A stretch of 44,730 bases of DNA, from the NCBI GenBank assembly GCA_022072085.1, contig JAJVII010000016.1, forward strand, positions 1 to 44,730. Direction: 5' to 3'. Positions within the stretch are counted from its first letter, which is position 1; every line of letters starts with the position of its first letter. Positions 1 through 44,730 of the stretch are shown piece after piece. The stretch is from Phycisphaerae bacterium. Its GTDB lineage: Bacteria > Planctomycetota > Phycisphaerae > JAJVII01. The notes below the pieces were generated by a model. The model was given only the letters and a program-made list of their open reading frames with translations, had not been told where the DNA came from and searched no databases. The translations under genes and the position numbers were made by a program.

Positions 1-327
1 CGGGGGCGCGGGCCTGGTCGATGGTGGCGTCCAGGAGGCGGTCAGCGCCCCCTTTTTTAGCAGCCGCTTCTCGGCCTCGTGCAACGTGCGGTAGCAGGGG
101 ACCTTCTTGAGGCCCAGTTCGACGCGAAGGTCGCTCCAGCGTTTGAGCCAGGTGACCACGCCGCGGTAGTCCAGTTTGAAGAACTGACGCAGCGTGAGCA
201 TGGCGAACAGTTGCGGCCGGGTGAAGTCGTGGCGGCTCTTGGGGCAGGAATAGTCGGCCAGGGCCTCCTTGCCCGCCCCCAACGCCGCTCGCGCCAACGC
301 GATGGGGTCTTTGGTCGTCCGTGACAT
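1..327 (-). CDS. DDE transposase, N-terminal part, with likely programmed -1 frameshift; runs off the window
   Basis: The minus-strand reading from ATG at 327 gives a protein with FTRPQLFAMLTLRQFF followed by DYRGVVTWLKRW and VPCYRTLHEAEKRLL. This is the N-terminal pattern of IS4/IS5-like DDE transposases common in planctomycetes. At 58-52 the coding strand reads CTA AAA AAG in frame, a classical A AAA AAG slippery heptamer. The zero frame after it gives a non-family sequence, whereas the -1 frame gives GADRLLDATIDQARA, the expected transposase continuation. Either expression needs -1 frameshifting or the copy carries a frameshift mutation at this homopolymer. The catalytic DDE region is outside the window. 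The IS family is not resolved. Confidence 0.7.
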   Translation of the reverse strand, partial: MSRTTKDPIALARAALGAGKEALADYSCPKSRHDFTRPQLFAMLTLRQFFKLDYRGVVTWLKRWSDLRVELGLKKVPCYRTLHEAEKRLLKKGALTASWTPPSTRPAPP

Positions 328-382
328 GTTCCCTATATCGGCTATTCATCGGTGATTTGAACAGGGCGAGCCTGTCCCCTTT
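1..382 (-). mobile_element. Partial insertion sequence (one end only)
   Basis: The transposase start at 327 is followed outward by about 50 bases and then, on the minus strand, AAAGGGGACAGGCTCG (about 367-382). This is a plausible terminal inverted repeat, because it sits between the transposase promoter region and the 3' end of rnr. The other end lies outside the window, so neither the matching repeat nor a target duplication can be checked. The boundary is inference; the transposase itself is well supported. Confidence 0.4.
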
Positions 383-402
383 CTTCCGCCCCTCCTCCGC
401 CT

Positions 403-2805
403 CTACCTTCGCCGGCTGCGGCGACCGCCTCGGTTGCGGCCGGACTTGCGGCCGCCCTTGTTCTTGTGGCCTCCCTTGTGGCGATCGTTCCTGTGCGACT
501 TCTGGCCGGGCTTGGGGGCGTCGCCCTTCCGCTGGCCGCCGGGCTTGTCCAGGCCGCCGCGGCCCGGCCTGGGGCCGGCAGCAGGGCGGTCGGCCTGGCC
601 GGCGGCGCCGGGGGCGGCCGTCGGGGAGTTGGACATCAGCTCTTCGATGCGGGCCTTGCGGCCGAAATCGCCGATCAGTCGCAGGTCCAGCTCGCGCCGG
701 GCGATGTCCACGTCGATGATCTGCACCTCGACCAGGTCGCCGATCTGGATCCGCTTTCCCGATCGCTGCCCGACCACCGCGCCGGAGCGGGCGTCCAGTT
801 CCCACCAGTCGTCGGTGAGGTCGTTGAAGCGGATCAGCCCGTCGATCAGGTAGCGTGAGCACTGCACGTAGACGCCGATGTTCGCGACGCCGTCCACCAC
901 GCCGTAGAGATGATCGCCGACGTGGTCGGCCAGCAGCGTGAGCACCTTCAGCTCGTTCAGCTCCCGCTCGGCCTGATCGGCCCGCCGCTCGGTCATCGAG
1001 CAATGCTTGCCGAGCGTAACCAGTTCCTCGTTGCTCATGGCCGCCCGCTTGCGGGCGCCCTTCTTGCCCGCGAAGTCGCCGGCGAAATACTGGTCCAGCA
1101 GCCGGTGGATCGTCAGGTCCGGGTAGCGGCGGATCGGGCTGGTGAAGTGCGTGTAGTGCCGGCTGGCCAGCGCGAAGTGGCCCTCGTCGGCCGGCGAATA
1201 GACCGCCTGCTCGAAGCTCCGCAGCAACGCCATGTTGATCGCGTAGCTCTCCGGCGTGCCCTGGGCATTCTTGAGCAGCCGCTGCATCGACGAGCGGTCG
1301 AGCTTCTTGGGGATGCGATGGCCGCAGATGCGGACGAACGTCGCCAGCTTCTGCTGGTCCTGCTCCTCGGGCTCGGGGTGGATACGGCGGATGAACGGGA
1401 CGTTCAGCCGGTTGAGCAGGCGGGCGACGGCCTCGTTGGCCTCGACCATGAACATCTCGATCAGCGTGTGGCTGAAGCTGGAGTCTTCCGGCCTGGCGTC
1501 GACGACCTTGCCCTGATCGTCCAGGATCAGCTCGACGTCGGGCAGGTCCAGGTGCAGCATGCCCTCGCCATATCGGCGGTCGAAGATGGTGCGGGCCAGC
1601 CGGTTCATCTCCGCGACCAGCGCGACCACGTCAGCCGGGATGTCCGCGTCCGGGCGCCCGTCGATCACCGACTGGGCCTGCTCGTAGTTCAGCCGGCAGT
1701 TGGAGCGGATGACCGCGTTGTAGTACTCCTCTTTGCGGACGCGGCCGGCGGCGTCGTAGGTGATGTAGGCGCTCTTGACCAGGCGGTCTTCGTCCGGCCG
1801 AAGCGAGCATACGCCGTTGCTGAGCACCTCCGGCAGCATCGGCACGACCAGATCGACGAAGTAGACGCTGTTGCCGCGCTCGCGGGCGGACCCATCCAGC
1901 GCCGAGCCGGGCGGGACGAAGTGGGCGACGTCGGCGATGTGAACGCCCAGCCGCCAGCCGCCGTCGTCGAGGCGTTTGAGGCTGATCGCGTCGTCGAAGT
2001 CGCGCGCGGTCGCCGGGTCGATGGTCACAACGAACTCGTCGCGCAGGTCGGTGCGTCCCGCAGCCGCCGACTCGGGGGCGAACGTGCGGGCCTGCTGGCC
2101 GGCTTCTTCCATGACCGCGGCGTTGAACCGGTCGGGGATGTGGAACTGCCGCAGGACGGTCAGCGTGTCCACGCCCGGTTCGCCGCGGGCGCCGAGGACC
2201 TCGACGATGACGCCCTCCGCCAGCCTGTGCTTGTCGGGATACTGCGTCAGTTCGACGACGACCTTGTCGTTCAGCCGGGCGTTCTTGGCCGACAGGTCGC
2301 CGACCGCGATCAGGTCGGTGAACTGCTTGCCGTCGGGCTCGACGAAGTAGCGGTCCTTGACCTGGATGACGGTGCCGACGAACCGCGAGAAGCCGCGCGA
2401 GACGATCTCGACGATCCGGCCGCGGGCCCCCTTGCCCTCGCGCGGGCCCTGGATGACCTTGGCCGCGACGATGTCGCCGGTGATCGCGTCGAGGTTCTCG
2501 CCCTCGGGGATGTAGAGGTCCTCGTGCGTGCCCGGCTCGACGGGAACGACGAAGCCGAACCCGCGCGGGTTGGCCCGGTAGGTGCCGACGAAGCGGTCGC
2601 TCATCCGCGGCAGCATGACGGCGTTCTTCGCGCCGAAGATGAGTCGGCCGGTCTGCCGCAGGCGGTCCACGTTGCCGCGGAAGGTGTCGTAGTCGGTGTC
2701 GGCAACGCCCAGGGCCTTGGCGAGTTGGCGGACTTTCTTGGGCTGATAGTTGCGAGCGGTCAGGTGTTCGAGGATCTGTCCGGAGAAATCTTTATCTGTT
2801 GTCAT
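403..2805 (-). CDS. rnr: Ribonuclease R (RNB-family 3'-5' exoribonuclease)
   Basis: An 800-residue RNase R that degrades structured RNA processively from the 3' end. The order is a winged-helix segment (1-65), cold-shock domains with RGFGFVVPVE at 81-90, the RNB catalytic domain beginning near 255 with the acidic motif DPATARDFDDAIS (263-275), then an S1 domain around residues 640-715. The tail from about 725 is very rich in Gly, Lys and Arg, as in RNase R proteins that bind structured RNA. Length matches the family. No clear Shine-Dalgarno precedes the ATG. It is divergent from the YlbF-family gene at 2934. RNase R rather than RNase II is favoured by the N-terminal helix-turn-helix and the basic tail. 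Confidence 0.95.
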   Translation of the reverse strand: MTTDKDFSGQILEHLTARNYQPKKVRQLAKALGVADTDYDTFRGNVDRLRQTGRLIFGAKNAVMLPRMSDRFVGTYRANPRGFGFVVPVEPGTHEDLYIPEGENLDAITGDIVAAKVIQGPREGKGARGRIVEIVSRGFSRFVGTVIQVKDRYFVEPDGKQFTDLIAVGDLSAKNARLNDKVVVELTQYPDKHRLAEGVIVEVLGARGEPGVDTLTVLRQFHIPDRFNAAVMEEAGQQARTFAPESAAAGRTDLRDEFVVTIDPATARDFDDAISLKRLDDGGWRLGVHIADVAHFVPPGSALDGSARERGNSVYFVDLVVPMLPEVLSNGVCSLRPDEDRLVKSAYITYDAAGRVRKEEYYNAVIRSNCRLNYEQAQSVIDGRPDADIPADVVALVAEMNRLARTIFDRRYGEGMLHLDLPDVELILDDQGKVVDARPEDSSFSHTLIEMFMVEANEAVARLLNRLNVPFIRRIHPEPEEQDQQKLATFVRICGHRIPKKLDRSSMQRLLKNAQGTPESYAINMALLRSFEQAVYSPADEGHFALASRHYTHFTSPIRRYPDLTIHRLLDQYFAGDFAGKKGARKRAAMSNEELVTLGKHCSMTERRADQAERELNELKVLTLLADHVGDHLYGVVDGVANIGVYVQCSRYLIDGLIRFNDLTDDWWELDARSGAVVGQRSGKRIQIGDLVEVQIIDVDIARRELDLRLIGDFGRKARIEELMSNSPTAAPGAAGQADRPAAGPRPGRGGLDKPGGQRKGDAPKPGQKSHRNDRHKGGHKNKGGRKSGRNRGGRRSRRR

Positions 2806-2933
2806 GGCGGGCGTCGCTGCTATAGGATGATCGGGTCGCGAAGGGCGTTGACGTTGAAATGCCCCCAGGCCGATCCTACGGGGAACGTCCTTGCCGGCTA
2901 CTGTAACCCTGCCGCCAGCAAAAGGAAAGCGCC

Positions 2934-3296
2934 GTGAGCATCGAACCGCAGATCAAGGATCTGGCCGACCGGCTGGGCAAGGCGATGGCCGACAGCGCCC
3001 GCACCCGGCGATTCAAGGAGCTGCGCGAGAAGGTGAACAAGGATGCCGTGGCCATGGGGCTGCTGGAGCAGTTCAACAAGCAGTTGGCGGCCATCGCGAC
3101 CAAGGAACAGGAAGGCAAGCCGATCGAGGTGGCCGACAAGCACGGCCTGGCGACGACGCAGGAGAAGATCTACGGCAACGCAACGCTGAAGGATTACCTC
3201 GAAGCCCAGGCCAACTACATCGAACTGGTCCAGCAGGTCAACGACGTCATGGGCCAGCACCTGGTCGAGCCGGACCACGACAACGACGAGAACTGA
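2934..3296 (+). CDS. YlbF/YmcA (Com_YlbF) family protein
   Basis: A 120-residue all-helical protein starting at GTG, with AAAGGA 8 bases upstream. Its pattern (conserved helices around LADRLGKAMADSARTRRFKELRE, residues 10-32, and a YLEAQANYIELVQQVND segment near 88-104) matches the YlbF/YmcA family. In Bacillus these proteins form the Y-complex with YaaT (RicT), which steers RNase Y processing and competence/biofilm regulation. A RicT homologue is encoded at 14724-15788 in this window, so a partner exists. The gene sits divergently beside RNase R and converges on glnS. Family assignment is firm; a role in RNA processing here is inference. Confidence 0.8.
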   Translation: MSIEPQIKDLADRLGKAMADSARTRRFKELREKVNKDAVAMGLLEQFNKQLAAIATKEQEGKPIEVADKHGLATTQEKIYGNATLKDYLEAQANYIELVQQVNDVMGQHLVEPDHDNDEN

Positions 3297-3378
3297 CGGC
3301 TGAATCGCAGATTTGGGATTGAAGATTGCCGATTGCCGGAGGCGATCCCTTGTTCAATCTGAAATCGGAAATCCATAA
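3297..3378. repeat. Degenerate inverted AATC repeat between convergent genes
   Basis: The gap between ylbF-like and glnS contains short imperfect units: GATTTGGGATTGAAGATTG on the left and, inverted, TTCAATCTGAAATCGGAAATC on the right. The AATC/GATT units could fold into a long imperfect stem and may act as a bidirectional terminator or be a remnant of a dispersed repeat. No clean terminator with a U-tract is visible. Confidence 0.5.
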
Positions 3379-5064
3379 TCACTTCCCCTGCTTCTGCACC
3401 TTCGCCCACGTGTCTTTCAACGTCACGGTCCGGTTGAAGACCGGGCGGCCGGCGGCGCTGTCCGGGTCGCAGCAGAAGTATCCCATCCGCTCGAACTGGA
3501 AGCGGTCGCCGGGGGCGGCCGCCGCCAGGGCCGGCTCGCACTTGGCCGCGATAACCTTCATCGAGTCGGGGTTCAGGTTGGCCCGGTAGTCCTTGCCCTC
3601 CGGGGCCTCGTCGGGGTCGGCCTGGGTGAACAGGTGGCCGTAGAGGCGGGCCTCCGCGTCCACGGCGGAGTCGGCAGCCACCCAGTGCAGCGTCGCCTTC
3701 ACCTTCCGCCCGTCGGGCGCGTCGCCGCCGCGGGTGGCCGGGTCGTAGGTGCAGCGCAGCTCCACCACGTTGCCCGCGGCGTCCTTGACGGCCTCGCGGC
3801 AGGTGATGAAGTAGGCATAGCGCAGCCGCACCTCGCGGCCGGGCGCCATGCGGAAGAACTTCTTCGGCGGGTCCTCCATGAAGTCCTCGCGCTCGATGTA
3901 GAGCGTGCGGCCGAACGGAACCTTCCGCCTGCCGGCGGCGGCGTCCTCGGGGTTGTTCACCGCGTCCAGTTCCTCGGCCTGCCCCTCGGGGTAATTCTCG
4001 ATGACCACGCGGAGCGGATCGAGTACGGCCATCCGCCGCGGCGCGGTGCGGTTGAGTTCTTCGCGGATGAAATGCTCCAGCAGGGCAACGTCGACGGCGA
4101 CGTTGGTGTCGGCCTTGCCCACGCCGATCCGCTCGCAGAACGCCCGGATGGCCTGCGGCGTGACGCCGCGGCGGCGCAGGCCCGCCAGCGTCGGCAGCCG
4201 CGGGTCGTCGTAGCCGTTGACGTGGCCACCCTCGACGAGCTGCACGAACCGCCGCTTGCTCATCACCGTGTAGGTCAGGCTGTAGCGGGCGAACTCGATC
4301 TGTCGCGGGTGGTAGATGCCCAGCCGGTCGAGGAACCAGTCGTAGAGCGGCCGGTGGTTCTCGTATTCCAGCGAGCAGAGCGAGTGCGTGACCCCCTCGA
4401 TGCTGTCCTCCAGGCCGTGGGCCCAGTCGTACATCGGGTAGATGCACCACTTGTCCCCCTGGCGGTGATGGGCGACGTGCAGGATGCGATACATCACCGG
4501 GTCGCGCATGTTCAGGTTGGGGTGGGCCATGTCGATCTTCGCCCGCAGCGTCCGCGATCCGTCGGGGAACTCGCCGGCCCGCATGCGGGCGAACAGGTCG
4601 AGGTTCTCCTCAACACTGCGGTTTCTGAACGGGCTCGCGGCGCCCGGCGTGGTCAGCGTGCCGCGGGTGGCCGACACCTGCTCAGCCGACAGGTCGCAGA
4701 CGTAGGCGTCGCCCTGGCGGACAAGCTGCACGGCCCACTCGTACATCTGCTCGAAGTAGTCGGAGGCGAAGAAGAGCCGGTCGCCCCAGTCGGCGCCCAG
4801 CCAGCGGACGTCGGCGATGATGCCGTCGACGAACTCCTGCTCCTCGGCCGCCGGGTTGGTGTCGTCGAATCGCAGGTTGAACAGCCCGCCGAAGTCGCGG
4901 GCGATGCCGTAGCTGATCCAGACGGCCTTGGCGTGGCCGATGTGCAGATAGGCGTTAGGCTCGGGAGGGAAGCGCGTGTGCACGCGGTCGAACCGCCCGG
5001 CGGACAGATCGGCCGCCACGGCCTCGTGGAGAAAGTCCGCGCCCCTGGATTCCAATTCGCTCAT
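3379..5064 (-). CDS. glnS: Glutaminyl-tRNA synthetase
   Basis: A class I aminoacyl-tRNA synthetase of 561 residues, charging tRNA-Gln directly. The start shows [18 protein letters not shown] with HIGH at 41-44, then FDDTNP at 66-71, and the KMSKS equivalent VMSKR at 267-271. The C-terminal half is the GlnRS beta-barrel anticodon-binding region ([30 protein letters not shown]). The ATG is preceded by AAGGA. Length fits bacterial GlnRS. The toxin-antitoxin pair immediately upstream ends only 30 bp before this start, so glnS may share its transcript. [13 protein letters not shown] supports GlnRS over GluRS. Confidence 0.96.
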
Positions 5065-5094
5065 GGAGTGTCCTTCTCAAAGCCCCGCAAGTTC

Positions 5095-5352
5095 TCAACG
5101 ATAGACTTCTCTGCGGTGGCCAACCCTCACCACCAACACGAGGATGCGTTGGTCGCGGATTACATAGATGACTCTATAATCGCCGACCCGGATGCGTTGA
5201 AAGCCTTCCTTGCCGGCCATCTTCACGGCGCCATGCGGACGGGGGTCGTCCTCAAGCGATTGGATCGCCGCGTCCAATCGCACCCATATCGGTTTGGGAA
5301 GCTTGGCCAGGTTCCGCTCCGCCCGAGTGCTGATGAGAACCCGGTAGGTCAT
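5095..5352 (-). CDS. RelE/ParE-superfamily toxin
   Basis: An 85-residue RelE-like toxin, expected to be a ribosome-dependent mRNA interferase. The C-terminal half has the family signature GDYRVIYVIRDQ followed by VVRVGHRREVY, which contains the arginine and terminal tyrosine positions used by RelE for mRNA cleavage. The start overlaps the antitoxin stop as ATGA (5349-5352), which is the usual translational coupling of antitoxin-first modules. Only 30 bp separate its stop from glnS. Whether it acts like RelE (mRNA) or ParE (gyrase) cannot be decided with certainty, but the catalytic-type residues favour RelE. Confidence 0.88.
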   Translation of the reverse strand: MTYRVLISTRAERNLAKLPKPIWVRLDAAIQSLEDDPRPHGAVKMAGKEGFQRIRVGDYRVIYVIRDQRILVLVVRVGHRREVYR

Positions 5353-5603
5353 TTAAGCCCCAGTCTCTTGCGAGCCTCTCGGTAGGGCACGAATTTCTCT
5401 TTGGGGTCCGCCAGAACCTTGCGGGCCTCTTCCAAGTCCAGCCGGTCTTCCATCGCCTCGATCAGCTCGAGGTCCTCCAGCGGAACGATGGCCGCGACGC
5501 CCTTCCTGCGCCGGGTCAGGATCAGCCGCTCCTTGCCGTAGGCCGCCCGGTTAACCGCGTCGGAGAAATTCCGGCGGGCCTGCTCGACTGCGATCTTGCC
5601 CAT
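5349..5603 (-). CDS. Phd/YefM-family antitoxin
   Basis: An 84-residue antitoxin. The N-terminus (MGKIAVEQARRNFSDAVNRA) is the Phd/YefM DNA-binding fold, followed by an acidic helix region (residues 38-60) that would wrap the toxin. A longer reading from 5627 is possible, but GGGAGG lies 7 bases upstream of the ATG at 5603, and the longer form would cover the operator-like TGTACA sites, so 5603 is preferred. It overlaps the toxin by 4 bp and is probably autoregulated through sites at 5621-5644. Confidence 0.87.
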   Translation of the reverse strand: MGKIAVEQARRNFSDAVNRAAYGKERLILTRRRKGVAAIVPLEDLELIEAMEDRLDLEEARKVLADPKEKFVPYREARKRLGLK

Positions 5604-5620
5604 GACACAACCTCCCGTTA

Positions 5621-5651
5621 CGTACATTAACTCCTACCTGTACAAGTATAC
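5621..5651 (-). promoter_or_regulatory. Candidate YefM-type operator upstream of the toxin-antitoxin pair
   Basis: TGTACA at 5639-5644 and CGTACA at 5621-5626 lie 18 bp apart just upstream of the antitoxin start, followed by the palindrome GTATAC at 5646-5651. YefM antitoxins are known to recognise TGTACA cores in paired sites. The second copy has one mismatch. Operator function is inference. Confidence 0.5.
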
Positions 5652-5685
5652 TCTTTCGCATGGAAGGGAGCAAGGCGCCGAGCGG

Positions 5686-6738
5686 CTATTCCAACCCGCC
5701 CTTGCGGGGCTTGTCGGCGTCGGTGGAGGACTCGGGGCCGGCGTAGTCGCGCTTGTAGAGGCGGCGGCCAAGGCTCGACTCGTACTGCGACCAGCCGGCG
5801 TCCTGGTTCGAATCGCCCGCGACAACCCTGTCGAACGTGTTGATCTTCGCGTCCAGATTGTCCAGGTAGTGCACCATGAACGCCTCGCGCGTCTTGGGCA
5901 GCACGGGGGCGCCGAATTCCATCTGGCCGTGATGGCTGAGGATGATGTGCAGCAGCAGTCGCAGCGCCTCGGGGTTCACCGGCTCGCCCGCGTCGGCCAG
6001 CTCGGCCGCCTTCTGCTGGACGTACTGGGCGCCGACGTAGATGTGGCCGATGAGATGGCCCTCGTCGGTGTACTCGAAGCCCATCGCCGAACTCAGCTCG
6101 CGGGTCTTGCCGATGTCGTGCAGGAAGATGCCCGCCAGCACGAGGTCGGCGTTCACCTGCGGGTAGTGCGGCAGCAGCCGCCGGGCCGCCCCCAGCAGCG
6201 ACAGCGTGTGCTCCAGCAACCCGCCGATGAAGGCGTGGTGGTTCCTCACTGCCGCCGGGGAGCGGCGGAACTCGGTCATCATCGTCTCGTCAGCCAGCAC
6301 CGCGCTGATCAGCCGGCGCAGATCCGCATCCTTGATCGCCGACAGGTGCTTCTTGATCTGCTCGAACATCTCGCGGATGTCGTGCTTGGTCGCCGGCATG
6401 AACTCCGAGACGTCGATGGTCTCCAGGTCCGCCGGCCGCAGTGAGTCGATGATGAGCTGCGGGTTGCCCTTGTAGCTGTCGACGCGGCCGGCGATGCGGA
6501 GCAGCCCGCCGTCGGGGATGGTAGAGAAGATATCCTCTGTCGCCTGCCACATGCGGGCAACCATCTCGCCGGTCTTGTCGCTGACGATGGCGTGGATGTA
6601 GAGCGAGCCGTTGCTGGCGGCCCGCAGATCCTTCTTGGTCACCAGGAAGACCTGGTCCACCCGCTCGCCGGCCTTGAGGTCGCCCACCGGGCGTCGGGGC
6701 AGTCGGGCGGCCGCATCGGACAGATTCAACTGGGTCAT
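5686..6738 (-). CDS. YhaM-like 3'-5' exoribonuclease (OB-fold plus HD domain)
   Basis: A 350-residue protein with an N-terminal OB-fold (about residues 20-110, with LYIHAIVSDKTGEMVARMW) and an HD metal-dependent phosphohydrolase domain (about 160-310). HD residues are visible in GIFLHDIGKTREL, with further histidines in HHAFIGGLLEHT and ILSHHGQMEFG. This is the architecture of Bacillus YhaM/CBF1, a 3'-5' exoribonuclease. The C-terminal 30 residues are charged and unstructured. Start ATG at 6738. It lies close to rnr, so the window encodes two 3' exoribonucleases. The assignment rests on domain order and motifs. Confidence 0.87.
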   Translation of the reverse strand: MTQLNLSDAAARLPRRPVGDLKAGERVDQVFLVTKKDLRAASNGSLYIHAIVSDKTGEMVARMWQATEDIFSTIPDGGLLRIAGRVDSYKGNPQLIIDSLRPADLETIDVSEFMPATKHDIREMFEQIKKHLSAIKDADLRRLISAVLADETMMTEFRRSPAAVRNHHAFIGGLLEHTLSLLGAARRLLPHYPQVNADLVLAGIFLHDIGKTRELSSAMGFEYTDEGHLIGHIYVGAQYVQQKAAELADAGEPVNPEALRLLLHIILSHHGQMEFGAPVLPKTREAFMVHYLDNLDAKINTFDRVVAGDSNQDAGWSQYESSLGRRLYKRDYAGPESSTDADKPRKGGLE

Positions 6739-6789
6739 CGATTCACCGGGTAAGAAGTTCGCGTATCCTGCAAAGACAGAATTCGGGTC

Positions 6790-6920
6790 TCAATAACGAA
6801 TGACGAAAGAATGTCGAAGCACCAATGACGAATCGCACCGTGCGATCCGCTCTCCATTCGTCATTTGCCATTCGGCATTCTTTCGACATTCGAGAATTCG
6901 TCATTCGACATTGCCGCCCC
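6790..6920. repeat. Cluster of degenerate GAATGNCGAA units in inverted arrangement
   Basis: Between the YhaM-like gene and a small membrane gene the sequence is built of short near-identical units: GAATGACGAAAGAATGTCGA on the left, and on the right the inverse, CATTCGGCATTCTTTCGACA, with several further CATTCGTCATTTGCCATTCG-type units. The halves could fold on themselves. The low-complexity composition differs from the flanking genes. It resembles the short dispersed intergenic repeats found in planctomycete-type genomes; copy number elsewhere cannot be seen here. Confidence 0.65.
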
Positions 6921-6931
6921 GGGCGGCCTCT

Positions 6932-7162
6932 TCACGGCCCCGGCGTCCAGCGGACGGAGTGGGCGGCCAGGTAGGCCAGCCACGCCAGCCAGACCGTGTA
7001 GATCGCCAGGCCCGTCCACATCACCCAGCGGCGTCGCCCGCCGGACATCGGCGGCGCGTCGGGGATGACCGGCTTGGCCGGGGCGGCCGCGGCGGGCTTG
7101 GGGGCCGGGACCTTCTCGGGCCTGGGGCCCGAGGCGTTCTTTCTACGATTTCGTCTGCTCAT
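6932..7162 (-). CDS. Small single-pass membrane protein, unknown function
   Basis: A 76-residue protein with a basic, Pro/Ala-rich N-terminus (about 1-43), then one hydrophobic segment (about 47-68, WVMWTGLAIYTVWLAWLAYL) and a short tail. The ATG lies inside the 3' end of the upstream permease gene (20 bp overlap) and has AGGTGA upstream, suggesting translational coupling. The topology would put the basic stretch in the cytoplasm. No family is recognised. Confidence 0.6.
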   Translation of the reverse strand: MSRRNRRKNASGPRPEKVPAPKPAAAAPAKPVIPDAPPMSGGRRRWVMWTGLAIYTVWLAWLAYLAAHSVRWTPGP

Positions 7163-8357
7163 TCGCTTTCACCTGGTCGGCCGGAGCGGCTGCCGCAGCA
7201 ACAGGCGCCGGACCGGTGTGCAGCAGCGCCCGCAGCCGCGGGCCGCCCCACTCGGTCCAGAGGACCTTGATCGCCGCCCCCACCGGCACCGCCAGCAACA
7301 TGCCCAGCACGCCCATCCACGCCGATCCGATCAGCAGCACCACCACGATGGTCACCGGGTGCAGCCCGACGGCCTTGCCCTGGATCATCGGCGTGAACAG
7401 GAAGTTGTCCAGCGCCTGGACGATAGTAAACGGGACGACGGTCAGTATCAACATCGTCGCCGGATGGTCTCCCGTCAGCAGCGCCACGCCGCAGGCGATC
7501 GGCAGCCCGACCAGGATGCTCACGAACGGCACGAGGTTCAGCACGCCGACCATCAGGCCGAGCAGCAGGCCGAACTTCAGCCCGACGATCGCCCAGCCGA
7601 CCGCCGTCAGCACGCCGACCAGCACGCAGCAGATCAGCCGGCCGCGGAAGAATGCTGCGACGACCGTATTCATGCGCCGGGACACCTGCACGATGCGGTC
7701 GCGCTCGTCGGCCGGCATCCAGCCGGCCAGCCACGCCCGGATGCGGTCGAAGTGCCACAGGAAGACGAACGTATACATCGGCATCAGCAGGAACAGGCTG
7801 ATCGCGTAGAACAGGGCGCTGATGCCCGCGCCGGCGTATCCGAGCACTCGGCCGACCGCCTGGCCGACCGTCGCGCCGTGTTGGCCGACGAGTTGCCCGA
7901 TCCGCTCCGCCGGCGTCGGCTGCCCGGGGCCGGGTGACTCGCCGGGCTGCGTCGCGGGCGGTGCGCCGTGGTGGATGATCCGCTGGACGTCGACGTGCGA
8001 TGAGACCCACGCGTAACCGCGGCGGGTCAGATCGGGCAGATCGTTGGCCAGCCCGACCGTCTGGCGATAGATGACCGGCACGAGCCACAGGCAGAGCAGG
8101 ATGAGCAGCGTGTAGCTGACCACGAACAGCAGCGAGGTGGTCAGAACGCGCGGCATGCGGCAGCGGCGGCGGGCCCAGGTGACCAGCGGGTCGAAGATGT
8201 AGGCGACCAGCAGGGCCATCGCCAGCGGCCAGAGGACGGCTTCCAGCACGCCGATCCCGCGAAGCACGACGAACAGCAGCGAGAACGCCGCCATCCCCAG
8301 CGCCACCCCCAGCGCCACCGGCAGCACCAGCCGCATCTGTCGCCTGTTCAGTGTCAT
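7143..8357 (-). CDS. AI-2E family transporter (PerM/YdiK-like permease)
   Basis: A 404-residue polytopic inner-membrane protein. Hydrophobic segments appear near 8-30, 35-55, 70-95, then after a loop of about 90 residues near 185-205 and 240-350. The signature region NLVPFVSILVGLPIACGVAL and the FTPMIQGKAVGLHPVTIVV block are typical of the AI-2E/UPF0118 superfamily. Members transport varied solutes, including sodium/proton exchange, so the substrate cannot be named. The next gene overlaps its 3' end. Confidence 0.88.
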   Translation of the reverse strand: MTLNRRQMRLVLPVALGVALGMAAFSLLFVVLRGIGVLEAVLWPLAMALLVAYIFDPLVTWARRRCRMPRVLTTSLLFVVSYTLLILLCLWLVPVIYRQTVGLANDLPDLTRRGYAWVSSHVDVQRIIHHGAPPATQPGESPGPGQPTPAERIGQLVGQHGATVGQAVGRVLGYAGAGISALFYAISLFLLMPMYTFVFLWHFDRIRAWLAGWMPADERDRIVQVSRRMNTVVAAFFRGRLICCVLVGVLTAVGWAIVGLKFGLLLGLMVGVLNLVPFVSILVGLPIACGVALLTGDHPATMLILTVVPFTIVQALDNFLFTPMIQGKAVGLHPVTIVVVLLIGSAWMGVLGMLLAVPVGAAIKVLWTEWGGPRLRALLHTGPAPVAAAAAPADQVKANEQTKS

Positions 8358-8455
8358 GCGTGGCCCTCATCAGGACATGCCGCCGTCCGGTTCCCGCCCC
8401 AGTCTAGCCGCCCGGCCCCCGCCTGTCGCCATCCAGCCTCGACAAGAGACCGGCG

Positions 8456-10540
8456 TCAGTCGGCCGGCCGGGTTGTCAGGCCGGTTGGGGTCAGTTGGAC
8501 ATCGACCAGGCCTTGCTCGACGCGGAGGGTCGTTTCACACAGCGGCCGGCCGGGGTATTGCCAGCGGAGCTTCATGTCCGCCGGCGTGCGGCCGGCGAAG
8601 AACGCGGGTGCGGCGTGGGTGACGTTCCACGCGCCGAGGCATCGGCCGGCGGACCAGCCGGTCACGGTCAACGGCCCGGCGAATCGTCCGCCGGGCGGCA
8701 GCGACGCCCGCACCGCTAGCGTCTTGAACCGCGGCTCGTCCGAGTGCGGATAGCCGACCCACAGATCGCCGTTGCCCATCACGACGATCGATTCCTGCGC
8801 CCCGTCGCCGTCGAGGTCGGCCAGCAGCCCCGCCTGCTGGCCGGCAGATTGTGCGAACGGTTCCCCCTCCTTCGGCCAGGTCAGCGGATACCAGCTCGCT
8901 GTGGCTGCCCCGGCCCAGGCGAAGTGGAAGAAGCCTTGGCCGACGACGCAGTGCAGCGTGCCGTTCCCGCCGACCATCAGGATGTCCTGGCGGCCGTCGT
9001 TGTTGATGTCGCCGATGCAGGCGATGCCGTTGTTAATGTAGTCCAGCGCGCCGGCGGGATACGGCCCGTCGAACCGCCCGCCGCCGGCGTTGCGCCACGG
9101 CCGCGTGCCTTCGTCAGGACCGTAGAGCAGCGCGTCCAGCAGGCCGTCGGCGTCGAAGTCGCCCGTCCGCCCGCGGACCGGGCCCCTGCCCGCCCGCAGC
9201 CATCCGCCGGCGTAGGGCACAGGCGTGCCGCGAGCCGGGTCGTCCTTGTCCCAGACGACGGACTCCCGCGGCTCAGCCGACGCGACGCCGCAGAAGGCCG
9301 GCGCAGCGAACGACCCGTCAGCCTGCCGGGCGTAGAGCAGCCCGCCCTCGGCGAACGGCTGGAGGATGTCGGCCCGCGCGTCGCCGGTGAAGTCGGCTAC
9401 CACGCAGGCCTTCGCGTCGCCGAAGTCCTTCTCCTGGCTGCCGTCGGTCGGCGGGAACTTTCGGCCAGGGGGCCAATCGACGACCGCTCGCCAGCGAATC
9501 GCACCGTCAGCGTCCGGCGTCGCCAGGCGCGGGATGCCCGGCCCGCTGACCAGCAGCGCTGCCCGCCCGTCCGAGCCGGCGTCGATGGCCGACAAGTCGA
9601 GGCATTCCGCCAGCGCAGAGGAGGCCGGGCGGGCGTCGAACGTGCCGGCCTTGGACTGCAGGCAGATGTCCAGCGTCCGTCCGGTCCACGACGCGAGGTC
9701 CAGCCGGCCGTCGCCGTTGAAGTCCGCTATGGCGGCCCGCGTCGACTTGGTCGCCAACTTCAGATCGGCCGTGACGTCGACGAAGGTCCCCTCCTTGGTA
9801 TCGTAGCGGAATGCCCGGTCGCCTGCATCCGACAGCACAAGCACGACCCGCCGGCCGTCGCCGCACAGGTCGACCCAGAGCAGGTCGGCCACGCGGCCGG
9901 TTACCTTTGCGACGCGAATGAGCGGCTTGTATTCGACCTGGTCGAAGATCGGCCAATCGACCTTGTCCGGCTGGGCGATCATGGCCCGCACGGCTTTGTC
10001 GAGCATCTCCAGCGTGCCCATCCACCCGCCGCTGGGCGCGTAGCGCGGTTCAAGTTCCCACCGGTCAACGTATTCGTCGGGCGGATAGAGCCGGAACCAG
10101 CCAGGCCAGCCGTTGTCGCTCATGTTCAGATAGAGCAACCTGACGGTGACAATCTTGCGCGGCCTGCTCCGATCGTACTCGTCCGGATCCGGCAACTCGG
10201 CGACGAACAGCAGGCCACGGATGACCACCTTTACGCGGACTAATGTGCCTAGGTCGAACGCGCCGGCTTCTTCCTTCTCGTCGGGGATCGGCAACGAAGC
10301 CGGCACGGCCGGCGGCTTGCCCTTGAGCGTCTGGACGATGCGCAACGGCACCTTGCCGTCGGCCGCCAGACCGATTTCGATTCGGGCGATGGAGGAGGAC
10401 CCGGCTACCAGCATCGACAACGACTGCGGCGGGTCGGTGCATTCGTCGGACATGGTCGTTGGCGGGTCGGCCGCCGCAAGCGGCGATGAGAGGGCAGCCA
10501 GGACGGCCAGAGCCGCGGCGGTCCGGAGAGCGTATCGCAT
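8456..10540 (-). CDS. Secreted FG-GAP/VCBS-repeat protein
   Basis: A 694-residue exported protein. An N-terminal signal peptide is clear (residues 1-24, ending at LAAADP). From about 215 onward there are repeated calcium-binding-type FG-GAP motifs: IADFNGDGRLDLASW, VADFTGDARADILQP, GDFDADGLLDALLYG, IGDINNDGRQDILMV and LADLDGDGAQESIVV. These predict a beta-propeller. The part between the signal peptide and the propeller (25-210) matches no family I recognise. FG-GAP proteins are abundant in planctomycetes, and most are of unknown function. Confidence 0.85.
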   Translation of the reverse strand: MRYALRTAAALAVLAALSSPLAAADPPTTMSDECTDPPQSLSMLVAGSSSIARIEIGLAADGKVPLRIVQTLKGKPPAVPASLPIPDEKEEAGAFDLGTLVRVKVVIRGLLFVAELPDPDEYDRSRPRKIVTVRLLYLNMSDNGWPGWFRLYPPDEYVDRWELEPRYAPSGGWMGTLEMLDKAVRAMIAQPDKVDWPIFDQVEYKPLIRVAKVTGRVADLLWVDLCGDGRRVVLVLSDAGDRAFRYDTKEGTFVDVTADLKLATKSTRAAIADFNGDGRLDLASWTGRTLDICLQSKAGTFDARPASSALAECLDLSAIDAGSDGRAALLVSGPGIPRLATPDADGAIRWRAVVDWPPGRKFPPTDGSQEKDFGDAKACVVADFTGDARADILQPFAEGGLLYARQADGSFAAPAFCGVASAEPRESVVWDKDDPARGTPVPYAGGWLRAGRGPVRGRTGDFDADGLLDALLYGPDEGTRPWRNAGGGRFDGPYPAGALDYINNGIACIGDINNDGRQDILMVGGNGTLHCVVGQGFFHFAWAGAATASWYPLTWPKEGEPFAQSAGQQAGLLADLDGDGAQESIVVMGNGDLWVGYPHSDEPRFKTLAVRASLPPGGRFAGPLTVTGWSAGRCLGAWNVTHAAPAFFAGRTPADMKLRWQYPGRPLCETTLRVEQGLVDVQLTPTGLTTRPAD

Positions 10541-10729
10541 TGAGGTCCCCTTCTGTCTGACCAGCCGGGCCTCGCGCCGCCCCCATCACCGTGCGGGCCC
10601 TTACACCATGATAAGTCGGGCGACGCCAATCGAGAAGGAAGTTGCGGCATGATCCGGCGGCCGGCCGAGTCCGGGCGCGAAGAAGACGCAGAGGGAGCGG
10701 GGGCTCACAGCGGGTCTGCCAGACAATAA

Positions 10730-10754
10730 GGCCCAGCCGGCGGGCGGCTGGGCC
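10730..10754 (-). terminator. Rho-independent terminator after the isomerase-like gene
   Basis: A 10-bp stem, GGCCCAGCCG (10730-10739) with its complement at 10745-10754, followed on the minus strand by TTATTGTCTG. It lies about 50 bp past the stop at 10807. Confidence 0.75.
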
Positions 10755-10806
10755 TTGCGATTTTGCGTCTGCACCGTGCGAGACCGCGTTCAAGCGGCGA
10801 TCGCGT

Positions 10807-11559
10807 TTACTTGCCCATCGCGCGAAGGGCCTTGAGGCACTTGTCGACGCACTCGATGGGCGGGAAGGCGTAGGACTCCTGCTCGACGATGTACCACTTC
10901 GTGCCGCCGACGCTCTCGCAGGCCTTGAAGATGGCCTGCCAGTCCACGTCGCCCTCGCCGATCAGGGCCGTCTTGTGGTCGCCGCTGTATTCCTTGAGGT
11001 GGACGGTGATCGCCCGGCCAGGGTAGCGGGTGACGTAGGGCACCGGGTCGCCGCCGCCGTGCAGGGCGTTGCCGGTGTCAAGCTGCATCACCACGTCCTT
11101 GACGGTGTTGCCGAAGAAGGTGTCCCAGGGGATCTCGCCTTCCATCGGGGCGAACTCGATGTGGTGGTTGTGGTAGCCGACGACCATGCCGGCGGCCTTG
11201 GCCTTGGCGCTCAGCTCGTTGAACAGGGCCGAGGTCTTCAGCCAAGCGTCGCGGCTGCTGCGGCGTTCCTCAGGCAGCGAGGGGACGATGAGGTAGGGGT
11301 TGCCCAGGACCTTGTTGAACTCGATGGTGCGGGCCAGTTCGTCGCCCAGCACGGTCTTGAGCCCGGTATGCGTGCCGCAGCACTTGAGCCCCAGGTCGTC
11401 CAGCATCTTGCGGAGATCCTGGGCCGAGTATTCGTAGTAGCCGGCAAACTCGACGCCGTCATAGCCCATCCTGGCCACCTTCTTGAGCGTGCCGGGCAGG
11501 TCCGCCTTGCAGTCTTCGCGAATGGAATAAAGCTGAAGTCCGATCGGAAGCTTGGCCAT
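10807..11559 (-). CDS. Sugar phosphate isomerase/epimerase-like TIM-barrel protein
   Basis: A 250-residue AP-endonuclease-2/xylose-isomerase-like TIM barrel. Visible motifs are GLQLYSIRED at the first strand, YDGVEFAGYY, GYHNHHIEF with metal-binding histidines, MQLDTGNALHGG, ITVHLKEY and WYIVEQE. These supply the Glu/Asp/His set that binds a divalent metal at the barrel mouth. Family members isomerise or epimerise sugars or inositol derivatives; the substrate cannot be told. It is cytoplasmic (no signal peptide). AAGGA precedes the ATG. A terminator follows at 10730-10754, so it appears to be a single-gene unit. Confidence 0.87.
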   Translation of the reverse strand: MAKLPIGLQLYSIREDCKADLPGTLKKVARMGYDGVEFAGYYEYSAQDLRKMLDDLGLKCCGTHTGLKTVLGDELARTIEFNKVLGNPYLIVPSLPEERRSSRDAWLKTSALFNELSAKAKAAGMVVGYHNHHIEFAPMEGEIPWDTFFGNTVKDVVMQLDTGNALHGGGDPVPYVTRYPGRAITVHLKEYSGDHKTALIGEGDVDWQAIFKACESVGGTKWYIVEQESYAFPPIECVDKCLKALRAMGK

Positions 11560-11725
11560 CGCCGGGTCCTTTCTGGGAGTCTGTGAGATCCTCGGATTCC
11601 GACACGCAGCCCGCCGCTTTACCGCGTCCTGCCGCCGCTGTCAAGTGAGGCCGTTTCCGGCTACTCGCCGGATGGACCCGAGCGTAGGATGAAGTGTGGA
11701 TCGAACAGGCTCGCGGGGGCCCACC

Positions 11726-12685
11726 ATGACTGCTCAGCCGGCTGATTTCGGCGTTCCCGATCGTCGCCCATGTAACCGCGCCAGGGCCTGGCGACAATCG
11801 ACATGGACGCTGCCCGCCGTCGTAGGCGGGGGGATCGCCCTGCTGGCCGCGGGCGAACTGATCGGGCTGCTATGGGCGCTGGGCCTGGGCATCTGCGTGC
11901 TGTGTCTGGCAGGTCTGCTCCTGTGCGCCGCATGGGTCAAGGTCGCGCACGCCGCAATCCGGCGCCGCGATGCGCGCCGCCGATGGCTGCCGCTGTCTGT
12001 GGCGACAGCCTGTTGGCTGGCCCCGCTGGGCGTCGGGTACTTCGCCTGGTGGCAGCCCACGCAGGCGTTGCACGACTGGAACGCAATCGAGTCGGAATCG
12101 CCGGCTGAACTTCGCGAACTGTGCCACCGGTCAATGCTGTGGGACATCGACCCCCACGATCAGTTCGTCCATCTCCGTTCCTGCGGCGATGCGTCTTCAG
12201 CGCCGCGGATCATCTGGGCCATGCGGTGGATGCCGGCAGCCGATGTCCAGTCGTGCACCTGGAACCACGCAACGGACGCACTGCGATTCATCACCAATCA
12301 GTCGTCGGGCGCATCACGCAGCGACTGGGCTCGCTGGTATCGCGATAACCGCGACCGCACGCAGTTACAGTGGTGGATCGACGGGTTCACAGCCGAGGGT
12401 TACAGCATCTCAGCCGGCACGGACAAGCAGTCAGTCCTTACGCTGCTGGCGGTCGTGGGCCGGGTCCCCGCCGAGACGACGGACCTCAAGCCCTGGCTGA
12501 CTCACAACGCGTGGCGGATGCTGGATCGGCTGGCGCCCGAGCCGGTGGAGGCCGCGATCCTGGCCGCGCTGGTCGACGGAACGCCGGCGCAGCGCCTGGG
12601 GGCCGATCGCTACACCCGACGCCGCCGGCGGGCTGCCGGTCAGTTGTCGCTCTGCTTGCCCAGGTTGGACAGGTCGATCCGGTAG
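11726..12685 (+). CDS. Membrane protein of unknown function, C-terminus possibly degraded
   Basis: Reading from ATG 11726 (an earlier ATG at 11696 is in frame), the protein has two or three hydrophobic segments in its first 120 residues (PAVVGGGIALLAAGELIGLL; ICVLCLAGLLLCAAWVKVA; LSVATACWLAPLGVGYFAWW). A soluble region follows, including DWARWYRDNRDRTQLQWWIDGF, a Trp-rich motif reminiscent of planctomycete HEAT-repeat-associated proteins. The last 15 residues are read across the 3' end of the convergent gene at 12640 and look unlike a natural ending (RRRRRAAGQ). The gene may be truncated or frameshifted. No function is recognised. Confidence 0.5.
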   Translation: MTAQPADFGVPDRRPCNRARAWRQSTWTLPAVVGGGIALLAAGELIGLLWALGLGICVLCLAGLLLCAAWVKVAHAAIRRRDARRRWLPLSVATACWLAPLGVGYFAWWQPTQALHDWNAIESESPAELRELCHRSMLWDIDPHDQFVHLRSCGDASSAPRIIWAMRWMPAADVQSCTWNHATDALRFITNQSSGASRSDWARWYRDNRDRTQLQWWIDGFTAEGYSISAGTDKQSVLTLLAVVGRVPAETTDLKPWLTHNAWRMLDRLAPEPVEAAILAALVDGTPAQRLGADRYTRRRRRAAGQLSLCLPRLDRSIR

Positions 12686-13047
12686 GTGCGGTCCATGGCC
12701 GGGAGGAACTCGTAGACCGCGTGGAAGTCCTCGATCGAGTCCTCCGGCTGCTTCTGCATCAGCGAGTTCTCGATGAGGTAGAAGACGATCTTGCCGAAAT
12801 CGTCCGTGCGGCGGACGTTCCAGCTCTCCAGCACGGTCCGGGCCAGCAGGCCCCACTCGTGCAGCGCGAAGTTGCACAGCCCGCGGCTGAGTTCCTGGCC
12901 GCTCACGTGCCGCTCGCCCTCGGGCTTTTCCGACCGGCCGAGCTGCTCAACGGTCCACGCCAGCCCGCGCTGCACGAACGCGAACGCCTCGGGCGGGTAA
13001 TGCCCGTTGGCCAGCAGGATGTCCTCGATGCTCTTCTGCTCGGGCAT
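12640..13047 (-). CDS. Minf_1886-family conserved protein
   Basis: A 135-residue soluble protein with the pattern of the Minf_1886 family, found mainly in Planctomycetes and Verrucomicrobia: HYPPEAFAFVQRGLAWTV (16-33), HVSGQELSRGLCNFALHEWG (47-66), LESWNVRRTDDFGKIVFYLI (73-92) and a C-terminal EDFHAVYEF. The function is unknown. It starts 3 bp after the metG stop and so is probably the last gene of the tmk-holB-ricT-metG unit. Its 3' end overlaps the convergent membrane-protein gene by 46 bp. Confidence 0.82.
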   Translation of the reverse strand: MPEQKSIEDILLANGHYPPEAFAFVQRGLAWTVEQLGRSEKPEGERHVSGQELSRGLCNFALHEWGLLARTVLESWNVRRTDDFGKIVFYLIENSLMQKQPEDSIEDFHAVYEFLPAMDRTYRIDLSNLGKQSDN

Positions 13048-13050
13048 GAG

Positions 13051-14604
13051 CTAGCGGGCCTCCTCCAGCGGTTCCAGTCGCGGAAACAGCACGTCGCCCT
13101 TGGTCACCTTCGCGCCGGGCGACAGCTTACCCCAGGCCAGTTGCCGGGGCAAGGTTTCGCCGGCCGCCGGCGTGTAAGGCAACTGACACCACACCCGTTC
13201 GATCGTCGCTGGCATGAACGGCGCCAGCGCCAGCGCGACCAGCCGCGTCGCCTCGGCGCAGGTGTAGAGGATCGTGCCCAGCCGTTCGCGGTCGGCCGGG
13301 GCGTCGCTCTTGGCCAGCTTGAACGGCGCAGTGTCGTCGATGTACTTGTTGGTCGCGGTCGCCAGCAGCAGTGAGGCCTCGACGGCCTTGTGGAACTGGA
13401 GGGCGTCCATCGCCTCAGCCAGCCGACCGGCCAGGGCGTCGGCCTCGGCGCGGACCGCGGCCTCGCCCGGCCCGCCGGCCGCCGGCGCGGGGATCGCCCC
13501 GTCGAAGTAGCGGGTGATCATGTTGACCGTGCGCGACAGCAGGTTGCCGACGTTGTTGGCCAACTCGGCGTTGCATCGGCTGACGACCTGGGACTCGCTG
13601 AAGTCGCCGTCCACGCCGAAGGGCACTTCGCGCAGCACGAAGTAGCGGAAGCGATCCACGCCGTACTTCCGGGTCATCTCCCAGGGGTCCACGAAGTTGC
13701 CCAGCGTCTTGGACATCTTCTCGCCCTCGCTGGTCCACCAGCCATGGGCGAAGACCTTCCGCGGCAGCGGCACGTCCAGGGCCATCAGCACACAGGGCCA
13801 GATCACCGCGTGGAACCAGAGGATGTCCTTGCCAATCATGTGCACGTCGGCCGGCCAGAATCGCGACACCGCCTCTTTCTCGCCGGCGGCCACCGCGGTG
13901 CAGTAGTTGAACAGGGCGTCGATCCAGACATAGATCGTGTGCGTCGGATCGTTGGGCATCTGCACGCCCCAGGTGAGCGTCTGTCGGCTGATCGACAGGT
14001 CGCGCAGCTCCGCGGTGACCTTGGAGACCACTTCGTTGCGCCGGGCCTCGGGCTGAATGAAATCCGGGTGGGCGGCGATGTGGTCCAGCAGGCGCTGCCG
14101 GTAGGCGCTCATGCGGAAGAAGTAGCTCGGCTCCTGGTAGCGGACCAGCGGCTTCTTGTTGACCGCGGACTTGTACTCCTGGGCTTTGGCTTCCATCTCG
14201 CTGACGAACTCCTCCTGGCCGACGTCGTACCAGCCCTCATAATGGCCGGCGTAGATGTCGCCGCGCTCGACCAGCCGGGCGACGTAGGCCTGCACGCGCG
14301 TCTCGTGCCGCGGCTCGCTGGTGCGGATGAAGTCGTCGTAGCGGATATTCAGGTGCTCCCAGAGCGAGCGGAACTGGGCGGAGTTCTCGTCGGCCAACTG
14401 CCGCGGCGTGATGCCCTTGGCCTGGGCCGACTCGGCCATCTTCTGTCCGTGCTCGTCGGTTCCGGTGAGGAAGTGAACGTCCTGTCCGCAGGCGCGGCGG
14501 TAGCGGGCCAGCACGTCGCAGGCAATCGTCGTGTAGGCGTGGCCGATGTGCGGCCGGTCGTTGACGTAGTAGATCGGCGTCGTGACGTAGAAGGTTTCGC
14601 TCAC
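13051..14604 (-). CDS. metG: Methionyl-tRNA synthetase
   Basis: A class I synthetase of 517 residues starting at GTG. HIGH is at 19-22 (RPHIGHAYT), TGTDEHGQK at 48-55 and the KMSKS loop KMSKTLGNF at 296-304. The connective-peptide region (HYEGWYDVGQEEF, 121-133) has no cysteine pairs, so this is the zinc-free type. It ends after the anticodon-binding helical domain and lacks the C-terminal EMAP/Trbp111-like domain. It follows ricT, as in the Bacillus chromosome, where metS lies close to yaaT. Confidence 0.95.
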   Translation of the reverse strand: MSETFYVTTPIYYVNDRPHIGHAYTTIACDVLARYRRACGQDVHFLTGTDEHGQKMAESAQAKGITPRQLADENSAQFRSLWEHLNIRYDDFIRTSEPRHETRVQAYVARLVERGDIYAGHYEGWYDVGQEEFVSEMEAKAQEYKSAVNKKPLVRYQEPSYFFRMSAYRQRLLDHIAAHPDFIQPEARRNEVVSKVTAELRDLSISRQTLTWGVQMPNDPTHTIYVWIDALFNYCTAVAAGEKEAVSRFWPADVHMIGKDILWFHAVIWPCVLMALDVPLPRKVFAHGWWTSEGEKMSKTLGNFVDPWEMTRKYGVDRFRYFVLREVPFGVDGDFSESQVVSRCNAELANNVGNLLSRTVNMITRYFDGAIPAPAAGGPGEAAVRAEADALAGRLAEAMDALQFHKAVEASLLLATATNKYIDDTAPFKLAKSDAPADRERLGTILYTCAEATRLVALALAPFMPATIERVWCQLPYTPAAGETLPRQLAWGKLSPGAKVTKGDVLFPRLEPLEEAR

Positions 14605-14657
14605 GGTCGTCAGGCTCTTTCGTGTTCGAGTTCGCGCCCCGGCGGGACCAACCGCAA

Positions 14658-14683
14658 AGCCCAGGGAACGGCTTCCCTGGGCT
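14658..14683 (-). terminator. Hairpin terminator downstream of ricT
   Basis: A perfect 11-bp stem, AGCCCAGGGAA (14658-14668), pairs with 14673-14683 across a 4-base loop, followed on the minus strand by TTTGCGG. The U-run is short, so termination may be partial, letting some transcription reach metG. Confidence 0.65.
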
Positions 14684-14723
14684 GGGCGTCGTCAGGACAG
14701 GTTACCACAGACTTGCGTTGGCG

Positions 14724-15788
14724 TCAGCGGTTTCTCGGGCGGCGCCGGCGAGGCCGCCTGCCGCCTTCGCTTCCGCCGTTGCCGCCGTCGCCCCCGTTGC
14801 CGCCGGGCCCGCCATTGCCGCCGCCGCTGGAGTCAGCCGCCTGGGGCGCCTTGGGCGCCGCTTGGCCCGGGCTCGACGCATCCTTCACGTTGCGCTCCAG
14901 GATGTCATCGACGGGGACGACCTGGCGACCGCCGTCGGGCTCGATCCAGACGGCCACAAGCTGCGTGAGGATCTGCCGGTCGATCACCCGGGCAACCGCG
15001 TTCTCGAACCCGCGCACTCGCACGCGGCTGTTCATCCGCGGCAGTTTGCGCTCCAGCTCGTCGTAGCTTTCGTTTTCGTATCGCAGGCAGCAGCGCAACC
15101 GGCCGCAGCGGCCGGACACCTTGGTCGGGTCCAGCGTGGCCTTCTGCGTCTTGGCCATCCGCATGTTGACAGGCTTGAGGTTCTTCAGGAAGTTCTTGCA
15201 GCAGCACTCGCGGCCGCAGATTTCATAGTCGGCCAGCAGCCGGGCCTCGTCGCGGGCGCCGATCTGCCGCATCTCGATCCGCGTCTGATACTGCTGGGCC
15301 AGATCCTTGACCAGCCCGCGGAAATCGACGCGGTGCTCGGACTGGAAGTAGAACACCGCCCGCTCGCCGCCGAAGATGTGCTCGACGTCGACGACCAGCA
15401 TCGGGAGCCCCATCGTGTCGGCCAGCTCCTGGCAGAAACGGCGCATGTCGCCGGCCCCGGCGCTCATGTGCCGGGCCTCGTCGACGTCCGCCGCCGTCGC
15501 CTCGCGGAGCACTTTGCCCGCGTTGAAATTGCAGTTCTCAGGCCCGCTGGCGTTGACGTAGCGGCGGACCATGTCGCGGCCGATCGACTTGGCGCACGCG
15601 CCGCACGAGACGCTGACCACCTCGCCGATCTCCATGCCGCGATCGGTCTCGATGATGACCTTCTGCCCGCATCGCGCCAAGACCCCGCCGGTGTTGCGGA
15701 ACTCACCGAGCATCGACATCGCACCGTAGCGGACCAGCATCACCTGCGGCGGCGAAGGCTGGACATCTTCCTGTACCATCGGGAGCAT
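14724..15788 (-). CDS. ricT: PSP1-domain protein, RicT/YaaT homologue
   Basis: A 354-residue PSP1 domain protein. The core (about 15-270) matches Bacillus YaaT/RicT, including the cysteine motifs CGRECCCKNFL and SGRCGRLRCCLRYE that are expected to ligate iron-sulfur clusters, as well as SCGACAK near residue 58. RicT forms the Y-complex with YlbF and YmcA, which modulates RNase Y. The last 60 residues are a low-complexity Gly/Asn-rich stretch ending in RRPRRRRPRNR, perhaps an RNA-binding tail not found in the Bacillus protein. The order tmk-holB-ricT-metG mirrors Firmicutes. A YlbF-family gene is at 2934. Confidence 0.88.
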   Translation of the reverse strand: MLPMVQEDVQPSPPQVMLVRYGAMSMLGEFRNTGGVLARCGQKVIIETDRGMEIGEVVSVSCGACAKSIGRDMVRRYVNASGPENCNFNAGKVLREATAADVDEARHMSAGAGDMRRFCQELADTMGLPMLVVDVEHIFGGERAVFYFQSEHRVDFRGLVKDLAQQYQTRIEMRQIGARDEARLLADYEICGRECCCKNFLKNLKPVNMRMAKTQKATLDPTKVSGRCGRLRCCLRYENESYDELERKLPRMNSRVRVRGFENAVARVIDRQILTQLVAVWIEPDGGRQVVPVDDILERNVKDASSPGQAAPKAPQAADSSGGGNGGPGGNGGDGGNGGSEGGRRPRRRRPRNR

Positions 15789-15850
15789 GCAGCTTCTCCA
15801 TGGCGCAAAACAGCACCGCGGACGGGCTGTTTGCCGCCTGTAACATCATT

Positions 15851-15880
15851 CTAATATCTGCGATTGCCGCGGATTTGCAA
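15851..15880 (-). promoter_or_regulatory. Candidate promoter for ricT-metG
   Basis: On the minus strand TTGCAA (15880-15875) and TATTAG (15856-15851) are separated by 18 bp, in the only AT-rich part of the 116-bp gap between holB and ricT. TTGCAA sits within a 12-bp palindrome, GATTTGCAAATC (15872-15883 on either strand). Spacing is acceptable and the -10 is only a moderate match. Confidence 0.4.
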
Positions 15881-15904
15881 ATCTTTTCGCCCCCGACAGT
15901 CGGC

Positions 15905-17083
15905 CTACCCCGCCAAGGCGTCGGACAATTCCAGCGTCAATTCGTCCAGCGCCAGGCGGGGGTTCACGAACCGCTCGACGATCAGGTAACCGGCCCGGCT
16001 GCACGCGTCGATCGCCCGGGCCAGCCGATTCAGGCGGTCCTCCACATCCGGCCCCCCCGCCAACTTGTTCGCCACGGGGGCAAAGAGCGGATCGTCCCCA
16101 GCCGCCCCGCCGGCCACTCGCAGGGCGTCGCCCAGCACCAGCGCCATCGTCGCCAGCAGGTCGGCAGCGACCTCCTTCTGCGCCTGGCTGTCGGTCACGC
16201 CGGAGGCGTCGGCCTGCTCCTTGCCCAGTTGCTTGGTCAGCTCCTCCAGCCAGTCGCCCAGGTCGACCGCGTCGTCGCGGCCGAGGTCGGCCAGCCGCGT
16301 CGCCAACTCCTGGTGGACGCCGAACAGGTCGGCCTCGGCCAGCCGAACCGCCTCGCCCAGCCGACCGCCGCTGCGGGCCGCCAGGTAGGTCGCCTCCTCG
16401 GCGTCGACCTTCCGCTGGCCGACCATCGTCCCCGACAGTTGCTCGCGGACGAACTCGGTCGGCAGCAGCGAGAAGCGGACGAGCTGGCAGCGGCTGCGGA
16501 TCGTCTCGCGGAGCTGGTGGGCCTGGTCGGTCAGAAGGATCAGCCAGGTGCCGGGCGGCGGCTCTTCAAGTGTCTTGAGCAGGGCGTTCTGAGCCTCGTC
16601 GTTCATCAGGTGGGCATCGCGGATGATGAACGCCTTGCCGCGGGCGAGGCCCGGCTTGATGCGAGCCGCGTCGATCACGTACTGCCGGATCACGTCGATG
16701 TAGAGTTCCAGGCCCTGGCGATTCTTCAACTCCGGAATCGTGCGGCTGAGTTCGCGGTAGACCAGGTGGATGTCCGGATGCGTGCCGGCGGCGGCCAGGC
16801 GGCAGCTCTCGCACCGGCCGCAGGCGTCCTGCCAGGGCACGCCGCGGGCCGGGGCCAGTCCGTCGGGCAGCCCGGCGGCGTCCAGGCCGGCCCGCTGGGC
16901 GCCGTCGGCGACCTGGACGGGCCGCTCGCACAGCAGCAGGGCCGCCAGCCGTTGGGCGAACATCTCGCGTCCGACCCCGCCGGGCCCCGCGAGCAACAGC
17001 CCGTGGGCCAGTCGGCCGCTGGTCAGGGCGCGTTGCGTGACCGCGTGAGCGGTCGGCTGATGCCGGACGTCAAAGATTGACAC
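15905..17083 (-). CDS. holB: DNA polymerase III subunit delta'
   Basis: A 392-residue clamp-loader subunit. The AAA+ fold starts with AHGLLLAGPGGVGREMFAQRLA (26-47), followed by the zinc-binding CGRCESCRL, then THPDIHLV, and the sensor/box region AHLMNDEAQNALLKTLEEPPPGTWLILLTD typical of delta'/gamma. The Walker A lysine is arginine (GPGGVGRE), consistent with delta' being an inactive ATPase. Its start overlaps the end of tmk by 14 bp. The C-terminal 100 residues form the collar domain. Confidence 0.92.
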   Translation of the reverse strand: MSIFDVRHQPTAHAVTQRALTSGRLAHGLLLAGPGGVGREMFAQRLAALLLCERPVQVADGAQRAGLDAAGLPDGLAPARGVPWQDACGRCESCRLAAAGTHPDIHLVYRELSRTIPELKNRQGLELYIDVIRQYVIDAARIKPGLARGKAFIIRDAHLMNDEAQNALLKTLEEPPPGTWLILLTDQAHQLRETIRSRCQLVRFSLLPTEFVREQLSGTMVGQRKVDAEEATYLAARSGGRLGEAVRLAEADLFGVHQELATRLADLGRDDAVDLGDWLEELTKQLGKEQADASGVTDSQAQKEVAADLLATMALVLGDALRVAGGAAGDDPLFAPVANKLAGGPDVEDRLNRLARAIDACSRAGYLIVERFVNPRLALDELTLELSDALAG

Positions 17084-17789
17084 GTTCCAGTGCCTCCAGG
17101 ATGCGGGCGTGGACGGCGTCGGGGTCTGGCGTGGCGTCGATGATCTGCACCTGGCTGGGATAGCGCCCGGGAAGCTGGTGGAAGATATCGCGGACGCGCT
17201 GGTGGAACTGAAGCGAGCGAGCTTCCATGGAATCAGCCACCGCGTCCTTGAACAGGAAACCCTGCCAGACGGAATCCCTCGTCCGCGCGGCGTCTTTCTT
17301 CAACCGCTTGCCGTGGGTCAGGCCGACGCGCTCCAGCCCGATCTCCGCGGGCACGTCCAGGATGAGCGTCAGGTCAGGCCAGGTCGGACCGACCGCAAAT
17401 CGCCCCACGTCGAGCACCTGCTCGATGTCCACGCCGCTGGCCCCCTGGTAGGCGCAGGTGGCCGAGATGAACCGGTCGCAGATGACCGTCGCGCCGGCTG
17501 CCAGCGCCGGGCGGATCTTCTCGGCGACGAGCTGGGCCCGGCTGGCCATGAACAGCAGCGTCTCGCAGGCGATGTCCAGCTCGGTCCCGTTGGGCGAGAG
17601 GAGAATCTGGCGGATCAGATCCCCGGCCCGCGTATCGCCGGGGTCGTGAACGCGGAGGATCGGCAGCCCCGCCGGAGCGAGCAGTTCCATGAGCCGGGCG
17701 ATCTGCGTGCCTTTGCCCGCGCCGTCGGGTCCGTCGATGACGACGAACCGGCCAGCCAGCTTCTTCGCGATGGCGTTCACGTCGGTCAT
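17070..17789 (-). CDS. tmk: Thymidylate kinase
   Basis: Phosphorylates dTMP to dTDP. The P-loop is GPDGAGKGTQ near residues 19-28, then the DRY-type motif CDRFISATCAYQG, and a LID segment with KRLKKDAARTRDSVWQGF. Starting at ATG 17789 gives 239 residues, longer than E. coli Tmk because of an extended LID and C-terminus. A start at 17837 is also open but adds a non-conserved Gly-rich stretch. It is the first gene of the tmk-holB overlap pair and is divergent from the lipoate ligase gene. Confidence 0.92.
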   Translation of the reverse strand: MTDVNAIAKKLAGRFVVIDGPDGAGKGTQIARLMELLAPAGLPILRVHDPGDTRAGDLIRQILLSPNGTELDIACETLLFMASRAQLVAEKIRPALAAGATVICDRFISATCAYQGASGVDIEQVLDVGRFAVGPTWPDLTLILDVPAEIGLERVGLTHGKRLKKDAARTRDSVWQGFLFKDAVADSMEARSLQFHQRVRDIFHQLPGRYPSQVQIIDATPDPDAVHARILEALERVNL

Positions 17790-17888
17790 GGTCGCAGAGT
17801 ATAAGGCGCGCCCGCCGCCCCCACAAGCTCGCCGCAACGCGCGACGGTCCGCTTGCGGTTTGGCGGGACGGCGCTATGCTTGGAGGCG

Positions 17889-18635
17889 ATGAGCGGCGCG
17901 ATGCGACTCCTGCTCGACGGCCCAGCCCCCGGCGCAACCAATATGGCGCGGGACGAGGCCCTGCTGCGCTCGGTCATCGACAGGGGCGAACCGGCGCTGC
18001 GGTTCTACGCCTGGTCGCCGGCAGCCGTCTCGCTGGGATACTTCCAGCCCGTCGCGGAGTGGGACGCCCGCCGGGCCGAACTGAGGGGCCTGGAGCTGGT
18101 CCGCCGACCGACCGGCGGCGGCGCGATCCTCCACGACGACGAGTTGACCTATTCCCTGAGCGTCCGCGAGGACCTTCCGGCGCTGTCGGAAGGGCCGACG
18201 CAGCTCTATCGGCTGGCCCACGAAGCCATTCGTGACGGGCTGGCCGAACTCGGCGTGCCCGTCGGGTTCCACAGCGGCTGCTGCGAGGGCAACTCGCAGC
18301 GCGGACCCTTCTTCTGCTTCGCCCGCCGACACACCTACGACCTGGTCGCCGACGGCTGCAAGATCGTCGGATCGGCCCAGCGCCGCCGGGGGGGGGCGAT
18401 CCTCCAGCATGGGTCGATCATTCTCCGCCAGACCGGCCCGCAGCCCTGCACGGGGGTCAACGACCACGCCGCGACGCCCATCGACGCCGCAGGCCTCGCC
18501 CTGCGCCTGGCGCCACGGCTGGCCGATCGGCTGGGCGTGGAACTGAGGCACTCCGAGCCGACCGCGGACGAACTCCAGGCGGCCGCCAGCTTCGAGCTTC
18601 AGTATGCATCGGATGCGTGGACCCGCCAGCGGTAG
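17889..18635 (+). CDS. Lipoate-protein ligase A-like / octanoyltransferase family protein
   Basis: About 248 residues of the biotin/lipoate A/B ligase fold. Motifs are NMARDEALL (18-26), RRPTGGGAILHDDELTYSL for the lipoyl/adenylate pocket, the conserved lysine in CKIVGSAQRRRGGAILQHGSI, and a C-terminal region without an accessory domain. The family includes LplA ligases and LipM octanoyltransferases; sequence alone does not separate them. The start is uncertain: ATG 17889 has GGAGG only 2 bases upstream, and ATG 17901 has it 14 bases away. Confidence 0.85.
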   Translation: MSGAMRLLLDGPAPGATNMARDEALLRSVIDRGEPALRFYAWSPAAVSLGYFQPVAEWDARRAELRGLELVRRPTGGGAILHDDELTYSLSVREDLPALSEGPTQLYRLAHEAIRDGLAELGVPVGFHSGCCEGNSQRGPFFCFARRHTYDLVADGCKIVGSAQRRRGGAILQHGSIILRQTGPQPCTGVNDHAATPIDAAGLALRLAPRLADRLGVELRHSEPTADELQAAASFELQYASDAWTRQR

Positions 18636-18638
18636 CCG

Positions 18639-19502
18639 TCAACCCTTGAGGTAGCGGCGCAGCTTGCCCAGGTTGATCGCGTCGTATTCCCGCCCGCTCT
18701 TGGGGTCGGTCCCCTTGGGCGTCTCCAGGATCATCGGCAGGTGGGCCAACCGCGGCTCGCGGACGATTGCCGCCAGCCCGCGGGCGCCGATCATGCCCAG
18801 GCCGATGTGCTCGTGACGGTCGACGCGGCTGCCCAGCTCGCGTTTGGAGTCGTTGAGGTGGATGCAGTGCAGCCGCTCCAGGCCGATGGTCGCGTCGAAC
18901 TCGTCCAGCGTGCAGGCGACGCCCTCGGGCGTGCGGATGTCGTACCCGGCCGCGAAAGCGTGGCAGGTGTCCAGGCAGACGCCGAAGGCTTCGGGTTTGG
19001 CGCATCGGCCGATCATCGCGGCGATCTGCTCGAAGCGGCAGCCCAGGTTGGTGCCCTGCCCCGCGGTGACCTCCAGCAGCACGCGGGTGGACAGCTTCGG
19101 CAGCCGCTCGACCAGCGCGTCCATCGCCCGGACGATGTTGGCGATGCCGGCTTCCTCGCCCGCGCCGACGTGTGAGCCGGGATGCGTGACGAGCAACTCG
19201 ATGCCAAGCCGGTCGCAACGCTCCAGCTCATCGACGATCGCCTCCAGCGACCGCTGCCAGGCCTTCGCGTCGGGGCTGCCCAGGTTGATGAGGTAGCTGT
19301 CGTGGACGACCACCGGCGCGACGGCGGTCCGGCTGCGGGCGTCGAACCAGGCCCGGGCCTGCTCGCCGGTCAGCGGCGGGGCGTTCCACTGCCGCTGGTT
19401 CTTGACGAAGATCTGAAGCGCATCGCACTTGAAGCGGACGGCCTCGGCGATGCCGTTCTCCAGTCCGCCGGCCGTCGACATGTGAGCGCCGAATCTGGGC
19501 AT
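18639..19502 (-). CDS. nfo: Endonuclease IV (AP endonuclease)
   Basis: A 287-residue TIM-barrel AP endonuclease for base excision repair. The start MPRFGAHMSTAGGLENGI is the typical Nfo beginning, so ATG 19502 is preferred to the 30-residue longer reading. Metal-binding motifs follow in order: VHDSYLINL, THPGSHVGAGEE, ICLDTCHAF in variant form (VCLDTCHAFAAGYD), and HLNDSKRELGSRVDRHEHIG. It converges on the lipoate ligase gene with a 3-bp gap. Length and motifs match the family. Confidence 0.94.
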   Translation of the reverse strand: MPRFGAHMSTAGGLENGIAEAVRFKCDALQIFVKNQRQWNAPPLTGEQARAWFDARSRTAVAPVVVHDSYLINLGSPDAKAWQRSLEAIVDELERCDRLGIELLVTHPGSHVGAGEEAGIANIVRAMDALVERLPKLSTRVLLEVTAGQGTNLGCRFEQIAAMIGRCAKPEAFGVCLDTCHAFAAGYDIRTPEGVACTLDEFDATIGLERLHCIHLNDSKRELGSRVDRHEHIGLGMIGARGLAAIVREPRLAHLPMILETPKGTDPKSGREYDAINLGKLRRYLKG

Positions 19503-19571
19503 GGCGTCTCCCGCGGGCAAGGGGTTCGCCCGTATCGTAGGCGCCGGCCGGGAAATGAAAAGAGGGCGCAT

Positions 19572-19610
19572 GAAAACGGGCGGGCCCGCCACGGCCTTGG
19601 GCCCGCCCGT
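19572..19610 (-). terminator. Rho-independent terminator after fliS
   Basis: A 12-bp stem, ACGGGCGGGCCC (19576-19587) with its complement at 19599-19610, followed on the minus strand by TTTTC. It closes the flagellar locus and separates it from nfo. Confidence 0.85.
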
Positions 19611-19638
19611 CCATTCGCCCCCTGCTTTCGCGATTCGC

Positions 19639-20091
19639 TCAGCAGGCGACGTCCACTTTCGCCCGCGCCGCCCCGTCCTCGCGGCCGGCGGGGTCGTGCA
19701 GCCGCAGGCCGGAATCCCTGGCCAGTGATTCCATGAGCAGACGCCAGGTCTCCCGCTGGTATTCGATCAGCTCGATGGCCTCGGCCAGCGCGCCCGCATC
19801 GTGGTGGACGTTGGCTTCGACCATGCGGCGATGGATGTAGTGATAGAGCGAGTTCAGGCGGCCGACCAGCTCGGGGTCGGCGTCGGACTTCATCGAGGAG
19901 CTGAGTTCCAGGATGATCTGCTGGGCCCGCAGGATGGCCTCGCAGGCGACGTCGTTGCGGCCGGCCAGCAGGGCCGCATGCCCCTGGCGGGTGAAGCGCA
20001 GGGCCCCGTCATAGAGCATCATCTGAAGCTGCTCGGGCGAGGCGGTCATCACCTTGGTGCGAAGATACTGGCTGGACGCGCTTGCATTCAT
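19639..20091 (-). CDS. fliS: Flagellin export chaperone FliS
   Basis: A 150-residue helical chaperone that binds the C-terminus of flagellin before export. Typical features are SQYLRTKVMTASPEQLQMMLYDGALRF (7-33), the central IILELSSSMKSDADPELVGRLNSLYHYIHRRMVEAN, and the helix ending YQRETWRLLME. The last 25 residues are a non-conserved charged tail. It has its own sigma-28-like promoter and is followed by a strong terminator, making it the last gene of the locus, downstream of fliD as in many bacteria. Confidence 0.94.
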   Translation of the reverse strand: MNASASSQYLRTKVMTASPEQLQMMLYDGALRFTRQGHAALLAGRNDVACEAILRAQQIILELSSSMKSDADPELVGRLNSLYHYIHRRMVEANVHHDAGALAEAIELIEYQRETWRLLMESLARDSGLRLHDPAGREDGAARAKVDVAC

Positions 20092-20115
20092 GCTGCTGTT
20101 CCTGGCTCGAACTTC

Positions 20116-20147
20116 GGGAAGTCGGGGCGCTGCCCTCGTCCGACTTC
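20116..20147 (-). promoter_or_regulatory. Hairpin in the fliS leader
   Basis: GGAAGTCGG and CCGACTTCC form a perfect 9-bp stem with a 14-base loop, ending about 25 bases before the fliS ATG. It lies downstream of the sigma-28-like promoter, so it would be in the mRNA leader. It has no U-tract and is not a typical terminator. Confidence 0.45.
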
Positions 20148-20150
20148 CTA

Positions 20151-20178
20151 CTATCGAGCGAACCAGGCTGTCGGTTTA
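20151..20178 (-). promoter_or_regulatory. Candidate sigma-28 promoter for fliS
   Basis: Minus strand TAAA (20178-20175), 16 bp, then CTCGATAG (20158-20151). The spacing is the same as in the fliD and first flagellin promoters. The -10 matches 5 of 8 bases of GCCGATAA, so this is the weakest of the four sites. Confidence 0.4.
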
Positions 20179-20243
20179 CGTAGAAACGTCAGAAACTCCA
20201 CAACCCGCACAGACCGGAACCGTTATCAGGAAGGCCCGCGAAC

Positions 20244-22964
20244 TCACCCGAACAGGCCCGAAACGCCCGACGACTGGGCGATGGATAGCGCCGAACTGAA
20301 GCCGGAGAGCGCCGACTGCTGGCCCTGGAGTTGGGCCAGCGCGGCTTCCATCGCAGCGAACTGCGCGGTCAGCCTCGCCCGCTTGCTGTCCAGCAGCGTC
20401 TGGAGCTGGTCGGCGCGGCTGCTGAGAACCTGGCGCCGGTCGGCGATGTTGTCGGTCTGGGTGACGATCGCGCCGCTGATGTTGTCCGTGAAGGCGTCCA
20501 GCGCCGACTCGATCCGGTCGCCGATGCCCGTCTTGGCGTGCGTGAACAGCCCGCTGACAGCCGACGGCGCCGTCGCGAAGGCCTGGCGGAACTTCTCCTC
20601 GTTGAAGCTGATGTGCGTGCCGTTGTCGGTGACCGAGAAGCCGACCTGGGAGAGCCGGTTGTACTGGCCAGGCGCATCGGTCACCGAGCCGGTAATCATC
20701 GTAAAGATCGCGCTCTGGATGCGCGAGAGCAGCCCTTCGCCCTGGAGCACGCCGCGGGTGCCCGCGTCGGCGTTGTAGGAGTTGAGCTGGCCGATCCGGT
20801 CGGCGGTGTCGTTGAACTTGCTGACGAAGTCGTTGACCCGCTTGATGAGGGCATCGACGGTCGTCGTGACCGAAACCTGCACCGGCGTGCTGGAGGTTCC
20901 GACGGCGTTGAGCGTCACGCCCTCGATGACGTTGGAGAACGAGTTGGTCGTCGAGCGGATCGCGATGGAGTTGGGGTTGCTCGGATCGCCCAGGAACAGC
21001 AGCGCGTCCTGCGGGCGGACCATGTCGGAGAAGCCGAGGCTCACCCCGCCCATGTCGATGATCATGCGGCCGGCCGTCCCGCCGATCTGACTGCTGACGG
21101 CCAGGCGGTAGGGGTTGGTCGCGGTCCCGTCGTTGAGCACGAACGCCGACAGCCGCGAACTGGCCGCGTTGATCTTGTCCGCCAGGTCCGACAGCGTATC
21201 GGTCGCGTCCACGTCGATGGTGACTTCCAGTGAGCCGTCGATCGTGCCGTCGCCGTCATCGTCGCTGCCGAGGATGCCCAGGTCCGCCGCCGTGGACGAG
21301 CCGCTCTCGTAGACCGTCAGCCGCCCCGCCCCGCCGGCCGTGTCGGTCAGCAGCAGCCCGTCGCCGTTGGTGTTGATCGACGCGGTCACGCCGATGCCGC
21401 GGCTGTTGATCTCGCTGATCACGTCAGCCAGCGTGGTCTCGTTGCCCTGGGTCAGGTCCACGGTCGCGCTGCGGCCATCCGAGTCGGTAATCTTGAACTT
21501 GCCGCGAGCAATATCCAGATCGTCCAGCCGGGAGTTCTCGCTGATGTAGCGGAGCTGGAGGTTGCCGCTGGCGATGCTCCCCGACGAGGAGGTTGCGGCG
21601 ATGTGGAGCTGGTCGGCCAGCGTGCCCGAGACGTCCGAGACCGTCAGCGGCCCGCCGCCGCTGTCGGTGAGCAACAGTCCGTTGCGGGAGGCATTCAGCG
21701 ACGCCGTCAGCCCGCTGATGCCCGCGCCGTTGATGGCCGCCAGCACGTCGTCCAGCGACTGGGCGTTCGTCAGGTCGATGGTCTCCGAGCCGCCCGAGGC
21801 GGTGATGGAGATCGACCCGCCGGTGACGCCCGTCGTTCCGTTGAGATTCCGCAGCAGGACGGAGTCCAGCCCGGCCGTCAGCCGCCCGCCGGTGATGACG
21901 TGATCGGCGTCGCCGTCGCTGGCGAGCAGGCCCAGGTCGAAGGCGGCCTTGCTCGAACCGACAGCGGTGACGGTGAGCGGGCCGCTGCCGCCGCCCGTAC
22001 TGTCGGTCAGGACGATCCGCGTGCCCGTCGCGTCCAGCGCCGCGGTCAGCTTGCCGCCGTTGCCGGTGGCGTTGTTGATGGACGAGAGCACCTGGCCCAG
22101 CGTGGTCGCCGAGGTGAGGTTGACCTTCAGGACCGTTCCGTCCTCCAGCGTGATCTGGAGGTCGTTGCCCGAGGCCGTCCGGATGCCGTTGCCGTCGTTG
22201 AGCTGGCGGAGCGAGGTGTCGGCGTTCAGCTTCACGAGGTCGCCGCCGGTCAGCGTGTCGCCCGCGGCGCTGCCGAGGATGCCCAGGTCCGCCGCCGTGC
22301 CGCCGCCGTTGACCTCCGCAACCGAGAGCGTCCCCGTCCCGCCGGAGGTGTCGGTGAGCACCAGCCCGTCGCCGCTGGTCGAGGCCGTCACCGAGATGCC
22401 CGCAGCCGAGTTGATCGCGTCCAGCACATCGTTCAGGTCCATCGCGCTGGTCAGGTCGATGGTGGCCGCCCCCCCCGCCCGGTCGGTGATCTTGATGCTG
22501 CCGCGTGAGACGCCCACCTGCGTGTTCAGGAAATCCAGCGACGTGGCCCGATCCAGGTTGCCGTTGCCGAACTCCACGGTGATCGTCCCGGCGCCCACGG
22601 GGGTCGTGTCGCTGTCCGGGCGGCCAGTCGTGATCACCTGGTGGCTGGTCATCAGCCGAACGGGCGTGAAGGCATAGTTGCCGACGGCGGCGCCGGTGTC
22701 GGCCGACGCGGTCAACACGCTGGTGTTGGAACTGGTGGCGGCGACGGCCTGGAAACTCTCGATGTCGTTGAAGCTCGACGCCGCGGTCTTGAGCGCCAGC
22801 AGGCGGGCTGAGAGGTCGAGCCAGGCAGCCTTCTCCTTGTCCAGCGTGTTCATCTGGCTGACCACCAGGTCGCGCGGCCGCGCTTCGATGGCCATCAACT
22901 GATCGACGATGTCGCCGATCGGCAGGCCGCTGATGAGTCCGACGCTGGAAGTGATCGTGCCCAT
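20244..22964 (-). CDS. fliD: Flagellar filament cap protein FliD (HAP2), enlarged
   Basis: A 906-residue filament cap, about twice the enterobacterial length. The N-terminal FliD_N domain (1-110: SSVGLISGLPIGDIVDQLMAIEARP) and the C-terminal FliD_C domain (about 640-890, with VKIRVNDFVSKFN-like and DGTHISFNEEKF-like patterns) are intact. Between them are four tandem modules of about 85-95 residues (157-242, 268-362, 385-469, 490-570), each with TIDLTSA..LDDVLAAIN, GLLLTDT and TAADLGILG-type elements, i.e. flagellin hook-IN motifs. The modules should be surface-exposed. It is preceded by a good sigma-28 promoter. Confidence 0.95.
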   Translation of the reverse strand: MGTITSSVGLISGLPIGDIVDQLMAIEARPRDLVVSQMNTLDKEKAAWLDLSARLLALKTAASSFNDIESFQAVAATSSNTSVLTASADTGAAVGNYAFTPVRLMTSHQVITTGRPDSDTTPVGAGTITVEFGNGNLDRATSLDFLNTQVGVSRGSIKITDRAGGAATIDLTSAMDLNDVLDAINSAAGISVTASTSGDGLVLTDTSGGTGTLSVAEVNGGGTAADLGILGSAAGDTLTGGDLVKLNADTSLRQLNDGNGIRTASGNDLQITLEDGTVLKVNLTSATTLGQVLSSINNATGNGGKLTAALDATGTRIVLTDSTGGGSGPLTVTAVGSSKAAFDLGLLASDGDADHVITGGRLTAGLDSVLLRNLNGTTGVTGGSISITASGGSETIDLTNAQSLDDVLAAINGAGISGLTASLNASRNGLLLTDSGGGPLTVSDVSGTLADQLHIAATSSSGSIASGNLQLRYISENSRLDDLDIARGKFKITDSDGRSATVDLTQGNETTLADVISEINSRGIGVTASINTNGDGLLLTDTAGGAGRLTVYESGSSTAADLGILGSDDDGDGTIDGSLEVTIDVDATDTLSDLADKINAASSRLSAFVLNDGTATNPYRLAVSSQIGGTAGRMIIDMGGVSLGFSDMVRPQDALLFLGDPSNPNSIAIRSTTNSFSNVIEGVTLNAVGTSSTPVQVSVTTTVDALIKRVNDFVSKFNDTADRIGQLNSYNADAGTRGVLQGEGLLSRIQSAIFTMITGSVTDAPGQYNRLSQVGFSVTDNGTHISFNEEKFRQAFATAPSAVSGLFTHAKTGIGDRIESALDAFTDNISGAIVTQTDNIADRRQVLSSRADQLQTLLDSKRARLTAQFAAMEAALAQLQGQQSALSGFSSALSIAQSSGVSGLFG

Positions 22965-23031
22965 AAGATTCTTTCAGCCGGTCCGAAACGCCGACGGAGA
23001 CCCCGGCGCATGCCCCATCCGCATTGAGTAA

Positions 23032-23059
23032 TTATCGGCGTTCGGTCCGACAGACTTGA
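23032..23059 (-). promoter_or_regulatory. Sigma-28 promoter for fliD
   Basis: Minus strand TCAA (23059-23056), 16 bp, then GCCGATAA (23039-23032), an exact match to the FliA -10 consensus. The predicted leader is about 60 nt. The known FliA consensus is TAAA-N15-GCCGATAA, so the -35 has one mismatch and spacing is one base longer. Confidence 0.75.
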
Positions 23060-23148
23060 CGCCGAATGCGGGCGCAACGCAATCAGACCAATGGACTTAC
23101 CAACCAAGGCCTGGGGCCCGTCGCGGCCGGCGACCGCGGCGCAAGAGA

Positions 23149-23180
23149 CCGGCCGGCCCCGGTAAACCAGGACCGGCCGG
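23149..23180 (-). terminator. Hairpin terminator after the second flagellin
   Basis: CCGGCCGGCCC (23149-23159) pairs with 23170-23180 with one G-U wobble, 10-base loop, followed on the minus strand by TCTCTTGC. A second stem, GCAGCCC/GGGCTGC, lies just before it at about 23192-23215. The U-tract is weak. Confidence 0.55.
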
Positions 23181-23241
23181 CGGGCGGGTCTGCAGCCCGT
23201 AGGTATCGGGGCTGCGGTCTGTCTGTCGATCTATCGGCAAT

Positions 23242-24681
23242 CTATTGAAGCAGGTTCAGCACCGACTTGGGCATGGAGTTGGCCAGCGCCAGCACAGCCG
23301 TGTTCGCCTGCACCAGCACCTGGGCCCGCGTCAGGGCAGCCGTCTCGGTGGCGAAGTCGGCGTCGCGGATCGCCGACTCGCTCGCGGTCACGTTCTCCAG
23401 CGTCACCTGGAGGCTGTTGACGTTGGGATCGAGGATGGTCTTCTCGAACGCGCCCAGCCGCCCGCGGATGACGGCCACCTGCGTGACGGCCGCGTCGAGG
23501 ATCTGCTGGGCCTGAACGCTGTTGCCGCTGGAGAGCGAGGCGTCGCCGCCAGTGCCAAGGTTGAACAGGTAGCCCGTGGCTTCGCTGCCCAGCGTGCCGG
23601 TCGTGATCGCCGGGATCGCCAGCGAACTTCGGCTGGTCGTGCTCACCTGCGGCGCCAACTGGAAGTCGGCGCCGCCGCCGGTGATGCTGAAGTTCGAGCT
23701 GCCGAGCGTCTGGCCGAAGTCCGGGGTCAGTTGCAGCACGAGGTCCAGCGTCGTCGAGCGGACGGTCGCAGTCAGGCCCTCGACGGTGGCCGACTGCCCG
23801 TTGACCAGGACCGAGGCGTCCTGGCCGTAGTCGCGCGTGCTGCTGCTGCCGCCGGTGACGGCGAAATCGCCCTCGACGGGCTCGACCGAGACGAACGCGT
23901 CGGCGCCGAAGCCGGTGGAGTTGAAGAACAGCGCGTCGCCGCCGGCGCTGCCGGTGGCCGCCGACACCGTCGCCGAGACGCCCGTGGCGTCGGTGAACTG
24001 ATTGATGGCGGCCATCATCGCCGAGACCGGCGTGCTGGCGGCGAACGTGATCACCTCGGCGCCCGCGTTGCCGGCGATGCGGATCGAGACGGTGTTGGCA
24101 GCGCTGGTCCCGGCGCCGGCGAAGGTCAGGCGGCCGAACTCGGCCGACGCCGTGACCTCGACCACGACCGGCAGCGATCCGCCAGCCGGCACGGTGGCGG
24201 CGTAGGCGTGCAGGTCGCCTATGGCGCTGGTCGCCACGCCGGAGAGCTTGTAGTCGTAGGTTCCGTCCAGCAGCTTGACGCCGTTGAACGTTGTCGAGTC
24301 GCTGATACGGTTGATCGACTCCAGGATGGCGTCCACCTGGAGTTGGTTGGCCTTGATTTCCTCGCCGCTCAGCGCGCCGCTGTTGGCGGTCTCGACGACC
24401 AGGCTCTGAAGTTCGTTCAGCAGCGAACTGACTTCCTGGAGGGCGCCCTCGGCCGTACCCAGGAAGTTGGAGGCCCGCGAGGAGTTGTTGATCGCCTGCT
24501 GGATGCCGTTGATCTGTGTGCGCAGGTGCTCGCTGGCGATCAGGCCGGCCGGGTCGTCCTTGCCCTTGTTGATCCGCAGTCCGCTGGCTAGACGCTCCAG
24601 GGCCTGGTTCAGGTCGGCGGTGTTCTTGGTCAGGTGATTGATGGCCAGCAGGGACGCGACGTTGGTGTTGATGGTGGTCAA
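23242..24681 (-). CDS. fliC: Flagellin (second copy), TTG start
   Basis: A 479-residue flagellin. The conserved N-terminal D0/D1 (INTNVASLLAINHLTKNTADL, then LASGLRINKGKDDPAGLIAS) and the C-terminal D1/D0 (LGAFEKTILDPNVNSLQVTLENVTASESAIRDADFATETAALTR, ending ALANSMPKSVLNLLQ) are intact. The middle (about 150-380) is a variable surface region with a flagellin_IN-like motif. The only start in phase with the conserved N-terminus is TTG at 24681, preceded by GGAAAGG; its sister uses ATG. It has its own sigma-28 promoter and a 300-nt structured leader. Confidence 0.95.
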   Translation of the reverse strand: MTTINTNVASLLAINHLTKNTADLNQALERLASGLRINKGKDDPAGLIASEHLRTQINGIQQAINNSSRASNFLGTAEGALQEVSSLLNELQSLVVETANSGALSGEEIKANQLQVDAILESINRISDSTTFNGVKLLDGTYDYKLSGVATSAIGDLHAYAATVPAGGSLPVVVEVTASAEFGRLTFAGAGTSAANTVSIRIAGNAGAEVITFAASTPVSAMMAAINQFTDATGVSATVSAATGSAGGDALFFNSTGFGADAFVSVEPVEGDFAVTGGSSSTRDYGQDASVLVNGQSATVEGLTATVRSTTLDLVLQLTPDFGQTLGSSNFSITGGGADFQLAPQVSTTSRSSLAIPAITTGTLGSEATGYLFNLGTGGDASLSSGNSVQAQQILDAAVTQVAVIRGRLGAFEKTILDPNVNSLQVTLENVTASESAIRDADFATETAALTRAQVLVQANTAVLALANSMPKSVLNLLQ

Positions 24682-24978
24682 AGGTCTGCCTTTCCGGATG
24701 CAGGCGCCTGGCCGGGCGTGGCCCGACGCCCGTCGCGCCGAATGTCCGCCGCGGCATGTGGCCGGGCGCTACCGGCCCGTAACACTGTCGCAGCCGACGG
24801 ACGTCTCAGTCGATTCTTGCGGGAATGGTTCCACCAGACCGCGAGGCGCCGCCTGAAGAGGCGGACGACCTGGATCGCAGCTGCGGGGAGGGAACTCCGT
24901 TCCGACTCCCATCCTTGAGAGTTTCGCCCAGCCGCATCCTTGCGGCGGCCGGAGCCTGTCGAGCAGATGGGCGAATCG
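24682..24978 (-). promoter_or_regulatory. Long structured 5' leader of the second flagellin, likely CsrA target
   Basis: The leader has GGA-displaying hairpins in a row (minus-strand sequences): GCCGCAAGGATGCGGC (24931-24946, loop AAGGAT), ACTCTCAAGGATGGGAGT (24905-24922, loop AAGGAT), GGAACGGAGTTCC (24891-24903, loop GGA) and TGGTGGAACCA (24826-24836, loop GGA). The first two share the octamer CAAGGATG, close to the CsrA consensus RUACARGGAUGU. The SD region GGAAAGG is another GGA site. No gene is seen here. The base pairing is seen directly; CsrA binding is inference. Confidence 0.6.
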
Positions 24979-24985
24979 TGAGAAT

Positions 24986-25014
24986 CCATCGGCAGGAAGG
25001 GACGCGAAACTTTA
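24986..25014 (-). promoter_or_regulatory. Sigma-28 promoter for the second flagellin
   Basis: Minus strand TAAAGTTT (25014-25007), an exact match to the extended FliA -35, and GCCGATGG (24993-24986), 6 of 8 for the -10. The gap is 17 bp from TAAA, two bases longer than the E. coli consensus. It lies just past the terminator of the upstream flagellin. Confidence 0.65.
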
Positions 25015-25038
25015 ACTCGGCAGGATGGACCCGAATAG

Positions 25039-25072
25039 AAAAAATCGAGGCGGTCCCGAAGGACCGCCTCGA
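25039..25072 (-). terminator. Strong rho-independent terminator after the first flagellin
   Basis: TCGAGGCGGTCC (25045-25056) pairs perfectly with 25061-25072. On the minus strand the loop is TTCG and the tail ATTTTTTC, an ideal intrinsic terminator. Confidence 0.95.
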
Positions 25073-25114
25073 ACAGGGCGCCTGAGTGTCAGGCTTTCGC
25101 CGTAGGGCGCGAAC

Positions 25115-26557
25115 TCAGCCAAGCAGCGAGAGGACCGACTGCGGCAGCGAGTTGGCCAGAGCCAGCACATTGGTCGCAGCCTTGGAGAGAATCTGGCTGC
25201 GGGTCAGGTTGCTGGTCTCGGCGGCGAAGTCGGTGTCACGGACCGCCGACTCGGCGGCGGAGGTGTTCTCCATCGCCACCTGGAGGGCGTTGATGGTCGG
25301 TCCCAGGGTGAACTTCTGGAACGCGCCCAGCCGCCCGCGGAGATTGCTGACCTGGGCAACGGCCTGGGTCAGAATGTCCTGGGCGTCGGTGCCGCTGCCG
25401 GCGGTCAGGCTGTTCGTGCCGCCGGTGGCCAGCGACGCGAGATAGCCGACCGTCTCGTTGCCCAGCGAGCCGGTGCTCACCGACCCGATGCCGATGCTGG
25501 CCTTGCTGGTGTTGGTGACTTCGCTTCCGATCTGGAAGTTGGCCCCGCCGCCGGTGATGTCGAACGTGGAACTGCCGGTCGCCCCGCCGAACGTGGAGGT
25601 GAGGGTCAGGTCGACGTCCAGGGTGGCGGTGCGGAGGCTGACCGACAGGCCCTGGGCCTCGGCGGCTTGGCCGTTGATCAGCACGGTCGGATCGGCGCCG
25701 GCATCGCGGGTGGCGTCGTTGCCGTCGGCGTCCTTGGTCGCGAAGGTGCCGTCAACCGCGTCGACGGACACGAAGGAATCGCTGCCGTAGCCGGTGCTGT
25801 AGAACACCAGCACGTCGCTGCCGCCCGAGCCGACGGCAGCCGACACGACGGCGGACACGCCGGTCACGTCCTTGAGGGCATTGATGGCGTCAGCGGCAGC
25901 CGACGTGGTCGTGTCGGCCGATAAGCTGATGATCTCCGAGCCCTTGCTGCCGGCGATCTCGACGGTAACGTCGCTGCTGCCCACGGTGTCGCCGGTGTAG
26001 ACCAGCTCGCCGTACTCGGCAGCCGCGGTCACCTGAACCTGCACGCTCTTGTCCACGCCGTCGACCAGGCGGGCCGAGTTGACCTGCACCTTGGCCAGGT
26101 CGCTCGTGTCCACGCTGTCGGTCGTGTAGTCCAGCGAGCCGTCCAGCAGCTTCTTGCTGCCGAACTGCGTGCTGGCGGCGATCCGGTTGATGCTGCTGAG
26201 GATCGCGTCCACCTGGGCCTGGTTGGCGTTCTTCTCCTCCGTGGTCAGGCCGCCGTCATTGGCGGTGTCCGTGACCAGGGTCTGGAGCTGAACCAGCAGG
26301 GACGAGACCTCGTTGAGGGCGCCTTCGGCCGTCCCGATCAGGCTGTCGGCCCGCTCGGCGTTGGTGATGGCCTGGCTCAGGCCCGCCTTCTCGCTGCGGA
26401 GGTTCTCGCTGGCGATCAGGCCGGCGGGGTTGTCCTTGCCGGCGTTGATCTTGACGCCCGTGCTCAGCCGTTGCAGGGAGGTCGTCAGCTCCTGATTCTG
26501 ACGGGCCAGAACGTGCTGGGCAACCATCGACTGAACGTTCGTGTTGATTCGACTCAT
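25115..26557 (-). CDS. fliC: Flagellin (first copy)
   Basis: A 480-residue flagellin starting MSRINTNVQSMVAQHVLARQ, with LSTGVKINAGKDNPAGLIAS in the N-terminal D1 and LGAFQKFTLGPTINALQVAM plus the ending ALANSLPQSVLSLLG at the C-terminus. The central variable region (about 150-380) aligns with the sister flagellin by eye (both carry TVEIAGSKGSEIISL/SIRIAGNAGAEVITF-type strands), so they are paralogues of similar length. ATG start with TGGAGG 9 bases upstream. It has its own sigma-28-like promoter, a leader of about 320 nt and a strong terminator. Confidence 0.96.
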   Translation of the reverse strand: MSRINTNVQSMVAQHVLARQNQELTTSLQRLSTGVKINAGKDNPAGLIASENLRSEKAGLSQAITNAERADSLIGTAEGALNEVSSLLVQLQTLVTDTANDGGLTTEEKNANQAQVDAILSSINRIAASTQFGSKKLLDGSLDYTTDSVDTSDLAKVQVNSARLVDGVDKSVQVQVTAAAEYGELVYTGDTVGSSDVTVEIAGSKGSEIISLSADTTTSAAADAINALKDVTGVSAVVSAAVGSGGSDVLVFYSTGYGSDSFVSVDAVDGTFATKDADGNDATRDAGADPTVLINGQAAEAQGLSVSLRTATLDVDLTLTSTFGGATGSSTFDITGGGANFQIGSEVTNTSKASIGIGSVSTGSLGNETVGYLASLATGGTNSLTAGSGTDAQDILTQAVAQVSNLRGRLGAFQKFTLGPTINALQVAMENTSAAESAVRDTDFAAETSNLTRSQILSKAATNVLALANSLPQSVLSLLG

Positions 26558-26653
26558 GACTTGCCTGCCTCCAGTGAGTGAGCTGTTTTCTGGTTACTGT
26601 TACTTGTTGCCCTCGGGTTCACTTCGTTGTTCCCGGGGTTCCCTCTGTCCTGT

Positions 26654-26685
26654 CGGCGGACGGACAACTGCTGTCCAATCCGCCG
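26654..26685 (-). promoter_or_regulatory. Two-segment hairpin in the first flagellin leader
   Basis: The outer stem CGGCGGA/TCCGCCG (26654-26660 with 26679-26685) and inner stem GGACA/TGTCC (26662-26666 with 26672-26676) stack over a 5-base loop. It has no U-tract, so regulation of translation or stability is more likely than termination. Confidence 0.5.
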
Positions 26686-26693
26686 TTCCCCTG

Positions 26694-26759
26694 TTACCGA
26701 TCCGTTTCCCGTTGTGCAGCGCCGTGCGGTGGCGAGTGTGGATTCTTGCCGGCCTTCAC
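26694..26759 (-). CDS. Possible 21-codon leader ORF with near-perfect Shine-Dalgarno
   Basis: AAGGAGGTGAT (26775-26765, minus strand), 11 bases complementary to the 3' end of 16S rRNA, stands 8 bases (from AGGAGG) before a GTG at 26759. The ORF ends at TAA (26696-26694) about 135 nt before the flagellin ATG. The peptide begins VKAGKNPHSPPHG and resembles nothing known. It may be a leader peptide or a ribosome standby site. Translation is not shown. Confidence 0.3.
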   Translation of the reverse strand: MKAGKNPHSPPHGAAQRETDR

Positions 26760-26882
26760 CGTTATCACCTCCTTCTCGTGGCCTGCCATCGCGGTTAAGC
26801 CGGCTCCGCCGCCCTCACCAGTGCTGCTCCGCTTCCTGTGCGGTCTCCGCCGCCTGATCTCGGACCCTGGATACGGTCAGTG

Positions 26883-26910
26883 CCATCGTCTGACGGGGAG
26901 ACCGACTTTA
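26883..26910 (-). promoter_or_regulatory. Candidate sigma-28 promoter for the first flagellin
   Basis: Minus strand TAAAGTC (26910-26904) and GACGATGG (26890-26883), with 16 bp between TAAA and the -10, as in fliD. The -35 is excellent; the -10 matches 5 of 8. It lies between the csrA terminator and the flagellin leader. Confidence 0.55.
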
Positions 26911-26962
26911 GATATGAAACGCCGAATTCCACGCCCCCCGTCACCGCCGGCAGCACGGCTCA

Positions 26963-26995
26963 CAAAAAGGCGACGGCCCGTGGCCGGGCCGTCGC
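26963..26995 (-). terminator. Rho-independent terminator after csrA
   Basis: GCGACGGCCCG (26970-26980) pairs perfectly with 26985-26995 across a 4-base loop; the minus-strand tail is CTTTTTGTG. It separates csrA from the flagellin promoter. Confidence 0.93.
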
Positions 26996-27052
26996 TGTCC
27001 AGAGGGTTATCGGATTATGTCCGCCGGCGAGGGATCGCCGGGTCGCGCTTGA

Positions 27053-27313
27053 TCAGGGTTGCCCGCTTTGCTCGGGGCCCTGGGGGGGCTGCTTGCCCGG
27101 TGGCTGGATGTCCTTCAGGTCTTCCGCCTTCATCTGCGAAGCCTCGCGATTCTCGCGCTTGATGGCCTCGTAGACTTCCTTGCGGTGCACGGCAATGTGC
27201 TTGGGCGCCGTGATTCCCAGACGGACCTTGTCCCCGCGGATGTCGACGACGGTGATCTCGATGTCGTCGCCGATCATGATGGTTTCGTCGCGTTGTCTGC
27301 TGAGCACCAGCAT
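27053..27313 (-). CDS. csrA: Carbon storage regulator CsrA
   Basis: An 86-residue RNA-binding translational regulator. The core [20 protein letters not shown] (1-20) through [20 protein letters not shown] carries the conserved residues, including the arginine in VHRKE that contacts GGA RNA. A 20-residue Pro/Gln-rich tail extends beyond the usual 61-75 residues. The start ATG 27313 is set by the conserved first residues (the longer reading is non-homologous), with AAGGA upstream. Position next to fliW and two flagellin genes matches the FliW-CsrA-flagellin switch known from Bacillus and Campylobacter. Confidence 0.95.
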
Positions 27314-27540
27314 CGGCGTTTCCTTCCGTGGAAAGTGAAGACTCACTTCACCCGTCACGCCCGGCCTGCCTCCGTGCAGGCGCGAACGGCGATAGCAGGA
27401 ACCGCGCCGCGCGATTCGGAACTCTATATCGGCTAGGGGCGTTGCGAAAGATTCGCCCAAAGTTCGCCGATTTGAGGCCCGCCGGCACGGGTCCGGCCGT
27501 CGCTGCGGCGCCCCGGAGCGAAGCGCCGCCGGCCGACGGA

Positions 27541-27993
27541 TCAGGCCGTTCGGGACATGTCCCGGTCGCGCGCGGGCAGTTGCACCAGCGGATGCCGCGT
27601 GGTGTAACGCTTCTCCGACAGGACCATCTGCATGGCCGTCCGGTTGGCGGGGTTCACCACGATCGGACCCTGGAGGTTGCCCGTGAGCACATGGTCCACC
27701 TTGTTGACGATGACGAAGAGCTGAAGGGGTTGGCCGTCGTCAGCCGACAGTCGGCTGCGCTCTTCCGGCCGCACCGTCACCTGGTAGTCCGGCACGAACA
27801 GCCGCGGGTCGGTCACCACGAACGCCAGGCTTTCGTCCTCCACCGCCTGCAGCCAGTAGAAGCTGGACTGCTCGCCGGTGCTGATGAGGGCGAACCGCTT
27901 GGCGGCCGGGAACCCCACGGGTCCGTCGGGGAAGTAGATCAGGCGATCTGCGTCCACCTGGACCGGACCGAACCGGGTCGTCTGAATCATCAT
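27541..27993 (-). CDS. fliW: Flagellar assembly factor FliW
   Basis: A 150-residue Fli[26 protein letters not shown] at the N-terminus, [19 protein letters not shown] (45-63), and FVIVNKV near 92-98 with [21 protein letters not shown]. In other bacteria FliW binds and inhibits CsrA and is itself titrated by flagellin, so that flagellin translation follows secretion. Two ATG codons are tandem (27993, 27990). The SD region holds a small GGA-loop hairpin (28008-28022). It follows flgL by 73 bp and precedes csrA. Confidence 0.94.
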
Positions 27994-28007
27994 CGCTCCT
28001 GCTCCTT

Positions 28008-28058
28008 CCCGCCTCCTGCGGGATTACGCGGAAACTGCGCGTCCCGATCCATCGGGAC
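28008..28058 (-). promoter_or_regulatory. fliW leader with two hairpins
   Basis: CCCGC-AGGAG-GCGGG (minus strand, 28022-28008) shows GGA in a 5-base loop and overlaps the ribosome-binding region of fliW. Upstream is an 8-bp palindrome, GTCCCGATCCATCGGGAC (28041-28058). Either may regulate fliW; no promoter motif is clear in this gap. Confidence 0.4.
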
Positions 28059-28066
28059 CGGCGCTG

Positions 28067-29998
28067 TCAGAGATAGTCCAGCAGACTCAGGTTCAGCACG
28101 CGGGCGGCGGCTGCCAGCCCCGCCTGGTACTGCGTCTGCAACTGCTGGAACAGAATCACCGCCTCGGTGAAATCCATGTCGCGCACCTGGCTCAAGAGCG
28201 TCTGGGTGTCCAGCGTCTGCGTGTCCAGGTGGTCCACCTGCTGCTGGGCCTGCGAGGCGACCGCCCCGGTCCGCCCGCGGATCTCGACCAGGTTGTCAAC
28301 GTCCGATTGCAGGCGGTCGGCGTATAGCGAGATCGCGCCCAGGTCGCCGCTCCGCAGGGCGTCGCGCAGCCCGACCAGGTGGGAGAAGATGCCGTCTGTC
28401 CGCACCCCGCTGACGTCGTCGCCGGTCAGGGTCGCGCCGGGATTGGCCACGCTCTGGACCAGCCCCAGTTCGCCCGGCGCCGCCGACAGGTTCAGCGCCG
28501 ACACCGACAGGTCGAAGCCCCCGTCGGTCGAACTGTCGACCAGTTCCAGGCCGCCGTCGGCGCCGACGCGGGCCAGCAGGTCGCCGCCGTTCTCGTCGTC
28601 GCCGTTGATCAGGTCGATCACGTCACCGATGGTGCGGGCCGAGTCGAGGTTCACGTCGATCGTCGTGCCGTCGCGCTGGGTGATCCGCAGGTCGTCGAAC
28701 CCTCCGACCGTGTGGACGCCGGATCCGCCGTTCAGATCGGCCAGCAGAACGTTCTGGTGAAAAGTGCGGAGCCCCAGGTCGTCAGCCGTCGTCCCGCCGT
28801 TCTCGGCCACGTTCAGCACCGAGCCGGCGCGAAGGTTGACCAGCGAGATGCCGCCGCCGTTGACGCGGATGCTCGCCCGGACCCCGACGCCCGCCTGGTT
28901 GATCGCGTTGAGGATGTCCTGCACCGTTTCTGCCGACGACAGGTCGATCGCCGCCGAGTCCGTGCCGTTGGTGATGACCAGGCCCGAGGCCCGGTCCAGG
29001 CCGGTCCCGGCGTTGAGCGAATCCCACGCCGTTCGGCCGGTCACCTGCGGATCGACATCGCCGCCGGCCAACGTTGCCCCCGCGCCGGTCTTGCTGTAGA
29101 TGCCCAGGTCGCGGGCGGCGCTGCCACTGCCCTGTTCGATCACCGTGATGTCCGCGCCCGACTGGCTGCTGGTGAGGGTCAGCCCGTTGCCCGCGGCGTT
29201 GATAGCCATCGTCATGCCGGCCGGCGCGGCATCGTTGAAGCGGTCGATCACATCGCCCACCGTCGCGGCGCCGCTGAGGTCGATATCGACCGCCGGGTTG
29301 ACGCCGTCGCTAACGCGGATCGCCGCCAGGCTCACGCCGCGACCGGCCGCCCCGTTGAGATCGGCGACCAGCGTGTCGTCGGTCAGGATCGGGTCCAGAT
29401 CCTTGCCGGTCGTGACGTCGCCGCTGGCGCCGCCGAAGACCGATCCGCCGTCGAGCTGGAGCCGGACCAGCCAGTTCTCGCCCAGGGCCATGTTCACCGG
29501 GTCGCTGCCGCCGTTGTACTGGATGGCCCCGGAGGCGTCGGCGAAGGGGTCTCCCGCGCCGGCCGACCCGTCGAACAGGTAGCGCCCCTGGTAGGTGCGG
29601 TTGGCGACGCGCAGAAGCTGGTCGATGATCGAGTCCAGCAGCTCGGCGTTGCTGGAGCGCTCGGCGTCGCTGACGGTCGCGTCGGCCGACTGCAGCGCCA
29701 GCGTGTTCGCCTGGCGGACCAGGTCGGTCGCCTCGCCCAGGGCCGTGTCGGCGGTGGAGAGGAATCCGTTGGCGAAGTCCACGTTCTTCTGATACTGACC
29801 CAGCCGCGAGAGCAGTGAGGTGAGGTCGAGAATTCGGCCGGACGCGATGGGGCTCTCGCTGGGAAGCTGGTAGCGATTGCCGCTGGCCAGTTGCGCCTGC
29901 ACCTTGGCCATCGCCACCTGGGTGCGCTGGATCGAGGCGAGCGTCAGCTCGCTCATCCGCATCGTTCCCACGCGTCCGTTTGTCGTCGACACGGCCAT
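28067..29998 (-). CDS. flgL: Flagellar hook-filament junction protein FlgL (HAP3), enlarged
   Basis: A 643-residue junction protein, about double the usual length. The N-terminal D0/D1 (GRVGTMRMSELTLASIQRTQ, then LASGNRYQLPSESPIASGRILDL) and the C-terminal coil (TQTLLSQVRDMDFTEAVILFQQLQTQYQAGL, ending LNLSLLDYL) are intact. The middle has three tandem modules (about 210-313, 318-420, 420-515) with the same hook-IN pattern as in FliD (AAIDLSSAETVQDILNAINQ, TADDLGLRT). It is preceded by flgK with a 14-bp gap. Confidence 0.94.
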   Translation of the reverse strand: MAVSTTNGRVGTMRMSELTLASIQRTQVAMAKVQAQLASGNRYQLPSESPIASGRILDLTSLLSRLGQYQKNVDFANGFLSTADTALGEATDLVRQANTLALQSADATVSDAERSSNAELLDSIIDQLLRVANRTYQGRYLFDGSAGAGDPFADASGAIQYNGGSDPVNMALGENWLVRLQLDGGSVFGGASGDVTTGKDLDPILTDDTLVADLNGAAGRGVSLAAIRVSDGVNPAVDIDLSGAATVGDVIDRFNDAAPAGMTMAINAAGNGLTLTSSQSGADITVIEQGSGSAARDLGIYSKTGAGATLAGGDVDPQVTGRTAWDSLNAGTGLDRASGLVITNGTDSAAIDLSSAETVQDILNAINQAGVGVRASIRVNGGGISLVNLRAGSVLNVAENGGTTADDLGLRTFHQNVLLADLNGGSGVHTVGGFDDLRITQRDGTTIDVNLDSARTIGDVIDLINGDDENGGDLLARVGADGGLELVDSSTDGGFDLSVSALNLSAAPGELGLVQSVANPGATLTGDDVSGVRTDGIFSHLVGLRDALRSGDLGAISLYADRLQSDVDNLVEIRGRTGAVASQAQQQVDHLDTQTLDTQTLLSQVRDMDFTEAVILFQQLQTQYQAGLAAAARVLNLSLLDYL

Positions 29999-30012
29999 GA
30001 GTCGGTCCCGCC

Positions 30013-31707
30013 TCAGATGAGGTTCATGATTTCGCTGATGAGCTGGTTGACCAGCCCGATGTAATGCGACACGCCCTGGAACGCCTGCTGGTAGCGCATC
30101 ATGTCGATGGCCTCTTCGTCCAGGCTGACGCCGCTGACCGCGTCGCGCTGGGATCTGAGGGCGTCGGTCAGCGTCACGCTGGCCTCGGCTTCGGACTGGG
30201 CCGTCGCGCTGTCACTAGCCAGTTGCGTCACGAACTGGACGTAGAGGTCGTTCAGCGACGAGCCGCCCAGCGAGGTCAGCCGGGTGCTCCCCAGCCCGGC
30301 CAGGGCCAGGGCCGTGGTGTTGTCGCCCGGCTGGCCGTTGGCGGCCGCCGCGACCTTGTCGCCGGTCAGGTCCGACCGCACGGCGAACCCCGCGCCCAGG
30401 CTCCCGCTGAAGAACGTGTTGACCCCCAGCGCAGCCAGCACGCTGCTGCTGTCGCCGGAGAAGGTCATCGTGTAGCCGCTGTCGGCCGTCAGCTTCAGCG
30501 TCCCGTCGGGGTTGATCGAAGCGCTCAGATGGTCCACGCCGTCCAGGTCCGCCACCAGGCTGTTCAGCGATGTGTCCGTGCCGATCCCGTCCAGATCGAC
30601 CTGGATCAGGTGACTGGTCACTGTCCCGGTTCGCGTGTCGGTCAGGCTGATCTGGAAGGCGCCGTTGGTCGGCGTCAGGGAAAGGCCGGCTTCGTTCAGC
30701 GCGGCGTCTGCGTCGTCCACGCCGTTGGCGCCGCTGGTTGAGCTGTATCCCGTCAACCCCTGGCCGCTGGCGTGCAGCCGGTTCACCTCGTTGATCAGCG
30801 AGGCGGCCAACTGCTGAAGGTTGTCGATGGCCCGGTCCAGCCCACCGCTGCGGACGGAGGTCAGCCCGCCGATTTCGCCGCTGGCGATGCTCGCCAGTTG
30901 CCCGGTCGAGTCGGCGCGCACCAGCAGGTCGGGGAACTCCCCGTCGGTGTCGATCTCCACCGACAGCCCGCTGGAGCGCGTCCCGGTGACCAGCGGGGCC
31001 GAGCCGAGGTAGACGTTGATCTGGCCGGATTCGCCGTTGCTCGTGCGGACGTCCGCCAGTTCCGCCAGCCGGGCGACGGCCGCGTCGCGCTGATCGCGCA
31101 GGGCGCCGGCGCTCGCGTTGACCAGCCCGAACTCGACGCGGGTGATCTCGCCGTTGAGCGCCGCGATGCGGTCGATCAGTCCGTTGGCCTCGTTCACGTC
31201 CTGGCGGATCTTGTCGTTGACCTGCAACCGCGCGTCGACCAGGCCGTTGTATTGGTCGTTGAACGCCCGAGCCAGCGCCCCGCCGGTCTGGATCAGCAGC
31301 GAGCGGCTTGCCGACGAGCCCGGATCGTTGGCCAGGTCGCTGAAGGCGTTGAAAAAGTCCGTCATGCGGGTCGAAAGGTTCGTGTCGCCCAGGGCGTTGA
31401 CCAGCGCCTCGACTTGCTTGAGGATGTTGGCTGCCGACTCGGCCGCCGCCTGGTCGCCGGTGGCCGCCCGCAGCCGCGAGTTCACCGCCTCGTCAGTCAG
31501 ACGCAGCACGGTCGACAGTTCCACGCCGACGCCGGGCGCCAGGCCCGGAGCGACCTCCCCTCCGCTGACGGGCGTGAGCACAGCCTTCTGCCGCACGTAG
31601 CTGGGGTCGGACGCATTGGCGATGTTGTTGCCGATGACCTGGATGGCCGCCTGGTTGGCCCGGATGGCCGATCGCCCGATCTGCAAGCTTCCGTTGATCA
31701 GTCCCAT
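30013..31707 (-). CDS. flgK: Flagellar hook-filament junction protein FlgK (HAP1)
   Basis: A 564-residue HAP1. The N-terminal rod motif ANQAAIQVIGNNIANASDPSYVRQK (18-42), helical D1 with RMTDFFNAFSDLANDPGSSASR, an internal domain with QVDLDGIGTDTSLNSLVADLDG (about 375-400) and the C-terminal motif VSLDEEAIDMMRYQQAFQG are all present. Length is close to the E. coli protein, unlike the enlarged FlgL and FliD. It starts just after flgN (3-bp gap) and is exported by the type III apparatus with help of that chaperone. Confidence 0.95.
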   Translation of the reverse strand: MGLINGSLQIGRSAIRANQAAIQVIGNNIANASDPSYVRQKAVLTPVSGGEVAPGLAPGVGVELSTVLRLTDEAVNSRLRAATGDQAAAESAANILKQVEALVNALGDTNLSTRMTDFFNAFSDLANDPGSSASRSLLIQTGGALARAFNDQYNGLVDARLQVNDKIRQDVNEANGLIDRIAALNGEITRVEFGLVNASAGALRDQRDAAVARLAELADVRTSNGESGQINVYLGSAPLVTGTRSSGLSVEIDTDGEFPDLLVRADSTGQLASIASGEIGGLTSVRSGGLDRAIDNLQQLAASLINEVNRLHASGQGLTGYSSTSGANGVDDADAALNEAGLSLTPTNGAFQISLTDTRTGTVTSHLIQVDLDGIGTDTSLNSLVADLDGVDHLSASINPDGTLKLTADSGYTMTFSGDSSSVLAALGVNTFFSGSLGAGFAVRSDLTGDKVAAAANGQPGDNTTALALAGLGSTRLTSLGGSSLNDLYVQFVTQLASDSATAQSEAEASVTLTDALRSQRDAVSGVSLDEEAIDMMRYQQAFQGVSHYIGLVNQLISEIMNLI

Positions 31708-31710
31708 GGT

Positions 31711-32226
31711 TCACCCTACCGCCGAGAAGCAACCGGGGGTTATCGGCTGACGCGAGATGGCCCGTCTGCCGGTGCCGTCGTAGCAGCCCGTCTCTCGCCC
31801 GACCCGGGCGATTTCGCCGAAGAGTTGTCCGAAGAAATCGCGCATCCGTTCAGCCACGCGGTGGTTCACCCTCTGGGCCCGGCTGACATCGTCCAACCGA
31901 TGGGCCAGCCGGTCGGCCGCCTGGCTCAACTTCGTGCCGCTGGGGCCGCCGAGGCGTCGGGCCAGGTCGCGGACGCGGAGGCCGTCAGCCTGCGGGCCGT
32001 CCAGTCCCAGCCCCTCGCTCAGCCGTTCGCACTGCTGGCGGCGGTGCAGTTCCAGTTCACAGATTCGGTTGACCAGCTTCTGGATGTGGCCGCCGCTGGA
32101 TTCCATGGCCGCCGGGTCCGCCTTGCGCATCGCCTCGCGCTGCTGCGCGACCGCGTCGGCCAGTTCGCCGTGCAGGCGGGCCAGATCCTCGATCGTCGTC
32201 GTCAACTGTGTCAGCAGCTTCTGCAT
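31711..32226 (-). CDS. flgN: FlgN-like export chaperone
   Basis: About 171 residues, mostly helical (residues 1-130, coiled-coil pattern with heptad Leu and many Gln/Arg), matching FlgN, the cytoplasmic chaperone for FlgK and FlgL. Position directly upstream of flgK supports this. The ATG at 32226 overlaps the preceding stop as TGATG; a GTG one codon earlier (32229) is also possible. The last 25 residues are not conserved. Confidence 0.82.
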   Translation of the reverse strand: MQKLLTQLTTTIEDLARLHGELADAVAQQREAMRKADPAAMESSGGHIQKLVNRICELELHRRQQCERLSEGLGLDGPQADGLRVRDLARRLGGPSGTKLSQAADRLAHRLDDVSRAQRVNHRVAERMRDFFGQLFGEIARVGRETGCYDGTGRRAISRQPITPGCFSAVG

Positions 32227-32501
32227 CACTTGACCCTCGGGCGGTAGCCGCTCAGTTGCTTGTAAAGCGTTTCACCGAGACTGTTGTGGCTGGCTTGGCC
32301 CATCCGCTGAGAGAGCATCAGGTCGAGCTGGGCGGCAAAGTTCTTCTCGGCCTTGCCGCCGTAGCCGAGCTTCGTGTCGGTCAGCCGCGACTCGCGGGCC
32401 TCCTTCATCATCGTGCCGTAGAAGAACAGGCCGAGGAACTCGTCGATCTTCTGCCGCAGCGGGTCGCCGCCGGCCTGGGCTGTCGTCTGCGTGACGTTCA
32501 T
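32226..32501 (-). CDS. flgJ: Rod-binding protein, FlgJ N-terminal domain only
   Basis: A 91-residue protein corresponding to the rod-binding (rod-capping) half of FlgJ, including KIDEFLGLFFYGTMMKEAR (18-36) and NFAAQLDLMLSQRMGQAS. The peptidoglycan hydrolase domain of the E. coli-type FlgJ is absent, as in many non-enterobacterial flagella where a separate hydrolase is used. It is translationally coupled to flgN. Confidence 0.87.
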   Translation of the reverse strand: MNVTQTTAQAGGDPLRQKIDEFLGLFFYGTMMKEARESRLTDTKLGYGGKAEKNFAAQLDLMLSQRMGQASHNSLGETLYKQLSGYRPRVK

Positions 32502-32549
32502 CTCTGCCTCCTGCCTCGCATCGCCCGGGGCTCCGCCCGGGCCAGCCGA

Positions 32550-33626
32550 TCACTCGATAATCAGTTCGGCGTGGAGCTTGCCCGTGCGATGGATCATCTT
32601 GATGATCGCGATGCGGTCCTCCGCCGCCACCTTGAGCTGGTTGAGCGCGTCCAGCAGATTGGTCAGGCTCGCGCCGCCTTCCTTCTTGGAGTCCACGACC
32701 ACGAAGTCCTGCGTCACCACCTGCGGGTTGGACGCCGACGGCGGCGACGACGGCACGATCGTCGTGATCGACAGCCCCTTGTGGCTGATCGCGACCGGGC
32801 CGATCTCGACATCACCGGTGACGATGATGGTTCCCGTGCGCTCGTTGATGGTCACGCGGGCCTCGCTGGGCGGCAGGACAACTTCGAGGTTCAGCACGCG
32901 GCTGATGAAGCCGGCCGGGTTGCCCCGCTCGGGCTGAGGGATCCGCACGATGACGTTCTTGGGGTCCAGAGCCAGAGCGATCTGGGCCAGTTCACCGGGC
33001 GGGCTCTCGGCTTCGTTGATGATCGTCGCGATGGCCGACGCCATCGCCCAGGCCGCCTCGCCGTCCTGGAGCACCAGCGTGATCGTGCCATTCGAGATGA
33101 ACTGTCCGAAGATCTCCTCCTCCAGCACGGCGCCCTGGCGGACGACGGCGACGGTCGGAGCGTCCTCGTTCTCAATGACCAGCGGGCCCTCGGCCCAGGC
33201 GTAGATCGTCGGGTCCTTCTGGTTGGGCCCCTGGAGCGGGGTCATGAACAGCCGCCCGCCCTTGAGACTCTTGGCCGCTCCGATGCTGGAGACCTGCACG
33301 TCGATCGAGTCGCCTTCGCGCACGCCGTTCTCCGGCACGACCGCGACGACCGACACCAGGGCGATGTTGTTGGCGTTCTTCAGCTCCGCCGGAGTCAGCA
33401 CAGGGTTGGCGAACTTGCTGAGCATCGCCGCCAGCGGACGGATGGCCGGCAGATACTTGCCGCCGTCGCCGGTCCCCGCCAGCCCGACCACCAGCCCCAT
33501 GCCCAGGAGCCGATTGGTTCGCTGCCCCTTCAGCCGGCAGATGTCGTCGATCTTGACGGCCTGCACCGCCGCCGGCATCCAGCCCAGCATCGCCCCAATC
33601 AACGCCGCACTCAGAAACCGTCGCAT
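32550..33626 (-). CDS. flgI: Flagellar P-ring protein FlgI
   Basis: A 358-residue periplasmic protein. The signal peptide is residues 1-23 (ending AAVQAVK). The mature start KIDDICRLKGQRTNRLLGMGLVVGLAGTGDGG (24-55) is the FlgI signature, followed by NIALVSVVAVVP, GDSIDVQVSSIGAAKSLKGG and the C-terminal LLDALNQLKVAAEDRIAIIKMIHRTGKLHAELI. It forms the bushing ring in the peptidoglycan layer. Length is normal. Confidence 0.95.
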   Translation of the reverse strand: MRRFLSAALIGAMLGWMPAAVQAVKIDDICRLKGQRTNRLLGMGLVVGLAGTGDGGKYLPAIRPLAAMLSKFANPVLTPAELKNANNIALVSVVAVVPENGVREGDSIDVQVSSIGAAKSLKGGRLFMTPLQGPNQKDPTIYAWAEGPLVIENEDAPTVAVVRQGAVLEEEIFGQFISNGTITLVLQDGEAAWAMASAIATIINEAESPPGELAQIALALDPKNVIVRIPQPERGNPAGFISRVLNLEVVLPPSEARVTINERTGTIIVTGDVEIGPVAISHKGLSITTIVPSSPPSASNPQVVTQDFVVVDSKKEGGASLTNLLDALNQLKVAAEDRIAIIKMIHRTGKLHAELIIE

Positions 33627-33629
33627 ATT

Positions 33630-33700
33630 CAGACTCCCGAAAAGAGATCGCTCGCAGATTTCGTCCAGAGCGTCATATCTGCGTAATCTGCGGATGCCCT
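33630..33700. repeat. Degenerate ATCTGCG repeat between flgH and flgI
   Basis: The 78-bp gap contains CGCAGATTTCGTC and, inverted, ATATCTGCGTAATCTGCGGA: three units of AATCTGCG-type sequence. It interrupts an otherwise tight operon and resembles short dispersed repeats rather than a regulatory site. Confidence 0.5.
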
Positions 33701-33704
33701 CTTC

Positions 33705-34700
33705 TCACCACGGGTTCACCCAGTCGATCGCCTTTGGGAACAGGCCACGCCTGGTCGTGTCGCGGACCTGACCGGCGTGGGTCTTGCGGACCGTCAGGTC
33801 GGCCAACTGCGTCGAGAGCACCGTATTGTCCGCGTTCACGTCTTCCACGCGGCAGGCGCCGGTCAACTCGAACTGCTGCTCCTCGTCGTCGGTCTTGATG
33901 AACTTGCGGGCCGCCAGCAGCAGCGTGCCGTTCGGCTTAACGTCGACGACCTCGGCCGTGATTCGGCCGACGAACGAGTCGGCCCGCTTGACTTTGCCGT
34001 CGTTCTGGACCTTGCGGTCAGCCGACCCCTTCATCTCCGGCGAACCGGCTGCGGTCGGCTGGATCTGGAGGTTGGAGAGCTTCAGCTTGATCCACGCGTC
34101 GAGCTTCGCGTCGAAGTCGTACTTCTTCTCCAGGTCCGAAGTCCCGTCGCTCTGGTAGGTCGTTTCCTCGCGGACGATGATCGTGACCAGGTCGTGCTGG
34201 TGAAAGTTCCGCGGGGCAGCCGGCGCAATCGCGATGAAACTGGCCGACTGAAGCGCCGTGACCGCCGGGGTCGCGCTGGCGTCCACGCCGCGAGCGACGG
34301 CTGGGGCGGCTGCCGCGGGCGCGCTGCCGACAGCCATCGAACCTGTCGCAGGCAGCGGCGGCAGGGCCGGCGCCTGCGTCGTGTCGACCGAAGGCGGGGC
34401 CGCCGTTTCGACGGCCTGGATCACCGCACCGGCCGCCGTGGCGGCTGCGGCTGAGGCGTCGGCCGGCGCATTGGAGACCGCCGGGGTCGCCGGCGCCGTC
34501 CCGCCCGCGGCGGCCGGCGCCGTCGGCTGAGGCGGCAGGGCCGGCGTCTGGCGGGCATACGCCCACCACATCGGAACGTTGGAGCCGAACTGGCCCTGCT
34601 CGGCCCGGTTGAACATCGAGCTGGACTGGGCGGCCGCGTCCGGCGCCAGAGCGCCCAGCATGAGAGTCAGCGCGGCGGCGATGACGACGGTGGCTTTCAT
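33705..34700 (-). CDS. flgH: Flagellar L-ring protein FlgH (no lipobox)
   Basis: A 331-residue outer-membrane ring protein. The conserved part lies at about 165-331: HQHDLVTIIVREETTYQSDGTSDLEKKYDFD, KRADSFVGRITAEVVDVKPNGTLLL, and GACRVEDVNADNTVLSTQLADLTV. Its N-terminal signal peptide ends AAAQSSSMF and lacks the lipobox cysteine that anchors E. coli FlgH. Residues 50-155 are an Ala/Pro-rich low-complexity linker. The ATG overlaps the flgA stop (ATGA). Confidence 0.93.
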   Translation of the reverse strand: MKATVVIAAALTLMLGALAPDAAAQSSSMFNRAEQGQFGSNVPMWWAYARQTPALPPQPTAPAAAGGTAPATPAVSNAPADASAAAATAAGAVIQAVETAAPPSVDTTQAPALPPLPATGSMAVGSAPAAAAPAVARGVDASATPAVTALQSASFIAIAPAAPRNFHQHDLVTIIVREETTYQSDGTSDLEKKYDFDAKLDAWIKLKLSNLQIQPTAAGSPEMKGSADRKVQNDGKVKRADSFVGRITAEVVDVKPNGTLLLAARKFIKTDDEEQQFELTGACRVEDVNADNTVLSTQLADLTVRKTHAGQVRDTTRRGLFPKAIDWVNPW

Positions 34701-35875
34701 TTCCCACTCTCCGGTTTCAGCGGCGAAGCGGCGACTTCACTGCCGGGTTTGTTGCGGTTGGTTTCCTGGAGCGGCGTCGGGTCGAGCTGCACGGTGTCCG
34801 GCCCCGTGACGACGGCGTAGAACGGCTGCCGCGTCGCCTCATTGCGGACGATGATCTTCTGGCCGTAGATGCCGTCCTGCATCGCCCGGCCGACCGTCTT
34901 GACCATCAGGTTGCCGGTTCGGACCCAGACGGTGACCAGCTTGTTGCGGTGCACCAGGGCCAGCGGCTCCAGGTCGTCGCTACCGACGACCTGCTCGGGG
35001 CGGATGGTCCGCTTGGACTGCTGACCGACGACGGCGGCCGTCTCGCCAATCCGCTGGCTGTCCAGGTCCACCTGCCGCACGACGGCGCGAACGTCGTCGG
35101 CTGCGAGCACCTGGCCGCGGTTGATCTGTTTGGCTGCCACGACCACCGGGGCCGCCAGTTCCGCGTCCACGCGGAGGTCGGCCGACTTGACCAGGTGCTC
35201 GCGCGGGGCGGCGGCTGCGGGGCGACGGGGACCAGGCGCACCCGGCGGCTCCGGGTCGATCGCATAGACGCGGGCCGAGACGTCCACGAAGCGGGCGCCG
35301 ACGCGGCGGATGGCCACCTCGAATCGGAACTGCGGCCGCTGAAGCGACAGCAGCGAGCGGTCGGCTGCGGCGAAGTGCAGGTCCAGTCGCCCGCCGGCCG
35401 GCTGGAGCTGATCGATCAGCGCCTTGCGGATGACGCCGGCCAGACTGTCGGGGATCCGCTCCTCGGGCAACTGGACGATCTGGCCGTTGACGCCTTCGCG
35501 GAGCGTCTGGGAACGCTGCTGAAGTTCGTCGAGCTGCTGGGCCGCCGCCTGCACGCGCGTGACGCGGCAGGACGCCGCCCCGCCCAGCGACCAGACGGCC
35601 CGGTTGACATGAAGCGCGTCCAGGCGGCTGCGCAGATCGTTCAGCGTGATGGCCGACGACGCGCCCATCGCCGGCGCCAGGCCGACGACGAGCACCGCCA
35701 GGGCGTCGGCTTCGCCCTGGACGTTCGAGTGGATACGGGCGATCTGGCCCAGGCTGACCTGCTCGGTGTCCACCGGCGCCTGCGAGCGGAGGACGATCGT
35801 CTGCGCCAGGCAGGGCCCAGCCGGGCTCAGGATCGGCATCAGGATCAGCATTGCGACGATCGTTGCGTTTCTCAT
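34697..35875 (-). CDS. flgA: FlgA, P-ring assembly chaperone (enlarged)
   Basis: A 392-residue periplasmic protein with a signal peptide (1-25, ending PCLAQ). The C-terminal half has the SAF-domain pattern VVVAAKQINRGQVLAADDVRAVVRQVDL and KRTIRPEQVVGSDDLEPLALVHRNKLVTVWVRTGNLMVKTVGRAMQDG, which is characteristic of FlgA. The N-terminal 200 residues are longer than in E. coli (219 total) and only weakly conserved. It is coupled to flgH and needed for FlgI ring assembly. Confidence 0.92.
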   Translation of the reverse strand: MRNATIVAMLILMPILSPAGPCLAQTIVLRSQAPVDTEQVSLGQIARIHSNVQGEADALAVLVVGLAPAMGASSAITLNDLRSRLDALHVNRAVWSLGGAASCRVTRVQAAAQQLDELQQRSQTLREGVNGQIVQLPEERIPDSLAGVIRKALIDQLQPAGGRLDLHFAAADRSLLSLQRPQFRFEVAIRRVGARFVDVSARVYAIDPEPPGAPGPRRPAAAAPREHLVKSADLRVDAELAAPVVVAAKQINRGQVLAADDVRAVVRQVDLDSQRIGETAAVVGQQSKRTIRPEQVVGSDDLEPLALVHRNKLVTVWVRTGNLMVKTVGRAMQDGIYGQKIIVRNEATRQPFYAVVTGPDTVQLDPTPLQETNRNKPGSEVAASPLKPESGK

Positions 35876-35922
35876 GGTCCGTCCTCGCGTTCACGCCGCC
35901 CGGCGGCCGGCGGCGGTCAGGC

Positions 35923-36732
35923 TTAGTAGCGCCGCAGGTTGCCGATGACCTGGAGAGTCTCGTCGGCAGTCTGGATCGACTGGCTGTTCAGCTCGAACGC
36001 CCGCTGGGCCTTGATGAGTTCCACAAGTTCCTTCACCGGATCGACGTTGGAAGATTCGAGGAACTCCTGGATGGTGATGCCCAGGCCCTCGCTGCCCGGA
36101 TTGGCCAGCGTCGGCGGGCCCGACGCTTCGCTCTCGACGAACATGCTGCCGCCGATCTGCTGAAGGCCGGCCGGGTTGATGAACCGGGCGAGCTGGATCT
36201 GCCCGACTTCCTCCGGCGTGATCGAGGAGGGCGTGGTGACGAACACCCGCCCGTCCGAACCAATGTCGATCTTGGTGTGGTCGGACGGGATGGAGATCGG
36301 CGGCTCCAGCGCGAAGCCCTCGGCGTTGCCGAGCACCAGGTTGCCGTCGCTGTTGACGAAGAAGTTGCCCGACCGCGTGTAGCCCACGCCCGTGCCGAAG
36401 TCGTCGAAGATCTTCACCTGGAAGAAGCCGTTGCCCTGGATGGCCATGTCCAGTTCGCGGCCGGTCTGGTCGAGGTTGCCCTGCTCGAACATCGCCTGCG
36501 TGTTGCTCACGCGGACGCCCAGGCCGACGTACGTGCCCGCGGGCGTCTTGATGCCCTGGGCGTTGGTCGTGCCCGGGCGGTGCAGTTCCTGGTAGATCAG
36601 GTCCTCGAAGTTCACGCGGCTGCGGCGGAAGCCGACCGTGTTGGCGTTGGCCAGGTTGTTGGCCGACACGTCGATCTGCGTCGAAAGCGCGTTCAGCCCA
36701 GTCGCCGCCGAGTGCAATGCCGTCGTTGCCAT
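35923..36732 (-). CDS. flgG: Flagellar distal rod protein FlgG
   Basis: A 269-residue distal-rod protein. The start ALHSAATGLNALSTQIDVSANNLANANTVGFRRSR is the rod/hook motif, with LDMAIQGNGFFQV (81-93) and YTRSGNFFVNSDGNLV; the C-terminus has VELIKAQRAFELNSQSIQTADE and ends IGNLRRY. Length and the lack of a large insert fit FlgG rather than FlgE. It follows the other rod gene by 58 bp. Confidence 0.95.
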   Translation of the reverse strand: MATTALHSAATGLNALSTQIDVSANNLANANTVGFRRSRVNFEDLIYQELHRPGTTNAQGIKTPAGTYVGLGVRVSNTQAMFEQGNLDQTGRELDMAIQGNGFFQVKIFDDFGTGVGYTRSGNFFVNSDGNLVLGNAEGFALEPPISIPSDHTKIDIGSDGRVFVTTPSSITPEEVGQIQLARFINPAGLQQIGGSMFVESEASGPPTLANPGSEGLGITIQEFLESSNVDPVKELVELIKAQRAFELNSQSIQTADETLQVIGNLRRY

Positions 36733-36790
36733 CTTTCATCTCTCCATTGGTTGCAGCAGGTCCGCGCGATTCCGGCGCGGATCACTTGCC

Positions 36791-37570
36791 TTACTGGAGT
36801 CTCGCGATGTCGTTCACCGCGTGGTCCAGGGTCGAGTCCTGATACTTGATCATGTTCGCGTTGGCCTCGTAGGCCCGCTGGGTGTCGATCATGTCGGCCA
36901 GCATCCGCGTGGGGTCGACCGCGGAGGTCTCGACGAACCCCTGGAGCACGTTGCCGGCGAACGCCTTGCCCTTCGCGCCCGACGGGGCGACGAACTGCCC
37001 CTCGCCCATCTTGACCAGCCGATGCGGGTCGTCGAAGCTCTCCAGCCCCAGCGTCGCGACCGAGTCGTGTCCCTGGCTGATCGCGCCGGTCTGGTCGATG
37101 CTCACCCCGCCGGCGTTGGGGTCCAGCACGATCGGTTTGCCGTTGTTGTCCAGCACCGCGAGGTTCGAGGTCCGCGTCACCAGCCGCCCCTCGACGTCCA
37201 TCATCAGGCGGCCGTCGCGGGTCAGCCGCGCCTGTCCACCGGGCCCCTGGACCTTGAGGAAGCCGTTGGCCACCGGTCCGGTGTCCAGGGCGAGGTCCAG
37301 CGCGTCGCCCGTCTTCTCCAGGCTGCCGGGGGTGAACTCGGTGACGGCCCGCAGGGTCCCGACCCCGCCGCTGAGGCCCGCCAGGCTCGGCACGAGCGCC
37401 GCCCGGCGTTCCATCCCCGTCGTCGGCGCCAACAGCGGCAACGCCCGCACGATCGCGCTGTCCGGCTTGAAGCCGACGGTGTTGGAGTTGGCCAGGTTGT
37501 TCGCCTGCAACTCCTGGCGATACTGGTTCACGCCCAGCCCGCCGGCCGAGATGTAGAGTCCGTAGAGCAT
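36791..37570 (-). CDS. flgF: Flagellar proximal rod protein FlgF
   Basis: A 259-residue rod/hook-family protein: LYISAGGLGVNQYRQELQANNLANSNTVGFKPDS at the N-terminus, LDLALDTGPVANGFLKV, TRDGRLMMDVEGRLVTRTSN, and the C-terminal VDPTRMLADMIDTQRAYEANANMIKYQD. It is paired with FlgG, and the more divergent N-terminal motif suggests FlgF. It starts one base after the small 81-aa gene. Confidence 0.9.
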   Translation of the reverse strand: MLYGLYISAGGLGVNQYRQELQANNLANSNTVGFKPDSAIVRALPLLAPTTGMERRAALVPSLAGLSGGVGTLRAVTEFTPGSLEKTGDALDLALDTGPVANGFLKVQGPGGQARLTRDGRLMMDVEGRLVTRTSNLAVLDNNGKPIVLDPNAGGVSIDQTGAISQGHDSVATLGLESFDDPHRLVKMGEGQFVAPSGAKGKAFAGNVLQGFVETSAVDPTRMLADMIDTQRAYEANANMIKYQDSTLDHAVNDIARLQ

Positions 37571-37571
37571 C

Positions 37572-37817
37572 TCAGTTCACCTTCCGGGCCGCGCCCGACT
37601 CGCCCTCGATCACGCCGGTCCGCTGCATCTCGCGTCGGCGGACGGCGCTGCGGACGCGGGCGATCATCTGCTCGCCGGTCGCCATCCGGGCCGTCGCGAT
37701 CAGGTGCCGGGCCACCTGCTCCATGTTCAGCCGCTCCCAGAACGAGTTGATCAGGTCGGCGGCCGGACCGGCTGGCCGGGTCGGCTCGGCAGATGTGTCG
37801 CGGGGCAGGTTCTGCAT
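37572..37817 (-). CDS. Small unknown gene, first of the flagellar operon
   Basis: An 81-residue basic, helical protein (DLINSFWERLNMEQVARHLIATARMATGEQM, then RVRSAVRRREMQRTGV) with no recognised family. AAGGAG sits 7 bases before the ATG, and it begins about 50 nt after the sigma-54 start point, so it is expressed with the flagellar genes. It ends one base before flgF. It is not clearly a FlgM, but a regulator or a rod accessory protein is possible. Confidence 0.6.
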   Translation of the reverse strand: MQNLPRDTSAEPTRPAGPAADLINSFWERLNMEQVARHLIATARMATGEQMIARVRSAVRRREMQRTGVIEGESGAARKVN

Positions 37818-37855
37818 GACGGCTCCTTCCGTGTCGGCGGCCTGGCCGATGTGGC

Positions 37856-37870
37856 TCAGCCACTGGCTGA
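37856..37870 (-). promoter_or_regulatory. Inverted repeat at the sigma-54 start site
   Basis: TCAGCCACTGGCTGA is a perfect 7+1+7 inverted repeat. It starts at about +1 relative to the sigma-54 promoter. It may be a repressor site or a stabilising 5' mRNA hairpin. Confidence 0.45.
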
Positions 37871-37879
37871 CCCCTTAGA

Positions 37880-37895
37880 AGCAACCGGCGTGCCA
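37880..37895 (-). promoter_or_regulatory. Consensus sigma-54 promoter of the flagellar operon
   Basis: Minus strand TGGCACGCCGGTTGCT: all positions of TGGCACG-N4-TTGCW are matched. The distance to the 81-aa gene start is about 63 bp. No housekeeping -35/-10 is visible here. A sigma-54 activator site is expected further upstream (about 37950-38100) but none is recognised. Confidence 0.9.
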
Positions 37896-38130
37896 CTGCG
37901 AGGATTGGCCGCGGGACGGCGAGAGAGATAGAGATTGCAATATGTTTTATGGTAATGAGTTACGCGAGTTCTACACTGCCCATCGTCCATCGGGCCGCCC
38001 CCGTTTCAGTGGCGCAGCATTCGCCCGGACGCGCAATTCCTGCCCTCCCCGCCCGGCATGATCTGCGTCCACCCGCTGCCTCCGGCCGCCCCCCTCCCCC
38101 TCTCGCCCAGGCGCAGCCGCTCCCATTTTC
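37896..38130. other. Intergenic region between flagellar and arsenic operons
   Basis: An AT-richer stretch (37925-37985) is followed by a C-rich stretch (38080-38110). No ORF on either strand is convincing. The AT-rich part could hold the activator or bending-protein site of the sigma-54 promoter; I see no motif that proves it. Confidence 0.4.
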
Positions 38131-38133
38131 CAC

Positions 38134-38162
38134 TTGATTCGTTATTTGGCGAAGTGTAATAT
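38134..38162 (+). promoter_or_regulatory. ars promoter with ArsR-type operator
   Basis: TTGATT (38134-38139), 17 bp, TAATAT (38157-38162). Within the spacer lies the inverted repeat TTCG-N8-CGAA (38138-38141, 38150-38153), where ArsR-type repressors usually sit. Repression by the product of the next gene is inference. Confidence 0.75.
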
Positions 38163-38189
38163 TGATCCGCCATCCTACTGGAGACCGGC

Positions 38190-38561
38190 ATGCGCGAGTT
38201 CATGGCCATCACCAAAGCCCTGGCCGACCAGAACCGCACGCGGATTCTGCTGTTCCTCGGCGACGGCGAACTCTGCGTCTGCCAGATCATCGAGATGCTC
38301 GGCCTGGCCCCCTCGACCGTCTCCAAGCACCTGACGATCCTGCACCAGGCCGGGCTGCTGGAGTCCCGCAAGCAGGGCCGGTGGATTCACTACCGCGTCG
38401 CCCGCGACGGCTCGCCCCAGGTTCGCAACGCGATCGAGTTCGCCCGGGCCGGCCTGGCCGACGACCCGCGAGTGGCCGAGGACCGCGAGCGTCTGGCCAC
38501 CGTGCTGAAGATGGACGTGGCGGACTTGTGCTGCCGCTACAAGACACAGGAGCCCACATGA
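38190..38561 (+). CDS. arsR: ArsR-family metalloregulator
   Basis: A 123-residue winged-helix repressor. ALADQNRTRILLFLGDGELCVCQII (10-34) contains the ELCVC arsenite-binding motif in helix 3, and LAPSTVSKHLTILHQAGLLESRKQGRWIHYRV is the DNA-recognition helix and wing. It would dissociate from the promoter upon As(III) or Sb(III) binding. Its stop overlaps the next start (ATGA). Confidence 0.92.
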   Translation: MREFMAITKALADQNRTRILLFLGDGELCVCQIIEMLGLAPSTVSKHLTILHQAGLLESRKQGRWIHYRVARDGSPQVRNAIEFARAGLADDPRVAEDRERLATVLKMDVADLCCRYKTQEPT

Positions 38562-38890
38562 AAGCGACCGTGGAAATCGAGGCCGGCATCTGCGGCCTGC
38601 GCACGACAGCCGAAGCCGACTGCCCCGACGGACAGAACGTGACGTTCCAGATTCGGACCGACTGCGAGAAGGTCCGGGCGCTGGCTGATCGGCTGGCGGC
38701 CGTCGGTCCGATCGACGCCTATCACGAGATCGGCCCGCGCAGCGAGGGCGTGTTGATGCAGACGGTTCGCGGCACGCTCACCGGTTGCTGCGCCGGCTGC
38801 GTGACGCCGGTCGGCCTGTTCAAGGCGATGCAGGTGGCAGCCGGCCTGGCGCTGCCGAAGGACGTCGCCATTCGCATGACCAAAGAGTGA
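38558..38890 (+). CDS. Small conserved cysteine-containing protein in the ars operon
   Basis: A 110-residue soluble protein, with cysteines at IEAGICGLRT, ADCPDG, TDCEKV and the pair GCCAGCVTPVGLFKAM. The overall look (a short alpha/beta domain ending in GLALPKDVAIRM) resembles DUF6951-type proteins, but I am not certain. Coupled to arsR by a 4-bp overlap and followed by arsC, it probably takes part in arsenic handling, perhaps as a metal-binding or carrier protein. No function is established. Confidence 0.65.
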   Translation: MKATVEIEAGICGLRTTAEADCPDGQNVTFQIRTDCEKVRALADRLAAVGPIDAYHEIGPRSEGVLMQTVRGTLTGCCAGCVTPVGLFKAMQVAAGLALPKDVAIRMTKE

Positions 38891-38895
38891 AGCCC

Positions 38896-39348
38896 ATGCC
38901 CCGCCGCCTGAAAGTCCTGTTCCTGTGCACCGGCAACTCCTGCCGCAGCCAGATGGCTGAGGGCTGGGCTCGGGCGCTGCGCAGCGACGCGGTCGAGGCC
39001 TGGTCGGCCGGCATCGAATCGCACGGGCTGAACCCCAACGCCGTGAAGGTCATGGCTGAGGCCGGCGTGGACATCTCCGCCCAGCGGTCCAAGAACGTGA
39101 GCGAACTGGCCGGCGTGCCGTTCGACTATGTCGTGACGGTCTGCGGCAACGCCCACGAGACCTGCCCGACGTTTCCCGGCCGAACGAAGGTCGTGCACGT
39201 CGGCTTCGACGATCCGCCCCGGCTGGCCAGGAACGCCGCCAGCAAGGAAGAGGCCCTCAGGCACTACCGGCGGGTCCGCGACGAGATTCGGGCGTTCGTC
39301 GAATCGCTGCCCGCGGCGCTGACGGGCAAGGAGGCCGGCGATGAGTAG
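38896..39348 (+). CDS. arsC: Arsenate reductase, thioredoxin-coupled type
   Basis: A 150-residue low-molecular-weight phosphatase fold enzyme. The catalytic loop [19 protein letters not shown] (CX5R, residues 9-27) is followed by the two resolving cysteines in [17 protein letters not shown]. This is the pI258-type ArsC, which reduces arsenate to arsenite using thioredoxin. Start ATG 38896 from the conserved N-terminus. It overlaps the transporter gene by 8 bp. Confidence 0.93.
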
Positions 39349-40417
39349 CGGCGTGGCCGGCAGGCTTTCGTTCCTCGACCGCTTCCTGACGCTCTGGATC
39401 TTCCTGGCGATGGGCGCCGGCGTGCTGCTGGGCTGGCTGGCCCCGGGCGTCGGCGACTGGATTGGTTCGCTTCGGCCGGCCGGCAGCCAGACGAGCATCC
39501 CGATCGCCGTCGGGCTGATCCTGATGATGTATCCCCCGCTGGCCAAAGTGAAGTACGAGGAACTGGGCGACGCGTTCCGCAACGTGAAGGTGCTCGGGCT
39601 TTCGCTGGTGCAGAACTGGGTGATCGGGCCGATCCTCATGTTCGCGCTGGCGGTCCTGTTCCTGCGGCATCAGCCGGAGTTCATGATCGGCCTGATCATG
39701 ATCGGTCTGGCCCGCTGCATCGCGATGGTCATCGTCTGGAACGATCTGGCCGACGGCGACACGGAATACTGCGCCGGGCTGGTCGCGTTCAATTCGGTCT
39801 TCCAGGTCTTCTTCTACAGCCTCTACGCCTGGCTGTTCGTGACGGTCCTGCCGCCGCTGCTGGGACTCACTGGCGCCGACACCTCCGGCATCACGATCAG
39901 CCGAATCGCCACCAGCGTCTTCATCTACCTCGGCATCCCGTTCCTGGCCGGCATGCTGACGCGCTTCGTGCTGGTCAAGGCGAAGGGCAAGCAGTGGTAT
40001 CACCAGCGGTTCATCCCCCGGATCAGCCCGATCACGCTGATCGCCCTGTTGTTCACCATCGTGGTGATGTTCTCGATGCAGGGCGGCCGCATCGTCGAGC
40101 GTCCCGGCGACGTCGCCCTGATCGCCGTGCCCCTGCTGATCTACTTCGTCGGCATGTTCCTGGTCAGCTTCTGGATGAGCCGCAAGGCCGGCGCCGACTA
40201 CGGCCGCACCGCAACGCTTTCATTCACCGCCGCGAGCAACAACTTCGAGCTGGCCATCGCCGTCGCCGTCGGCGTGTTCGGCATCAACCACGGGGCGGCC
40301 TTCGCCGCGGTCATCGGCCCGCTGGTCGAGGTGCCCGTGCTGATCGGGCTGGTCAACGTGAGTCTCTGGTTCCGCAGGAAATGGTTCGCCGGCGAGCCGG
40401 CAGGAGCGACGACATGA
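39341..40417 (+). CDS. acr3: ACR3-type arsenite efflux transporter
   Basis: A 358-residue inner-membrane exporter with about ten hydrophobic segments. Typical ACR3 elements: [17 protein letters not shown] (16-33), [38 protein letters not shown] with the conserved cysteine, and [21 protein letters not shown]. It removes As(III) from the cytoplasm using the proton gradient. It is the fourth gene of the operon and overlaps arsM by 4 bp. Confidence 0.94.
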
Positions 40418-41214
40418 GCACGCGACAGGATGCACACCGGATCGTCCAGGACGCCTACGCCGAGGTGGCCCGCCAGCAGTCCGGCTGCTGCCGCCCCAAG
40501 GCCTCCTGCTGCGACAAGAAGCCCTACACCGTCCCCGACCACCCCGTGCCCGAGTCGGAACTGGGCCTCTCCTGCGGCAATCCGCTGGCGTTCGGGCAGA
40601 TCAACGCGGGCGACGTGGTGCTCGACCTCGGCAGCGGCGCGGGCAAGGACGTGTTCCTGGCCGCCCAGAAGATCGGCCCCGCCGGCCGGGCCATCGGCGT
40701 GGACATGACGCCCGAGATGCTCGCGCTGGCCGAGAAGAACGCCGCCAAGTTCCTCAAGACCACCGGCCTGTCCAACGTCGAGTTTCGCGCCGGCCACATC
40801 GAGAACCTGCCCGTCGAGGACGCCTCGGTGGACGTGGCGATTTCCAACTGCGTCATCAACCTCTCGCCGGACAAGCCGAAGGTCTTCCGCGAAGTCTTCC
40901 GCGTGCTCAAGCCGGGCGGCCGCATGATCGTCAGCGACATCGTGCTCAACCGCGAACTGCCCCAATCGGCCCGCGAGGATGCGGACCTCTACTCGGCCTG
41001 CGTGGCCGGGGCGCTGCTGCGCGACGAGTATCTTCAGGCGATCCGCGATGCGGGCTTCGCGCGGGTGGACGTGCTGAGCGACAAGACCTACCGCTCCGCC
41101 AACGCCGGCGCCGACCCGGTTACCCTCGGCTCAGCCGACGTCCTGGCCGGCGTAGCCGCCAGCGTCACCGTCCTGGCCACCCGCCCGGCCAAGTGCTGCT
41201 GCTGCGGATCGTAG
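40414..41214 (+). CDS. arsM: Arsenite S-adenosylmethionine methyltransferase ArsM
   Basis: A 266-residue class I methyltransferase. The SAM motif [17 protein letters not shown] is near 68-84. The conserved arsenic-binding cysteines fit [22 protein letters not shown] and [10 protein letters not shown]. The N-terminus has an extra Cys-rich stretch ([14 protein letters not shown]) and the C-terminus ends in CCCCGS, both of which may bind metalloid. It methylates As(III) to volatile or excretable forms. It is the last gene of the ars operon. Confidence 0.92.
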
Positions 41215-41234
41215 CGAACCGCTCCACTGAATCC

Positions 41235-42056
41235 CTACAACCCGCCGAAGAATCGCTCGACGGCTGCGGCGTCCAGGGGGGCGCCGTACTCGCAGCCCTC
41301 GAAGGCTTCGGCGTACTGAACCGACTGGCCGCGCTTGGGGCCGTAGCGGGCGACGAGGCCGTCGCGGAAGCGGTCGGCCAGCTCGCGGTCACGCTTGCTG
41401 CGGCGGTCGAACAGCCAGGCGCGGCGGGCGGCCTCGCCGGCCGGCACCTGCTCCAGCACGCCCTGGTTCCAGGGGATCCACTCGTACATCTGGCTGGTGT
41501 GCCGGTGCAGGGCGTCGTACTTCTTCCGCACGGTCGGGCCGATGTCCACGACGACGTCCGGCTGAAAGGGCGTCGGTTTGCGGAACGTGTCCGGCCACCA
41601 GGCGATCACCGGGTTGTAGCGCAGCGGCGGGGTCTCGGGCGCGTTGTTGGGCACAGTGACGATGTAGGCGGCGTCCTGAACGAGCTGCGATGTGTAGCGG
41701 TGGTCGGGGTGGTAGTCGTTCGGCCGATTGGTCAGGATCAGGTTGGGAGCGAACTCGCGGATCAGCTTGATGAACACCGCCCGATATTCCAGCGACGGCA
41801 CGATGCGCCCGTTGGGGATCGGCAGGACGAGGCTCTGCACGCCCAGCACGTCGGCCGACGCCCGGGCCTCAGCCAGCCGCCGCGTGACCAGGGCCGCCCC
41901 GGCCTGCTCGTGATGGCCGGTCTCGCCGTTGGTCGCGCTGACGAAGCAGACCGTGTGCCCGGCGGCGGCCCAGAGGGCGGCCGTCCCGCCGATGCAGACT
42001 TCGCAGTCGTCAGGGTGGGCCCCGATGCAGAGGATGCGCAGCTTCGAGTCGGCCAT
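41235..42056 (-). CDS. PIG-L family deacetylase
   Basis: A 273-residue zinc hydrolase of the LmbE/PIG-L family. The signature AHPDDCEVCIGGTAALWA (10-27) and RPNDYHPDHRYTSQLVQDAAYIV are present. Members remove acetyl groups from N-acetylglucosamine derivatives (mycothiol, bacillithiol or cell-surface sugars); the substrate is not known here. ATG 42056 is preceded by AAGGAG. It converges on arsM. Confidence 0.9.
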   Translation of the reverse strand: MADSKLRILCIGAHPDDCEVCIGGTAALWAAAGHTVCFVSATNGETGHHEQAGAALVTRRLAEARASADVLGVQSLVLPIPNGRIVPSLEYRAVFIKLIREFAPNLILTNRPNDYHPDHRYTSQLVQDAAYIVTVPNNAPETPPLRYNPVIAWWPDTFRKPTPFQPDVVVDIGPTVRKKYDALHRHTSQMYEWIPWNQGVLEQVPAGEAARRAWLFDRRSKRDRELADRFRDGLVARYGPKRGQSVQYAEAFEGCEYGAPLDAAAVERFFGGL

Positions 42057-42081
42057 CGTCGCTCCTTTCGCCGGCCGGCAG

Positions 42082-42087
42082 TATAAT
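42082..42087 (+). promoter_or_regulatory. Candidate -10 element of the PaaK/CapK-like gene
   Basis: A perfect TATAAT stands about 25 bp before ATG 42113. No good -35 is visible at 17 bp. Confidence 0.45.
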
Positions 42088-42112
42088 GCCCCGGCCATCG
42101 GAAGCCAAATCC

Positions 42113-43474
42113 ATGCGGATGCTGCAATACGGCCTGTTCCGTTTCGGCGAGTCGGCGCTGGGGCTGAAAGTCCTGCGACGGATGGAGGATCTGCGCGCCA
42201 TGGAACGGTGGGACGCAGGCCGCCTGGCCCGCTGGCAGCTTCGGCATCTCCGCCGACTGCTGGACCACGCGTGGGAGAATGTGCCGTATTACCGGGCGCT
42301 GTGGAAATCAGCGGGCGTGCACCCCGGCGACCTTGCGCGAAAGTCGCTTGACGAGATCGCGGCCCTGCCGGTGGTGACCAAGAGAATGCTGGTGGACGCC
42401 GGCGACGCCTGCCTGGACCGGCGGCACGACAAGCGCTGCTTCGTGGAGGACCGCAGCAGCGGCACGACCGGGCGCGTCTTCATCTCCCGCATCACCCGCG
42501 CCCAGCGAAGCTGGAACATCGCCGCCATGCTGCGTTCGTGGGAGTGGACCGGCTGGCGGATGGGCGACTGCTGGATGCGCCTCCCGTTCGGCGCAAGCCG
42601 TGGTATGAAGCGCCGAATCCAGGCCGCCCTCGGCGGTGGGGCCTACAGTGTCATTCCGCGCATCTGTTCGCAGGTCATGGACGAGGTGCTGGTCGATATC
42701 GTCCGCGCCGAGGCGCGGCTCATTCGCGTGTTGCCGGCGATCGCCTTCGCGCTGGCGCGGCAGGCCATGGCATCTTCGCTCCACGACGCCGCGGCCCTGA
42801 GGCGCATCACAATTGCGACCACCGGCGACACGATGCACGAGCCCTATCGCACGGCGGCCGAGCGCGTCTTCGCGCCGCCGGTCTACGACTACTATGGCGG
42901 CGACGGCATCCCCGGCGCCGCCCAGTGCGCCGCGGGGCGCTATCACGTGCCGCCCACCACGCACCTGGAGCTTGTCGGCGGCGCCCGCGGCGATGTGCCG
43001 GCCCGCATCGTGCTCACGAGCCTCACCAACACCGCCATGCCGATGATCCGCTATGACATCGGCGACACCGCACTGCCCCTGCCGCCCGACGCCGGGCCCT
43101 GCCCCTGCGGCTGCACCTGGCCAATGCTCGCTCGCATCACGGGGCGCGTCAGCGACATCATGGTCACCCCCGCCGGCTGCTGGCTGACGCCGGTGCACTT
43201 CACCAGCCTGCTGCGGACCCTTGACGGCCTGAATGGCTTTCAGGTCGTCCAGCACGCGCCCGACGCTGCCCGCCTGCTGCTGGCGACGGCGCCCGGTTTC
43301 GATCGCCGCGCCGCCGAGACGTTCCTTCTCCCGCACCTGGCCGACTACGCCGGTCCGGGCTTCCGTTTCTTCATCGAGTGTGTAGACGAGATTCCCCTGA
43401 CCGACGCCGGCAAGCACCGCTACCTCATCACCAGCCCCTTCGGCGCCGCCCCGCCGCTCGCACCGCCCGCCTGA
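42113..43474 (+). CDS. PaaK/CapK-like adenylate-forming enzyme
   Basis: A 453-residue member of the phenylacetate-CoA ligase-like group. The adenylation loop is EDRSSGTTGRVFISR, followed by YDYYGGDGIPGAAQC, MIRYDIGDTA and the hinge ARITGRVSDIMVTPAG. PCPCGCTWP may bind zinc. Similar proteins act in surface polysaccharide or secondary metabolism, and the substrate is unclear. The ORF opens at 42086, but that ATG lies inside a TATAAT box (42082-42087), so ATG 42113, with GGAAG upstream, is preferred. Confidence 0.75.
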   Translation: MRMLQYGLFRFGESALGLKVLRRMEDLRAMERWDAGRLARWQLRHLRRLLDHAWENVPYYRALWKSAGVHPGDLARKSLDEIAALPVVTKRMLVDAGDACLDRRHDKRCFVEDRSSGTTGRVFISRITRAQRSWNIAAMLRSWEWTGWRMGDCWMRLPFGASRGMKRRIQAALGGGAYSVIPRICSQVMDEVLVDIVRAEARLIRVLPAIAFALARQAMASSLHDAAALRRITIATTGDTMHEPYRTAAERVFAPPVYDYYGGDGIPGAAQCAAGRYHVPPTTHLELVGGARGDVPARIVLTSLTNTAMPMIRYDIGDTALPLPPDAGPCPCGCTWPMLARITGRVSDIMVTPAGCWLTPVHFTSLLRTLDGLNGFQVVQHAPDAARLLLATAPGFDRRAAETFLLPHLADYAGPGFRFFIECVDEIPLTDAGKHRYLITSPFGAAPPLAPPA

Positions 43475-43480
43475 CGCCTC

Positions 43481-44730
43481 TCATGGCCTGGCCGCCGGTG
43501 TCGCTTCGGGCGGCGCCCCTTCCCGGTAGAACGGCAGGTAGCGGTAGTACACCTCCAGGATCATTGCCGCCATCGCCGTCGAGTAGACCCGCCCGCCGAA
43601 GCTGCCCCACCGCGTCACCGGGTTGAAGCTCCCCTTCGCGTTTCCGTCCTGTCGCTGGAGCGAGATCAGCACCGGCCGCATCGCATCGTTCCACCGGTCC
43701 CACTCCTGGCCGCCGATCGAGTGCATCACCAGCGTCGCGTAATACCAGTAGTAGAGGTTCGTCGCCTCGCGGTCGCCTGGCTTTCGCTGCGGCAGGTTGG
43801 CCAGGATCAGCGCCACCGACTCGTCCCGGCTGGCCTGCGCCAGCGGCTCGCCGATCACCATCCGGCAGAACAACCCCTCCGCGGTCATCGTCGGCGTCAC
43901 GCCGCGCCCGGGCTGATACTGGTAGTGCCCGCCGCGGTCGCCTTTGGCCACCTGGTCCAGCCACCGGCTGCTGCCTTCGTGGGCCTTGCGGGTGTCCAGC
44001 TTGAGCCCCGCGATCTCCGCCGACCGCAGCGCCATGAGCTGCCAGCCGAGCACCGACGTATCGCTCTGCACGCGCGGCTGGTACCGCCAGCCCGCGCCGG
44101 GCGTCTGGGCGTCGAGGATGAACTGCGCCGCCCGACGGGCCGGCGCCTCCAGCCCCGGGTCGCCCGACAGCCCGTAGGCCTCGCACAGCGCCATGCACGC
44201 GATGCCCTGGGCGTACATCTGCCCGCCGCGGCGCAAGTCGCCCTTGGCGTCCTGGCCGGTGATCAGGTAGTCCAGCGCCTTGCGGACCACGTCGCGATGG
44301 GGCCCCTCCGCGTTATGAACGTGCCCGGCCCCGAGGAACGACAGCAGCGCCAGGCCCGTCACGCCCGCGTCCTCGCCGGTCCGCGAGCCGGCGCCGTCGG
44401 TCTTCTCGCCCACGTCGTGCTTGTTGAAGTGGTCAACGTTCCACTTGCCGTCCTCATCCTGGTGCCGGGCCAGCCACTCCAACGCCTCCTTCACCGCGTC
44501 CTCGGTCTGCTTGCTGCCGCCGAGCTTCTCGATCACTGCTTCCTTGTTGGGCGTGCGGCGAAGGGCGTATTCCTCCTTGGCCGGTCCCACCGGGCGGGCC
44601 TGCGCCGCCGGCCCGATCGCCAGCGGCGTCAGCGACGCCGTCGGCGCGGGCGTCGCCGCGGCCAGCAGCTCGCCCGGGCCGGGGATCGGCGGAGCGGCCG
44701 TCCCGGCGACCCCCTGCGGCGGCGCGGTCT
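43481..44730 (-). CDS. Prenyltransferase/squalene oxidase-repeat protein, N-terminus outside the window
   Basis: The frame remains open from 44590 to the window edge, so at least 46 further residues (Pro/Ala-rich linker, PPIPGPGELLAAA) precede the GTG often taken as start. The C-terminal domain has alpha/alpha-toroid repeats with GVTGLALLSFLGAGH, QDAKGDLRRGGQMYAQGIACMALCEAYGL, and LGWQLMALRSAEIAGLKL, typical of the squalene-hopene-cyclase-like proteins abundant in planctomycetes. There is no DXDD motif of hopene cyclase, so an enzymatic function is uncertain. Confidence 0.85.
   Translation of the reverse strand, partial: TAPPQGVAGTAAPPIPGPGELLAAATPAPTASLTPLAIGPAAQARPVGPAKEEYALRRTPNKEAVIEKLGGSKQTEDAVKEALEWLARHQDEDGKWNVDHFNKHDVGEKTDGAGSRTGEDAGVTGLALLSFLGAGHVHNAEGPHRDVVRKALDYLITGQDAKGDLRRGGQMYAQGIACMALCEAYGLSGDPGLEAPARRAAQFILDAQTPGAGWRYQPRVQSDTSVLGWQLMALRSAEIAGLKLDTRKAHEGSSRWLDQVAKGDRGGHYQYQPGRGVTPTMTAEGLFCRMVIGEPLAQASRDESVALILANLPQRKPGDREATNLYYWYYATLVMHSIGGQEWDRWNDAMRPVLISLQRQDGNAKGSFNPVTRWGSFGGRVYSTAMAAMILEVYYRYLPFYREGAPPEATPAARP

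Follow-up and report, generated by a model that had tools for sequence, protein, structure and literature searches.

The sequence at 37880 to 37895 of the window (the whole 44,730-nucleotide stretch of Phycisphaerae DNA analyzed here) is very probably the sigma-54 promoter of a flagellar operon that runs from flgF to csrA, driven by an activator that is encoded next to flgB and acts on tandem palindromes shared with the flgB operon. What appears to be new is this palindrome, GCGCA-N5-TGCGC, which occurs class-wide ahead of the two flagellar sigma-54 promoters.

The sigma-54 site and the gene run behind it

The window contains a single exact match to TGGCAC-N5-TTGC, TGGCACGCCGGTTGCT on the minus strand at 37895 to 37880. 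The other 22 matches to this pattern all carry two mismatches, and about 46 matches with up to two mismatches are expected by chance. The GG and GC dinucleotides stand at the standard spacing within TGGCAC-N5-TTGCW. The predicted start given in Table 1 is arithmetic, with the C of the GC placed at -12, and 62 nt separate the site from the ATG of the first gene, an 81-amino-acid ORF with a good Shine-Dalgarno sequence (GGAAGGAG). Behind the site lies a collinear 11-kb run, presumably read as one transcript, that comprises this small ORF, flgF, flgG, flgA, flgH, flgI, a short ORF, flgN, flgK, flgL, fliW, csrA, and a terminator. Judged from the sequence and its surroundings, the site is real and heads the flgF-to-csrA gene run. 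A sequence-only reading had claimed a full match to the sigma-54 consensus ahead of a rod, ring, and junction operon, and both points were borne out.

Table 1. Features of the flgF-to-csrA region of the window
Feature	Position	Strand	Remarks
Candidate enhancer copy 1, GGGCAGGAATTGCGC	38031..38045	minus	10/12 fixed positions of GCGCAAnnnTTGCGC
Candidate enhancer copy 2, GGGCGAATGCTGCGC	38012..38026	minus	9/12; 19 nt from copy 1
AT-rich stretch between enhancer candidate and promoter	37920..37969		33% GC vs 68% GC in the window
Putative sigma-54 (-24/-12) promoter, TGGCACGCCGGTTGCT	37880..37895	minus	Exact consensus match; predicted start ~37869
Inverted repeat TCAGCCA-C-TGGCTGA	37856..37870		At predicted start; spans about -1 to +14
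First gene, 81-aa protein	37572..37817	minus	No Pfam or NCBIfam match
flgF	36791..37570	minus	Best NCBIfam match TIGR02490 flgF, 144 bits, below cut-off of 178.5
flgG	35923..36732	minus	Flg_bbr_C, Flg_bb_rod; called G from operon order
flgA (P-ring chaperone)	34697..35875	minus	
flgH (L ring)	33705..34700	minus	
flgI (P ring)	32550..33626	minus	
91-aa ORF	32226..32501	minus	No Pfam match; FlgJ-type rod-binding protein look, by eye only
flgN	31711..32229	minus	
flgK	30013..31707	minus	
flgL	28067..29998	minus	TIGR02550, 209 bits vs cut-off of 127
fliW	27541..27993	minus	
csrA	27053..27313	minus	
Terminator-like hairpin	26970..26995	minus	11-bp stem, 10 GC pairs, T run

The hairpin at 26995 to 26970 is likely to be the end of the operon; the scan that returned it gave 10 terminator-like sites compared with 6.4 in shuffles. 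The 227 nt between fliW and csrA would leave room for a separate csrA promoter.

The 81-amino-acid protein has relatives in the class. An iterated profile matched 49 ORFs in 86 class flgF stretches at E values of 0.0022 or below, values that serve as a guide only since the database was small. The family shares a core of about 25 amino acids, resembling W-x-x-(L/I)-G-x-R-I-x-x-A-A. On the other side of the promoter, a divergent plus-strand group at 38190 to 41214 begins with arsR (Pfam HTH_5); the genes after it resemble, by eye, arsC and those for an ACR3 permease and an arsenite methyltransferase.

RpoN, its activators, and its sites in the genome

The sequence-only reading had also proposed that the genome be searched for rpoN, for a flagellar sigma-54 activator, and for the same motif upstream of other flagellar operons, and all three were found. 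The rpoN gene encodes the C-terminal domain and the RpoN box ARRTVAKYRK; the flagellar activator and further promoters are described below. Thirteen strong sigma-54 activator domains are present, each with a loop of the GAFTGA type (two read GSFTGA and one GAYTGA), and seven weaker matches to the activator family are without such a loop. The pattern TGGCA-N6-TTGCW occurs 79 times in the genome (40 + 39) compared with 8 times (4 + 4) for the reversed pattern, an approximately tenfold excess, and the consensus derived from the genome itself is TGGCACGCCGTTTGCW.

Many of these 79 strict sites precede secreted-looking proteins. At least 26 of the 79 ORFs next downstream end in a PEP-CTERM-like tail, with 28 ORFs overrunning the sequence taken, which suggests that the flagellar promoters are a minor portion of an extensive PEP-CTERM sigma-54 regulon. 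A sigma-54/PEP-CTERM (PrsK/PrsR) regulon has been described (Haft 2006, PMC1569441). The sites of this kind lie in the same genome and have the same sigma-54 motif as the flagellar sites; they differ in being nonflagellar and in showing no enrichment of the GCGCA-N5-TGCGC palindrome. Three further sites (L039, L187, and L198) precede genes that by eye resemble those for GroEL, DnaK, and Hsp20, and a similar chaperone trend has been reported in Planctomycetota (PMC12316311).

The flgF promoter across the class

The nearest named relatives of flgF come from Phycisphaerae MAGs, and the family of the window's own genome is represented by two genomes in the compared set. Its same-family partner (G001) has TGGCACACCAGTTGCA at the position equivalent to the flgF site; the contig begins 17 nt before that site and hence includes no enhancer region. 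For the wider survey, flgF loci were taken from 86 of the 306 class genomes with a match (30 loci and 56 picked by hand, best matches first and not at random), and about 700 nt upstream were scored with weights that we set from the sigma-54 consensus. At a score of 17 or higher, sites were found in 45 sense upstream regions, 6 antisense, and 0 reversed; at 16.5 or higher, the counts were 57, 9, and 5. The 45 higher-scoring sites cover 12 of 17 families. The promoter was not detected everywhere, since 41 of the 86 stretches fall below 17 and 29 below 16.5. Many of the class sites lie 260 to 450 nt ahead of flgF because a short ORF stands in between, and in many class genomes the ORF ahead of flgF is similar to the 81-amino-acid protein.

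Among 17 named Phycisphaerae loci, several of which probably overlap the 86 genomes, a sigma-54 score of at least 16.5 was reached in 8 and a palindrome with at least 10 of 12 positions was present in 6, only partly at the good sigma-54 sites. Named loci from outside the Planctomycetota served as a loose outgroup only.

The flgB operon and its linked kinase and activator

In the window's own genome, flgB is likewise preceded by a sigma-54 site, at C9:62832-62817. The same-strand run behind it, presumably also read as one transcript, comprises flgB, flgC, fliE, fliF, fliG, fliH, fliI, fliK, flgD, flgE, motA, and motB, and no other sigma-54 site with a score of 17 or higher was found in this 35-kb stretch of C9. 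Genes for a histidine kinase and a REC-AAA-HTH_8 activator with the GAFTGA motif lie directly upstream of flgB. In the class, 27 of 30 flgB upstream regions have a site scoring at least 16.5 (antisense, 3; reversed, 1), and a sense-strand GAFTGA frame precedes flgB in 26 of the 30. Among the best 20 flgB matches from Planctomycetota outside the class, 15 have a sigma-54 site at this score, with 0 and 0 in the two controls.

The flgB-linked activator scores 365 bits against FlbD (NF050807) and 320 bits against FlgR (NF049963), in both cases short of the curated cut-off of 750, and it is below the NCBIfam cut-off for NtrC as well. In the class, the flgB-linked activators have a common helix resembling GHRxxTAxALGIGVRTLGxKLK. 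Of 28 activators examined, the helix was captured in 26, the pattern having picked another segment in G054 and G064, and RTLG is present in 25 of the 26, with RTLT in G044. Among the 13 activators of the window's own genome, RTLG occurs only in the flgB-linked one. Outside the class, the residue after RTL in Planctomycetota is R, S, I, or T instead of G.

At L063, three ORFs are interspersed among the flagellar genes: two of the 23S-rRNA-IVP family and one PD-(D/E)XK_3 ORF (15951-16268, 14632-15027, and 10746-11123). They sit between flgB and flgC, fliE and fliF, and fliH and fliI, with G-rich repeats flanking one of them; the genome has 8 matches to the IVP family in all.

A palindrome shared by the two promoters

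A palindrome, GCGCAAnnnTTGCGC, of the form GCGCA-N5-TGCGC, recurs in class genomes ahead of the flgF and the flgB sigma-54 promoter and was scored by the number of matches at its 12 fixed positions. Because it was first spotted by eye in the flgB set, flgF serves as the test set, with genomes that partly overlap. At least 10 of 12 positions were matched in 18 of 28 flgB upstream regions (reversed pattern, 2; shuffled mean, 0.4), after G061 and G083 had been dropped from the 30 for want of a sigma-54 site. The flgF test set, consisting of the 55 of 86 stretches that scored 16.5 or higher and had 150 nt or more of upstream sequence, gave 34 (reversed, 3; shuffled, 0.8). When the count was repeated on all 86 stretches without selection, 49 were positive compared with 9 for the reversed pattern, and 13 of 17 families were represented. 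At the nonflagellar sigma-54 sites of the window's own genome, there was no enrichment (3 of 77; reversed, 4; shuffled, 1.2).

The palindromes cluster 60 to 110 nt upstream of the flgB site and 120 to 180 nt upstream of the flgF site. They often occur in two copies, most commonly spaced 20 nt apart, about two helical turns. In the 5.49-Mb genome, the only exact GCGCAANNNTTGCGC stands ahead of flgB, and allowing one mismatch gave no excess (12 places, compared with 15 for the reversed control). In the window, two degenerate copies lie in tandem 117 to 150 nt upstream of the sigma-54 site, with centers about 124 and 143 nt from TGGCAC. These copies, at 38012 to 38045, are probably the enhancer at which the switch protein docks, and the AT-rich stretch between them and the promoter may form a bend.

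Two other candidate sequences were set aside. The 12-mer TTGCGCGTCCGG, present upstream of the genome's own flgF and flgB sites, overlaps a palindrome half-site, and the class-wide motif was preferred. A match to GTCAGCCAGTG ahead of flgB is formed by the end of the activator's coding sequence and is hence due to chance.

The operator may vary with the activator. At flgB, GGCA-N5-TGCC was found in 7 of 16 Planctomycetota from outside the class (the best 20 matches less four with scores below 16) and in 5 of 28 class members, compared with 0 of 16 and 14 of 28 for CGCA-N5-TGCG. A link between helix type and operator type is suggestive and not clean, since several class genomes with the G-type helix carry both operator forms.

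Alternative explanations

If the sigma-54 match were a chance occurrence or a relic, the operon would be read from a sigma-70-type promoter, for example, within 37920 to 37969, where AT content is highest in the DNA immediately preceding the start of the operon. A consensus scan of 26000 to 38400 returned no sigma-70 promoter, with a consensus that may not suit this organism, and the sigma-54 site is conserved in a strand-specific manner across the class; we regard this explanation as most improbable. A second alternative concerns the inverted repeat, which the sequence-only reading had placed, correctly, as a perfect repeat at about +1 and which would on this account work as an operator or as a 5' hairpin, either stabilizing or repressing the transcript. 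Its 7-bp arms fall exactly on the predicted start, and FlrC sites in Vibrio are typically downstream of the start (PMC6504787). We examined repeat density and folded the 28 nt at the predicted start of 57 class promoters and 79 promoters of the window's own genome, each with controls. Repeats of equal or greater strength follow 6 of the 79 own sigma-54 sites and none of 79 upstream controls, and a distant class member, G175 (L250:466-478), shares with the window a 13-nt palindrome, CAGCCAGTGGCTG, in its flgF leader about 11 nt further downstream of the promoter. Against a role, however, the window has 13 perfect repeats with 7-bp arms and a 1-nt spacer (86 with spacers of 0 to 8), and 102 of 3,000 random 40-mers from it contain a repeat as strong. 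In the class, comparable repeats were counted in 4 of 57 cases, whereas controls gave 2 of 55 and 1 of 54; the same scan found none after the G001 flgF site and listed none downstream of the genome's own flgB site; and outside this locus CAGCCANTGGCTG occurs in only one of 311 collected loci. As an operator or hairpin, the repeat is thus not rare, not conserved, and not proven, and a function for it is quite unlikely. It is probably incidental.

The remaining alternative accepts the sigma-54 site as genuine and assigns it to a different one of the genome's 13 activators, or to one that acts without binding DNA, as reported for the enhancer-independent FlgR of Helicobacter (PMC3930126), with the palindromes serving something else. 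The degeneracy of the window's palindrome copies would be compatible with this. However, the flgF and flgB promoters share the palindrome class-wide, with its distances clustered, and the 77 nonflagellar sites show no enrichment of it; in addition, the flgB-linked activator still has an HTH domain, whose recognition helix is conserved. On balance, control by another activator is unlikely, and we favor the flgB-linked activator, acting at the palindromes.

Flagellar gene classes and late genes

The sequence-only reading had implied an RpoN-dependent middle class with sigma-28 for late genes, as in Pseudomonas, Vibrio, and Campylobacter. The RpoN-dependent part is supported by rpoN, the activator, and the flgF and flgB sites; the likeness to the Vibrio and Campylobacter class split did not hold. 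Judged by gene order, with internal promoters possible, fliF and fliG belong to the genes that follow the flgB sigma-54 site, and fliN-fliOPQR-flhBA-flhF-flhG-fliA (fliQ assumed from its place) is separated off by a terminator-like hairpin plus an AT-rich gap in which no sigma-54 site was found. On both counts, the split differs from that in Vibrio and Campylobacter.

For the late genes, a role of sigma-28 fits the presence of two FliA/WhiG-type sigma factors over the NCBIfam curated cut-off (C9:36292-36957 and C34:31014-31682); the late-gene promoters themselves are weakly indicated. Pattern searches for one form of the sigma-28 consensus gave no matches. One sigma-28-like candidate, a two-mismatch match, precedes fliD (23032 to 23058, minus strand), and 32 of 100 shuffles had at least one such match. 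By eye, a sigma-28-like candidate also precedes the second flagellin at about 25015 to 24980 on the minus strand (TAAAGTTT and then GCCGATGG), with a spacer 2 nt longer than in the sigma-28 consensus.

Discussion

From the mechanism of sigma-54 we infer the following scheme of kinase, binding, and opening. RpoN-holoenzyme would bind 37880 to 37895 as a closed complex. The kinase would sense some stage of assembly or growth and phosphorylate the flgB-linked REC-AAA-HTH_8 activator, which would bind the tandem GCGCA-N5-TGCGC-type palindromes at both promoters, loop over the AT-rich stretch to contact the polymerase, and open the complex with ATP. With the flgB operon under the same regulator, the basal-body and hook gene runs would be switched on together.

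The closest parallels are Caulobacter FlbD, acting at ftr sites, and Desulfovibrio DVU1063, each an NtrC-family activator of flagellar sigma-54 promoters with a palindromic operator. The FlbD operator is CCCGGCAxxxxxTGCCGGG, with the core GCA-N5-TGC (PMC3333781), and the GGCA-N5-TGCC form of Planctomycetota outside the class is close to the operators of FlbD (same N5) and DVU1063 (N4) given there. As in an FlbD/FlrC-type system, a palindromic enhancer appears, at the level of sequence, to be shared by the flagellar sigma-54 promoters. In contrast to these relatives, Phycisphaerae favor GCGCA-N5-TGCGC over GGCA-N5-TGCC at flgB (14 versus 5 of 28), and their activator has a receiver that is typical-looking by eye and a linked kinase, whereas the receivers of FlbD and DVU1063 are atypical (PMC3333781).

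In having a kinase and a REC-AAA activator, the system resembles Vibrio FlrBC, Pseudomonas FleSR, and Campylobacter FlgSR. The flgF-to-flgL run resembles the class III operon of Pseudomonas. In these systems, rod and hook genes are under sigma-54 (PMC7064773 and PMC6504787); the genes for the MS ring, rotor, and export are turned on ahead of the sigma-54-dependent rod genes and are required for kinase signaling, and the system awaits FliF, FliG, and export apparatus alike (PMC7064773). Here, in contrast, fliF and fliG are themselves behind the flgB sigma-54 site; unless fliF has an internal promoter, the checkpoint must be a different one from that of Vibrio, Pseudomonas, and Campylobacter. 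A tentative possibility, which we hold to be less than even, is that the operator half-site of an FlbD-like system shifted in Phycisphaerae from GGCA to GCGCA along with the change after RTL (R/S/I/T to G) and that the kinase, with fliF and fliG behind a sigma-54 promoter, cannot simply await the MS-ring/rotor checkpoint of Vibrio and Campylobacter and reads another signal, possibly the separately transcribed export gate.

Sigma-54 control or enrichment of motility genes has been predicted in Planctomycetia, in a source whose available part does not name Phycisphaerae for motility (PMC12316311). Our search of the literature on sigma-54 and flagellar regulation in Planctomycetes and Phycisphaerae, with subscription papers outside its scope, did not turn up this enhancer. 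Most of what is understood about the regulation of flagella comes from Proteobacteria. For Phycisphaerae, that regulation becomes directly testable with a specific operator, a named regulator, and data from across the class, and the order of the genes raises the question of whether a sigma-54 activator must in every case await the MS-ring/rotor complex.
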